From assembly GCA_963681505.1 (NCBI GenBank), contig OY811986.1:2079554-2143553 (forward strand): DNA of 64,000 bases, read 5' to 3'. The notes beneath the pieces were generated by a model. The model was not told the origin of the DNA. It ran no database searches and was given only the letters and a program-made list of their open reading frames with translations. Position 1 is the first letter of the stretch. Every line of letters starts with the position of its first letter. Of this stretch, positions 1 to 64,000 are shown piece by piece. A program made the position numbers and the translations under genes. Source of the DNA: Eunapius fragilis (Eukaryota; Porifera; Demospongiae; Spongillida; Spongillidae).

Positions 1-100
1 ATAATAATAAACATATGCAACCATACACATAACAATATCATATTATTTACAGGATAAATGCATACTTCTTAATCTAGAGAGTTATATATGCATGACCTAA

Positions 101-163
101 TTATTTTGGCCTTTGACCCCTAGCCAGGATAGCCCTGGCCACAGATCTCATTAAGGTCAGGTT
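101..163 (-). pseudogene. 3' tip of an RLE-type non-LTR retrotransposon ORF
   Basis: The minus strand reads NLTLMRSVARAILARGQRPK and then a stop. This matches the extreme C-terminus of the intact element at 31728-35174 (LVRSIARAILARELPPS) and of the copy ending at 12854 (LVRANVRALLSRAISDTGY). Only the last 20 or so codons survive, so it is a 5'-truncated fossil, which is usual for target-primed retrotransposons. A 125-bp foldback repeat begins 2 bp beyond its truncated end. It is one of eight fragments or copies of the family in the window. Confidence 0.75.
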
Positions 164-164
164 T

Positions 165-289
165 ATGTGGACACAATATTGAGGTCCTCCCCCTCTCTGG
201 TGTATTATGAATATACCTGTTATAGTATATAAAACAGGTATATTCATAATACACCAGAGAGAGGGAGGACCGCAATATTGCGTCCACAT
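165..289. repeat. Foldback (hairpin) repeat, MITE-like
   Basis: Two 57-bp arms are reverse complements with three mismatches and flank an 11-bp centre. The arms start and end ATGTGGAC/GTCCACAT. No coding capacity is visible. The near-perfect arms suggest a recent foldback or MITE insertion. The family is not recognised. Confidence 0.85.
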
Positions 290-574
290 TTTTTATGGCT
301 AATATAGTCCACGTAACGAGAACCTATTACACATTGAATTATAACACATTGAATTTCGATTAGTACAGGTACATTGAGATTCATGATCACCATGCGTACA
401 TTGTACTCCAAAACCCTCAGAGTGAATATAATTCAACGTAAAAGCCAACTAGGGCCATGGTATACCACTCTCTGTTGATGTCCAATGGCGCTATCCTGGC
501 ATTGCTTTATTGTGGCCACTATACTAGCTTGCTCTTCAGCTAACCAACCCGATGGGAGACGGTCCTGTGGAAGC
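290..574. other. Upstream region of the dynamin-like gene
   Basis: No gene is visible. It is the 5' flank of the GTPase gene. An 11-codon upstream ORF starts at ATG 552 and its TAG is at 585-587. It overlaps the proposed start at 575 in another frame and ends exactly at the proposed splice donor. No clear TATA box was found. Confidence 0.4.
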
Positions 575-2726
575 ATGGGAGAAATAGGTCAGTATTACTT
601 GGTGCATTATCCCGAGGACCTCGTATAATACCCTACATAATTATTACCGAGCGACTTACTTTTGCAAAATAGCAATATTGCATGCTCACTGTCCAAAGAT
701 AATTTTCTTCATTTGCATTTTTTTTAAAACCAAAGAATTAGGTGACTTGCTATCAGAAGTTATTCAGAATACCTCCGAAATTGCCATCTCACTTAATCTG
801 AGCCCGCACATTGTATCTGACCTCGGTAAACTCAGAGAGGAGCTGATGACACGCCGAGTTCATGTAGGGTTTGTGGGCTTGATGAAGGTCGGCAAGTCCA
901 CCACTCTGAACGCACTATTGCACAGTAGGGTGTTACCCTCGTCCATTAAGCCAGAGACAGCAGTGGAGGTAACCATTGTTCACAACACCTCACACCCTGA
1001 TGGAGCACTGGTGGGGTTAATGAAGGTTAGTAACACGAGGAAGGTAATAGCGCGTGGGAACGAGAATATAACGAAAATGTTGCAGCAGCTGAATAAGCAA
1101 AAAAGAGATAGGAGTAAAGACGAGGAATGGAGTAAATATGAAAATATTTCTCTCCACATTCCTGTTCCATTCCTTACCAATACCAACATGCATATATCGC
1201 TAACCATTTCGGACACACCTGGTTCGGATGAAGCAGTTCTGGATAGTTTAAACTTAAATAAAAGCATCGAACATTTGGCCGCTTTTGTGGTCGTTCTGGA
1301 TTACCGGAGAATGAAAACTACCCAGGAAATATCCCTTTTGAAAGCATTAAGAGGCCACCACTCAAGAGTGTTTGACTCTCCACACAGACTGCTCTTCATT
1401 TTGAACCACATAAATTCCTATGATGAACATCAAAGAGCAGACAAAGATCACTCCATACCACCAGAGCAGGCCCCTCAGTTTGTAGCGAACTATCTGAGAG
1501 AACATTTGAAAGTTGAGATCAGCAGCAGACAAGTAATACCATACAGTGCCTATTGGGCCCTTGTGAGCAGGCTTGGCCTATCTCATCCTCACCACATGAC
1601 TGATGACTTGATAAGAGAAGCACAGCTGGTTCTACACAATGAAGGAGACAAACTGAATAGCACGAATTTATGCAGAACACTTGAGAAATATAGTAATATT
1701 AAAGCTATTGAAGATCGTATGGTTCAACTGTTTGTAGACTTTGGTCGGAAAGTTATTGAGAAGAAAGTAGCTGATAAAACCATGCTAAATATAACTGCTT
1801 TGATTAACATCATTGATGAACAAATAGTTATGCTACAAGTACCAGAGAAAGAAAAAAATGTTTCAACCCAATCATACATATTGAAAGCAATGCCTCTTAT
1901 TGTACTGGATGCAGAACGTGTTTTGAGTACAACATCACTGCAATCACTCACCAACATATCACATGTATGGAGGCAGATGGCTATGAAGCTAGACGACCTA
2001 TTCACTGAAGTTGATGGTGCTGTCTACACCAGTAAAGAAACTATGTTCTCATCAATACAGAGTGCATTATTGGCAATAGAACGAAACATTATGAGGTATC
2101 TACAGGTGTTGCTAAATGATTTGCTGAATGATTATAAAAACAACACGATAGAAGCATTACAGCTTCAACAGTCTCTAATTCAAATTAAGTTTAATGAAAT
2201 ATTTGGTGAGACTATTGCAAAATCAGACAGTCCATTAAGTAGCAGTGTATTGCCAAATTTCACCATCCCACAGTTTGGATGTAAAAGCAGCTTTGTGAAC
2301 TATATCAATATATTCAGCTATGCTAAGGTGAATACATCAACAATAACATCTAAAGTTCTTACAAAGTACTCTTTTCTCCATCCCACTCACCATCTGATAT
2401 GTGAACATGATATGGAGGAGAACAGAGAGGAACTTTGTACCATCAGGGTGCTGCAGTTGCAGAGAGAGATGATGAAATATCTAGAACCATGCTACAAACT
2501 GATCGAGAGTAAGGTGGAACAATTAACAACAAACTATCCTGTGGATATTGGAAGAAAGTTGAGTGACCACATAAAATCTTGGTGGGAGAAGAGGAAAGAT
2601 GATCATGAGGATCTGCTTGCAAGAGCTCAAAGTACACTTAAGACAGCTGTGAGCCAGTCTGAAGATTTGAACACAAAAAAGTCACAGCTGAAGCAATACT
2701 TCCAGAGCTTGGAATGTGTTTTGTGA
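575..2726 (+). CDS. Dynamin-superfamily large GTPase
   Basis: Proposed coding exons are 575-587 and 736-2726 (667 aa). The long exon is open from further upstream, but that part is a T-rich tract ending AAACCAAAG, typical of an acceptor. A GTCAGT donor at 588 gives ATG-GGA-GAA-ATA-G joined in phase to the long exon; this splice is an inference. G1/P-loop is GLMKVGKST (residues 52-60), followed by a switch-type region and G3 DTPG (164-167). The G4 position near residue 228 reads LNHIN rather than the usual TKxD or NKxD. After the G domain comes about 400 aa of predicted helix, as in dynamin stalks. Dynamin-family proteins remodel membranes by GTP-driven self-assembly. No PH or proline-rich domain is seen, so it is not classical dynamin; it is closer in layout to short dynamin-like proteins. 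Exact subfamily unknown. Confidence 0.8.
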
Positions 2727-5380
2727 CCAATGAAGGTTGAAAGTAGCATACAAGACAATACACATATTAGATTAGAAAATGTACAAAATATTCAGAGATA
2801 TAGGTGCCACAAATTTGGACCACCAAATTTTCTAATTATACAATGAGGGATTTTTGTATGGCCTACTATCTTACATCTGGACTGAACAGAGAAATGTAAG
2901 TAGAGTAATATATTGTTACGGCAATCTTTTTATTGTAGATGGATGATGACCGAGAAAACATATCATTTGGACAGCATGCTTAGCTGGGTGTGTGTATGGG
3001 GTGGGGGGTAACTGAATAGCCATGTATAAGGAGTCACATGTATACTTACAAAGTGAAGATTAGATGGGGGCTGGGGAAACTGGAATACTTCTGTCTTCTT
3101 ACTTCGATAGCCTTGCTTAGATAAGTAATGGTTAAAAAAATTACATAAAGAGTTCTGACGATATGCTACTCAAAGATACAGAAAGAGCTGGAACCTCTGA
3201 TGGGTAAAGAAGTGCATACATATGGCTTTATTAGTACCACTTTGGCCAATGCAAAACTACTGTGACAAAGCGTCAATAGTCTACATACATAATGACACTG
3301 AACTTTATATCAAACAGCATTCACGCATAAGAACATTAAAAATGGAAAGAGAATTTTCCATGCGGTTAATAAACTCAGACTACTACACAATTCGTGAGTA
3401 GGAGGTGAAGGAGGTAAATGATGAGTGAACACTTTGCCATTGAACAGAAAGCTGGACTGTGAACTGGAAAGAAATGTAACGTGATGATGAAAAAATATCT
3501 ACATCGGTTTTCAAGGAATTTTATGATCATATACAGCTGTGGTGGAAGGTGAGAGTGCACACCCACAGGATTGATACAGTTGTCAAAGTTGAAATAAAGA
3601 AGGAATTAACACTTCGGAATAGTTTGGCAGGATTTAAAACCTTGGTGCAAGCCAGTAGGCATTAGCATTTGATTAGAGTTAATAGGTGAGATAGTTGTAT
3701 TAATAGAATGCACAGTAATTTTTAATGTGGAGAGTACTTCAGTGATAGAATTTGGTGCAGAAATAAATTGAAAGTGCAGGATATTTGTATGCCACTATAT
3801 AGTTTTGCACCCAGATGATTACAGAAATCACATCGCTTTAACTTTGCTTTTAGCAGTTATGATGCATACATTATCTTTCAAAGCAAAGCATGCAGTAATA
3901 AATGAAGCTCTAGCATGAACTGATAGTCACATTGGTTAATTATATATTAACATACATTGCAATCGTAGCTCTCCAGAACAATTGAAACTTATGAATCATC
4001 CAGTGAAGCTTGCAAAAGATCCCCCTGATGTTAGTTTGCTTAGCCTCAACTAAGTATCACATGCTTCACACATAAGGAGAACATGCCACACTGCATGGGT
4101 TCTGTGTTTTCACAGCTGAGTAGGTGGTTTATACCACTTTTTCTTGCAATTAAATTTCATACAACACCAACACTTAATTTGGCAATTACAATTTAGTGGT
4201 CATTAGAATAATGAAGCATAATATTCAAAATAGTGACACATTTATAAGTTAGTGTATAATACTTATGTGCATGACGAACAGCAAGACTCCGTGGTAATTG
4301 AAACTGAAAAAGTATATGATTAATTAGCAAAATGGACAACGCACGTATCCACGAATATACATAATGAGAATGGTTAAACTGTGAGCTGAGGAAGCTATAC
4401 TCATGCAATGTAGTACGTTGTAAATAGCACAATTATCTCTATGGCTGATAATTATAATGCCTAACAAGTACACATATTTGGTTCAAAGTATTTGATATCC
4501 TAAGAGACTAGATTATTCTATGGTGCATGTATAAAGTTTTGCAACGTGTACAAGCGACGCTGCACAAAGTTTGTTGTCGTGTCATGGGAAGGTGGGATGT
4601 TTAAGGAGGGAATAGAGATATCGAGGCTTGCTACAAATTCTATCTGACACATTGGTAATTAGTCTGCCCATCATGAAGTTACAATGACCTGCATTATTAA
4701 ATATCCCCAATTGCATGCATATTTGATGCATGCTCCTTGCATTGGAAATTTTTATAATATCGACCTTTTTGGCAGCAAGTATTCCATAGTATTGTGAGCT
4801 CAAACCTAACTGATACAAATATAGTGCACAGGATATATTAGCATTTTAAAAGTAGTTAATGGTCAAACAAACCGGTTTTTTTTTAATTCTCTTTTTTTTA
4901 ATTTTTTACTAAAAATGACTACTATTTATTGACAGTATATTTATAGTGTAAACCTAATCTCAGTCAGAGGTTCGGTTGACATAAACATTAGTCTTTTTTC
5001 AATTACAACAATGACTGATATTTGAATGCAGTGAATATATATTATATAAGTTGGGCACCCATCGGTAAATGAGGCTTGGTTTACATAAATACTGTAGCAA
5101 TTTTTAAAAGTGCTATTCCAACTGTGTAGACATCAACAACTCTGATGTGGCATGGAAACAGGTGGTCTTTGTTCTATTTCTCACCACTCCTGTGCTACAT
5201 AATATATTTTATTGCTGAGTTCTTTCTTCGGGCCTGAACAATATAGAGGATCCACATTTACTACAATCACTTAACCACTTCTCAAGGCTCTATTTCTGTG
5301 GAGTTTATTCTTGGTTCCTCTGATCCCACAGAGGGTCTGGACACCTCAAGAGGTTCATCTTGTTCCCTTGCTCTGGCTGT
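2727..5380. other. 3' flank and AT-rich intergenic DNA
   Basis: No gene is visible in about 2.6 kb. The first part is the probable 3' UTR of the GTPase gene, with an AATAAA at 3593-3598 as one possible polyadenylation signal. The rest is AT-rich sequence with stops in all frames. Confidence 0.5.
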
Positions 5381-5880
5381 GCTCTTGACCCCTTGGGCCA
5401 ATCATGCTGTCACATGCAGGTAAGGAGGTGATGCGGTGGTGGGCCATAACAGGTTGCATGATGTGGTATTGGGATTTTGCCGCCACGCTCACCTGGCAGT
5501 ATGGATTGAAGCAGGAATTGGCCATACTCCAAGACTAGATGGCACTCACCCTGCAGATGTTCTGGTGTTGGATTGGAAATTAGGTAAACCAGCTGCTTTT
5601 GATATAACTGTCACATCTCCACTCACCCCTGACATTCTGGCAAAGCTGGTATAGATACTGGTGCTGCTGCCTCTGTAGCTGAAGCCAGAAAATGTCCATC
5701 CAATATCGATGATCCCAAGTACTCTGAGTTGGGCTGTCTTTTGCAGTGGGGTGAGGAAGCATGGGGAACTGTTTCCATTCCATCTTTCATTAGGCTCCAC
5801 AAGGCAAAAGGCTAGGGCACTAAATGACATTCACGAGAGGCTGAACATCACCCTATTGCAAGGACTGCACTAGCCAGATG
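5380..5880 (+). pseudogene. C-terminal (RLE endonuclease) fragment of the retrotransposon family
   Basis: The plus strand reads ALDPLG, then after frame damage HNRLHDVVLGFCRHAHLAV, THPADVLVLDWKLGKPAAF and DITVTSPLTPDI. These align with the CCHC and restriction-like-endonuclease block of the intact copy (HNRLRDEVFDLCRRAHLSV; RPADILIAGWDRGKPAALD). Later pieces (KYSELGC; LHDIHERLNI) match the tail in shifted frames. Several indels and stops make it a dead 5'-truncated copy. A short (GCAA)n run follows at about 5957-5980. Confidence 0.85.
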
Positions 5881-6400
5881 TGGACAGTATCTGGACATTT
5901 GTTAATATAAATAGCTATTATAGGTTAGTTTTATAGCGTTACAAGTATTAATGTGCAAGCAAGCAAGCAAGCAAATATTATTGTGTAAATAAATACCTCC
6001 ACAAAAATATCAATGGTACTTATACTTCTGTCGTCGCGTCATGCATAATTTTTAAATATGCATCACCAGTGCTATCAGCTTTTTTTTTTCCATGCGCCAC
6101 TAATTATAAGCCTTACTGTTTAAGCTCCAATGCGGATTCCCTTCGATCCAAATGAGCCTTTTTGTAGAATCTAAGCATTGCAATAGTTACTACGACCTGT
6201 CAATATATGGATGCTGTTCGCTCTGTCTTTCACGTCTGCCATTGTATCAGAGATAGCATAAAATCCTCATGCAATGCACCCCACAAAGTCATCATTTTCC
6301 TTTACATCACACGGCGTTCCGTATACGTCTTCAATTACCGTTAATGATGTCCCCCCTCCCCCACCCCCCCTCCCCCTCCAATGCTGAATAAAACAAAGGA
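5881..6400. other. Intergenic, no gene seen
   Basis: AT-rich sequence with a (GCAA)n simple repeat near 5957-5980 and a C-rich tract at about 6351-6379. Nothing coding is recognised. Confidence 0.5.
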
Positions 6401-6408
6401 AAAATATT

Positions 6409-7109
6409 CTATGGGACGTTTTATGACACAACCGGACTATGGGGTTTAAAATAAAACGACTATAAAATAGCATTAATTTCAAACACACATATCTTCCGAG
6501 TTAAATGAGCCATGCACGTCCTTCCTATTTTCAGCACTTATTGCCACATTTGTTCTGTATTTAATTCTATTTTTGCACACCATGAACGTACCAACGTTCG
6601 GTAACCTTCAGGGTTAAAAACACGTAAAACTCAAATGATCAAACTGAGACGAGCAATTTTCCCGGTACGTCGTTTCGCGCCATCATTATTTTAGAAGGGA
6701 CTCCATTCAATGCAATGATGGAACCTCTTCTATAATATAGAATGACGCGAAACGACCGGGAAAATTGTTCCGACTTTGATCATAAATATCTTGATTATAG
6801 TTGTAGTAAAATTCAACGTTCTGCGGAATCCAATAGCAACTAGATTCTTTCGAGTGTGCTGCAAATTTGACGCTGAAAAGACGCTCCTTCGTTGAGTTTT
6901 ACGTGTTTTTAACCCTGAAGGTTACAGAAGCTTGGCAGGGACGAGTGTAAAGGGTTCATAGTTTGCAAAAATAGATTCAAATACAAAACAGATGCGGCAA
7001 TAAGTGCTGAAAATAGGAAGTATGTGGCTCGTTTAGCTCGGAGGGTTTTAAATTGCATGATGTTATTTAATTTTAAAACCCATAAGCCCGGTATTGTCAT
7101 TAAACGTCC
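6409..7109. repeat. Large imperfect palindrome (foldback element), about 0.7 kb
   Basis: The sequence folds about a centre near 6760. Matching blocks include TGGGACGTTTTATGACA (left) with its complement ending at 7109, TTTTCAGCACTTATTGCC (6530s) with its complement near 7000, and TAACCTTCAGGGTTAAAAAC (from 6601) with its complement ending at 6925. An inner pair around CGTTTCGCG/CGCGAAACG also pairs. Arms of about 350 bp have drifted, so this is an older foldback or MITE-type element, or a head-to-head duplication. No ORF lies within. Confidence 0.8.
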
Positions 7110-7204
7110 CATACATGCATAATATTATACTGATTTTTAATGGGAATATTTGCCGGACCTCCGCGGCCGGTGTCACAGGAAATTCTGTCGCGACGTTGCA
7201 TCGC

Positions 7205-7239
7205 GTCGCAGGAATAGAAATTTTTTCTATTCCTGCGAC
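7205..7239. repeat. Short perfect hairpin
   Basis: A 16-bp perfect stem (GTCGCAGGAATAGAAA and its complement) has a 3-nt T loop. It lies in a CG-rich patch just outside the large palindrome and about 120 bp beyond the 3' end of the oxidase gene. It could be a transposon end or a 3' RNA structure. Confidence 0.7.
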
Positions 7240-7358
7240 AACCATCGCGGGCTCTTGCGTCATATTGTGAACCAGGCTTTAGACGCTTACGGCTGCAACG
7301 TAACGTAATGATTGCGCGTTTTTAGACGCTTGCATGTACATGTACGGCAGGTATTCAG

Positions 7359-8813
7359 CTAATTATACAAACCAATTTCCTGTTCGAAGTGCAAAGTGCC
7401 ACGCCCAACCGGATTCCATTTCTCCTTCACCTGGCACAACCGCGGATAGTTCTCTCCGTAATACTCCGTTGTCCAGTCTTTCAGATACCTATCCGTGTAG
7501 TTGACGTAGCTCCCGACTGTACATCCGGACAGCCTCACGGCGTTGTACGTCGTCGTCGCAAAGCTGACAACCTCGTCACGCTTCGATTTGTCGTCCTTGT
7601 CGGCATACCTCCCATACGTGTAGAAGCTGTACTGAGCCGAACGAGCCCGAAACACCGTCTCGTCTGGACGGAGAGCCATTATGTCTCCCCCCATGTGGAC
7701 TAATTCGATAAGGCACTCCGGTGGTATCTCCAGTTCGGCGAAAATCTTCGCTAGCCGATTCGGGAGCGTGCTGATCATCGCCCCCTTAACGTACACGGGC
7801 TCCACCTCGTAGTGAACGAAGCCGTGGCGCTTGCTGTACTCCGTGACGAATTTGAGAAACGATGAGTAGGTCTGCGGAGCTGAGGTCGTGGTGGGATGCA
7901 GACTATTCAGGGCTTCGCGGACATTCTCCTCGTGGTGATCGGCGTACACCGCATCTAGCGTCAACAGCTTCCTGCCCGAGAACCCGTGGAGAGCGATATC
8001 GAGGTTCAGTTCCTTGGGGAAGCTCTGCAGGTTATTCCCGATGGCGATCAGAGCCTTTTCCGTGTCCTCCGCAGTATCGTAATTTAACCTAGACCACACG
8101 AAGCACTTGGGCTTCGGCGCCAGGCGCAGTTCCACGTCGATTAGTGCTCCGAAGTTTCCTCCTCCGCCGCCCCGGAGCGCCCAGAAAAGATCCGGATTCT
8201 CGTCCTTCGATGCTCGGACGACGGCGTTACCGTCGGCCGTCACCATGGTGAAGGCCTCGACTAGGTCGCAGGCCAACCCTCCGTAACCACGCGATAAGAG
8301 ACTGTAACCGCCGCCTTGAATGTAGCCACCGATTCCGACTGCAGGGACGCATCCGCCGACGGCAACGTACCCTGTGTCGTCTACGGCTGAGTATACGTCT
8401 CCCCAGGACGCTCCAGATTGGGTGATAACTCTGGCTTCCTTCACTGTGACAGAGTTGAGGCGCCTCATGGATATCACGAACCCATTGCTGTCGGTAGTGG
8501 AGTATCCGGCGAAGGAATGACCTCCGGATTTGATAACCACCGGAGTTTCCGTTTCGTTTGCAACTCTGAGGCACCTTTTGACGTCTTCCACATGGTTAGG
8601 GAACGCTACGAATGCCGGATGCTCGTAAGAAAATGCTGGGTTGTAAATTTTTACGGCCTGAGCGTAGGCATTCGTTTGGTCAGGGGTGACTGCGAGGTCT
8701 CGAAGACGTGCCAGAGCACCTTGTACTCCGCTTGCTCGCGATAGTCCGCGGATCAGGCTAAGACGACCAGTACAAGTTCCGCACCGAGAAGCTGGTAGTC
8801 TTAGTAGACTCAT
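7359..8813 (-). CDS. FAD-linked oxidoreductase, berberine-bridge-enzyme-like
   Basis: A single uninterrupted 484-aa ORF. The FAD-binding PCMH-type domain spans residues about 65-250: KSGGHSFAGYS carries His99, the position used for covalent 8-alpha-histidyl FAD in this family. GGCVPAVGIGGYIQGGGYS carries Cys155 near the 6-S-cysteinyl position, but one residue earlier relative to the conserved Pro. ENPDLFWALRGGGGGNFG is the classic FAD-binding stretch. The C-terminal BBE motif is NYTDRYLKDWTTEYYGENY near residues 435-455. Residues 1-38 have seven Arg and no acidic residue, resembling a mitochondrial presequence. Family members oxidise alcohols, sugars or alkaloids using O2; the substrate here is unknown. 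The gene is intronless and GC-richer than its AT-rich surroundings. ATG at 8811-8813 is the first Met; stop TAG at 7359-7361. Confidence 0.88.
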   Translation of the reverse strand: MSLLRLPASRCGTCTGRLSLIRGLSRASGVQGALARLRDLAVTPDQTNAYAQAVKIYNPAFSYEHPAFVAFPNHVEDVKRCLRVANETETPVVIKSGGHSFAGYSTTDSNGFVISMRRLNSVTVKEARVITQSGASWGDVYSAVDDTGYVAVGGCVPAVGIGGYIQGGGYSLLSRGYGGLACDLVEAFTMVTADGNAVVRASKDENPDLFWALRGGGGGNFGALIDVELRLAPKPKCFVWSRLNYDTAEDTEKALIAIGNNLQSFPKELNLDIALHGFSGRKLLTLDAVYADHHEENVREALNSLHPTTTSAPQTYSSFLKFVTEYSKRHGFVHYEVEPVYVKGAMISTLPNRLAKIFAELEIPPECLIELVHMGGDIMALRPDETVFRARSAQYSFYTYGRYADKDDKSKRDEVVSFATTTYNAVRLSGCTVGSYVNYTDRYLKDWTTEYYGENYPRLCQVKEKWNPVGRGTLHFEQEIGLYN

Positions 8814-9057
8814 CGAGGTGTTAGTGATTCTTTAGTTTATTTAGATTCAATGTTGATTTTTCATTTGTCATGTGACCACTCCGTAATCCGTTCAACACTG
8901 TATAAATTTATATACGATCCGCCATGTTGTTGCACATGCAGTGGGCGAAGTAGGCGGAAAACCACCAAGCATCCGGTAAGTGTTTACCATATAGAGTACA
9001 GTGCCGGTGTTACGGAATAGTTTATCCCACTATAATTTCATCCAACAGCAAGAATTG
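8814..9057. other. Short intergenic interval between the oxidase gene and the retrotransposon
   Basis: Contains the oxidase gene's upstream region and the 5' end of the retrotransposon copy, whose exact boundary I cannot fix. A GGAATAGTTTATCC motif at 9014-9027 recurs at the other end of the element and again at 13361-13410. Confidence 0.4.
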
Positions 9058-12000
9058 ATGGCGCGTGGTAAGCGCGTTTCAAGAGGCCTCCCGCATAGTT
9101 CTATCCCGCAATCAGATTCACAGCCTCTGGAACTGAGCGTTTCTAAAGGTAGGTTTGAATGTCTCTTACCTGGTTGTTCCTCTTCCTTAGGGACGAAGGA
9201 TGCTTTTAAAAAACACATGCAGGGACACTTTTCGAAAAACGACCCTGGAATCTCTGCGGATTTACTTCACGAAGCAGGTTTCACTGCTTGCGTGGGTTGC
9301 AAATTAGTCCTTGTTACCATTAAGCGGACCCGGTGCAAGTCCTGCTTGAATGACAGCCGCCATTCATCCAAGTCCAATGGCAGCAGCTGTGAGTCCTCAA
9401 TAATAGCGGTTCATTAGTCGGTAGTTCGCTACAGCCCTCCGAGCCATCTTTATGTTTCAATACGTCGTCTCCTGAGCCATCCCGATCGTCGGTTTCGCAT
9501 GGGTCGCCATCATCACCCCAGCCCTCTCTTAGCACTTCATTCACACCTTCTTCGGCAGTGCCAGCGCTGTCTGATCCTCCAATAGTATCCACGGACCTTC
9601 CGCCATCTGTAGTTGTCCAGCATTTGCATGTTCAGACCCATCTGCCAGCAATAGCCCCTGCACCTATATCACCAGAACAGAGGTCCTCTCCATCTTCTAA
9701 CCATTCGTGCTCGCATGCGACTTCGGAAGGCCCCTTTCAACCTCCACCTGAGCTTTCATCCCCAGGATATATCCTGCCTTCTTCTGCACAGGCACACTGT
9801 TCTTACACAGCCACCTCCACGCTTTCCTCATCATTCTGTCCCTCTCCTTCCTTTTCTTACACCTCGAACAGGAAGCAATGCGCAGTAGAGGGTTGCCCTG
9901 AACTAGTTGCTCCCACAATGTGGCGACACCACATGACACTACATGCCCAGAGGTTGCTTCCAGGTAATGTGCCTGACACCTGGCTGAAGGAACATGGTCT
10001 GTTTATTTGCTCTGACTGCCAGGTGCTGGTAGCTAATTCCCACAGCCTATCCCATCGGACCAAATGCGCACGCACTGCACATGCAGTGGTGGAAACGTTA
10101 GGTATGAATTTGCCAATGTCTGCCAGCATTGATGAGACGTCTGCATTGCCAACATTTGAAGACATATGCCAACTGCCTGGTTACACTCTAAGACGTGTAC
10201 CTACCAAAGCTAGATCTGCATTTGCATGTGCCCTATCTGCTACTCTAAGATCAGCTTTGTTAGAGAACACTGAGGACTCATGGTTAAAGCTATTCATGTT
10301 GCCTAAATGTTTGCTTCTAACCCCAAAACGTAGAGGACGTCACCAAAAGCCTATTCCCATTGAGTACCTCTGTGGTTTATGGTTGAAAGGTCAAAACGGA
10401 ACACTTTGGCAGCGTGCTGTTGGTCAGACTACTTCAAGACCTTCTCATTCAAGGCACAATGATACTGGCAGAAGGATCCACACCTCAGTTGCTCTAGCCA
10501 GAGAAGGACTGTATGGAAAGGCCTGTCAAGTCCTAACTTCATCGGGTCTAGCACCTCACAATAATGACACCTGGGAACTCCTGCAGTCTAAACATCCCAA
10601 GGGCCCTCCTCCAACTCCACCCACTGCTAATAGTTCATGGACAGCTATTCTTCCAAAGGATTTCAATGTAGGGGCCATTCTGCGGTCTTTCCCAAAGACT
10701 ACTGCATGTGGACCTTCAGGCCTTCGAATTCAACATCTCATAGATGCAGCAGAGATACATTTGCAGGTTCCCATATGCTCTACTCTTAGGGATATCATCA
10801 ACCTACTGGCTTCTGGTGAAGTCCCAGTGGTTGTCTCTAAACATTTAGCGGGAGGTAGTCTCATTGCGCTGTTGAAAAGTGAAGAGGATTTGCCACTTGA
10901 TATTCGCCCCATTGCAGTAGGTGAAGCTTTACGTCGCCTGGTGGGAAAATGTGTTTGTGCAGTTGAAAAGTCCAAAGCCAGTGACTTCTTTGCCCCCTAC
11001 CAGTTTGGAGTGGCTTGTGCAGCAGGAGCAGAAAAGGTTATCCATGGTCTCAGGTCTTGCATGGATGATCATTGGACGGATGAGAACTTCACAGTGCTGA
11101 AAATAGACATGCGTAATGCATACAATCTTGTATCTCGTCAGGCCCTCTTGGATGAGTGCAGCATTCAATTCCCAGAGTTGCTCCCTTGGGCATCATGGTG
11201 CTATGGCCAACACCCAGTATTGCAGCATGTATTGGGTACTATAAGCTCAGAGGTGGGTGTCCAGCAAGGAGACCCTTTAAGTCCAATGTACTTCTGCCTA
11301 GTACTACACAAGATTGTGTCTGCTATTGTATCAGATGAAAATTGCTCCAGTTTGCTGTTTCATGCATGGTACCAAGATGATGGTGTGGTTGCTGGTCCTA
11401 AGCATGCAGTTTCACGTGCACTTACCATCATCCAAGAGCTTGGCCCTCCATTGGGTCTGTTTATTAATGCAGCAAAATGTAAACTCTTCAGTATTAGTGA
11501 TCTCAGCATGTTCCCACCAGAAATGAAAAGATCTAGTGTACCTCATTTGGAGATCCTGGGAGCTCCTATTGGGGATGCAATTTTTTGTGCCAAAATTGTA
11601 TCTCAGAAGTGTGCTACAGCCTCCAAATATCTTTCCCAACTGGAAGAGGTTGGTTCTGTGGACCCCCAAGTTGCTCTGCTTCTGTTATGACAGTGTGGCG
11701 GATTTTGTAAGCTTGTGCACCTGGCAAGATCTACACCCCCTTCTCTCATTGCCGAAGGACTGGAGTACTCCGATAATGATGTTCGTCACTGCTTTGCTCT
11801 ATCTACAGCTGTAGACACCACAAACAATGCTTGGAAACAGGCACAACTCAGCCTTAGCAGAGGTGGTTTAGGGCTTTGCCGGCTTCCAGAACATTCATCT
11901 GCCTGTTATATAGCATCTCTAAGCATGGCTGGCATGTGCTCTGAGACCAATCAGCACCTGTTGAATGCCATCGATAAGTTTAATGAACATGTTTCTAATG

Positions 12001-12854
12001 AGGATACAGTTACATTGGAAACTATCAGGGAGACATCATGCCGCCAAAAGATGCTTTCGAACAAATTGGAAGACAGCCTGTTTGCACAGCTTTTTTCAAA
12101 ATCATCATTGCCTGACAGAGCTCGCCTTTTATCAGTTTCATCTCCCCACGCTGCAGCATGGCTTTCCACAGCTCCTTCTCCTGGTCTCAATCTGCAGTTG
12201 GAGCCTTCTGAGTTCCAAGCAGCCTTACAATGGTGGCTTGGTGTTAGCATCTCAGGCTCTCAGGGTGCCACATGTCCTCACTGTCCAGCTCATTCTTTGG
12301 ACCCTTTAGGCCACCATGCTTTGACATGCAAGCATGGGGGCGATGTGGTCATTCGCCACAACAGGCTTCGCGATGTATTTGCAGAGTCCTGTAGGAGAGC
12401 CTGCATAAGTGCACAGGTGGAGGTTGGGTATGGCTTTACATCTGAGGAACGCCACACGCGACCAGCTGATGTCCTGGCAGCAAACTGGATGATGGGAAAG
12501 CCTGATGCATTTGACTTTACTGTCACATCACCGCTAACCTCAAGTAATTTACCTGAAGCGAGTGTGACAACAGGGTCTGCAGCCTTGGCAGCAGAGGAGA
12601 GAAAGCATAAGGCCAATGACTCCAAATGTGCAGAACTGGGTTGGGTATGCATTCCAATAGCTGTGGAGACCTATGGGTGTTGGGGCACTGAAGCAAAGTG
12701 GGCAATATCGCAGCTAGCCTCTCGCTTGGCCACACGTCAGAACTGCCCAAAGTCTGCATCTGTCACAGCCCTATATCAAAGGTTGAGCATGACCCTTGTT
12801 AGGGCAAATGTGAGGGCTCTGCTGTCCAGGGCCATCTCAGACACCGGCTACTGA
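9058..12854 (+). pseudogene. Retrotransposon polyprotein (ZnF-RT-RLE) with a frameshift and an in-frame stop
   Basis: First Met is at 9058. Segment 1 (to 9417) has a C2H2-like finger (CLLPGCSSSLG...HMQGH) and CxxC...CxxC pairs. A single frameshift between about 9393 and 9417 leads into the main frame. That frame has a second related finger module (CAVEGCPELVAPTMWRHHMTLH; CSDCQ...C), then the RT: GPSGLRIQHL, LKIDMRNAYNLVSR, GVQQGDPLSPMYF and the active site YQDD. At 11688-11690 a TGA sits where the intact copy has an Arg codon in LLRMCGSFC, consistent with a CGA-to-TGA transition. The frame then resumes through CPHCPAHSLDPLGHHALTC (CCHC) and RPADVLAANWMMGKPDAFD with FTVTSP (RLE core) to the stop at 12854. 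Two lesions make it non-functional as read. Duplicated finger modules distinguish it from the 31.7-kb copy. Confidence 0.88.
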
Positions 12855-12957
12855 TATATTATTTAGTCTAGGTGGTAGGTAATTTATAACGTTATGTGCT
12901 TGTTTATCTGTATTGTACAAGTTTTTGTCAAAATGTAATTAATTAAATTTGTATTAT
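9058..12957 (+). mobile_element. Near full-length RLE-type non-LTR retrotransposon, degenerate copy
   Basis: The unit contains an N-terminal zinc-finger region, a reverse transcriptase and a C-terminal CCHC plus restriction-like endonuclease, followed by a short AT-rich 3' UTR ending near 12957. There are no LTRs. This layout (one ORF, RT before a CCHC/RLE domain) is that of the R2/NeSL/R4/HERO group, which is typically site-specific. No target duplication was established. Both ends lie near a GGAATARTTTATCC motif. Confidence 0.8.
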
Positions 12958-12975
12958 CCAACCGGATAGTCTATT

Positions 12976-13410
12976 CTGGAATAATTTATCCTCCTGGGCT
13001 AGATTATTCCGAGATAGATTATCCTACCTTGAAATAGTCCCCCCCCCCCCCCCCCCCTACATCGCAAGCATATATTAAACATAACCACGTGAACAGTTAT
13101 TGTGTACCGCACACAAAGCACAGCAGCTGTCAGATGGATGGTGAAGACTGAAGAATACAACTTTGAACTATATGGTTCGTTTCGTTGAGAGCAAAGACGA
13201 TAAGCACCGAACTTGGTAGAAGAATCTAAAGATAAGAGGCAAAAAGGGCATATCGCAAGAAATGCATGCGAAGACTTCGCCACTCATGACGGTCTTCTGC
13301 CGTTTAAGACGAACAGACGGAAGAAGCATGAGACTGGAGCGTTGCCGTCATTGCGAGCTGAGGATAAACTATTCCGGAATAGTTTATCCTCCCTCGGAAT
13401 AATTTATCCC
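12976..13410. repeat. Cluster of GGAATARTTTATCC-type motifs including a perfect 30-bp palindrome
   Basis: Variants occur at 12978-12991, around 13003-13024 and at 13396-13409. At 13361-13390 the half-site AGGATAAACTATTCC is followed directly by its reverse complement. Two poly-C runs interrupt the cluster. The origin is unknown; it may be an insertion target or part of a transposon end. Confidence 0.7.
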
Positions 13411-13443
13411 AACCCCCCCCCCCCCCTCCCAAAAAACCAATTT

Positions 13444-13446
<3 letters not shown>

Positions 13447-13483
<37 letters not shown>

Positions 13484-13542
13484 ATGTGTGTGAAACCAAT
13501 TTAAGTGTGTGTGTGCGTGTGCGTGTGTGCTTGCGAGTGTGT
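13447..13542. repeat. (TG)n microsatellite
   Basis: An uninterrupted TG run of about 17 repeats, followed by an interrupted TG/CG-rich copy that begins with the same AATTTAAG lead-in. Confidence 0.9.
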
Positions 13543-13559
13543 GATAAACAATTCCATGC

Positions 13560-14440
13560 AGAATAGATTACCCGGAGGATCATTTGTTACGGGGGCTCGC
13601 GCCTCAAGAATTTTAACATCAAGAAACCCTATTCATTGAGATCAACGCAAACTCTTAGTGTCCCCTAATAAGTTCACTCCAGCCGCTGATAGGATTCACT
13701 CCGAAAGCACCACCCCATTGACGTGCCCAGAATCTCATTACTTGAAACTGAATGTTGTTTGTGTGAACTTACGATGCAAGCTAGCTAACTTACTAAAACA
13801 CGACTAGCCTCTCCAACAACACCATGTTCACTCTAGCTTACTAGTGTAAGCAACACAGTTGACATGCATGATTATGCATGATGAACTCAATAGCGAATTA
13901 AACCATCCATCTATGTGCTTACATGCGATGGCTACTTGTGGAGTGCGTCCATCAAGTACGTACACTCAATGTGGTCTGTGTTGTGATGAGAATTTCAATT
14001 CATTGACCTAGCGTACATTAGAAAAAAAAAAGTAGTAAACCTGAAGCAGTTTACATTTAGAAAATAAATAAGTATTTGTAATAAACTTTTTATAATTATA
14101 TTGACTTTTTATTCTTGCTATCCTCAAATTAGACATCCGCGGTTAGCAACATTGTACAGAACAGTTTAGCTTGACGAAACATTTGATGAGTGAAGACAAA
14201 TAGTTCTGTGTCATATTTGATATAATAAATTATTTATTATGTGTCCTTTGGACATGTTGATATAAAACAATGAATACCTGTAATGTGGTTAATAATTGGA
14301 TGAATATTATGCATAATTGTGGTCAGTTATTGACGAACGTCACAATACATAGTAAGGTGGTTTGTGATAATAACTATTAATAAATAAATTCAAATCAAAC
14401 CAATCAATCAAGATATCTGGATACAAGGAACAAAATACAA
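13560..14440. other. Intergenic, AT-rich, no gene seen
   Basis: About 0.9 kb with frequent stops in all frames. No recognisable domain, RNA gene or repeat was identified. Confidence 0.4.
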
Positions 14441-16330
14441 TTATACTTGATGTAAGTGATATTGGAAGCAGTTTCGTTTTGTGTTTGGTTTGCAGACTGT
14501 GTAAATACTTTCAGTTGTGATGTCTGCAACAGAATGATGATTTTGTACTGCATACTTTGCATCTCAACAGGACTTGTTGTGCACAAGTAGCATACATAGG
14601 TATAGATGACAAAGGAATAGGGATGTGCTGCGTTTGAACCTAAGATACAACATTTTTGCAATGCCAGAAATCATTTACTTGTACAGAATATCTCGAAGTG
14701 TTGTGCTGTCACTCTGAAAGACACCAATTATTTATGAGTTGATCTGGAGATCATAAGCTTTTTCTACTTCAAACTTGTTTGCTATGTACTTTCCAAATAC
14801 TGTTGCATAAATGTGATGCCACTATGTATGTGTGTACCACTCATGTTACAATGCAAGGGATCCTTGACGTGATGGTTATGCCTATCAATGGTTGCAAAAC
14901 AGCTAAAAAATTCTTCTACCATGGCAGGTCGTTTCACCTCCTTGAAATATGAAAGTTTCCCAAATGCCATGTACCATTTCCTTTTTGTATCTCCTACGCT
15001 TGCTAGGGGTACCAGGATTGGTTGTACCCACATTTGATATGATTATCTTTAGCTTTCGATCAGCCCAGCCAAGAGGATAAAAGGGCAAGCCATTCTCAAC
15101 CTCTGCTTCCAACAAACAAAACTCTCCTCTCACTGGTTCTTTTTCACTCTCATGACCAAGTGCCCATGACTTTAGGTAAGCTAGAGGTTACTCTTTGTGT
15201 GCTGTTTTTATCATCCCAATGAAGTGTAGTCCCCTTTCCTGCAGAGCCAAAAGTGTCTTTACTGAAGAAAATGCAGAATCTGCATGAATAACCTGAACAC
15301 TGCCATAAAACTCCTATAGGTCAAGCGTAATGTTACTGCTGTTCGCTCCCCATACAGTTGGGCATAATCTTTTCATTGATTTGCTTCCTTTCCCTCCATT
15401 ATATCCAGTTTCAAGAGAATACCAGTCTCTCCACATGTCAATGACTTCTTTTCTGCACCAACCCCCTTCAGGTTTGAGTGCAACTTTAGTCTTATGAGGC
15501 ATCTATTCAGCCCCAAATTCACCATCAACACCATTCCAAGAGCTCATGTACACTCATCCACTACTACATGTCAACCCGGAATACAAATCCTCTTTTGAAG
15601 TCTTCAATGAAACATGACAATGAATAGCTTGCCAAAGATCCTGTTGAGTACACAAATGAATTATTATAAAGTGGTGAAGACTAGTTAGCATGACTTACAT
15701 CACTAGTGTGCACACCATTACGTTGTAGAGCAAAGCTGAAGACTTTCAGTGTATCTTCAAATCTGCAACTGGACATTTTGAAGTGACTACCAAAGTCTGC
15801 ACCTGTGTGCTTCAAGACCAGTTTCCCAGTAAACAGAAATTGGACATCTCCTAGGTTCACAGGCCATACCAAGTCGCAAACCTAGGAATTTCAGTTAGAA
15901 ACTCTCCTTTGCTGACACGTACACTGAGAAATACCGTTTGCCACAGCATTCTGATTAGCGTATTGCAGCATACTGTCAAGGCCACACATAGGATACATTA
16001 GGCTGAAATAGTCAAAGTTTGTTTCGACTGATCATTTACTCAATATGGCCACCCATAATTCACTGCTGGATCAATTGGCAACATTTCACGTGTCTTCCAT
16101 GAACGGCCATGGGGAAGTAAAAGTCGTTGTGTATAGTTTGTAACTTCAGCTCTTTCATCATGAACGGCAGTGATCTCGACCTCATTTCTGCATTGAACAG
16201 GAAATGAGTTGTACGATTAATTACTAGTCCTACATATGCTTACCTCGTCTCATCGCTATCATCATCGCTGCTACTATACTATACTTTCAAAAGAAGTAAT
16301 AGCTTCACTTTCTTCAACTTGATCTATATG
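14440..16330 (-). pseudogene. piggyBac-type (DDE_Tnp_1_7) transposase, decayed
   Basis: Reading the minus strand from 16330 downward, family-like blocks appear in order in shifting frames: RLLLPHGRSWKTREMLPIDP; MYPMCGLDSMLQYANQN; FKMSSCRFEDTLKVFSFA; DLWQAIHC; SSWNGVDGEFGAE then a stop then MPHKTKVALKPEG (15.5 kb); VIHADSAFSSVKTLLALQER and GLHFIGMIKTAHKE then a stop (15.25 kb); YPLGWADRKLKIIISNVGTT (15.05 kb); VEEFFSCFATIDRHNHH (14.9 kb). A C-terminal Cys-rich piece (RCKVCSTKSSFCC; IYTVCKPNTKRNC) at 14.45-14.6 kb matches the zinc-binding tail of such transposases. The assignment rests on remembered family motifs. Multiple stops and frameshifts mean it is dead. Terminal inverted repeats were not found. 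Confidence 0.82.
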
Positions 16331-16676
16331 AGATCGCTTACTAAGAGGAGCAAACTGGGGATTCATTTAGATGCGAATCACGCTGCTAATCTTTAGCAGT
16401 GGCTGTACTAAGTGGACCCTCCATCGTTCCATTGCACCACATACATCTTCTTATGCCTACTTCCACGTACCTGCAATATCGTTCCTTTCTTTCCCACTGT
16501 CGCTTTTATACTACACGCGAACCCGCCCTTATTGACTGCTTCGCCATTTAAAAGTCACACCACTTTTGCCAGATTTTACAGATAAATACCTCTTTATAAC
16601 TAGATTCTGCATGCAGTTTCAATCTATTATAATTTAAGCCACCAATCTTACCTGATTTTTATGCAACTTCATAATC

Positions 16677-16925
16677 ATGGGCGTCCCCGGGGGGGGGGGG
16701 GGGGGGTAGGCCATGGCCCCCCCCCCTCCCCCCCCTTCGGATATGGAACGCCGTATGTTGCAAAACTTTTCACCAGGGAGCGGGCCATGTAGTTAGCAAT
16801 GAATTATATTTCAGCGCCCCCTAATGTGCACGTTACGCGCCCCAAAATAATACCTACGCGTCCGCCCTGGGCAGCATTAATTCATGAATTTCATTAACGT
16901 GATTTGGAGGGGGGCGCTATCATCA
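16677..16925 (+). repeat. Left arm of a 4.9-kb inverted repeat pair
   Basis: Begins ATGGGCGTCCCC, runs through two homopolymer tracts, then CGCCGTATGTTGCAAAAC, GCAATGAATTATATTTCAGC and TCATGAATTTCATTAACGTG. The same order occurs in reverse complement at 21340-21615, with small indels. It could be a transposon terminal repeat or an independent MITE copy. Confidence 0.8.
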
Positions 16926-16989
16926 ACGAGGGGGGTGGGGGGTGTAAGGGAAGGGGGGGGGGGGGGGCGGTGAAAGAGGGGTAAACGAT

Positions 16990-18740
16990 TGATGTGCCAT
17001 CGGTTCTGTGTATAAAGTAATATATAGTAACTCAACAGTGTAAATACGACTAATTATTCAAAAAATATGATATGTAGTGGTGATGTAATTTGATATATGA
17101 GACACACTTACCATTTATAATCGTGCATGTCATTCAATGTTGATAATGAGTTTTCATTGATGGTCCCCAATTAATCTACATCTCAATAATAATGTCTATT
17201 TAGATGTTCTGCTCTCATGTTGCGATAACTAGGCTCCCAGATATATGATTTCATATTCATTACAATCAAATGTTGAAATACCTCTATTATATTGATAGTT
17301 CTGAGCATGTGCAGTAGCCCTCTTTCACATGTCAACTGCATGTGAGCTCTGATTGTGCACATAAAGTACGCAACTGTCATTATATGTATTAGCAATACAT
17401 TGAAATCGTTTATTCTAAAAGAGGCAACACAAAATAATCGTTTTGCTCCATTAATCCCCTATTATCAATGTTAGGTATTAATGTATTCCTCACTTTTGAT
17501 TACAAATTAGAAAACTGATTTAATAACGCTCATGCATGCATATATGAATTTAAAACAACATGTTTCATTATTTGAAGCTGCTGAATATTAATTGTCTCGT
17601 GCTAATCTTGTTCCATGCAACAGCTGAAATACGTTCACACTCGTTCATGATAGAAAAATGTCATAACTATATACCAGCCTTCTTCGAATTGCCATTTGCA
17701 AGAAATTATATCTCTACGGCTATATGCCTATGTTATAAAGTTGTAATGTTTCTAAAAGGCTATTCAGACATCTTTCAGATCATGTGTGCAAGGCCCGTTG
17801 AAAGAAGATATTGAAAGCTATAACTGTATAAAGCCAGAATTATTTGTCTCAGCTCCACTGCCCACATTAAATTGTTGTTCAGGTCAGATTTTGTCCTTTC
17901 TATGAGCATCGGTAGTTGAGCGAAATGAAAGCGAGAGTAATGAACACAATTTAACGCACCTCCTGCCCCACCATGAGGTGACTATGTATGTGTATGTGTA
18001 TGTGTGCGTATGTGTGTGTCAGCTCATACAGTGATGGATGAGAGAGAGGGGGGGGGGGGGGGGGGATGATGACGTCTTTTGTTGTAATGCGGTGTGAACC
18101 GCTTCAGATCTGAATTTGTTTCCACTGGGTTCCTTGAAGCCGATGGAAGCCTTTAAAGAACTCCCTATACTATCTATAATGACAAACTGATCTGAACAAG
18201 AGCGGGCAGTGGAGCTGAAAAAAAAAACTAACACTTGCCTTATACTTCATGAATGATTGTGGGTGTATTTTAGCTGTTGTATGGAACAAGATTAGCACGA
18301 GGCTATGAATATTCAGGTAGACCTGTATGACTGACTACGCATGCCATGCTAATACCTTTCTCCATATGACTCTGGATATATGCAGGTAACACTGGCAAAA
18401 GGGTAGAGAACTCCATTCTGGCCCTCACACATTCCATTAAATACTTCTCCCATTTAATGACAATGATGCTACCCATATATGCATGTGCGTGATTACAAAC
18501 TGAATATCATAGACCCTATTGGACGAAACTGGCAGAATACTGATGCCAGACCTTTTTTGTTTGCAAAATTGTACATGCAGTATCTAGAGTGTAACTTGCA
18601 TAATTGGCAATTGTCTAAGAGCGCTTCTTTTTTGGCTTCCAGCTGAGGTCAGAAATCAATGCATTGAGATAAAGGATTGTATGGCTACAATTACTTTTGC
18701 ACAGAAACTCATGATGATACGCTCTTCTAAAATCTAGCAT
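16990..18740. other. Non-coding AT-rich interior of the inverted-repeat interval
   Basis: No domain is recognised. It contains a TATG/TGTG-rich stretch near 17980-18020 and a G homopolymer at about 18048-18065. Short ORFs here lack domain features. Confidence 0.4.
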
Positions 18741-18742
18741 GT

Positions 18743-18921
18743 AAGGGGCCGTTCATAAATTATGTCACGCTATTTTTGACGATTATGGACCCCCCCCCCC
18801 CCCCCCCTTCATCACATATTATCCCATACTGATGTCTGCTTTAATGTGTACATCGTCACACTGGCTGATACCCCCCCCCCCCCCTCCCCCTCAGCGTGAT
18901 GCAATTAATGAACGGCCCCTA
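18743..18921. mobile_element. MITE with about 28-bp terminal inverted repeats
   Basis: The left end reads AAGGGGCCGTTCATAAATTA followed by GTCACGC after two bases, and the right end is its near complement (GCGTGAT...TTAATGAACGGCCCCTAA). The interior holds two C homopolymers and no ORF. The TIR and about 180-bp size fit a Tc1/mariner-like or related MITE; the superfamily is uncertain. Confidence 0.8.
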
Positions 18922-19674
18922 ACCATGTAATCAAAAGATGGTCTCTAGCATTGTGGATATCTCTCTTACATCTACCAATTCCGGTGTCCTGCCAAATAAT
19001 ACTTTTATACACTTCAATATGTAGAGGCAATGATGCCTGGATAAAGGAAGGACTGCCCCCCCCCCCCTCCCACCTCCACCAATAAGTAGTATACCATTGC
19101 AGTTTTGTGTTAGATTTTCACCAGAATTGCAAAGATTCTGCCCCAGAAACCAATGGGGGTGAGGAGGGGGGGGGGGGGGGGGGGGGGGGGGAGGGCTGTA
19201 CTTCGCCATACACCCTAGCTGCAAAGATTTTATCTTGCATCTTGAATGACCAACTTCCCACAAGTTACATTCTCTAATTGCAATAGCTATGCAACCACAT
19301 AACTTGTGCTGTTTTTGAATTAAAACCTTCATTTTTGCCAATGAAGCAATGTAACACATGCAAGTAGCTGAAAAAAATCCCTAATCAGGTACTTTTTTAA
19401 TTAAATGCCTGACTAATTCAATAACATACCTGGTTTTCAACAGAACTTACATCTTAGTAGATTATGGTACCATTAACAAATTTCGTCCCCTGCATTCCTG
19501 TCTTCACGTACAATTAATCCTCCCAGAGGGACGCAGTCTACATATACATGTAACTATACCCCCCCCCCCCCCCCCCCCCCCCACCTCCAAGCCGCAGATA
19601 TTTTACCTGTATTTTTTGCAGGCTGTGGTTTTGAAGTTATATATAGGGTTAACTTGCTTGGATTGTTCTAACCA
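18922..19674. other. Non-coding DNA with C and G homopolymers
   Basis: Contains long C runs near 19056 and 19559-19582 and a G run near 19166-19190. A minus-strand reading frame exists across the G run, but it is driven by low complexity and has no domain. Confidence 0.4.
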
Positions 19675-20195
19675 TTCACTGGATCACTGGCCTTGGTCAT
19701 CGCTTCCTGACATGCAAACATGATGCTGATGTGGTTACATGCCACACTATTATTGCCGTGTCCTGTGCGGGCTGTAAAGTATAGATAAGAGTGCTCGAGG
19801 GATCAGACAAGAGCAGGACTCAGCCATCTAGCTGTGATGTTCTGATTCCTAATTGGTTACAAAGCAAGTCAGCTGCACTTTGCCTTACATTACATCACTA
19901 CTCAATACTGATAATGAGTGTTACAGCTGTGTCCGCAGCTTGAAGTAATTAATGAAACATGGTGTTAGTGATCCCCAAGTGCAAGGAAATTGGTTGGGAC
20001 TGTACACCCTTGCAGTCAAGAATTACGCATGTTGCCAATAGGAAACAATGTAGGCAAACATATATATCGACTAGCTTGGAACATGTTTCACTTTTCAGCT
20101 GAGTTGTTCCAAATCCCACGTAATCAGTTAAGGGCCAATGTTAGAGCTCTGCTAGCACAGTGTGCTGCAAGTGTTAATGCATGGAAACAAATTTT
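19675..20195 (+). pseudogene. Decayed C-terminal fragment of the RLE retrotransposon family
   Basis: In shifting frames it reads LGHRFLTCKHDADVVTCHT, then KCKEIGWDCTPLQS, then LRANVRALLAQ. These match LGHHAVTCRHGGDVVTRHN, KCQELGWSCIPLAVE and LVRANVRALLSR of the better preserved copies, in the same order. It is heavily eroded. Confidence 0.75.
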
Positions 20196-20439
20196 GCATG
20201 AACGTTATACCAGTTTGAATTTAAAACAAGTATTAATTGTTTGTGATCGAAAGCTCAATGCAGAAGACATGGAGTAAAACACCAGAACACTAGGGAAGAA
20301 TTGTTAGACATTATCATTGAGATATATAGATTAATTGGGGGCCATCAATGAAAACAATGACATGCACGATTAAAAATGGTAAGTGTTTCATAACACATAA
20401 TATAGTATGTATTATAAACATAGTTAGTCGTATTTACAT

Positions 20440-21053
20440 TTTGTGCCAGCCAATTGCGATGGATGCAGAGCTGCAACCAGTTTGGAACATGCTCTTGACT
20501 GCAAGAAGGGAGGTCTATAGTAACACGTCGTAATGAAGTTAGAGATGTTATTGGCGACCTAGCATCACTTGTTTACAAGGAAGTCGTAAAAGAACTAATC
20601 GTACAAGAGGCAAATGATGCAGAAGGTGTACCCTCCCTAAATTGCTGATCTGAGTATCATCATAGGTGTATGGCAGCCCCAGACAGTGGCGTTGTTTGAT
20701 GTACGTGTCACAGACACTGACGCCCCGTCGCACTCACAACGAGTTGTTACTGCCATTCTGAAGAAGAAATACTCAGAAGCAGCAGCTCTTCGCCGAGCCT
20801 CCTTCACACCTCTTGTTGTGTCAGTCGATGGAGTCCTGGGTCGAGAAGCAAGCTTTTTTTATCAAACAACTTGCTCAAAAACTTGCTCATAAGTGGGACA
20901 AATCAAACAGTGAAGTACTAGGATGGATGAGAGCACTACTCTTTTTCGCTAGACTCAGAGCAACAAACTTTTGTCTGAGGGGCTCTCGCACCAAATGGAG
21001 GAGTGCAATTGGTACGGACGATGGAGCTGGGTTGCCCACTATCTTTGCCTGAA
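20440..21053 (+). pseudogene. C-terminal endonuclease-like fragment of a second retroelement family
   Basis: Broken frames give NEVRDVIGDLASLVYKEVV, GVWQPQTVALFDVRVTDTD, RRASFTPLVVSVDGVLGREA and WMRALLFFARLRATNFCLRG. The order (FDVRV, FTPLV...G-GRE, then a helical tail ending CLRGSR) matches the restriction-like-endonuclease end of a second class of retroelement proteins common in cnidarians and sponges. It differs from the RPADIL...GKPAA family found elsewhere in this window. At least two frameshifts. No RT remains. Confidence 0.65.
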
Positions 21054-21339
21054 TGTCATGCTTAAAAACTGAATCTTAATTGTTTATCTCTTAATCATTT
21101 TTATTTATTATTTGTTGATTTCATTTGTGTGTGTTAGAATGTTGTGTATTTAAAAAAAAGTAACCTTATATTAATGCAATAAAAAAATTAAAAAAATTTC
21201 AGTTGCTATATAATATTTTACTTTTCAGGTTCTCCGACCCTTCTGAATACACATATACATACACCTGTACACACAGAACCGCGGTAGCACATCAATCGTT
21301 TAAGCCAACCAACCCCTCTTTCTCCTCTCTCCCCCCCCC

Positions 21340-21615
21340 CCCCTCCCTCTTGTTGTTAGCGCCCCCTCTCCAAATCACGTTAATGAAATTCATGAATTAA
21401 TGCTACCAGGGCGGGCGCGTAGGTATTATTGAGTCCAGGGTTGGGGGGCGCGTAACGTGCACATTACGGGCGCTGAAATATAATTCATTGCTGACTACAT
21501 GGCCCGCTCTCTGGTGAAAAGTTTGCAACATACGGCGTTCCATATTCGCGGCTGTCAAATGGCGCCCCCTTGCCCTATCCTGGCCCCCCCCTTCCAGAAA
21601 AGCTGGGGACGCCCA
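21340..21615 (-). repeat. Right arm of the 4.9-kb inverted repeat pair
   Basis: Reverse complement of 16677-16925, ending GGGACGCCCAT at 21615. It has a cleaner outer segment (no G run in the first 30 bp) and an extra segment where the left arm has homopolymers. Confidence 0.8.
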
Positions 21616-23290
21616 TGCTTATTTAAGGACAACGAACTTAAATAAGGACGATTGGATTAAAAATCATGTCAAATGTGCTGTACTAACAATCTCCCGACAG
21701 CTAAGCTGGGAAAAATATCTGCTGTGCCTGCCCCCATACTGCGCATGGAACGATTACGGAAGTATATCGTGATTACGTAAACCGACTCTCGTTGACGGCT
21801 CATTTCTCCATATGAGAAGAACATGCATGCATGTATATTCACTTTGTTCATCATGTACTGCAGTAGACATTCTACTTTACCATGCAGCGGAATTAACATG
21901 TTATCAAACACATGGCCACAATATGCAAAATGTCCTATGCTTGAATGTAATATTGTGTTTTAATTATATTATACATGTATCATTACTATTGCTTTGTTTT
22001 TTAAAAGGCAGGGACAATTTCCAATGTATATACTACGTATTAGGAATGCACACTTTACACTTCCAATCATTGCTGCAATACAATTAACATTAGGAATGCT
22101 CTCACAGGTCTCATGGTACTACCCCCTTACAACCTGTATACTGTGCCATTAGTTCATCACCCTCATCATGCATTCGACAGTGGCAGCATACATTCAATAA
22201 TCTGCTTTAGGTTTTCCTGGCTTAACATTCACAAGTTAGACAAACACTGCAAACTTAACCTGTCCTGTTCCATTTGCTGAGTCGGTTGCAAATGCCATTT
22301 GTCTTTGTGATTGAATACAGCTTTAGTGCACTCCGTAAGCTTGAACATGCAGAACAGCAAAGCAGCAATCTGCATCTTTACATCCTTGCGGAGAATTGTG
22401 CTAAATTTGCTGTCACAAACAATGATTGACAACTGTGCTCATAGTAATCCAGTGACACTTTGATGCATTAAGAATTTGGTAAGAGGAAATGATAAAGTTT
22501 GTTCTATATAAACCAGACAAGGAAGGAAGCTGAGAAATCAAAATTGTGTTTGAACGAGCCTAGCCCTTTTGTTGTGCTCTCTTTTCTACATACCTCTCAC
22601 GACAAAACTTCTCGATGTTTCCTCCTTACTGTTCCTTAGACATAGACTTTAAACGCTACACGTATACCACGAGGTACCGGGAATTTAATCATTGTCGCAT
22701 ATCGTAATTTACAAATTGTTCTAATTGATTATAGATTGCGCCTAACAGAGACATATATTCGTTTCGACGCTAAGCCAGAATATGTTTGTAACGCGCCTAT
22801 TCGATCAAGGTGAGCAATAACTAACTGTTGAATGCACTCCATATGGCGCGCATGTATTTGCATCAATTGGAGCCCTTCCGAATAATTTTCCAAGCAGGGA
22901 GTTCGATGAATAAGTCCAAAAAAATTACTGGATGCTTAACAACAAATGCCTGCTCAAGTTAATTTCTATATAGTTTCTTGAACATTCTGGATCCATGAAA
23001 ATCATATTGTGAAAACTGATTAATATTAATTTATTCAACAATAAACCTCAAAAGTTCAAAACCCCACTTCAAGTCCCAAGCGGTTTCATGGGTGAAAAAA
23101 CACGCACTGACCTAAAGGCACTGAATTTTACATTTAAATCTACCATGTACTTCAACGACCTTTCAAGACCGCGTAGGAAACTAGAGCCCATATTACTTGT
23201 CAAGACTAGCTATGCTTACCTTATACAGGTGAATTAAATGTTATCAGAACTGCAAATTTCATGAAGTGAGTCCATAGTCTAAAACAGTGT
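21616..23290. other. Intergenic, no gene recognised
   Basis: About 1.7 kb of AT-rich DNA. Short ORFs are present, but none has a domain or a plausible splice structure. Confidence 0.4.
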
Positions 23291-23389
23291 AAGTGCTGTG
23301 GTGGCCTTGTCCATTCTTATTGTGCCTGTAAAAAGATTTAGTGAGTGTCTCAAAAATTGGATTTGTTGGTGGTAGGCATAATAAGAGGT

Positions 23390-23800
23390 GGGTGTGGTTA
23401 GCATGGGGACATGGGTATTAGCCCAGTAGGTGTGGCAGTTGCCTGTGTAATGTGGGGAGAGGGGGGGGGGGGAGCAAGTGGTGAGTACCAGGAATAATAG
23501 ATGTAGTGTCAGCCAGTGGGGGGTGATGGGGAGAAAGTGCATATATGTGTGATGGGGATAAAGTGGACATACACATGAATAGGCATGAATAGGCATGGTG
23601 GGTGTGGCAAGGTCAGCCAGTGAGTGTGATGGGGAGAAAGTGGACACACAAAGGTACAGTGCATCCATTAGCTGTGGCTGGAGGTACAGTAGCATACATC
23701 CCCTCCCCTTTCTCTCCCTCCCCTTCCTCCCCCTCCCCTTTCTCCCCCCATCCCCCCCCCCCCTTTTCATCCCTTCCTTCCAACATGTTCCCTAGCTCTC
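23390..23800. repeat. Imperfect G-rich minisatellite and C-rich tract
   Basis: Partial repeats of a GTCAGCCAGTG...GATGGGGAGAAAGTG unit occur near 23512 and 23612, with shared AATAGGCATG pieces. A CCCTCCCCTTTCTCTC tract follows at 23700-23765. Reading frames over the tract are Pro/Ser-rich and judged non-coding. Confidence 0.6.
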
Positions 23801-23924
23801 AAAAGGAGGCCATAGCAGTTGTATGCATTGCCCAATGTGGGTGACCAACACACCCACACATATGGGTCTAATTCAAAACCTCATCCTACTCTGCTCTCAC
23901 TGTACCTCCAACCACAGCTAATGG

Positions 23925-24205
23925 GAGGAATGGGAGGGGAAAGAAGGGGAGGAGGAGGAAGGGGAGGGGGAAGAAGTGGAGGGGGAGAAAGGGGTTGGGG
24001 AAGAAGGGGTTGGGGGAAGAAGGGGAGGGGGGAGGAAGGGGAGGGGAGGAAGGGGAGGGGGAGGAAGGGGAGGGGGAGGAAGGGAGGGGGAGGAAGAGGA
24101 GGGGGAGGAAGAGGAGGGGAGGGGGAGGAAGGGGAGGGGGAGGAAGAGGAGGGGGAGGAAGGGGAGGGGGAGGAAGGGGAGGGGGGAGGAAGGGGAGGAG
24201 GATGA
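23925..24205. repeat. Polypurine tract (GGGGAGGAA)n
   Basis: About 280 bp that is almost entirely purine on the plus strand, with short reiterations of GGAGGAAGGGGAGGGG. Reading frames on both strands are long only because the tract lacks T and stop codons. Confidence 0.9.
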
Positions 24206-24424
24206 TTTAGAAAAACTGGACAAATACTGAGGCCAGGTACCCAGAAGCACTTCAACTATGTGTGTGTTTGACAAACAGCTGAGGCAACTGGTAGAACCAT
24301 ATTGGATTACATCACAGCATACAGGTGTTTGCACGGTTTGGGCAAGGGAAGTTGGGAGGGGGGTTGGGTTGTGGTGGTGGGGGTGGGGGGGTTGGGGTTG
24401 GGGGCTTGCCATGAATCCTTATAT

Positions 24425-24795
24425 AGCTCCATAGCTGGACTACTGTGCTATACACCTGTAGCTCCATGGCTGGACTACTGTGCTATACACCTGTAGCTCC
24501 ATGGCTGGACTACTATACTATATACCTGTAGCTCCATGGCTGGACTACTATACTATACACCTGTAGCTCCATGGCTGGACTACTATGCTATACACCTGTA
24601 GCTCCATGGCTGGACTACTATGCTATACACCTGTAGCTCCATGGCTGGACTACTATGCTATACACCTGTAGCTCCATGGCTGGACTACTATGCTATACAC
24701 CTGTAGCTCCATGGCTGGACTACTATGCTATACACCTGTAGCTCCATGGCTGGACTACCATGGTATACACCTGTAGCTCCATGGCTGGACTAACA
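24425..24795. repeat. 35-bp minisatellite, about 10 copies
   Basis: The repeat unit contains CTCCATGGCTGGACTACTAT and then GCTATACACCTGTAG. Copies are nearly identical, with a few point differences (GTGCTATACAC, ATACTATATAC). Confidence 0.92.
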
Positions 24796-25189
24796 CTTGC
24801 TATGTCTATGTCTGTGGTTTGGTTAAGTGTGACCTTGTTTCCCTACCAGTGTAACTCATCTCACCTTGGACGCATTGTGGTCAGAGCTCATAGACCACAA
24901 CCTTAAGAGAGAGTGATGAAGCCTGGCGACATTCCAAGAGGGAAGACCTTGAGGTGCGCTGGAGATAAGCATCCCAACAAGGGCTCTGTGCGTGCCACTG
25001 TGGTCCTGTCCGTGCTTGAGAATTGTCACGTTCTGTGAAGATGCCACTAGACAGCAGCATATGACTGTACTCTTGGCATTCAGGTGAGTAAGCTGTGCTA
25101 TGTTGAAGTGGGGGTCCAGCCATTTTGTTGTTTACAACTCCCCATTGATGTGAGTGAAATGCTTGCGCAGGGAGGCTTGTCAGTAGGGA

Positions 25190-25480
25190 TTGTGTCTGCA
25201 CAGGGATAGGTGTGTAGGGATAAGGTCTGCACAAGGATAGGTATGTAGGGAGAAGGTCTGCACAAGGATAGGTATGTAGGGAGAAGGTCTGCACAGGGAT
25301 AGGTATGTTGGGATAAGGTCTGCACAGGGATAGGTATGTAGGGATAAGGTCTGCACAGGGGTAGGCATGTAGGGATAAGGCCTGCACAGGGATAGGCATG
25401 TAGGGATAAGGTCTGCACATGGATAGGTATGTAGGGATAAGGTCTGCACATGGATAGGTATGTAGGGATAAGGTCTGCAT
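25190..25480. repeat. 31-bp minisatellite, about 9 copies
   Basis: The unit starts AAGGTCTGCACAGGGATAGG and continues TATGTAGGGAT. The 31-bp period is not a multiple of 3, so all minus-strand frames stay open and repeat every 93 bp. This explains the long reading frames here, which I do not call genes. Confidence 0.92.
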
Positions 25481-25730
25481 GGAGTGGTTCTATTATGGCA
25501 GCACACTGTACCAAATGGAAACCAACTAAGGTACTCACATCAATGAAAAACATGGCAGTTAGCTGTTTATGTAACGTTTGTTTGGTGGTGTCTGCACTGC
25601 ATGTGTGTGGTGTGCTATGTACATATATCCTCTTAAGTAGGTGTGAATAATGCAAGTCAGGTTTATGGCTTGCTGTCCTTGTGCTAACATGTGGCCATAT
25701 GTTTATGATTGCATGAACACATAACCTGTG

Positions 25731-25732
<2 letters not shown>

Positions 25733-25799
<67 letters not shown>
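25733..25799. repeat. (TG)n microsatellite
   Basis: An uninterrupted TG run of more than 30 repeats. Confidence 0.95.
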
Positions 25800-26236
25800 A
25801 CATGTGCATTGTGAGTGTAAGTGAAATATTTTTGATGTTGCAACGTTCCTGACCTGTGCCTATATATGGAGTACAGGTGGACATCATGTGATCTAAACAA
25901 GAGTCTGTGACATACACATCAACAATGCAAAACCTAACAGCATGCATGGTAAGATTCATACAGCAATATTGCAATCAAAGTCATCACAACAGCTGAGCAT
26001 CTCATGAAAGGTGATCTAACACAATGTTGTTGTCTGTGGAGCACAAAAAAAAAAAAAAAGATAAAACGTGTTTATGAATATGTGTATATCACAATCTCTT
26101 CAAGTGTGCCAAGAGATTACACCTAGATTGGACAAATAACGAGATTCTGGTTTCCGGATGAAGGGCCCAAAGCAGGTGCGCACGTGATGCAACGCAACTA
26201 TAACTATACGAGGGAGCACTTCCGGCGTCGGAATAT
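25800..26236. other. Upstream region of the receptor tyrosine kinase gene
   Basis: No gene. Proximal to the RTK it contains CACGTG at 26181-26186 (E-box type) and ACTTCCGG at 26218-26225 (ETS-type). Their activity is an inference from motif identity only. Confidence 0.4.
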
Positions 26237-26244
26237 TATAAATA
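26237..26244 (+). promoter_or_regulatory. Candidate TATA box of the RTK gene
   Basis: TATAAATA lies 39 bp upstream of the proposed start codon at 26283. This implies a very short 5' UTR if used. Position and motif are seen; promoter function is inferred. Confidence 0.5.
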
Positions 26245-26282
26245 CGCCAAGTCTGGTGGAGCCATCAAAGGCTTCATCGATC

Positions 26283-30322
<4,040 letters not shown>

Positions 30323-31375
30323 GCCTTTGATTCCTCCTGCTACAAACGGTGCTTTGGTATACTTCTGGTCATATAGATGAACAATGTGAAGTTCCAAGAC
30401 TGAGCCTTCCTTCTGTGTCTACAGGCAACCCTGTGATCAGTTGTAATAGATCATGTTTTGTATGCTGTGTTAAGCACACTGCTCAGGAACCACACATACA
30501 TTTAAAAATCAAGCAGGATTTGTACATTGGCAGAGTACTGCGATGTATGCATACAATAGCCATAAACCTCCTAGAATAATGACCACCATTTGTAATGGAA
30601 TGACAACGGGACACCAACTGATAGGCCCTGCATGATGCACACACTTCGGTTTCAATCTACACATACATACACATGCCTTTATAACAGCTCCTAATAGAGT
30701 TGTGGCACTCGAAGTTATTAATTGTGACAGGTGCAATGCATGACATAATCAGTCGACTCAGTGTGAGGTTGATTAAAATTGGAGCGGCATGAAATTACAA
30801 TAGTATGAAGCCTTCCAATGTGCATGCAGGGCTTGTTTTTATTGATATTGGTGAATGTCAAAAACGGTGGGATGGTTTTGGTTTTATACTATGTAGCATC
30901 TTATCAATGCGACAATAAGTCTAAAATCTGTAATCATGATACTGTTTATTAAGACAACAGTTTGCATGCACTTTCAAGTACGCAGTGCATATCGTGTAAT
31001 CTATTGGCAAGTCTTTAACAGTATTAATGTTAAAGCAAGCACAGTGGGTCCTACTTGGGAATGTCTTTTAACTACCTTTCCCCAGCTCACATTATTATAT
31101 AAAACAGCATGATGTTCAATATACATCTACGTTCGATTTCATATGAACAGTATAAACAGCCTAATCAGGAATTAAATGTAAGCAATTAAACTCTTAACAC
31201 GTTATTATCCTCAGGTGTACAGCTGTATTATAGAAGTGTCTATACAATGCAGGTTTCAAGATCAGTGAATCCAGGGATAGTATTACAGGCCTCAACCTAA
31301 TAAAAGTGATTGAGCACTAGTATGCTGAATTCATTCGAAGGTGAAGTGGTATGTTTGTTATGGCTTAATTTCTAA
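30323..31375. other. 3' flank of the RTK gene, no further gene seen
   Basis: About 1 kb of AT-rich sequence. The RTK 3' UTR must lie at its start. No canonical AATAAA was noticed in the first 400 bp. Confidence 0.4.
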
Positions 31376-31645
31376 AATAATAATGAGTTGAGGAAGGACG
31401 AGGCAAAAGATGGAAAGTGCAGGGAGCTTGGGTGGGTCTGCGTCCCCATGGTTGTTGAAGCTTGTGGTGTTTGGGGTGCTGAAGCCATGGAGTATTTGTA
31501 ATGTCTGGCCTCTTGCCTAGCAACCAGTTCCAACAAGGCAATGGCAGCTGTCCTCAAAAGCCTTTATGGTAGGCTAATTCTAAATTTAGTTAGAGTAAAA
31601 GCAACTGCTATACTCACTAGGTGCTCTTCTTCGGACATCTAGACT
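31376..31645 (+). pseudogene. C-terminal fragment of the RLE retrotransposon family
   Basis: Reads KCRELGWVCVPMVVEACGVWG, an in-frame TAA, then CLASCLATSSNKAMAAVL, LKSLYGRLILNLVRVKATAIL and a terminal stop. It aligns with the last 90 or so residues of the intact copy (ELGWSCIPLAVETYGNWG; IYGRLNVVLVRSIARAIL). It lies about 80 bp upstream of that intact copy, in the same orientation. Confidence 0.85.
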
Positions 31646-31659
31646 GTTTAGTAATATAT

Positions 31660-34600
31660 ATATACATATTCATGTTTTAGTGTATAATATTGATGTATTA
31701 CTTATTAATGTTCGCGAGCTCGATGGTATGCCGTGTTGCAAATGCAACGGTTTAAACGCTCGCTGCAGCTCGTGCGAATGCGTGAAGCAGAATCGACAGT
31801 GTGTAAGTTGTCACGCTGGGAAACATGGTCGCTGCAGAAACACCGTGCTCAACAACCACGTCATGCCCCAGTTGGCCGCTGCTTCTTCTAGCCGGACGGT
31901 AGCCGCCGCGTTGCCTGAGCCTCTTACTGCTTCGTCACCATCTAGAGCTCAATCAACATCAACCTCCCAGTCGCCTACGAGCGCCCAGACGGCGCCCATC
32001 TCATCTCAGCTGTCACAGCAGCTATTCATTTCTAACCCACAGCAGCTGCCTCACCCGCGTCACAGGATACCTCGACGTAATGAATCACATGAGGATTTCT
32101 CCACCACTCATTCACAGCCGGAGGAGCAGCAGAGATCCCCCACGCACTTTTCTCAATCAACCACGAGTTCCCAGATCCCGGGAGTATCTAGAAAGCGGCG
32201 GAAGAAGCATTGTATTGTGGAAGGGTGTCCTGAACATATTGCTCCTTCCATGTGGAAAGCCCACATGACTCTCCATGTCCAGGGTGTATTTTCTGGGGAC
32301 GTGCCTAACTTTTGGCTGGAGGAGAATGATCTTTCCATCTGCCACCTATGCCATCAATTGGTTTCCAACAATCGGTTGTCCTCCCACCCAAGGAAATGTG
32401 CTGGTAGTGCTGTGGTTGCTCCGGTTCTTGACAGTGTGTTAGGGGATGTACCACACAACCTGGCTGAGATGAGCCTACCAACCTTTGATGACGTGTGCCT
32501 CCTTGACCAGCCCACCTTGCGCTTCATCCCATCAAAGTCCCGGCCTGCTTTTGCCCGGGTATTGTCATCTACTTTGAGAAGTGTTATCCTGGAGAACACA
32601 GAGGAGGCATGGCTGAAACTATTCATGCTTCCTAAATGTGTTCTGCCTTCACTTCGACGCAAGGGACGACATGACAAGCCACTGCCAGTGGATTCTCTCT
32701 GCAACATGTGGTCAGATGACAAACTGGGAGCCCTTTGGTCTTTGGCCAAGAGTCGGTCAGCCAATCATAATCATCCAGGAGGTGTGTCCATCAACAATCG
32801 GACAAAGGTCATTGACCAAGCTGTGTCATTAGGCAGATCTGGTATGTTTGGGAAAGCTTGCAGAGTCCTTCAGTCCAGCGGTATTGCCCCAAATAATGAG
32901 ACAACGTGGCATCTGTTGAAATCCAAACATCCCAGCTGTCCCACTCCAGTAGCTCCAGCGTCTGACTCTGCCCCTCTCACCCTCGAGCCAGATTTCAATA
33001 TCCTTTCTGTCCTACGTTCCTTCCCCAAGGACACTGCAGCTGGTCCTTCTGGTCTTCGAGTCCAACACCTGCTTGATGTGGCTAGTGTCCCACTTCCCAC
33101 ATCCATTTGCTCCTCCCTCAGGCAGTTGGTCAATATCCTGGCAGCTGGAAAGGTACCTACATCTGTGTCTAAGTTCTTGGCTGGAGGCTGCTTGATTGCC
33201 TTGAACAAAAACAAGGAGGGCTGCCCACCTGACATTAGGCCCATCGCAGTGGGGGAGACAATAAGGAGGCTGACTGGGAAGTGCATGTGTGCCTTGGTGA
33301 AGGACAAGGCTACTGAGTTCTTCCAACCCCTGCAACTCGGTGTGGCCTGTCGTGCAGGGGCAGAGAAGGTGGCCCATGCTCTCAGGGGATGCATTGAAGA
33401 GCACTGGATGGACGAGGACTTTGTTGTACTTAAGGTGGACATGAGGAACGCTTTTAATATTGTCTCCAGACAAGCAGTCCTTGATGAGTGTGCTACTTTT
33501 TTCCCTGAGTTGCTACCCTGGGTGTCTTGGTGTTATGGGACCCATCCTCTGCTATGGCACCCTCTTGGCCAGATCAGCTCTGAGTCTGGAGTGCAGCAGG
33601 GTGACCCTTTAGGTCCCTTACTGTTTGCACTAGTCCTCCAGAAGTTGGTATCTAGCCTGGACGCAGATGAGGAGTGTGCTGAAATCCTTCTCCAAGCTTG
33701 GTACCTTGATGATGGAGCTTTGGCTGGCACCCGCTCAGCTGTACTACGTGCCTTACATGTGATTGAGGAGTTGGGTCCTGCATTGGGCCTACATGTGAAC
33801 CTGGCCAAGTGTGAGATGTTCAGCAGGCAGGGTAACACATCATTCCCACCGGAGGTGAGGTGCTCACTCCTGCCTAATCTGGACATCCTGGGTGCTCCAA
33901 TTGGGGATTATCTACACTGTTCTAAGTTTATCGCTGGGAGGTGTGCTGAGTCCAGGAAGCTACTCTCCGGTCTAGTGGATGTTGCTGCAGTCGATCTCCA
34001 GGTAGCAGTTTCCTTATTGCGCATGTGTGGTAGCTTCTGCAGGATGGTCCACATAGCAAGGGTTACCCCACCAAGCCTGGCCACAGATGCTCTAAGGTCT
34101 TTTGATGAGGAGGTCAAGCAGTGCTTTGTAATGTGCTCCGCCATCAATGTTACCAATGATGCCTGGAGCCAGGCACAGCTAGGACTAAAATTTGGGGGTC
34201 TGGGTCTTCGCTCCCTCTCTCACCATGCTGCTGCAGCGTTCATTGCCTCCCTGTCATTCTCCGGCTTTGGCAAGGCTGATAATGTTCACCTAAAACAGGC
34301 AGTGGCAATGTTTAACACTCAGGTCTCCCCCTTTAATGCCATTACAGTCAGTTCTGCTCTGGAGTCTCCCATTCACCAGAAGGTCTTGTCAGGATTGATC
34401 CAAACCCAACATTTCCACATCTTGTTGGAATCCTCCTCTCCAGCTAACAGAGCTCGCCTCCTGTCAGTGGCTGCTCCTCATGCTTCCTCTTGGCTATCAG
34501 TGGTCCCTTCCCCTGGTTTGGGCTTGCACCTGGAATCGAATGAGTTCCAGATGGCTATTAGGTGGTGGCTGGGGTTAGATACTTCTGGTCGGTCCATGTG

Positions 34601-35330
34601 CCCATTCTGCCCCGATACTGCTCTTGATCCTCTTGGTCACCATGCTGTGACCTGCAGGCATGGGGGGGATGTGGTCACACGTCATAATCGTCTACGAGAT
34701 GAGGTATTTGACCTTTGTCGTCGTGCCCACCTAAGTGTGAGTGTGGAGAGAGGTCATGGCCTTACCAGAGACCTTGCCCACACCAGACCTGCTGACATCC
34801 TCATTGCTGGCTGGGACAGAGGCAAACCTGCGGCACTAGACCTGACCATTACCTCACCACTATGCTCTGTCATCTTGGGTGAATCATGTCACCAGGCTGG
34901 TGCGGCAGCCCTGGCAGCAGAGACCCGCAAGTTCCACTCCAATGGACCCAAGTGCCAAGAGTTGGGCTGGTCCTGCATCCCATTGGCAGTGGAGACTTAT
35001 GGCAATTGGGGCAAGCAGGCTCATGATACCTTCTCCAGGCTGGCATCCTTCCTAGCCATTCACCAGTCTTCCCCCAAGGCAGTAGTTGTGGCTGAAATTT
35101 ATGGCCGGTTGAATGTGGTCCTGGTTCGGTCCATTGCTAGAGCCATCCTGGCCAGGGAGCTTCCACCCTCCTAACTTGCTATTAGTAGTTTAATTGTGTA
35201 TGCATTTAAATAAGGTGTTTTTTGTGTGCAATAGTGCTTTTATTCTTAATAATAATGTTCATTACTTGTTAATATTCAAAACAACAATTCAAACATGAAA
35301 TGCTAAAAAATAATAATAATATAATAATTA
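31660..35330 (+). mobile_element. Intact-looking RLE-type non-LTR retrotransposon
   Basis: One long ORF (31728-35174) is followed by an AT-rich 3' UTR that ends near an A/T-rich tail of AATAATAATAATATAATAATT at about 35308-35328. No LTRs. The exact 5' boundary is not visible. A decayed 5S rDNA unit begins at 35511, downstream of 180 bp of unclassified sequence. Older fragments of the same family lie immediately upstream (31376) and at 36135. Confidence 0.75.
31728..35174 (+). CDS. Retrotransposon polyprotein: Cys-rich/ZnF, reverse transcriptase, CCHC and restriction-like endonuclease
   Basis: The ORF has no stop over 1148 codons from the ATG at 31728 (the frame is open slightly further upstream). 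The N-terminus has a compact Cys motif (CCKCNGLNARCSSCECV, then CVSCHAGKHGRC), a Ser/Pro/Gln-rich linker, and a C2H2-like finger (CIVEGCPEHIAPSMW, HMTLH, CHLCH, C). RT blocks: GPSGLRVQHLLD, LKVDMRNAFNIVSRQ, GVQQGDPLGPLLFALVLQ, active site YLDD (659-662), ILGAPIGD. The C-terminal block has CPFCPDTALDPLGHHAVTC (CCHC, about 958-976), GGDVVTRHNRLRDE and the RLE core RPADIL...GKPAALDLTITSP. Products of such elements nick DNA with the RLE and copy their RNA by target-primed reverse transcription. All catalytic motifs look intact, so it could be active or recently active. Confidence 0.9.
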   Translation: MPCCKCNGLNARCSSCECVKQNRQCVSCHAGKHGRCRNTVLNNHVMPQLAAASSSRTVAAALPEPLTASSPSRAQSTSTSQSPTSAQTAPISSQLSQQLFISNPQQLPHPRHRIPRRNESHEDFSTTHSQPEEQQRSPTHFSQSTTSSQIPGVSRKRRKKHCIVEGCPEHIAPSMWKAHMTLHVQGVFSGDVPNFWLEENDLSICHLCHQLVSNNRLSSHPRKCAGSAVVAPVLDSVLGDVPHNLAEMSLPTFDDVCLLDQPTLRFIPSKSRPAFARVLSSTLRSVILENTEEAWLKLFMLPKCVLPSLRRKGRHDKPLPVDSLCNMWSDDKLGALWSLAKSRSANHNHPGGVSINNRTKVIDQAVSLGRSGMFGKACRVLQSSGIAPNNETTWHLLKSKHPSCPTPVAPASDSAPLTLEPDFNILSVLRSFPKDTAAGPSGLRVQHLLDVASVPLPTSICSSLRQLVNILAAGKVPTSVSKFLAGGCLIALNKNKEGCPPDIRPIAVGETIRRLTGKCMCALVKDKATEFFQPLQLGVACRAGAEKVAHALRGCIEEHWMDEDFVVLKVDMRNAFNIVSRQAVLDECATFFPELLPWVSWCYGTHPLLWHPLGQISSESGVQQGDPLGPLLFALVLQKLVSSLDADEECAEILLQAWYLDDGALAGTRSAVLRALHVIEELGPALGLHVNLAKCEMFSRQGNTSFPPEVRCSLLPNLDILGAPIGDYLHCSKFIAGRCAESRKLLSGLVDVAAVDLQVAVSLLRMCGSFCRMVHIARVTPPSLATDALRSFDEEVKQCFVMCSAINVTNDAWSQAQLGLKFGGLGLRSLSHHAAAAFIASLSFSGFGKADNVHLKQAVAMFNTQVSPFNAITVSSALESPIHQKVLSGLIQTQHFHILLESSSPANRARLLSVAAPHASSWLSVVPSPGLGLHLESNEFQMAIRWWLGLDTSGRSMCPFCPDTALDPLGHHAVTCRHGGDVVTRHNRLRDEVFDLCRRAHLSVSVERGHGLTRDLAHTRPADILIAGWDRGKPAALDLTITSPLCSVILGESCHQAGAAALAAETRKFHSNGPKCQELGWSCIPLAVETYGNWGKQAHDTFSRLASFLAIHQSSPKAVVVAEIYGRLNVVLVRSIARAILARELPPS

Positions 35331-35510
35331 GATGCAGTAGTAATTAGATTTTTGCCTTGATGTTCGCATAACATAGCTTACTTTAATTGCAGTGAACACA
35401 TGACACAAATGTAAAAAAATAAACCAAGTCATTTGCTGCATTAGGGCTATGGCAATAATATCATAGTATCTTGTATTCCAATTCTTACTAATCAGAATAA
35501 TAATAAAAAA

Positions 35511-35690
35511 GTGCATTCAGCATGGTATGGTTGCACGCATCCATCTAACGCCAAGTAGTCTTAATGTGCTGCTTCTTAAAGTTCATGAGGCTGGATCAAT
35601 CAAGTCAGAACAGTCAACTCCAAGGCATCTCATGGAAGCAAAATATAAATAAATATTCAATTATCACAATCAAAGCATCCATGCACTGTA
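35511..35690 (-). pseudogene. Decayed 5S rDNA unit (5' end of gene plus upstream spacer)
   Basis: GTGCATTCAGCATGGTATGG at 35511-35530 matches the 5' portion of the minus-strand 5S gene, then TTGCACGCATCCATCTAACG. The spacer landmarks follow in order with substitutions: ATGTGCTGCTTC, GTTCATGAGGCTGGATCAA, CATGGAAGCAAAAT and CAATTATCAC. The 3' three-quarters of the gene is missing. It lies between the intact retrotransposon and the foldback of the Helentron-like block, about 4.9 kb left of the main array. Confidence 0.8.
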
Positions 35691-35731
35691 ATAGTTTATA
35701 AGGGTCCATACAGCATTACAGTTATATTTTT

Positions 35732-36029
35732 ACAAGTAAATAAAAACATTCTCTAACGAGAGAGTTGTTGGTATATAGGATTGACCAATGGTGGTGTAAA
35801 AAGCACGGAAACAAGAGTGACAGAAATTTTACTCGAAAATTGAAATTGGCCTATATTTAGCACATTACTCTCAGGCATGCGCTGTTATTTTGTGAGCGTG
35901 CTAAATATAGGCCAATTTCAATTTTCGAGTAAAATTTCTGTCACTCTTGTTTCCGTGCTTTTTACACCACCATTGGTCAATCCTATATACCAACAACTCT
36001 CTCGTTAGAGAATGTTTTTATTTACTTGT
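35732..36029. repeat. Perfect foldback A, 132-bp arms
   Basis: Arms 35732-35863 and 35898-36029 are exact reverse complements around a 34-bp loop. The outer end is ACAAGTAAATAAAAACATTC. The arms contain TATAGGATTGA, also present next to the hairpin at 40022-40035. A sibling with the same layout but different arm sequence is at 45360-45650. It is read here as the 3' terminal part of a larger minus-oriented element. Confidence 0.95.
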
Positions 36030-36134
36030 TTCATAGGTTTTTTTTCACCGTAGTCGATGAAATGTAGGAAGAGCACATAGAATTTGGACGATCCCCTTTA
36101 TTTCTTAATGCAATAACAAACAGAAAACATGCCA

Positions 36135-36480
36135 GCAATGACACAAAGTGCTCCGAGCTTGGGTGTGTGTGTGTACCTTTGGCAGTTGAGGTTTATGGAT
36201 GTTGGGGTCCTGAAGCACAGACAAACCTTTCTAGACTTGCAGCGCGCCTGGCTATTAGACCAAATTGTTGTAAGTCCCAGGCCACTTTGGCTCTCTATGG
36301 CAGGTTAAACTTGGTCCTAGTTAGAGCGAATGCCAGAGCTCTGCTGTCCCGTTCAATGGCAACTGGATGTTAGTCTCCTCACCTTCTCCGTTCCAGTGTA
36401 TTGTTTTTTGTTTAGTAAAATTGTGTAGCTTAAAACTGTAAATGTTGTATATGTAGTATCATTTTCAATAAATAACTTTA
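36135..36480 (+). pseudogene. 3'-terminal fragment of the RLE retrotransposon family with UTR
   Basis: Reads KCSELGCVCVPLAVEVYGCW, LSRLAARLAIRPNCCKSQAT and LYGRLNLVLVRANARALLSR, ending ATGC at stop 36371-36373. A 3' UTR with AATAAA at 36467-36472 and an AAT/AATTAT tail follows. It has the family C-terminus but belongs to a different subfamily from the intact copy. It is 5' truncated. Confidence 0.88.
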
Positions 36481-37032
36481 ATAATAATAATTATAATTAT
36501 ATGAATTTGTAGTATTAATTATTAGTTGTCCCCCTCGTCTCCTGCGGGGACGTCCTCCTCCCCGGCCTCCCCGCCATGCTGGGTTCTGCCAGGTTGGCAG
36601 TGGCCATGCAGGCCAGGGAGGGAGCACAGGCGGCGGTGGTAGCGGGGGCAGCGCTGGTGGTGCCGGCGGGGGTAGCGCTGGTGGTGCCGGCGGGGGTAGC
36701 GCTGGTGGTGCCGGCGGGGGCAGCGCTGGTTGTGCCGGTGGGGGCAGCGCTGGTGGTGCCGGCGGGGGTAGCGCTGGTGGTGCCGGCGGGGGCAGCGCTG
36801 GTGGTGCCGGCGGGGGTAGCGCTGGTGGTGCCGGCGGGGGCAGCGCTGGTGGTGCCGGTGGGGGTAGCGCTGCTGGTAGTGGTGGTGGGGGCAGTGCTGC
36901 TGGTGGTGGTAGGAGTGGCGGGGCTTCTGGAGGTGGCGGGGTGAAGGGGAGAGGAGTCGGAGGATTTATGTCATCCTCTTCCTCCTCCGACCCCTCTTGA
37001 TTAAAAAACCCCGTAAGGTCTTCTGCTGCCAT
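36478..37032 (-). CDS. Proline/alanine-rich repeat protein, hypothetical
   Basis: A 184-aa ORF with ATG at 37030-37032. The acidic N-terminus (MAAEDLTGFFNQEGSEEEED) is followed by about nine PPAPPALP octapeptides encoded by a 24-bp GC-rich tandem repeat (about 36640-36870), a WPAWPLPTWQNP segment, an RGGRGGGRPRRRRG basic/RGG-like patch, and a tail running into the neighbouring AT-rich repeat. A CATGTAG acceptor-like site precedes the ATG and a GTAAAA donor-like site lies near 37083, so it may be a downstream exon of the Helitron-like gene. No domain. Translation is unproven and the repeat alone could keep the frame open. Confidence 0.35.
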   Translation of the reverse strand: MAAEDLTGFFNQEGSEEEEDDINPPTPLPFTPPPPEAPPLLPPPAALPPPPLPAALPPPAPPALPPPAPPALPPPAPPALPPPAPPALPPPAPPALPPPAQPALPPPAPPALPPPAPPALPPPAPPALPPLPPPPVLPPWPAWPLPTWQNPAWRGGRGGGRPRRRRGGQLIINTTNSYNYNYYY

Positions 37033-37120
37033 CTACATGTACGTGACAGAGACAGAGAGTATGATTTAAAAATTTTTTACCTTATTCTTTTTTCAAGCCT
37101 TTGCTCTCTGAATCAGTTGT

Positions 37121-38375
37121 TTACTGAGAGCATTTAGCAACTTTAGTTCCTCTGGTATGGGCAAGCCCATTTAGAACACTTCTAGCTGGTATAGTATTCT
37201 TGTTTAGAAATGGTCGGCAGTACTGAAAAATGTATATTAGTTGTTCAGTGACACCATTCTGCAAAACATGGGCTTTCGTTCTTTGCCATGTGTCAGTTTC
37301 ATATTTTTCAAGGCTAAAGTTTACACAAGACACTTGTTTGCGCTTGCATAATCGTTCACATCTACAACATGCAAACTCTGCATCGTCATTGAACTTGGAT
37401 TGTAGCTCAGCTATAAGGTCAGCATGCGTAACTTTCAAGCCTCTCTCAATGCAGCCTAGACCAGATGATGAGTGGTCTTCACTAACTACGGGATGCTCAA
37501 CTCCATCCACACTAAACAAATCTGACAAATTCTCCTTCAAGCCCAGAAAAGGTATCAGCTCGTCAATACTTCCACTAGAAAGTGCTGAATCAATAGCCAA
37601 AATGTTCATGTGGCATTTGCGAGCTTTATAAAGCAGCCTAGTGAAAGGAAAGTGAGGTGAAGCTGCCCTAATAACTCGCAATGGACTAGAGCATTCTGGA
37701 AGCTCACAATTAATAGGATGCCCAAGCTGTTCAATAATCCCAGAATTCAATTTCAAAGTGATACCAGTATGAACATGACCACACCCTGAATCAAGATCAT
37801 CAAGCCCAGCTCGAAGATCTTCAATGGACATTTGGAACAGTGACTTTGTCCTCAACACTATTGCTACTTCTTCACTAGTGAGGTTGCGACACTCATTTGT
37901 ACATTTCCATTTCAAGGGGCGCATGGTAACCTTATCTCTGTCCCCTATCTCCTCTGACACTACACACCTACCATTGAGGTCTACTGGAATGGCCCCAAGT
38001 CATTTTGTGTAAGTGTACGAAGTATTTAAAAAGTAAGGTTCAGAGCCAGCAGTATGATACCTATGCCCTACTAAAATATCATTTTCTCCTATTTTCATTC
38101 TATTTATTTCACGGATAGTTTTTAGCAATGACCCTGCTTTTGCTCTTCGTACACTTAGTGCTTTAGAAACCAATGCCTCTGCCCCAATCTTATTTACTGC
38201 TGCATGGGCAGATCTAGTAACAACCTTTTGAGCTAGCAATGGATGAGACTTACAAAAGGCATCATTTACTTCACTTAGAAGCTCACTATCCCGAAGAATA
38301 GCTTTTTCAAGACCACCATTATATTCCACTAGTGCATGAGATTTGGGTTCATACAAGGAGTAGCTATATGGGAGA
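37121..38375 (-). pseudogene. Helitron-type protein, N-terminal (DUF6570-like) region, inactivated
   Basis: Minus strand from about 38375: EPKSHALVEYNGGLEKAILR...VSKALSVRRAKAGSLLKTIR...PYFLNTSYTYTK, an in-frame TGA at 38000-38002, then the same frame continues GAIPVDLNGRCVVSEEIGD, KWKCTNECRNLTSEEVA, HFPFTRLLYKARKC, CCRCERLCKRKQVSCVNFS, YCRPFLNKNTIPARSVLNGL. At about 37161 a frameshift separates this from PIPEELKLLNALSKQLIQRA in the next frame. The cysteine pairs and the IPARSVLNGL...PIPEEL...LSKQLIQRAKA string match my memory of the region just before the Helitron Rep domain. Rep and helicase parts are absent. It is likely joined by an intron to the repeat-rich 5' exon at 38691-39543 (donor GTATGT). 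Confidence 0.72.
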
Positions 38376-38597
38376 AGGATATGGTTGCAGTTATTGTCAT
38401 TTCACCTATAGTTCTCAGCCCTTGCAACTGTAATTATATTCATACAGTTGCAACACATGTACATGGCTAGACAGATAAGGAAGCCTTCAAATAAGGAAGC
38501 CTTTTTATACATCAGATTAAAACAATAGACACTACTACTGTACACAGTTGCATGCTTTACATGTGAAGTGAATGGTTTTGTGCAGATCCGTGCTGTA

Positions 38598-38674
38598 CAT
38601 AGTTGTGCGGGCCCTACTACCGCGTTTGGTCAGGTAGTAGGGTGACAAGCCCGACCAAACACCGCCCGACTATG
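38598..38674. other. Interleaved inverted repeats, possible RNA pseudoknot
   Basis: Stem A: CCCTACTACC (38612-38621) pairs with 38633-38642. Stem B: GTTTGGTC (38624-38631), inside the loop of A, pairs with 38653-38660 downstream. An outer stem CATAGT...CGGG pairs with CCCGACTATG (38665-38674). The order A-B-A'-B' enclosed by C-C' is an H-type pseudoknot inside a stem. It lies in the presumed intron of the Helitron-like gene. Function is unknown. Confidence 0.6.
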
Positions 38675-38690
38675 CTCTACAAATGTTGCA

Positions 38691-39543
38691 TGCACAGCTT
38701 TTTAATTTTAATACAACATGCCATAACATACTTTTGGGTGGTAGTGGTAGTGCTGTGACCCCTGCGGTACCGCGTCCTCTCGGAAGCACATTTAGCCAAT
38801 CGGACAGCGGGGTCATTCCAATACCGACTCCTTTTAGATGCTTTAATGGCAGCTGAATTGTCCTCGTATTTCTGCCTGTTAGCAGCGCGGTTTCCCTCGA
38901 GGTCCTCTTCATATCGCCGCCTTTTAGCAGCATGGTTCTCCTAGAGGTCCTCTTCATATCGCCGCCTTTTAGCAGCACGGTTCTCCTCGAGGTCCTCTTC
39001 ATATCGCCGCCTTTTAGCAGCACGGTTCTCCTCGAGGTCCTCTTCGTATCGCCGCTTTTTAGCAGCACGGTTCTCCTCGAGGTTCTCTTCATATCGCCGC
39101 CTTTTAGCAGCACGGTTCTCCTCGAGGTCCTCTTCATATAGCCGCCTTTTAGCAGCACGGTTCTCTTCGAGGTCCTCTTCATATCGCCGCCATTTAGCAG
39201 CACGGCTCTCCTCGAGGTCCTCTTCATATCGCCACCTTTTAGCAGATCGCTTAGATTCAATATCTGCGTTGTAGCTGTCGCGTACAGAGGCCTTCTTCTT
39301 TTCGGGATCGGCCTTGTAGCTGTCGCGTACAGAGGCCTTCTTCTTTTCGGGATCGGCCTTGTAGCTGTCGCGTACAGAGGCCTTCTTCTTTTCGGGATCG
39401 GCCTTGTAGCTGTCGCGTACAGAGGCCTTCTTCTTTTCGGGATCGGCCTTGTAGAGCGCTCGGGCTTTAGCTTTGTTCTCGTCTTGCTTTTGGAGGTATT
39501 CCGCTCGTTGCTTAGATCTCTTCTTTTGATTACGCGAAGGCAT
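38691..39543 (-). pseudogene. Charged-repeat 5' exon of the Helitron-like gene
   Basis: ATG at 39541-39543 starts MPSRNQKKRSKQRAEYLQKQ. Four DSYKADPEKKKASVR repeats and about nine (R/K)RYEEDLEENRAAK repeats follow. A GAG-to-TAG change at 38942-38944 stops the frame (every sister repeat has CTCGAG on the plus strand, here CTAGAG). Beyond it the frame stays open: NHAAKRRRYEEDLEGNRAAN, NDPAVRLAKCASERTRY, to a GTATGT donor-like site near 38733, or TAG at 38691. Such KADPEKKKAS repeat leaders are known on sponge and cnidarian Helitron-type and related transposon proteins. They are highly basic and acidic, likely coiled or disordered. A decayed homologue is at 45770-46202. Confidence 0.65.
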
Positions 39544-40056
39544 TTTTGAAAAACAACTTCACTAGCCAAAGCAACAACTAAACTGCGATAGGAACACCAG
39601 ATATTTTTAGTGCAGGTTAGAGTATTTATACTGCCTAAAATTATTAATAAATATCTATTACATACATTATTAAATAGAACTTGATATGTGACTATATGAC
39701 ATGTAAGGATAACGTGCCGGTAAATTTGGAAGCGATTGGTACTATTCCCGTCCTTCTAAACCGTTCCTAGCTCGAGTTATACCTTCCTAAGAAGAAGAAG
39801 ACGACGACGACGACGACGATGGAGAATTATTTTAGGACTGGGCACGAGAAACAGGAAATTGTTTGTTTCTCTATAACCACACCGTTTTATGACACGGAAC
39901 AAACGTAGAACTGTAGATCGTTGTGCTCCCATTCCGCCGCGATAAAGAGATAAGCGATCCGTTTCTCAGTTGTCCCTCCAGAGGCTTGTGAAGTTTTATT
40001 AATGACATTCATCAACCCTCAATCAATCCTATATTGAACCTGCTGCCGCAGGTTCA
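39544..40056 (-). promoter_or_regulatory. 5' leader of Helentron-like block A with terminal hairpin
   Basis: Non-coding on the gene strand. It is alignable with 46203-46840 of block B: shared landmarks are (GAA/GAC)n near 39793, GGACTGGGCACGAG, TTGTTTGTTTCTCTA, AATGACATTCAT and TCCTATAT. The terminal hairpin at 40035-40056 has a 9-bp stem and 4-nt loop. Block B has a hairpin of identical dimensions but different sequence. Confidence 0.6.
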
Positions 40057-40190
40057 GATTTTATATTAACAAATACATTACAAACAAAAGGACTAATATA
40101 CAATAAGTTCTACGGATCATCCACAGATGTTCCTGCTCGAGACAGGAGTGCCCGTGCGTTGGCTCGCATCAAAGTCATCGCAATGGAAAT
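40057..40190 (-). pseudogene. 3' end of an RLE retrotransposon next to 5S spacer
   Basis: The minus strand reads TLMRANARALLSRAGTSVDDP and stop (about 40119-40186), then an AT-rich 3' UTR. It is cut on its 5' side, where the sequence passes directly into degenerate 5S spacer (GCAATGGAAATTGTG..., 40191 onward). This is a 5'-truncated insertion in the edge of the 5S array, in the same orientation as the 5S genes. Confidence 0.8.
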
Positions 40191-40372
40191 TGTGTTGTTG
40201 ATGAGTCGAATAAAACACTAAACACCAAACGAAATTGAAATAATAAAATAAAACAGCAACAAACTTAAAAGTCTACAATATCAAATTACTGCAATGAAAA
40301 ATTGTGATGTAGATGAGTGGAGTAATATAAAACGCTATACACCAACGAACGAAAGTAAAATAAAAAGTAAAA

Positions 40373-40490
40373 GCCTACAACACCGGATGTTCCCAGGCGG
40401 TCACCTATCCGAGTACTGATCCGGCCCGACGCTGTTTAACTTCGGTGATCGGACGGGAAACGGTGCATTCAGCGTGGTATGGTGGTAGGC
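40373..40490 (-). rRNA. 5S rRNA: 5S rRNA, gene 1 (degenerate)
   Basis: Array-edge copy with several changes from the array consensus (CACCTATCCGAG, TGTTTAAC, GGGAAACGG, GGTGGTAGGC); probably a pseudogene. L-C leader. Confidence 0.8.
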
Positions 40491-40686
40491 ATCCACCTAA
40501 TGCTGTGTATCTCTTTTATGTGCTGCTGCAACGTTCATGATGCGGGATCAACCGAGCCATAATAGTTTGCGTGTCACGGAAGCAAAATAATAGTCAAATT
40601 ACGGCAATGAAAAGTTGGGATGTAGATGAGTGGAATAAAACGCTATTATAATACACCAACGAACGAAAGTAAAATAAAAAGTAAAA

Positions 40687-40803
40687 GCCTACAACACGGA
40701 TGTTCCCAGGCGGTCACCCATCCAAGTACTGATCCGGCCCGACGCTGCTTAACTTCAGTGATCGGACGGGAACCGATGCATTCAGCGTGGTATGGTCGTA
40801 GGC
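40687..40803 (-). rRNA. 5S rRNA: 5S rRNA, gene 2 (variant)
   Basis: One-base deletion near the 3' end (ACACGGATG) plus CTTCAGTG and AACCGATGC changes. L-G leader. Confidence 0.85.
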
Positions 40804-40999
40804 ATCCACGTAATGCTCTGTATCTCTTTTATGTGCTGCTGCAAGGTTCATGATGCGGGATCAACCAAGCCATGTTAGTTTGCGTGTGATGGAAGCAAAA
40901 TTAAAGTAATTTTCAAATTACTGCAATGAAAAATTGTGATGTAGAGGAGTGGAATAAAACGCTATACAACAACGAACGAAAGTAAAATAAAAAGTAAAA

Positions 41000-41117
41000 G
41001 CCTACAACACCGGATGTTCCCAGGCGGTCACCCATCCAAGTACTGATCCGGCCCGACGCTGCTTAACTTCGGTGATCGGACGGGAACCGGTGCATTCAGC
41101 GTGGTATGGTCGTAGGC
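41000..41117 (-). rRNA. 5S rRNA: 5S rRNA, gene 3
   Basis: 118-nt consensus copy; A-box (AAGTTAAGCAGCGTCGG) and C-box (TGGGTGACCGCCTGGGAA) internal promoter elements present. L-G leader; opens a 4-gene repeat. Confidence 0.96.
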
Positions 41118-41313
41118 ATCCACGTAATGCTCTGTATCTCTTTTATGTGCTGCTGCAACGTTCATGATGCGGGATCAACCGAGCCATAATAGTTTGCGTG
41201 TCACGGAAGCAAAATAATAGTCAAATTACGGCAATGAAAAGTTGGGATGTAGATGAGTGGAATAAAACGCTATGATAATACACCAACGAACGAAAGTAAA
41301 GTAAAAAGTAAAA

Positions 41314-41431
41314 GCCTACAACACCGGATGTTCCCAGGCGGTCACCCATCCAAGTACTGATCCGGCCCGACGCTGCTTAACTTCGGTGATCGGACGGGAA
41401 CCGGTGCATTCAGCGTGGTATGGTCGTAGGC
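41314..41431 (-). rRNA. 5S rRNA: 5S rRNA, gene 4
   Basis: Consensus body, L-D leader, second position of the 4-gene repeat. Confidence 0.96.
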
Positions 41432-41621
41432 ATCCTCCTGACGCTGTGTATCTTTTTTATGTGCTGCTACAACGTTCATGATGCGGGATCAACCGAGCCA
41501 TAATAGTTTGCGTGTCACGGACGCAAAATAATAGTCAAATTACGGCAATGAAAAGTTGTGATGTAGATGATTGGAGTAAAACGCTATACACCAACGAACG
41601 AAAGTAAAATAAAAAGTAAAA

Positions 41622-41739
41622 GCCTATAACACTGGATGTTCCCAGGCGGTCACCCATCCAAGTACTGATCCGGCCCGACGCTGCTTAACTTCGGTGATCG
41701 GACGGGAACCGGTGCATTCAGCGTGGTATGGTCGTAGGC
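41622..41739 (-). rRNA. 5S rRNA: 5S rRNA, gene 5
   Basis: 3' end reads TATAACACTGG instead of TACAACACCGG, a variant confined to the third position of the 4-gene repeat. L-C leader. Confidence 0.95.
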
Positions 41740-41935
41740 ATCCACCTAATGCTGTGTATCTCTTTTATGTGCTGCTGCAACGTTCATGATGCGGGATCAA
41801 CCGAGCCATTATAGTTTGCGTGTCACGGAAGCAAAATAATAGTCATATTACGGCAATGAAAAGTTGTGATGTAGATGATTGGAGTAAAACGCTATGATAA
41901 TACACCAACGAACGAAAGTAAAATAAAAAGCAAAA

Positions 41936-42053
41936 GCCTACAACACCGGATGTTCCCAGGGGGTCACCCATCCAAGTACTGATCCGGCCCGACGCTGCTT
42001 AACTTCGGTGATCGGACGGGAACCGGTGCATTCAGCGTGGTATGGTCGTAGGC
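41936..42053 (-). rRNA. 5S rRNA: 5S rRNA, gene 6
   Basis: One change (CAGGGGGTCAC) in the C-box region. L-T leader, fourth position. Confidence 0.94.
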
Positions 42054-42255
42054 ATCCATCTAATGCTGTGTATCTCTTTTATGTGCTGCTGCAACGTTCA
42101 TGATGCGGGATCAACAAAGCCATATTAGTTTGCGTGTGATGGAAGCAAAATTAAAGTAATTTTCAAATTACTGCAATGAAAAATTGTGATGTAGATGAGT
42201 GGAATAAAACGCTATTATAATACACCAACGAACGAAAGTAAAATAAAAAGTAAAA

Positions 42256-42373
42256 GCCTACAACACCGGATGTTCCCAGGCGGTCACCCATCCAAGTACT
42301 GATCCGGCCCGACGCTGCTTAACTTCGGTGATCGGACGGGAACCGGTGCATTCAGCGTGGTATGGTCGTAGGC
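42256..42373 (-). rRNA. 5S rRNA: 5S rRNA, gene 7
   Basis: Consensus body, L-G leader. Confidence 0.96.
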
Positions 42374-42569
42374 ATCCACGTAATGCTCTGTATCTCTTTT
42401 ATGTGCTGCTGCAACGTTCATGATGCGGGATCAACCGAGCCATAATAGTTTGCGTGTCACGGAAGCAAAATAATAGTCAAATTACGGCAATGAAAAGTTG
42501 GGATGTAGATGAGTGGAATAAACCGCTATGATAATACACCAACGAACGAAAGTAAAGTAAAAAGTAAAA

Positions 42570-42687
42570 GCCTACAACACCGGATGTTCCCAGGCGGTCA
42601 CCCATCCAAGTACTGATCCGGCCCGACGCTGCTTAACTTCGGTGATCGGACGGGAACCGGTGCATTCAGCGTGGTATGGTCGTAGGC
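42570..42687 (-). rRNA. 5S rRNA: 5S rRNA, gene 8
   Basis: Consensus body, L-C leader with CAAGGTTC. Confidence 0.96.
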
Positions 42688-42883
42688 ATCCACCTAATGC
42701 TGTGTATCTCTTTTATGTGCTGCTGCAAGGTTCATGATGCGGGATCAACCGAGCCATAATAGTTTGCGTGTCACGGAAGCAAAATAATAGTCAAATTACG
42801 GCAATGAAAAGTTGGGATGTAGATGAGTGGAATAAAACGCTATGATAATACACCAACGAACGAAAGTAAAGTAAAAAGTAAAA

Positions 42884-43001
42884 GCCTACAACACCGGATG
42901 TTCCCAGGCGGTCACCCATCCAAGTACTGATCCGGCCCGACGCTGCTTAACTTCGGTGATCGGACGGGAACCGGTGCATTCAGCGTGGTATGGTCGTAGG
43001 C
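42884..43001 (-). rRNA. 5S rRNA: 5S rRNA, gene 9
   Basis: Consensus body, L-G leader; opens a 4-gene repeat. Confidence 0.96.
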
Positions 43002-43197
43002 ATCCACGTAATGCTCTGTATCTCTTTTATGTGCTGCTGCAACGTTCATGATGCGGGATCAACCGAGCCATAATAGTTTGCGTGTCACGGAAGCAAAATA
43101 ATAGTCAAATTACGGCAATGAAAAGTTGGGATGTAGATGAGTGGAATAAAACGCTATGATAATACACCAACGAACGAAAGTAAAGTAAAAAGTAAAA

Positions 43198-43315
43198 GCC
43201 TACAACACCGGATGTTCCCAGGCGGTCACCCATCCAAGTACTGATCCGGCCCGACGCTGCTTAACTTCGGTGATCGGACGGGAACCGGTGCATTCAGCGT
43301 GGTATGGTCGTAGGC
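43198..43315 (-). rRNA. 5S rRNA: 5S rRNA, gene 10
   Basis: Consensus body, L-D leader. Confidence 0.96.
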
Positions 43316-43505
43316 ATCCTCCTGACGCTGTGTATCTTTTTTATGTGCTGCTACAACGTTCATGATGCGGGATCAACCGAGCCATAATAGTTTGCGTGTC
43401 ACGGACGCAAAATAATAGTCAAATTACGGCAATGAAAAGTTGTGATGTAGATGATTGGAGTAAAACGCTATACACCAACGAACGAAAGTAAAATAAAAAG
43501 TAAAA

Positions 43506-43623
43506 GCCTATAACACTGGATGTTCCCAGGCGGTCACCCATCCAAGTACTGATCCGGCCCGACGCTGCTTAACTTCGGTGATCGGACGGGAACCGGTGCA
43601 TTCAGCGTGGTATGGTCGTAGGC
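43506..43623 (-). rRNA. 5S rRNA: 5S rRNA, gene 11
   Basis: Third-position TATAACACTGG variant, L-C leader. Confidence 0.95.
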
Positions 43624-43819
43624 ATCCACCTAATGCTGTGTATCTCTTTTATGTGCTGCTGCAACGTTCATGATGCGGGATCAACCGAGCCATAATAGTT
43701 TGCGTGTCACGGAAGCAAAATAATAGTCAAATTACGGCAATGAAAAGTTGTGATGTAGATGATTGGAGTAAAACGCTATGATAATACACCAACGAACGAA
43801 AGTAAAATAAAAAGCAAAA

Positions 43820-43937
43820 GCCTACAACACCGGATGTTCCCAGGCGGTCACCCATCCAAGTACTGATCCGGCCCGACGCTGCTTAACTTCGGTGATCGGA
43901 CGGGAACCGGTGCATTCAGCGTGGTATGGTCGTAGGC
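43820..43937 (-). rRNA. 5S rRNA: 5S rRNA, gene 12
   Basis: Consensus body, L-T leader. Confidence 0.96.
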
Positions 43938-44139
43938 ATCCATCTAATGCTGTGTATCTCTTTTATGTGCTGCTGCAACGTTCATGATGCGGGATCAACA
44001 AAGCCATATTAGTTTGCGTGTGATGGAAGCAAAATTAAAGTAATTTTCAAATTACTGCAATGAAAAATTGTGATGTAGATGAGTGGAATAAAACGCTATT
44101 ATAATACACCAACGAACGAAAGTAAAATAAAAAGTAAAA

Positions 44140-44257
44140 GCCTACAACACCGGATGTTCCCAGGCGGTCACCCATCCAAGTACTGATCCGGCCCGACGCT
44201 GCTTAACTTCGGTGATCGGACGGGAACCGGTGCATTCAGCGTGGTATGGTCGTAGGC
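44140..44257 (-). rRNA. 5S rRNA: 5S rRNA, gene 13
   Basis: Consensus body, L-G leader; opens a 4-gene repeat exactly 1256 bp after gene 9. Confidence 0.96.
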
Positions 44258-44453
44258 ATCCACGTAATGCTCTGTATCTCTTTTATGTGCTGCTGCAACG
44301 TTCATGATGCGGGATCAACCGAGCCATAATAGTTTGCGTGTCACGGAAGCAAAATAATAGTCAAATTACGGCAATGAAAAGTTGGGATGTAGATGAGTGG
44401 AATAAAACGCTATGATAATACACCAACGAACGAAAGTAAAGTAAAAAGTAAAA

Positions 44454-44571
44454 GCCTACAACACCGGATGTTCCCAGGCGGTCACCCATCCAAGTACTGA
44501 TCCGGCCCGACGCTGCTTAACTTCGGTGATCGGACGGGAACCGGTGCATTCAGCGTGGTATGGTCGTAGGC
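44454..44571 (-). rRNA. 5S rRNA: 5S rRNA, gene 14
   Basis: Consensus body, L-D leader. Confidence 0.96.
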
Positions 44572-44761
44572 ATCCTCCTGACGCTGTGTATCTTTTTTAT
44601 GTGCTGCTACAACGTTCATGATGCGGGATCAACCGAGCCATAATAGTTTGCGTGTCACGGACGCAAAATAATAGTCAAATTACGGCAATGAAAAGTTGTG
44701 ATGTAGATGATTGGAGTAAAACGCTATACACCAACGAACGAAAGTAAAATAAAAAGTAAAA

Positions 44762-44879
44762 GCCTATAACACTGGATGTTCCCAGGCGGTCACCCATCCA
44801 AGTACTGATCCGGCCCGACGCTGCTTAACTTCGGTGATCGGACGGGAACCGGTGCATTCAGCGTGGTATGGTCGTAGGC
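44762..44879 (-). rRNA. 5S rRNA: 5S rRNA, gene 15
   Basis: Third-position TATAACACTGG variant, L-C leader. Confidence 0.95.
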
Positions 44880-45075
44880 ATCCACCTAATGCTGTGTATC
44901 TCTTTTATGTGCTGCTGCAACGTTCATGATGCGGGATCAACCGAGCCATTATAGTTTGCGTGTCACGGAAGCAAAATAATAGTCAAATTACGGCAATGAA
45001 AAGTTGTGATGTAGATGATTGGAGTAAAACGCTATGATAATACACCAACGAACGAAAGTAAAATAAAAAGCAAAA

Positions 45076-45193
45076 GCCTACAACACCGGATGTTCCCAGG
45101 CGGTCACCCATCCAAGTACTGATCCGGCCCGACGCTGCTTAACTTCGGTGATCGGACGGGAACCGGTGCATTCAGCGTGGTATGGTCGTAGGC
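45076..45193 (-). rRNA. 5S rRNA: 5S rRNA, gene 16
   Basis: Consensus body, L-T leader; last gene before the Helentron-like insertion in its upstream spacer. Confidence 0.96.
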
Positions 45194-45359
45194 ATCCATC
45201 TAATGCTGTGTATCTCTTTTATGTGCTGCTGCAACGTTCATGATGCGGGATCAACAAAGCCATATTAGTTTGCGTGTGATGGAAGCAAAATTAAAGTAAT
45301 TTTCAAATTACTGCAATGAAAAATTGTGATGTAGATGAGTGGAATAAAACGCTATTATA

Positions 45360-45650
45360 ACAAGTAAATAAAAACATTCTCTATGAGAAAGTTGGTGGCA
45401 TATAGGATTTGAAGGCAATGGTGGTGTAAAAAGGAAGGAAACAAGGGTCTAGTAATAAGGAAAAATGGAATAGTCCTATATTTAGCACACGAACAACATA
45501 CTATATCCTACATATAGAAATGTGCTAAATATAGGACTATTCCATTTTTCCTTATTACTAGACCCTTGTTTCCTTCCTTTTTACACCACCATTGCCTTCA
45601 AATCCTATATGCCACCAACTTTCTCATAGAGAATGTTTTTATTTACTTGT
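45360..45650. repeat. Perfect foldback B, 129-bp arms
   Basis: Arms 45360-45488 and 45522-45650 are exact reverse complements around a 33-bp loop. Outer end ACAAGTAAATAAAAACATTC and inner TATATTTAGCAC are shared with foldback A (35732), but much of the intervening arm sequence differs between the two. The arms carry TATAGGATTTGA, the same form found beside the hairpin at this block's other end. Confidence 0.95.
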
Positions 45651-45769
45651 TTCATTGATTTTTATTCATACCCGATTATGAGCCGTATAGCATGTTAAGT
45701 AATCCATCTTGATATGAGAACGACATACCATTGAGTGACCTTAACTCTTTTCGCCGAGCGAGATGCACG

Positions 45770-45966
45770 TTCAGGACTATGGCAATATCGCTATCTTTTT
45801 TCAGGATCTGCTCGATACCTTGCACGTCGAGAGGTCCGTTCCTTTTCAGGATCTGAGGGGGCTTTTAAGGGGCGGCCGAAATAGAAGAGAGGTTATTAAT
45901 TGTCGCCCCAGCGCGATCGAACCCACAAACGCATTTTGTATCGGGCCAGAAGCAGACAGCACCCTC

Positions 45967-45997
<31 letters not shown>

Positions 45998-46202
45998 TAC
46001 TAATCGCATCTCGATACCTTGCGCGTCGAGAGATCCGTTTCTTTTCAGGCTCTGCTCGATAGTTTTCACGTTTGAGAGGCCCGCTTCTTTTCAGGCTCTG
46101 CTTTGTAGTTCCGCTCGGGCTGAATCTAATACGTCGTCTCTAGTTTTGAGGTACTATGCTCGTCGTTTGGCTTTCTTCTTATCCTGACGTGCATGAAGGC
46201 AT
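45770..46202 (-). pseudogene. Decayed homologue of the charged-repeat exon
   Basis: ATG at 46200-46202 gives MPSCTSG then a stop. Shifted frames read ENYRAEPEKKRISRRARYRD, alignable with the DSYKADPEKKKASVRD repeats of block A. A C homopolymer of about 28 bp (45969-45997) interrupts it. No product is expected. Confidence 0.6.
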
Positions 46203-46840
46203 TTTGAGAAAAAAAAACTTCACTAAGTTACAAAGAGCGTCAAACCTAAACGATCGAATAACAAGAATGATTATAGTACGCACGTGCACGTTATTAAAAA
46301 TACATAACCGCCAAAGTTAATTACCACTACGTGTAGTGCCCAGACCGTACACATTTGATGTATACTGCTAGTACTTCGTATAAAGAGCGACGTAGGACCT
46401 ATCCGAGTCGTGTCAGTGCAGTAAGCTATACGTGATTTGCTAACACAACCACCGATAAATGTCATGTAGCCTCGAGACGTTTTGACCACAGAAGCGAAAA
46501 TGCCAGTGAATTCTGAAGCCATTGGTGTGATTTTCATTTCTTAAAAGTGTTCCTATCCCGAGTTATGCGTGGTCAAGAACAAGAACAAGAAGAAGAAGAA
46601 GAAGAACGAGAAATACGTGGGACTGGGTACGAGTTTCAAAAATTGTTTTGTTCTCTACAACCACGCGGTTTTGTGACATCAAACAAACACGAAACTGCTT
46701 GTTGTTGCCTTCTTGTACGACGACGATAACAAGGTAAGCCATCCGCTCGTCGGGAGTCTTGTTAGAAGCGGGTCGCGTTTTTTTAATGACATTCATAATC
46801 GGGGTCAAATCCTATATGAGAGTTACTAACGTAACTCTCG
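46203..46840 (-). promoter_or_regulatory. 5' leader and terminal hairpin of block B
   Basis: Alignable with 39544-40056. It contains (GAA)n at about 46577-46605, GGGACTGGGTACGAG, TTGTTTTGTTCTCTA, AATGACATTCAT and TCCTATAT, then the 22-nt hairpin. Short reading frames through the GAA run are not thought to be coding. Confidence 0.5.
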
Positions 46841-46872
46841 ATACACCAACGAACGAAAGTAAAATAAAAAGT

Positions 46873-46876
46873 AAAA
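46873..46876 (-). terminator. Pol III T-tract terminator (representative)
   Basis: TTTT immediately follows the 3' end of 5S gene 17 on the minus strand. The same TTTTACTTTTT or TTTTGCTTTTT context follows nearly every 5S gene (TTTTAATTTTT at genes 28 and 61). Confidence 0.85.
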
Positions 46877-46994
46877 GCCTACAACACCGGATGTTCCCAG
46901 GCGGTCACCCATCCAAGTACTGATCCGGCCCGACGCTGCTTAACTTCGGTGATCGGACGGGAACCGGTGCATTCAGCGTGGTATGGTCGTAGGC
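46877..46994 (-). rRNA. 5S rRNA: 5S rRNA, gene 17
   Basis: Consensus body, L-G leader; first gene right of block B. Confidence 0.96.
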
Positions 46995-47016
46995 ATCCAC
47001 GTAATGCTCTGTATCT

Positions 47017-47023
47017 CTTTTAT
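47017..47023 (-). promoter_or_regulatory. TATA-like box upstream of 5S genes (representative)
   Basis: ATAAAAG at -29 to -23 relative to the 5' end of 5S gene 17. The element is kept at the same distance in the G, C and T leaders, and as ATAAAAA in L-D, although the sequence between it and the gene varies. External TATA-like boxes near -30 are known to contribute to Pol III 5S transcription in several animals; the role here is inferred. Confidence 0.6.
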
Positions 47024-47190
47024 GTGCTGCTGCAACGTTCATGATGCGGGATCAACCGAGCCATAATAGTTTGCGTGTCACGGAAGCAAAATAATAGTCA
47101 AATTACGGCAATGAAAAGTTGGGATGTAGATGAGTGGAATAAAACGCTATGATAATACACCAACGAACGAAAGTAAAGTAAAAAGTAAAA

Positions 47191-47308
47191 GCCTACAACA
47201 CCGGATGTTCCCAGGCGGTCACCCATCCAAGTACTGATCCGGCCCGACGCTGCTTAACTTCGGTGATCGGACGGGAACCGGTGCATTCAGCGTGGTATGG
47301 TCGTAGGC
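47191..47308 (-). rRNA. 5S rRNA: 5S rRNA, gene 18
   Basis: Consensus body, L-D leader. Confidence 0.96.
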
Positions 47309-47498
47309 ATCCTCCTGACGCTGTGTATCTTTTTTATGTGCTGCTACAACGTTCATGATGCGGGATCAACCGAGCCATAATAGTTTGCGTGTCACGGACG
47401 CAAAATAATAGTCAAATTACGGCAATGAAAAGTTGTGATGTAGATGATTGGAGTAAAACGCTATACACCAACGAACGAAAGTAAAATAAAAAGTAAAA

Positions 47499-47616
47499 GC
47501 CTATAACACTGGATGTTCCCAGGCGGTCACCCATCCAAGTACTGATCCGGCCCGACGCTGCTTAACTTCGGTGATCGGACGGGAACCGGTGCATTCAGCG
47601 TGGTATGGTCGTAGGC
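47499..47616 (-). rRNA. 5S rRNA: 5S rRNA, gene 19
   Basis: TATAACACTGG variant, L-C leader. Confidence 0.95.
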
Positions 47617-47812
47617 ATCCACCTAATGCTGTGTATCTCTTTTATGTGCTGCTGCAACGTTCATGATGCGGGATCAACCGAGCCATTATAGTTTGCGTGT
47701 CACGGAAGCAAAATAATAGTCAAATTACGGCAATGAAAAGTTGTGATGTAGATGATTGGAGTAAAACGCTATGATAATACACCAACGAACGAAAGTAAAA
47801 TAAAAAGCAAAA

Positions 47813-47930
47813 GCCTACAACACCGGATGTTCCCAGGCGGTCACCCATCCAAGTACTGATCCGGCCCGACGCTGCTTAACTTCGGTGATCGGACGGGAAC
47901 CGGTGCATTCAGCGTGGTATGGTCGTAGGC
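47813..47930 (-). rRNA. 5S rRNA: 5S rRNA, gene 20
   Basis: Consensus body, L-T leader. Confidence 0.96.
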
Positions 47931-48132
47931 ATCCATCTAATGCTGTGTATCTCTTTTATGTGCTGCTGCAACGTTCATGATGCGGGATCAACAAAGCCAT
48001 ATTAGTTTGCGTGTGATGGAAGCAAAATTAAAGTAATTTTCAAATTACTGCAATGAAAAATTGTGATGTAGATGAGTGGAATAAAACGCTATTATAATAC
48101 ACCAACGAACGAAAGTAAAATAAAAAGTAAAA

Positions 48133-48250
48133 GCCTACAACACCGGATGTTCCCAGGCGGTCACCCATCCAAGTACTGATCCGGCCCGACGCTGCTTAAC
48201 TTCGGTGATCGGACGGGAACCGGTGCATTCAGCGTGGTATGGTCGTAGGC
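48133..48250 (-). rRNA. 5S rRNA: 5S rRNA, gene 21
   Basis: Consensus body, L-C leader (CAAGGTTC type). Confidence 0.96.
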
Positions 48251-48446
48251 ATCCACCTAATGCTGTGTATCTCTTTTATGTGCTGCTGCAAGGTTCATGA
48301 TGCGGGATCAACCGAGCCATAATAGTTTGCGTGTCACGGAAGCAAAATAATAGTCAAATTACGGCAATGAAAAGTTGGGATGTAGATGAGTGGAATAAAC
48401 CGCTATGATAATACACCAACGAACGAAAGTAAAGTAAAAAGTAAAA

Positions 48447-48564
48447 GCCTACAACACCGGATGTTCCCAGGCGGTCACCCATCCAAGTACTGATCCGGCC
48501 CGACGCTGCTTAACTTCGGTGATCGGACGGGAACCGGTGCATTCAGCGTGGTATGGTCGTAGGC
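48447..48564 (-). rRNA. 5S rRNA: 5S rRNA, gene 22
   Basis: Consensus body, L-C leader (CAAGGTTC type). Confidence 0.96.
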
Positions 48565-48760
48565 ATCCACCTAATGCTGTGTATCTCTTTTATGTGCTGC
48601 TGCAAGGTTCATGATGCGGGATCAACCGAGCCATAATAGTTTGCGTGTCACGGAAGCAAAATAATAGTCAAATTACGGCAATGAAAAGTTGGGATGTAGA
48701 TGAGTGGAATAAAACGCTATGATAATACACCAACGAACGAAAGTAAAGTAAAAAGTAAAA

Positions 48761-48878
48761 GCCTACAACACCGGATGTTCCCAGGCGGTCACCCATCCAA
48801 GTACTGATCCGGCCCGACGCTGCTTAACTTCGGTGATCGGACGGGAACCGGTGCATTCAGCGTGGTATGGTCGTAGGC
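48761..48878 (-). rRNA. 5S rRNA: 5S rRNA, gene 23
   Basis: Consensus body, L-G leader. Confidence 0.96.
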
Positions 48879-49074
48879 ATCCACGTAATGCTCTGTATCT
48901 CTTTTATGTGCTGCTGCAACGTTCATGATGCGGGATCAACCGAGCCATAATAGTTTGCGTGTCACGGAAGCAAAATAATAGTCAAATTATGGCAATGAAA
49001 AGTTGTGATGTAGATGATTGGAGTAAAACGCTATGATAATACACCAACGAAGGAAAGTAAAATAAAAAGCAAAA

Positions 49075-49192
49075 GCCTACAACACCGGATGTTCCCAGGC
49101 GGTCACCCATCCAAGTACTGATCCGGCCCGACGCTGCTTAACTTCGGTGATCGGACGGGAACCGGTGCATTCAGCGTGGTATGGTCGTAGGC
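49075..49192 (-). rRNA. 5S rRNA: 5S rRNA, gene 24
   Basis: Consensus body, L-G leader; spacer on its 3' side has ACGAAGGAAAG. Confidence 0.96.
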
Positions 49193-49388
49193 ATCCACGT
49201 AATGCTCTGTATCTCTTTTATGTGCTGCTGCAACGTTCATGATGCGGGATCAACCGAGCCATAATAGTTTGCGTGTCACGGAAGCAAAATAATAGTCAAA
49301 TTACGGCAATGAAAAGTTGGGATGTAGATGAGTGGAATAAAACGCTATGATAATACACCAACGAACGAAAGTAAAGTAAAAAGTAAAA

Positions 49389-49506
49389 GCCTACAACACC
49401 GGATGTTCCCAGGCGGTCACCCATCCAAGTACTGATCCGGCCCGACGCTGCTTAACTTCGGTGATCGGACGGGAACCGGTGCATTCAGCGTGGTATGGTC
49501 GTAGTC
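49389..49506 (-). rRNA. 5S rRNA: 5S rRNA, gene 25
   Basis: First bases altered (plus strand GTAGTC for GTAGGC), which changes the 5' terminal stem. L-C leader. Confidence 0.92.
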
Positions 49507-49702
49507 ATCCACCTAATGCTGTGTATCTCTTTTATGTGCTGCTGCAAGGTTCATGATGCGGGATCAACCGAGCCATAATAGTTTGCGTGTCACGGAAGCA
49601 AAATAATAGTCAAATTACGGCAATGAAAAGTTGGGATGTAGATGAGTGGAATAAAACGCTATTATAATACACCAACGAACGAAAGTAAAATAAAAAGTAA
49701 AA

Positions 49703-49820
49703 GCCTACAACACCGGATGTTCCCAGGCGGTCACCCATCTAAGTACTGATCCGGCCCGACGCTGCTTAACTTCGGTGATCGGACGGGAACCGGTGCATTC
49801 AGCGTGGTATGGTCGTAGGC
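49703..49820 (-). rRNA. 5S rRNA: 5S rRNA, gene 26
   Basis: One change (CATCTAAGTAC). L-G leader. Confidence 0.94.
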
Positions 49821-50010
49821 ATCCACGTAATGCTCTGTATCTCTTTTATGTGCTGCTGCAACGTTCATGATGCGGGATCAACCGAGCCATAATAGTTTGC
49901 GTGTCACGGACGCAAAATAATAGTCAAATTACGGCAATGAAAAGTTGTGATGTAGATGATTGGAGTAAAACGCTATACACCAACGAACGAAAGTAAAATA
50001 AAAAGTAAAA

Positions 50011-50128
50011 GCCTACAACACCGGATGTTCCCAGGCGGTCACCCATCCAAGTACTGATCCGGCCCGACGCTACTTAACTTCGGTGATCGGACGGGAACCG
50101 GTGCATTCAGCGTGGTATGGTCGTAGGC
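50011..50128 (-). rRNA. 5S rRNA: 5S rRNA, gene 27
   Basis: One change (CGCTACTTAAC) in the A-box region. L-C leader. Confidence 0.93.
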
Positions 50129-50324
50129 ATCCACCTAATGCTGTGTATCTCTTTTATGTGCTGCTGCAAGGTTCATGATGCGGGATCAACCGAGCCATAA
50201 TAGTTTGCGTGTCACGGAAGCAAAATAATAGTCAAATTACGGCAATGAAAAGTTGGGATGTAGATGAGTGGAATAAAACGCTATTATAATACACCAACGA
50301 ACGAAAGTAAAATAAAAATTAAAA

Positions 50325-50442
50325 GCCTACAACACCGGATGTTCCCAGGCGGTCACCCATCCAAGTACTGATCCGGCCCGACGCTGCTTAACTTCGGTGA
50401 TCGGACGGGAACCGGTGCATTCAGCGTGGTATGGTCGTAGGC
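50325..50442 (-). rRNA. 5S rRNA: 5S rRNA, gene 28
   Basis: Consensus body, L-G leader with CAAGGTTC. Confidence 0.96.
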
Positions 50443-50632
50443 ATCCACGTAATGCTCTGTATCTCTTTTATGTGCTGCTGCAAGGTTCATGATGCGGGAT
50501 CAACCGAGCCATAATAGTTTGCGTGTCACGGAAGCAAAATAATAGTCAAATTAATGCAATGAAAAATTGTGATGTAGAGGAGTGGAATAAAACGCTATAC
50601 ACCAACGAACGAAAGTAAAATAAAAAGTAAAA

Positions 50633-50750
50633 GCCTACAACACCGGATGTTCCCAGGCGGTCACCCATCCAAGTACTGATCCTGCCCGACGCTGCTTAAC
50701 TTCGGTGATCGGACGGGAACCGGTGCATTCAGCGTGGTATGGTCGTAGGC
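50633..50750 (-). rRNA. 5S rRNA: 5S rRNA, gene 29
   Basis: One change (GATCCTGCCC). L-T leader with TGTGTTTC. Confidence 0.94.
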
Positions 50751-50946
50751 ATCCATCTAATGCTGTGTTTCTCTTTTATGTGCTGCTGCAACGTTCATGT
50801 TGCGGGATCAACCGAGCCATAATAGTTTGCGTGTCACGGAAGCAAAATAATAGTCAAATTACGGCAATGAAAAGTTGTGATGTAGATGATTGGAGTAAAA
50901 CGCTATGATAATACACCAACGAACGAAAGTAAAATAAAAAGCAAAA

Positions 50947-51064
50947 GCCTACAACACCGGATGTTCCCAGGCGGTCACCCATCCAAGTACTGATCCGGCC
51001 CGACGCTGCTTAACTTCGGTGATCGGACGGGAACCGGTGCATTCAGCGTGGTATGGTCGTAGGC
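50947..51064 (-). rRNA. 5S rRNA: 5S rRNA, gene 30
   Basis: Consensus body; L-T leader with TGCTGCTGCTACG. Confidence 0.96.
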
Positions 51065-51266
51065 ATCCATCTAATGCTGTGTATCTGTTTTATGTGCTGC
51101 TGCTACGTTCATGATGCGGGATCAACAAAGCCATATTAGTTTGCGTGTGATGGAAGCAAAATTAAAGTAATTTTCAAATTACTGCAATGAAAAATTGTGA
51201 TGTAGATGAGTGGAATAAAACGCTATTATAATACACCAACGAACGAAAGTAAAATAAAAAGTAAAA

Positions 51267-51384
51267 GCCTACAACACCGGATGTTCCCAGGCGGTCACCC
51301 ATCCAAGTACTGATCCAGCCCGACGCTGCTTAACTTCGGTGATCGGACGGGAACCGGTGCATTCAGCGTGGTATGGTCGTAGGC
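51267..51384 (-). rRNA. 5S rRNA: 5S rRNA, gene 31
   Basis: One change (GATCCAGCCC), shared with genes 54 and 56. L-G leader. Confidence 0.94.
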
Positions 51385-51580
51385 ATCCACGTAATGCTCT
51401 GTATCTCTTTTATGTGCTGCTGCAACGTTCATGATGCGGGATCAACCGAGCCATAATAGTTTGCGTGTCACGGAAGCAAAATAATAGTCAAATTATGGCA
51501 ATGAAAAGTTGTGATGTAGATGATTGGAGTAAAACGCTATGATAATACACCAACGAAGGAAAGTAAAATAAAAAGCAAAA

Positions 51581-51698
51581 GCCTACAACACCGGATGTTC
51601 CCAGGCGGTCACCCATCCAAGTACTGATCCGGCCCGACGCTGCTTAACTTCGGTGATCGGACGGGAACCGGTGCATTCAGCGTGGTATGGTCGTAGGC
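51581..51698 (-). rRNA. 5S rRNA: 5S rRNA, gene 32
   Basis: Consensus body, L-G leader. Confidence 0.96.
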
Positions 51699-51894
51699 AT
51701 CCACGTAATGCTCTGTATCTCTTTTATGTGCTGCTGCAACGTTCATGATGCGGGATCAACCGAGCCATAATAGTTTGCGTGTCACGGAAGCAAAATAATA
51801 GTCAAATTACGGCAATGAAAAGTTGGGATGTAGATGAGTGGAATAAAACGCTATGATAATACACCAACGAACGAAAGTAAAGTAAAAAGTAAAA

Positions 51895-52012
51895 GCCTAC
51901 AACACCGGATGTTCCCAGGCGGTCACCCATCCAAGTACTGATCCGGCCCGACGCTGCTTAACTTCGGTGATCGGACGGGAACCGGTGCATTCAGCGTGGT
52001 ATGGTCTTAGTC
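51895..52012 (-). rRNA. 5S rRNA: 5S rRNA, gene 33
   Basis: 5' end changed (plus strand GGTCTTAGTC). L-C leader. May not form the terminal helix normally. Confidence 0.9.
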
Positions 52013-52208
52013 ATCCACCTAATGCTGTGTATCTCTTTTATGTGCTGCTGCAAGGTTCATGATGCGGGATCAACCGAGCCATAATAGTTTGCGTGTCACG
52101 GAAGCAAAATAATAGTCAAATTACGGCAATGAAAAGTTGGGATGTAGATGAGTGGAATAAAACGCTATTATAATACACCAACGAACGAAAGTAAAATAAA
52201 AAGTAAAA

Positions 52209-52326
52209 GCCTACAACACCGGATGTTCCCAGGCGGTCACCCATCTAAGTACTGATCCGGCCCGACGCTGCTTAACTTCGGTGATCGGACGGGAACCGGT
52301 GCATTCAGCGTGGTATGGTCGTAGGC
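52209..52326 (-). rRNA. 5S rRNA: 5S rRNA, gene 34
   Basis: One change (CATCTAAGTAC), L-D leader. Confidence 0.94.
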
Positions 52327-52516
52327 ATCCTCCTGACGCTGTGTATCTTTTTTATGTGCTGCTACAACGTTCATGATGCGGGATCAACCGAGCCATAATA
52401 GTTTGCGTGTCACGGACGCAAAATAATAGTCAAATTACGGCAATGAAAAGTTGTGATGTAGATGATTGGAGTAAAACGCTATACACCAACGAACGAAAGT
52501 AAAATAAAAAGTAAAA

Positions 52517-52634
52517 GCCTACAACACCGGATGTTTCCAGGCGGTCACCCATCCAAGTACTGATCCGGCCCGACGCTACTTAACTTCGGTGATCGGACGG
52601 GAACCGGTGCATTCAGCGTGGTATGGTCGTAGGC
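52517..52634 (-). rRNA. 5S rRNA: 5S rRNA, gene 35
   Basis: Two changes (GATGTTTCCAGG and CGCTACTTAAC). L-C leader. Confidence 0.92.
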
Positions 52635-52830
52635 ATCCACCTAATGCTGTGTATCTCTTTTATGTGCTGCTGCAAGGTTCATGATGCGGGATCAACCGAG
52701 CCATAATAGTTTGCGTGTCACGGAAGCAAAATAATAGTCAAATTACGGCAATGAAAAGTTGGGATGTAGATGAGTGGAATAAACCGCTATGATAATACAC
52801 CAACGAACGAAAGTAAAGTAAAAAGTAAAA

Positions 52831-52948
52831 GCCTACAACACCGGATGTTCCCAGGCGGTCACCCATCCAAGTACTGATCCGGCCCGACGCTGCTTAACTT
52901 CGGTGATCGGACGGGAACCGGTGCATTCAGCGTGGTATGGTCGTAGGC
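52831..52948 (-). rRNA. 5S rRNA: 5S rRNA, gene 36
   Basis: Consensus body, L-C leader. Confidence 0.96.
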
Positions 52949-53144
52949 ATCCACCTAATGCTGTGTATCTCTTTTATGTGCTGCTGCAAGGTTCATGATG
53001 CGGGATCAACCGAGCCATAATAGTTTGCGTGTCACGGAAGCAAAATAATAGTCAAATTACGGCAATGAAAAGTTGGGATGTAGATGAGTGGAATAAAACG
53101 CTATGATAATACACCAACGAACGAAAGTAAAGTAAAAAGTAAAA

Positions 53145-53262
53145 GCCTACAACACCGGATGTTCCCAGGCGGTCACCCATCCAAGTACTGATCCGGCCCG
53201 ACGCTGCTTAACTTCGGTGATCGGACGGGAACCGGTGCATTCAGCGTGGTATGGTCGTAGGC
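53145..53262 (-). rRNA. 5S rRNA: 5S rRNA, gene 37
   Basis: Consensus body, L-G leader. Confidence 0.96.
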
Positions 53263-53458
53263 ATCCACGTAATGCTCTGTATCTCTTTTATGTGCTGCTG
53301 CAACGTTCATGATGCGGGATCAACCGAGCCATAATAGTTTGCGTGTCACGGAAGCAAAATAATAGTCAAATTACGGCAATGAAAAGTTGGGATGTAGATG
53401 AGTGGAATAAAACGCTATGATAATACACCAACGAACGAAAGTAAAGTAAAAAGTAAAA

Positions 53459-53576
53459 GCCTACAACACCGGATGTTCCCAGGCGGTCACCCATCCAAGT
53501 ACTGATCCGGCCCGACGCTGCTTAACTTCGGTGATCGGACGGGAACCGGTGCATTCAGCGTGGTATGGTCGTAGGC
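53459..53576 (-). rRNA. 5S rRNA: 5S rRNA, gene 38
   Basis: Consensus body, L-G leader; opens a 4-gene repeat. Confidence 0.96.
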
Positions 53577-53772
53577 ATCCACGTAATGCTCTGTATCTCT
53601 TTTATGTGCTGCTGCAACGTTCATGATGCGGGATCAACCGAGCCATAATAGTTTGCGTGTCACGGAAGCAAAATAATAGTCAAATTACGGCAATGAAAAG
53701 TTGGGATGTAGATGAGTGGAATAAAACGCTATGATAATACACCAACGAACGAAAGTAAAGTAAAAAGTAAAA

Positions 53773-53890
53773 GCCTACAACACCGGATGTTCCCAGGCGG
53801 TCACCCATCCAAGTACTGATCCGGCCCGACGCTGCTTAACTTCGGTGATCGGACGGGAACCGGTGCATTCAGCGTGGTATGGTCGTAGGC
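53773..53890 (-). rRNA. 5S rRNA: 5S rRNA, gene 39
   Basis: Consensus body, L-D leader. Confidence 0.96.
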
Positions 53891-54080
53891 ATCCTCCTGA
53901 CGCTGTGTATCTTTTTTATGTGCTGCTACAACGTTCATGATGCGGGATCAACCGAGCCATAATAGTTTGCGTGTCACGGACGCAAAATAATAGTCAAATT
54001 ACGGCAATGAAAAGTTGTGATGTAGATGATTGGAGTAAAACGCTATACACCAACGAACGAAAGTAAAATAAAAAGTAAAA

Positions 54081-54198
54081 GCCTATAACACTGGATGTTC
54101 CCAGGCGGTCACCCATCCAAGTACTGATCCGGCCCGACGCTGCTTAACTTCGGTGATCGGACGGGAACCGGTGCATTCAGCGTGGTATGGTCGTAGGC
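54081..54198 (-). rRNA. 5S rRNA: 5S rRNA, gene 40
   Basis: TATAACACTGG variant, L-C leader. Confidence 0.95.
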
Positions 54199-54394
54199 AT
54201 CCACCTAATGCTGTGTATCTCTTTTATGTGCTGCTGCAACGTTCATGATGCGGGATCAACCGAGCCATAATAGTTTGCGTGTCACGGAAGCAAAATAATA
54301 GTCAAATTACGGCAATGAAAAGTTGTGATGTAGATGATTGGAGTAAAACGCTATGATAATACACCAACGAACGAAAGTAAAATAAAAAGCAAAA

Positions 54395-54512
54395 GCCTAC
54401 AACACCGGATGTTCCCAGGCGGTCACCCATCCAAGTACTGATCCGGCCCGACGCTGCTTAACTTCGGTGATCGGACGGGAACCGGTGCATTCAGCGTGGT
54501 ATGGTCGTAGGC
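54395..54512 (-). rRNA. 5S rRNA: 5S rRNA, gene 41
   Basis: Consensus body, L-T leader. Confidence 0.96.
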
Positions 54513-54714
54513 ATCCATCTAATGCTGTGTATCTCTTTTATGTGCTGCTGCAACGTTCATGATGCGGGATCAACAAAGCCATATTAGTTTGCGTGTGATG
54601 GAAGCAAAATTAAAGTAATTTTCAAATTACTGCAATGAAAAATTGTGATGTAGATGAGTGGAATAAAACGCTATTATAATACACCAACGAACGAAAGTAA
54701 AATAAAAAGTAAAA

Positions 54715-54832
54715 GCCTACAACACCGGATGTTCCCAGGCGGTCACCCATCCAAGTACTGATCCGGCCCGACGCTGCTTAACTTCGGTGATCGGACGGGA
54801 ACCGGTGCATTCAGCGTGGTATGGTCGTAGGC
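54715..54832 (-). rRNA. 5S rRNA: 5S rRNA, gene 42
   Basis: Consensus body, L-G leader; opens a 4-gene repeat. Confidence 0.96.
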
Positions 54833-55028
54833 ATCCACGTAATGCTCTGTATCTCTTTTATGTGCTGCTGCAACGTTCATGATGCGGGATCAACCGAGCC
54901 ATAATAGTTTGCGTGTCACGGAAGCAAAATAATAGTCAAATTACGGCAATGAAAAGTTGGGATGTAGATGAGTGGAATAAAACGCTATGATAATACACCA
55001 ACGAACGAAAGTAAAGTAAAAAGTAAAA

Positions 55029-55146
55029 GCCTACAACACCGGATGTTCCCAGGCGGTCACCCATCCAAGTACTGATCCGGCCCGACGCTGCTTAACTTCG
55101 GTGATCGGACGGGAACCGGTGCATTCAGCGTGGTATGGTCGTAGGC
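55029..55146 (-). rRNA. 5S rRNA: 5S rRNA, gene 43
   Basis: Consensus body, L-D leader. Confidence 0.96.
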
Positions 55147-55336
55147 ATCCTCCTGACGCTGTGTATCTTTTTTATGTGCTGCTACAACGTTCATGATGCG
55201 GGATCAACCGAGCCATAATAGTTTGCGTGTCACGGACGCAAAATAATAGTCAAATTACGGCAATGAAAAGTTGTGATGTAGATGATTGGAGTAAAACGCT
55301 ATACACCAACGAACGAAAGTAAAATAAAAAGTAAAA

Positions 55337-55454
55337 GCCTATAACACTGGATGTTCCCAGGCGGTCACCCATCCAAGTACTGATCCGGCCCGACGCTGCT
55401 TAACTTCGGTGATCGGACGGGAACCGGTGCATTCAGCGTGGTATGGTCGTAGGC
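55337..55454 (-). rRNA. 5S rRNA: 5S rRNA, gene 44
   Basis: TATAACACTGG variant, L-C leader. Confidence 0.95.
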
Positions 55455-55650
55455 ATCCACCTAATGCTGTGTATCTCTTTTATGTGCTGCTGCAACGTTC
55501 ATGATGCGGGATCAACCGAGCCATTATAGTTTGCGTGTCACGGAAGCAAAATAATAGTCAAATTACGGCAATGAAAAGTTGTGATGTAGATGATTGGAGT
55601 AAAACGCTATGATAATACACCAACGAACGAAAGTAAAATAAAAAGCAAAA

Positions 55651-55768
55651 GCCTACAACACCGGATGTTCCCAGGCGGTCACCCATCCAAGTACTGATCC
55701 GGCCCGACGCTGCTTAACTTCGGTGATCGGACGGGAACCGGTGCATTCAGCGTGGTATGGTCGTAGGC
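55651..55768 (-). rRNA. 5S rRNA: 5S rRNA, gene 45
   Basis: Consensus body, L-T leader. Confidence 0.96.
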
Positions 55769-55970
55769 ATCCATCTAATGCTGTGTATCTCTTTTATGTG
55801 CTGCTGCAACGTTCATGATGCGGGATCAACAAAGCCATATTAGTTTGCGTGTGATGGAAGCAAAATTAAAGTAATTTTCAAATTACTGCAATGAAAAATT
55901 GTGATGTAGATGAGTGGAATAAAACGCTATTATAATACACCAACGAACGAAAGTAAAATAAAAAGTAAAA

Positions 55971-56088
55971 GCCTACAACACCGGATGTTCCCAGGCGGTC
56001 ACCCATCCAAGTACTGATCCGGCCCGACGCTGCTTAACTTCGGTGATCGGACGGGAACCGGTGCATTCAGCGTGGTATGGTCGTAGGC
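55971..56088 (-). rRNA. 5S rRNA: 5S rRNA, gene 46
   Basis: Consensus body, L-G leader; opens a 4-gene repeat. Confidence 0.96.
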
Positions 56089-56284
56089 ATCCACGTAATG
56101 CTCTGTATCTCTTTTATGTGCTGCTGCAACGTTCATGATGCGGGATCAACCGAGCCATAATAGTTTGCGTGTCACGGAAGCAAAATAATAGTCAAATTAC
56201 GGCAATGAAAAGTTGGGATGTAGATGAGTGGAATAAAACGCTATGATAATACACCAACGAACGAAAGTAAAGTAAAAAGTAAAA

Positions 56285-56402
56285 GCCTACAACACCGGAT
56301 GTTCCCAGGCGGTCACCCATCCAAGTACTGATCCGGCCCGACGCTGCTTAACTTCGGTGATCGGACGGGAACCGGTGCATTCAGCGTGGTATGGTCGTAG
56401 GC
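56285..56402 (-). rRNA. 5S rRNA: 5S rRNA, gene 47
   Basis: Consensus body, L-D leader. Confidence 0.96.
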
Positions 56403-56592
56403 ATCCTCCTGACGCTGTGTATCTTTTTTATGTGCTGCTACAACGTTCATGATGCGGGATCAACCGAGCCATAATAGTTTGCGTGTCACGGACGCAAAAT
56501 AATAGTCAAATTACGGCAATGAAAAGTTGTGATGTAGATGATTGGAGTAAAACGCTATACACCAACGAACGAAAGTAAAATAAAAAGTAAAA

Positions 56593-56710
56593 GCCTATAA
56601 CACTGGATGTTCCCAGGCGGTCACCCATCCAAGTACTGATCCGGCCCGACGCTGCTTAACTTCGGTGATCGGACGGGAACCGGTGCATTCAGCGTGGTAT
56701 GGTCGTAGGC
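56593..56710 (-). rRNA. 5S rRNA: 5S rRNA, gene 48
   Basis: TATAACACTGG variant, L-C leader. Confidence 0.95.
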
Positions 56711-56906
56711 ATCCACCTAATGCTGTGTATCTCTTTTATGTGCTGCTGCAACGTTCATGATGCGGGATCAACCGAGCCATTATAGTTTGCGTGTCACGGA
56801 AGCAAAATAATAGTCAAATTACGGCAATGAAAAGTTGTGATGTAGATGATTGGAGTAAAACGCTATGATAATACACCAACGAACGAAAGTAAAATAAAAA
56901 GCAAAA

Positions 56907-57024
56907 GCCTACAACACCGGATGTTCCCAGGCGGTCACCCATCCAAGTACTGATCCGGCCCGACGCTGCTTAACTTCGGTGATCGGACGGGAACCGGTGC
57001 ATTCAGCGTGGTATGGTCGTAGGC
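56907..57024 (-). rRNA. 5S rRNA: 5S rRNA, gene 49
   Basis: Consensus body, L-T leader. Confidence 0.96.
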
Positions 57025-57226
57025 ATCCATCTAATGCTGTGTATCTCTTTTATGTGCTGCTGCAACGTTCATGATGCGGGATCAACAAAGCCATATTAGT
57101 TTGCGTGTGATGGAAGCAAAATTAAAGTAATTTTCAAATTACTGCAATGAAAAATTGTGATGTAGATGAGTGGAATAAAACGCTATTATAATACACCAAC
57201 GAACGAAAGTAAAATAAAAAGTAAAA

Positions 57227-57344
57227 GCCTACAACACCGGATGTTCCCAGGCGGTCACCCATCCAAGTACTGATCCGGCCCGACGCTGCTTAACTTCGGT
57301 GATCGGACGGGAACCGGTGCATTCAGCGTGGTATGGTCGTAGGC
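57227..57344 (-). rRNA. 5S rRNA: 5S rRNA, gene 50
   Basis: Consensus body, L-C leader. Confidence 0.96.
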
Positions 57345-57540
57345 ATCCACCTAATGCTGTGTATCTCTTTTATGTGCTGCTGCAAGGTTCATGATGCGGG
57401 ATCAACCGAGCCATAATAGTTTGCGTGTCACGGAAGCAAAATAATAGTCAAATTACGGCAATGAAAAGTTGGGATGTAGATGAGTGGAATAAACCGCTAT
57501 GATAATACACCAACGAACGAAAGTAAAGTAAAAAGTAAAA

Positions 57541-57658
57541 GCCTACAACACCGGATGTTCCCAGGCGGTCACCCATCCAAGTACTGATCCGGCCCGACGC
57601 TGCTTAACTTCGGTGATCGGACGGGAACCGGTGCATTCAGCGTGGTATGGTCGTAGGC
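57541..57658 (-). rRNA. 5S rRNA: 5S rRNA, gene 51
   Basis: Consensus body, L-D leader. Confidence 0.96.
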
Positions 57659-57848
57659 ATCCTCCTGACGCTGTGTATCTTTTTTATGTGCTGCTACAAC
57701 GTTCATGATGCGGGATCAACCGAGCCATAATAGTTTGCGTGTCACGGACGCAAAATAATAGTCAAATTACGGCAATGAAAAGTTGTGATGTAGATGATTG
57801 GAGTAAAACGCTATACACCAACGAACGAAAGTAAAATAAAAAGTAAAA

Positions 57849-57966
57849 GCCTACAACACCGGATGTTCCCAGGCGGTCACCCATCCAAGTACTGATCCGG
57901 CCCGACGCTGCTTAACTTCGGTGATCGGACGGGAACCGGTGCATTCAGCGTGGTATGGTCGTAGGC
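57849..57966 (-). rRNA. 5S rRNA: 5S rRNA, gene 52
   Basis: Consensus body, L-T leader with TGTGTTTC. Confidence 0.96.
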
Positions 57967-58162
57967 ATCCATCTAATGCTGTGTTTCTCTTTTATGTGCT
58001 GCTGCAACGTTCATGATGCGGGATCAACCGAGCCATAATAGTTTGCGTGTCACGGAAGCAAAATAATAGTCAAATTACGGCAATGAAAAGTTGTGATGTA
58101 GATGATTGGAGTAAAACGCTATGATAATACACCAACGAACGAAAGTAAAATAAAAAGCAAAA

Positions 58163-58280
58163 GCCTACAACACCGGATGTTCCCAGGCGGTCACCCATCC
58201 AAGTACTGATCCGGCCCGACGCTGCTTAACTTCGGTGATCGGACGGGAACCGGTGCATTCAGCGTGGTATGGTCGTAGGC
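58163..58280 (-). rRNA. 5S rRNA: 5S rRNA, gene 53
   Basis: Consensus body; L-T leader with TGCTGCTGCTACG. Confidence 0.96.
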
Positions 58281-58482
58281 ATCCATCTAATGCTGTGTAT
58301 CTGTTTTATGTGCTGCTGCTACGTTCATGATGCGGGATCAACAAAGCCATATTAGTTTGCGTGTGATGGAAGCAAAATTAAAGTAATTTTCAAATTACTG
58401 CAATGAAAAATTGTGATGTAGATGAGTGGAATAAAACGCTATTATAATACACCAACGAACGAAAGTAAAATAAAAAGTAAAA

Positions 58483-58600
58483 GCCTACAACACCGGATGT
58501 TCCCAGGCGGTCACCCATCCCAGTACTGATCCAGCCCGACGCTGCTTAACTTCGGTGATCGGACGGGAACCGGTGCATTCAGCGTGGTATGGTCGTAGGC
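58483..58600 (-). rRNA. 5S rRNA: 5S rRNA, gene 54
   Basis: Two changes (CATCCCAGTAC and GATCCAGCCC), shared with gene 56. L-G leader. Confidence 0.93.
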
Positions 58601-58796
58601 ATCCACGTAATGCTCTGTATCTCTTTTATGTGCTGCTGCAACGTTCATGATGCGGGATCAACCGAGCCATAATAGTTTGCGTGTCACGGAAGCAAAATAA
58701 TAGTCAAATTATGGCAATGAAAAGTTGTGATGTAGATGATTGGAGTAAAACGCTATGATAATACACCAACGAAGGAAAGTAAAATAAAAAGCAAAA

Positions 58797-58914
58797 GCCT
58801 ACAACACCGGATGTTCCCAGGCGGTCACCCATCCAAGTACTGATCCGGCCCGACGCTGCTTAACTTCGGTGATCGGACGGGAACCGGTGCATTCAGCGTG
58901 GTATGGTCGTAGGC
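58797..58914 (-). rRNA. 5S rRNA: 5S rRNA, gene 55
   Basis: Consensus body; its L-G leader is cut at 58947 by a recombination junction. Confidence 0.95.
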
Positions 58915-58947
58915 ATCCACGTAATGCTCTGTATCTCTTTTATGTGC

Positions 58948-58964
58948 GTGGTATGGTCGTAGGC
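58948..58964 (-). pseudogene. 17-nt 5S gene remnant at a recombination junction
   Basis: The plus strand changes from TTTTATGTGC (leader) to GTGGTATGGTCGTAGGC (5' end of a 5S gene), followed by a full L-T leader. The rest of that 5S gene and a spacer are missing. Confidence 0.9.
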
Positions 58965-59166
58965 ATCCATCTAATGCTGTGTATCTGTTTTATGTGCTGC
59001 TGCTACGTTCATGATGCGGGATCAACAAAGCCATATTAGTTTGCGTGTGATGGAAGCAAAATTAAAGTAATTTTCAAATTACTGCAATGAAAAATTGTGA
59101 TGTAGATGAGTGGAATAAAACGCTATTATAATACACCAACGAACGAAAGTAAAATAAAAAGTAAAA

Positions 59167-59284
59167 GCCTACAACACCGGATGTTCCCAGGCGGTCACCC
59201 ATCCCAGTACTGATCCAGCCCGACGCTGCTTAACTTCGGTGATCGGACGGGAACCGGTGCATTCAGCGTGGTATGGTCGTAGGC
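59167..59284 (-). rRNA. 5S rRNA: 5S rRNA, gene 56
   Basis: Same two changes as gene 54; L-G leader. With gene 57 it duplicates genes 54-55. Confidence 0.93.
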
Positions 59285-59480
59285 ATCCACGTAATGCTCT
59301 GTATCTCTTTTATGTGCTGCTGCAACGTTCATGATGCGGGATCAACCGAGCCATAATAGTTTGCGTGTCACGGAAGCAAAATAATAGTCAAATTATGGCA
59401 ATGAAAAGTTGTGATGTAGATGATTGGAGTAAAACGCTATGATAATACACCAACGAAGGAAAGTAAAATAAAAAGCAAAA

Positions 59481-59598
59481 GCCTACAACACCGGATGTTC
59501 CCAGGCGGTCACCCATCCAAGTACTGATCCGGCCCGACGCTGCTTAACTTCGGTGATCGGACGGGAACCGGTGCATTCAGCGTGGTATGGTCGTAGGC
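59481..59598 (-). rRNA. 5S rRNA: 5S rRNA, gene 57
   Basis: Consensus body, L-G leader. Confidence 0.96.
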
Positions 59599-59794
59599 AT
59601 CCACGTAATGCTCTGTATCTCTTTTATGTGCTGCTGCAACGTTCATGATGCGGGATCAACCGAGCCATAATAGTTTGCGTGTCACGGAAGCAAAATAATA
59701 GTCAAATTACGGCAATGAAAAGTTGGGATGTAGATGAGTGGAATAAAACGCTATGATAATACACCAACGAACGAAAGTAAAGTAAAAAGTAAAA

Positions 59795-59912
59795 GCCTAC
59801 AACACCGGATGTTCCCAGGCGGTCACCCATCCAAGTACTGATCCGGCCCGACGCTGCTTAACTTCGGTGATCGGACGGGAACCGGTGCATTCAGCGTGGT
59901 ATGGTCGTAGTC
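59795..59912 (-). rRNA. 5S rRNA: 5S rRNA, gene 58
   Basis: 5' end changed (plus strand GTAGTC), as in gene 25. L-C leader. Confidence 0.92.
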
Positions 59913-60108
59913 ATCCACCTAATGCTGTGTATCTCTTTTATGTGCTGCTGCAAGGTTCATGATGCGGGATCAACCGAGCCATAATAGTTTGCGTGTCACG
60001 GAAGCAAAATAATAGTCAAATTACGGCAATGAAAAGTTGGGATGTAGATGAGTGGAATAAAACGCTATTATAATACACCAACGAACGAAAGTAAAATAAA
60101 AAGTAAAA

Positions 60109-60226
60109 GCCTACAACACCGGATGTTCCCAGGCGGTCACCCATCTAAGTACTGATCCGGCCCGACGCTGCTTAACTTCGGTGATCGGACGGGAACCGGT
60201 GCATTCAGCGTGGTATGGTCGTAGGC
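60109..60226 (-). rRNA. 5S rRNA: 5S rRNA, gene 59
   Basis: One change (CATCTAAGTAC), as in gene 26. L-G leader. Confidence 0.94.
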
Positions 60227-60416
60227 ATCCACGTAATGCTCTGTATCTCTTTTATGTGCTGCTGCAACGTTCATGATGCGGGATCAACCGAGCCATAATA
60301 GTTTGCGTGTCACGGACGCAAAATAATAGTCAAATTACGGCAATGAAAAGTTGTGATGTAGATGATTGGAGTAAAACGCTATACACCAACGAACGAAAGT
60401 AAAATAAAAAGTAAAA

Positions 60417-60534
60417 GCCTACAACACCGGATGTTCCCAGGCGGTCACCCATCCAAGTACTGATCCGGCCCGACGCTGCTTAACTTCGGTGATCGGACGG
60501 GAACCGGTGCATTCAGCGTGGTATGGTCGTAGGC
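60417..60534 (-). rRNA. 5S rRNA: 5S rRNA, gene 60
   Basis: Consensus body, L-T leader with TGTGTTTC. Confidence 0.96.
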
Positions 60535-60730
60535 ATCCATCTAATGCTGTGTTTCTCTTTTATGTGCTGCTGCAACGTTCATGATGCGGGATCAACCGAG
60601 CCATAATAGTTTGCGTGTCACGGAAGCAAAATAATAGTCAAATTACGGCAATGAAAAGTTGGGATGTTGATGAGTGGAATAAAACGCTATTATAATACAC
60701 CAACGAACGAAAGTAAAATAAAAATTAAAA

Positions 60731-60848
60731 GCCTACAACACCGGATGTTCCCAGGCGGTCACCCATCCAAGTACTGATCCGGCCCGACGCTGCTTAACTT
60801 CGGTGATCGGACGGGAACCGGTGCATTCAGCGTGGTATGGTCGTAGGC
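60731..60848 (-). rRNA. 5S rRNA: 5S rRNA, gene 61
   Basis: Consensus body; unique leader (CAACTGACCCTG). Confidence 0.96.
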
Positions 60849-61038
60849 ATCCAACTGACCCTGTGTATCTCTTTTATGTGCTGCTACACCGTTCATGATG
60901 CGGGATCAACCGAGCCATAATAGTTTGCGTGTCAAGGAAGCAAAATAATAGTCAAATTACGGCAATGAAAAGTTGTAATGTCGATGAGTGGTATAAAACG
61001 CTGTACACCAACGAACGAAAGTAAAATAAAAAGTAAAA

Positions 61039-61156
61039 GCCTACAACACCGGATGTTCCCAGGCGGTCACCCATCCAAGTACTGATCCGGCCCGACGCTG
61101 CTTAACTTCGGTGATCGGACGGGAACCGGTGCATTCAGCGTGGTATGGTCGTAGGC
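61039..61156 (-). rRNA. 5S rRNA: 5S rRNA, gene 62
   Basis: Consensus body, L-T leader with TGTGTTTC. Confidence 0.96.
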
Positions 61157-61357
61157 ATCCATCTAATGCTGTGTTTCTCTTTTATGTGCTGCTGCAACGT
61201 TCATAATGCGGGATAAACCAAGCCATATTAGTTTGCGTGTGATGGAAGCAAAATTAAAGAATTTTCAAATTACTGGAATGAAAAATTGTGATGTAGATGA
61301 GTGGAATAAAACGCTATTGTAATACACCAACGAACGAAAGTAAAATAAAAAGTAAAA

Positions 61358-61475
61358 GCCTACAACACCGGATGTTCCCAGGCGGTCACCCATCCAAGTA
61401 CTGATCCGGCCCGACGCTGCTTAACTTCGGTGATCGGACGGGAACCGGTGCATTCAGCGTGGTATGGTCGTAGGC
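61358..61475 (-). rRNA. 5S rRNA: 5S rRNA, gene 63
   Basis: Consensus body, L-T leader with TGTGTTTC. Confidence 0.96.
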
Positions 61476-61677
61476 ATCCATCTAATGCTGTGTTTCTCTT
61501 TTATGTGCTGCTGCAACGTTCATGATGCGGGATCAACCAAGCCATATTAGTTTGCATGTGATGGAAGCAAAATTAAAGTAATTTTCAAATTACTGGAATG
61601 AAAAATTGTGATGTAGATGAGTGGAATAAAACGCTATTATAATACACCAACGAACGAAAGTAAAATAAAAAGTAAAA

Positions 61678-61795
61678 GCCTACAACACCGGATGTTCCCA
61701 GGCGGTCACCCATCCAAGTACTGATCCGGCCCGACGCTGCTTAACTTCGGTGATCGGACGGGAACCGGTGCATTCAGCGTGGTATGGTCGTAGGC
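61678..61795 (-). rRNA. 5S rRNA: 5S rRNA, gene 64
   Basis: Consensus body, L-T leader with TGTGTTTC. Confidence 0.96.
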
Positions 61796-61985
61796 ATCCA
61801 TCTAATGCTGTGTTTCTCTTTTATGTGCTGCTGCAACGTTCATGATGCGGGATCAACCGAGCCATAATAGTTTGCGTGTCACGGAAGCAAAATAATAGTC
61901 AAATTACGGCAATGAAAAGTTGTGATTTAGATGAGTGGAATAAAACGCTATACACGAACGAACGAAAGTAAAATAAAAAGTAAAA

Positions 61986-62096
61986 GCCTACAACACCGGA
62001 TGTTCCCAGGCGGTCACCCATCCAAGTACTAATCCGGCCCGACGCTGCTTAACTTCGGTGATCGGACGGGAACCGGTGCATTCAGCGTGGTATGGT
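61986..62096 (-). pseudogene. 5S rRNA, gene 65, lacking its 5' end
   Basis: About 111 nt of the gene; the plus strand breaks after GTGGTATGGT and jumps to spacer AATTTTCAAATTACTG. The first 7 nt of the RNA and the leader are deleted. It also has TACTAATCCGG. Confidence 0.92.
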
Positions 62097-62153
62097 AATT
62101 TTCAAATTACTGCAATGAAATATTGTGATGTAGATGAGTGGAATAAAACGCTA

Positions 62154-64000
62154 TGCACCACTGAACGAATGCAGAAGCATATGACTGGGGCATTTGTCAG
62201 TCCTAACGGCATTACATTAAATTCAAGATGCCCCTCACGAGTGGGAAATGCTGTCTTTGCTCGGTCAGCCTCTTCCATTTCTACCTGCCAATATCCCGAA
62301 GCCAAATCTAAAGTTGTGAAATACTGTGATCCGGCCAGGGCCTCCAATGTTTCATCGATGCGAGGTAAAGGGTAAGCATCTCTCTGGGTCATGCTATTAA
62401 CTTTTCTGAAGTCTACACAAAAGCGCCACGATCCGTCTTTTTTTCTTGATCATCACAATTGGGGATGACCATGGACTACTGCTTTCCCTTATCACACCGT
62501 ATTGGAGCATCTTCTCAACTTCTGCCTTCACTGTATCTTGAAGCATATGAGGTATCCTTCTCAATGGTTCCCGAACTGGTGGGCCATTTGTTACAATAGT
62601 ATGCTTGACCTTTGATGTCCGACCAGTTGGACTGCCCTCAGTGGCACAGAGTCTCCGAAACTCTCCTATCAATTTCTTCAAGTCTCGTTTTTGGGAGTGG
62701 GTAAGATCTGCCCCTGTCAAATCGACTTTGGGCATCTCAGTGCTCTGTGATTCACAGGAATATTTGTCAATACTCATTATGCAGTGGCCCAAGCTGAAGT
62801 CCGCAACTCGCATGCCTCGGTACAGTGTCACTTCTTTGGGTGTAATGTTGGTGATTTGGACATTCACTTCATTACTACCGCCAACAGTGTCCAGGCTCCT
62901 AGCAATCAGCAACCCACTCGAGTTCCTATGGTTGGGCTCTACCAATCCCTCCTTTCCTGTTAACAAGCTAGAGTGCTCTACCCTTCCCTTTACCAACATC
63001 CCAGATCTTGCCGGTATTTGGATAGTTTCTGCAATGCTAACCGTGAATATACCTTCATGGATTGGTTGTACCACCCCCGCGCTCCCTTGGCTAGGTTTGC
63101 TGGCGAAAGACAACGTATTTCTTGCGCAATCAAGCACCGCTCCATGACAAGACAAAAAATCAATTCCTAGTAAGCAGTCCACAGTAAGCTTCCTAGCTAC
63201 AATGAATACATGTGAAGTACAGACATTGTTCACGTTAACCTGAAGCTTCACGCTACCCAGCACATCTAATGGGAGACCGTTTGCTCCCACCGTGAGAGGA
63301 GCCGCCTTAGTGATGTCCGCGCGGGCGCTGGTGGATAAAATATCATGACTGACGACTGATACGGCAGCACCCGAATTTATCAAAAAGTGAACCGGTCGAC
63401 CCCCGAGCAGCCCGCGTGCACACATCGTGGTGTAACTAAGATTACAACCACATACCTGAAATGGTGCCTTATTCCATTCGCCGTCCTCGCGGACTGATTC
63501 ATCAATTTCCGTGTCATTTCCTGTTCGCCGTTGACCCCGTCCTTGCACTTGACTAGCGGATGCAAAGGGACAGTGACGTCGAATGTGGCCTTCTCTGTTG
63601 CAGCTATAGCAGCGATAGTTTGCCGTCGCTCGGCGTCCAGATCCGAATCGCAGCTCCAATGATTCCATACGACGCAGTACTTGGTCCAACTTCTCCTGCA
63701 GCTCGAGCTCGCTCTTTTGACCATGACCCTTCACTGGTGTCTCCTCCGCTCGCAATGCCTGTTCTTGCTGTGTTTCGACGGTCTGGAAACCAAGGGCGCG
63801 CTCAATTTCTATCGCACTTTTTACTGCGCCTTCCATCGTGGTCGGGCTACCACGCAGCAGCAGCATCTGCCTCGTTATTTCAGGGAGTAATCCAGTGACA
63901 AAACGTCCTAACAAGACGCTAGATTCGTTGGCATCCTCTCCCGGGTAGGCTTCAGTAAACAGCTTTCTAAGGTCCGCGTCAAAGTACCTTACAGACTCTT
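62154..64000 (-). pseudogene. Ty3-type LTR retrotransposon gag-pol, truncated
   Basis: The minus-strand frame is open to the window edge: gag-like GRFVTGLLPEITRQMLLLRG, zinc knuckle CYSCNREGHIRRHC (CX2CX4HX4C), then a retropepsin-like FLINSGAAVSVVSHDIL in which Asn replaces the catalytic Asp of D(S/T)GA, then the RT start [15 protein letters not shown] one-base shift in an A-run near 62449 moves the frame to [32 protein letters not shown] and [11 protein letters not shown], where RT homology stops at about 62187. RT core, RNase H, integrase and the 3' LTR are missing; about 33 bp of filler separates it from 5S spacer. Broken and probably immobile. The rest of gag lies beyond 64000. Confidence 0.88.

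What the first reader, a model, noticed from the sequence alone, without database searches (positions are those of the whole stretch)
35732..46840. Helentron-like family living in 5S rDNA with foldback and hairpin ends
Seen: two blocks (35732-40057 and 45360-46840) share a perfect foldback of 132/129-bp arms at one end, a 22-nt hairpin (9-bp stem, 4-nt loop) at the other, a TATAGGATT motif beside both ends, and remnants of a charged-repeat/Helitron-type N-terminal gene on the same strand. Block B sits in one 5S spacer, and sister spacers give the empty site: no target duplication, insertion between T and T in gene orientation. Known: Helentron/Helitron2 elements insert at TT without duplication and carry asymmetric inverted repeats. 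Inference: this is a Helentron-like lineage with an unusual long-foldback 3' end that uses or tolerates 5S arrays.
Basis: partly seen in the sequence, partly recalled or inferred. Interest (0 to 1): 0.82.

Follow-up and report, generated by a model that had tools for sequence, protein, structure and literature searches.

The report
Helitron transposons with giant hairpin ends
The two blocks are short members of an abundant family of rolling-circle jumping genes whose tail is a perfect 130-base-pair hairpin that appears to mark where copying stops; one copy happened to land in a 5S ribosomal RNA array, which is not a special home.

Summary
Blocks A (35733-40058) and B (45361-46841) have a 5' end of TC plus a 9-bp/4-nt hairpin and a 12-14-nt inverted motif, and a 3' end that is a perfect foldback with ~130-nt arms. 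They are non-autonomous members of a non-canonical Helitron group. Two full copies (11.9 and ~10.7 kb) carry the same ends and a 1,995-codon open frame; DUF6570, Helitron-type Rep, Pif1 and OTU were found in the one scanned. The 21-nt foldback tip occurs 3,527 times exactly. Two inferences fail: the target is A|T, not T|T (45 of 45 5' flanks, 50 of 50 3' flanks), and no 5S DNA was found in the held flanks of other copies. New: the two arms of a copy evolve together (mean 3.7% apart, against 22% between copies) but drift apart in the most diverged copies. In family B the loop never flips (105:0). A natural experiment suggests polarity: a B copy nested in a transposase frame was re-copied as a 7.3-kb composite from the OUTER 5' hairpin to the INNER foldback, at a new A|T site. 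The foldback thus appears to serve as the 3' end. New variant of a known kind.

The parts
35733..40058 (-). Block A: non-autonomous, internally deleted element; 5' end (TC + hairpin) at 40058, 3' foldback end at 35733; 4326 nt
35733..36028 (-). 3' foldback of A, arms 100% complementary, 34-nt loop
40035..40058 (-). 5' end of A: TC, then TGAACCTGC-ggca-GCAGGTTCA hairpin
38941..39543 (-). 200-aa charged-repeat frame (N-terminal gene remnant); no Pfam hit
37121..37960 (-). 279-aa remnant matching the Rep-helicase-OTU frame of a full copy from about codon 133 on; no Pfam hit; the Rep and helicase parts are deleted in A
45361..46841 (-). Block B: 1481-nt non-autonomous element inserted in a 5S spacer at A|T without target duplication
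45361..45649 (-). 3' foldback of B, arms 100% complementary; loop possibly inverted relative to the nearest sampled family
46818..46841 (-). 5' end of B: TC, then GAGAGTTAC-gtta-GTAACTCTC hairpin; hairpin plus motif occurs 288 times exactly in the genome
45075..45193 (-). 5S rRNA gene on one side of block B
46876..46994 (-). 5S rRNA gene on the other side of block B

Best explanation
Blocks A and B are non-autonomous copies of a non-canonical Helitron (rolling-circle, Rep/Pif1/OTU) group. SHOWN from sequence: the 5' end is TC plus a 9-bp hairpin plus an asymmetric inverted repeat; the 3' end carries the same repeat inverted, a short hairpin and ACTTG; the last ~130 nt are present a second time in inverted orientation, giving a perfect foldback; insertion is between A and T without target duplication; full copies with an open Rep-Hel-OTU frame exist; a nested case exists as a second copy that runs from the outer 5' end to the inner foldback. 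INFERRED: the Rep nicks at the 5' hairpin, the strand is copied out 5'->3', and the foldback in the single strand is the signal that ends copying and is cut at ACTTG|T. INFERRED with less certainty: while the single strand is folded, one arm serves as template to correct the other, so the arms stay identical in active lineages and drift apart only after insertion.
For: Full copies with both ends and a 1,995-codon open frame (stop to stop): C2:13898179-13910107 (11,929 nt) and one on C8 (~10.7 kb). Pfam on the first: DUF6570, Helitron_like_N, PIF1, OTU. A|T: 45 of 45 distinct 5' flanks have A before T(C); 50 of 50 distinct 3' flanks begin with T (which removes one misread row from the 51). Empty sites: 5S spacer 80/80 without gap and a Rep-frame site, 200 aligned, 99.5%, no gap. 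Three 5' stems of the same 9-bp/4-nt shape: B is unlike the others, A and L049 differ at 2 of 9 pairs, both with changes on both sides. Polarity: L052:447-7783 is 100% identical over 7337 nt to L051:598-7934, starts at the outer 5' hairpin and ends at the nested foldback, at a new A|T site. Arm co-evolution over 19 distinct foldbacks: own arms 3.7% apart, inner-inner 22.5%, outer-outer 22.4%; 375 concordant against 107 discordant departures. An 8-nt insertion (L102) and a substitution inside family B (L094, L097) are each present in both arms.
Against: No transposition was observed; termination at the foldback rests on one composite. The most diverged copies (L100; L008:3973-4281) have arms 19% and 21-38% apart, the latter depending on the alignment, so homogenisation is not continuous and selection on active copies could mimic it. 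Ten of the sampled foldbacks were chosen because both tips were exact, which favours well-kept arms.
Confidence: 0.8

Rival explanations
1. The arms stay identical only through selection for pairing (compensatory mutation), with no arm-to-arm copying.
For: The most diverged copies have lost arm identity; a terminator hairpin would be selected in Helitrons (Helraiser 3' hairpin, PMC4778049, passages seen).
Against: About 22% divergence between copies, and an 8-nt insertion, are present in both arms; a 130-bp stem should tolerate single mismatches, so this many double changes are hard to get by selection alone (inference).
Confidence: 0.25
2. Ordinary chromosomal gene conversion or cruciform repair between close inverted repeats keeps the arms identical, unrelated to transposition.
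For: Nearby perfect inverted repeats are known substrates for conversion and inversion (recalled, no call); B's loop may be inverted relative to its nearest sampled relative.
Against: The most diverged sampled copies have lost arm identity, and family B shows 105 standard and 0 flipped loops, so resident copies neither stay identical nor invert often.
Confidence: 0.25
3. A Helentron in the strict sense that inserts at T|T and favours 5S arrays.
For: ATIR/subTIR-like motif and hairpins; block B is in a 5S spacer.
Against: A|T in 45/45 and 50/50 flanks; no endonuclease reported in 3 Rep frames scanned; 5S sequence only at the window's own places.
Confidence: 0.03
4. A cut-and-paste foldback element (MULE/Galileo type) that merely carries Helitron fragments.
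For: Long foldback.
Against: The foldback is at one end only; no target duplication at two checked sites; the three long frames scanned have Rep and Pif1 domains and no DDE domain was reported.
Confidence: 0.02
5. Parvovirus-like rolling-hairpin copying in which the terminal hairpin is inverted (flip/flop) at each round.
For: Terminal hairpin; B's loop aligns inverted to L093 (1 of 2000 shuffles as good; direct orientation 0.77).
Against: 105:0 loop orientation within B. Three pairs of non-B loops also align inverted at p 0.004-0.008 although they align far better directly, so the inversion signal is weaker than it looks.
Confidence: 0.05

Closest known systems
Helitron2 (Bao and Jurka 2013, PMC3627910; passages seen)
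   Same: 5' hairpin, short asymmetric terminal inverted repeats, a 3' repeat upstream of a 3' hairpin, T at the 5' end; no target duplication in the Chlamydomonas Helitron-1N1 type
   Different: Target A|T rather than TTTT|T/C; the ATIR lies just inside the 5' hairpin instead of forming it; 3' repeat 38-40 nt from the end instead of 20-30; the 3' end is doubled into a ~130-nt-arm perfect foldback; OTU domain in the same frame as Rep-helicase
Proto-Helentron of Phytophthora infestans (PMC4067079; section 11 read)
   Same: Rep-helicase without endonuclease, insertion between A and T, no target duplication
   Different: Ends described as 5'TT and 3'CTAG; a foldback is not mentioned in that section
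Helentron/HINE/DINE-1 (PMC4067079, passages seen; oyster Cg_HINE, PMC7492417, passages seen)
   Same: Subterminal inverted repeats (38-60 bp from the 3' end in the mite), a 3' palindrome, many non-autonomous derivatives; OTU in some
   Different: T|T target and endonuclease in Helentrons; 3' palindromes of 5-10 bp (mite) against ~130 bp here
Non-canonical Fusarium Helitrons FoHeli1/2 (PMC5148889, passages seen)
   Same: Start with TC, hairpins and ATIRs at both ends, insertion between TNAT and T
   Different: End in ATTTT; short hairpins only in the passages seen
Helraiser/Helitron1 (PMC4778049, passages seen; PDB 7lcc)
   Same: 5'-TC, A|T target; 3' hairpin as terminator, read-through and novel 3' ends
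   Different: Rep region only remotely similar (23.6 bits; its helicase part brings the whole frame to 92.2 bits) against 906.5 bits for a Helitron1-like frame in this genome; no CTRR end; 19-bp palindrome instead of a ~130-bp foldback

Membership tests
Helitron superfamily (rolling-circle) | Rep (HUH, two-tyrosine) plus Pif1-type helicase | tested here: met
   Pfam Helitron_like_N and PIF1 in 3 frames; HYH motif; YVTGY aligned to Helraiser YLFKY
Helitron superfamily (rolling-circle) | No target-site duplication, empty site exact | tested here: met
   Two sites
Helitron superfamily (rolling-circle) | Replicative, one-directional copying from the 5' end | tested here: inconclusive
   One composite, L051 to L052, fits; no transposition assayed
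Helitron1 (canonical) | 5'-TC and A|T target | tested here: met
   45/45 A|T, of which 44 TC and 1 TT; 50/50 T after the 3' end
Helitron1 (canonical) | CTRR-3' end | tested here: not met
   Ends ACTTG
Helitron1 (canonical) | Rep close to Helitron1 Rep | tested here: not met
   23.6 bits against 906.5 bits
Helitron2 | 5' hairpin, ATIRs, 3' hairpin | tested here: met
   but the ATIR does not form the 5' stem
Helitron2 | RepHel in the Helitron2 clade | not tested
   No reference proteins at hand for a tree
Helentron | Endonuclease domain fused to RepHel | tested here: not met
   Not reported in 3 frames scanned with Pfam
Helentron | T|T target | tested here: not met
   Under the T|T parse the next base is T in only 12 of 50
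Proto-Helentron | Helentron-like Rep, no endonuclease, A|T target | tested here: inconclusive
   A|T and no endonuclease found; tree position not tested
5S-specialised element | Recurrent insertion in 5S arrays | tested here: not met
   5S unit only in the window and its own two loci; none in the short flanks of L053-L102
Foldback/DDE element | DDE transposase and target duplication | tested here: not met

The most novel reading that the evidence does not exclude
A eukaryotic rolling-circle transposon whose 3' end is a long terminal hairpin that is re-templated at transposition: the folded single strand repairs one arm from the other, so terminator and end sequence are renewed as a unit (a hairpin-telomere-like device), perhaps with a rare inversion of the loop when a lineage is founded.
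Probability: 0.35. Interest if true: 0.75.

Novelty: new variant of a known kind. Interest (0 to 1): 0.6.

Why it matters
How Helitrons recognise and end at their 3' terminus is poorly understood; in the reconstructed bat element a 19-bp palindrome acts as terminator (PMC4778049). Here one genome holds thousands of copies of a 3' tip, many of them in ~130-bp hairpins, with related families, diverged and young copies, and one composite that suggests where copying stopped. That makes the terminator question, and whether single-stranded intermediates heal their own ends, testable by sequence survey and simple biochemistry. It also combines a Helitron2-like end structure with a canonical A|T target.

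Tried and rejected
T|T target: rejected. 5S targeting: rejected. Flip/flop of the hairpin at each round: rejected by 105 standard and 0 flipped; the single hit is, by its place and first letters, the outer arm of the copy at C2:7814462 read from its flank. DDE foldback element: rejected. Independent new foldbacks in each family: unlikely, because loops align directly between the non-B families (20 of 21 pairs at p 0.05 or better, L098 with L101 not) and the sequence before the inner arm ends in GAAA where orientation is known from the 5' end; in the ten loci the orientation was itself taken from that motif. Papers: the library is open-access only; the rows listed (10-20 per search, often of hundreds or thousands) showed no title or abstract start that describes a long foldback at a Helitron end. 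The HELIANO paper is not held. My first palindrome script flooded its output with a simple repeat of L043; only its BLAST rows and foldback rows were used. The orientation-blind table was superseded. L019 had no automatic orientation and was kept as read; it gave one false 3' flank, removed. The 51 foldbacks come from 50 places (L001 and L053 are one). My notes state the inverted loop of B more firmly than allows. The host species was not identified.
Full report
WHAT IS THERE. The window is a stretch of contig 16 (2,079,554-2,143,553) of an unnamed 219-Mb genome in 24 contigs and carries a 5S array with 65 minus-strand genes that reach the Rfam gathering score. Both foldbacks are real and perfect. 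Read in gene orientation (minus strand), each block starts with TC, a 9-bp stem with a 4-nt loop, then ATATAGGATT(T)GA, and ends with the same motif inverted, a small hairpin and TTTTTATTTACTTG. The last ~130 nt are also present inverted just inside, which makes the foldback. Three 5' stems were seen. B's is unlike the others; A's and L049's differ at 2 of 9 pairs, each changed on both sides; all have the same shape. This argues for function.

HOW COMMON. Of 40 candidates scored for B (the best of 3,411), 39 match the full 1-1481 query and one a part. The 21-nt tip occurs exactly 3,527 times (1,755 + 1,772), the reversed control 0 times. Of the first 100 listed tips, 66 form 33 foldback-type pairs 252-286 nt apart and 34 have no exact partner. 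If these are typical, the genome has roughly 1,200 (pairs only) to 2,400 (every lone tip a damaged foldback) such ends; this is extrapolated from the first 4.9 Mb of one contig. The B-type 5' hairpin plus motif occurs 288 times exactly.

FULL COPIES. C2:13898179-13910107 has both ends and a 1,995-codon open frame, stop to stop (11,929 nt). A second copy on C8 is ~10.7 kb with a 1,995-codon frame. Pfam reports DUF6570, Helitron_like_N, PIF1 and OTU in the C2 frame and in the L047 frame; the L049 frame has an OTU match below its cut-off. No endonuclease domain was reported in these three. The B-type 5' end is shared with relatives that have long frames: L047 begins with the same hairpin. The same genome also holds a Helitron1-like Rep frame (L050, 906.5 bits to Helraiser), whereas the Rep region here scores 23.6 bits and the whole frame, mainly its helicase, 92.2 bits. 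It is therefore a non-canonical Helitron.

TARGET. Of 45 distinct 5' flanks held, 45 have A before T; the next base is C in 44 and T in 1. Of 50 distinct 3' flanks, 50 begin with T, and the second base is A 28, T 12, G 7, C 3 (one search had one misread row more). Two empty sites agree: the 5S spacer (80/80) and the Rep frame of L051 against L047 (200 aligned, 99.5%, no gap). 5S sequence was found only in the window and its own two loci; loci L053-L102 gave no hit, but their flanks are only about 12 to 60 nt long.

A NATURAL EXPERIMENT. In L051 a B copy sits inside the Rep frame of a relative with a long frame. In L052, on another contig, a 7.3-kb unit begins at the OUTER 5' hairpin and ends at the NESTED B foldback. 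It is 100% identical to L051 over 7,337 nt, and its flanks differ on both sides, with A before TC and T after ACTTG. The simplest reading is that copying began at the outer 5' end and stopped at the first foldback met. This matches the terminator role shown for the short 3' hairpin of Helraiser (PMC4778049, passages seen). It is one case.

ARMS AND LOOP. Among 19 distinct foldbacks (51 read, 50 places) the two arms of one copy differ by 3.7% on average, while inner arms differ by 22.5% and outer arms by 22.4% between copies. Departures from the majority are concordant in 375 cases and discordant in 107. In the tree the two arms of one copy generally fall together or in the same small group. 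An 8-nt insertion in L102 and a substitution in L094/L097 are each present in both arms. The most diverged copies have arms 19% (L100) and 21-38% (L008:3973-4281, by alignment) apart. Identity thus seems to be renewed in active lineages and lost after insertion. The loop is not flipped within B (105:0), which excludes flip/flop at every round. The loop of B aligns inverted, not direct, to L093, its nearest relative by arms among those compared (85% identity): 1 of 2000 shuffles as good, against 0.77 for the direct orientation. Against L014, L098 and L008b the inverted p is 0.02-0.05, against the A variants 0.05 and 0.12, and against L101 there is no signal. As a control against this, three pairs of non-B loops also align inverted at p 0.004-0.008 while aligning far better directly. 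I take one inversion in B's ancestry as plausible, not proven.

LIMITS. Foldback statistics rest on 50 places, mostly best hits; ten came from the tip list of contig 1 and were chosen because both tips were exact, which favours well-preserved arms. No Rep tree with named references could be made. The host was not identified. No experiment shows activity.

Noticed in passing
L050:1624-7058 (C9:2927000-2936900): A Helraiser-like (Helitron1) Rep frame, overlapped by a PIF1 helicase frame downstream, in the same genome (906.5 bits to PDB 7lcc).
   Followed up: partly
L042:1025-1297 (minus strand of the full element): A DEAD/DEAH helicase fragment (Pfam PF00270, 30.6 bits) in antisense inside the element's 3' region; possibly a captured host gene piece.
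   Followed up: partly
L051 and L052: A nested B copy and the 5' part of its host element form a new 7.3-kb composite unit at a second place.
   Followed up: yes
L002 upstream of 1502 and L018 beside 4049: A partial copy of the element's own 5' hairpin lies directly upstream of the 5' end; perhaps a trace of an aborted or nested event.
   Followed up: no
L065/L085 flanks (C5:240928): A direct repeat of about 15 nt in both flanks of one B copy, possibly older than the insertion.
   Followed up: no
window 36478-37032 (minus strand): A 184-aa frame with an acidic start and a Pro/Ala-rich repeat (MAAEDLTGFF...), with a counterpart in the full C2 copy.
   Followed up: no
window 9558-11690 and 31680-35174: Two frames with reverse transcriptase domains (RVT_1), likely retroelements.
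   Followed up: no
window 62397-63914: A frame with weak aspartyl-protease matches next to the end of the 5S array.
   Followed up: no
window 678-2726: A dynamin-family GTPase frame.
   Followed up: no
window 45968-45997: A run of 30 C inside block B; near-identical copies are 1480-1482 nt long, so its length may vary.
   Followed up: no
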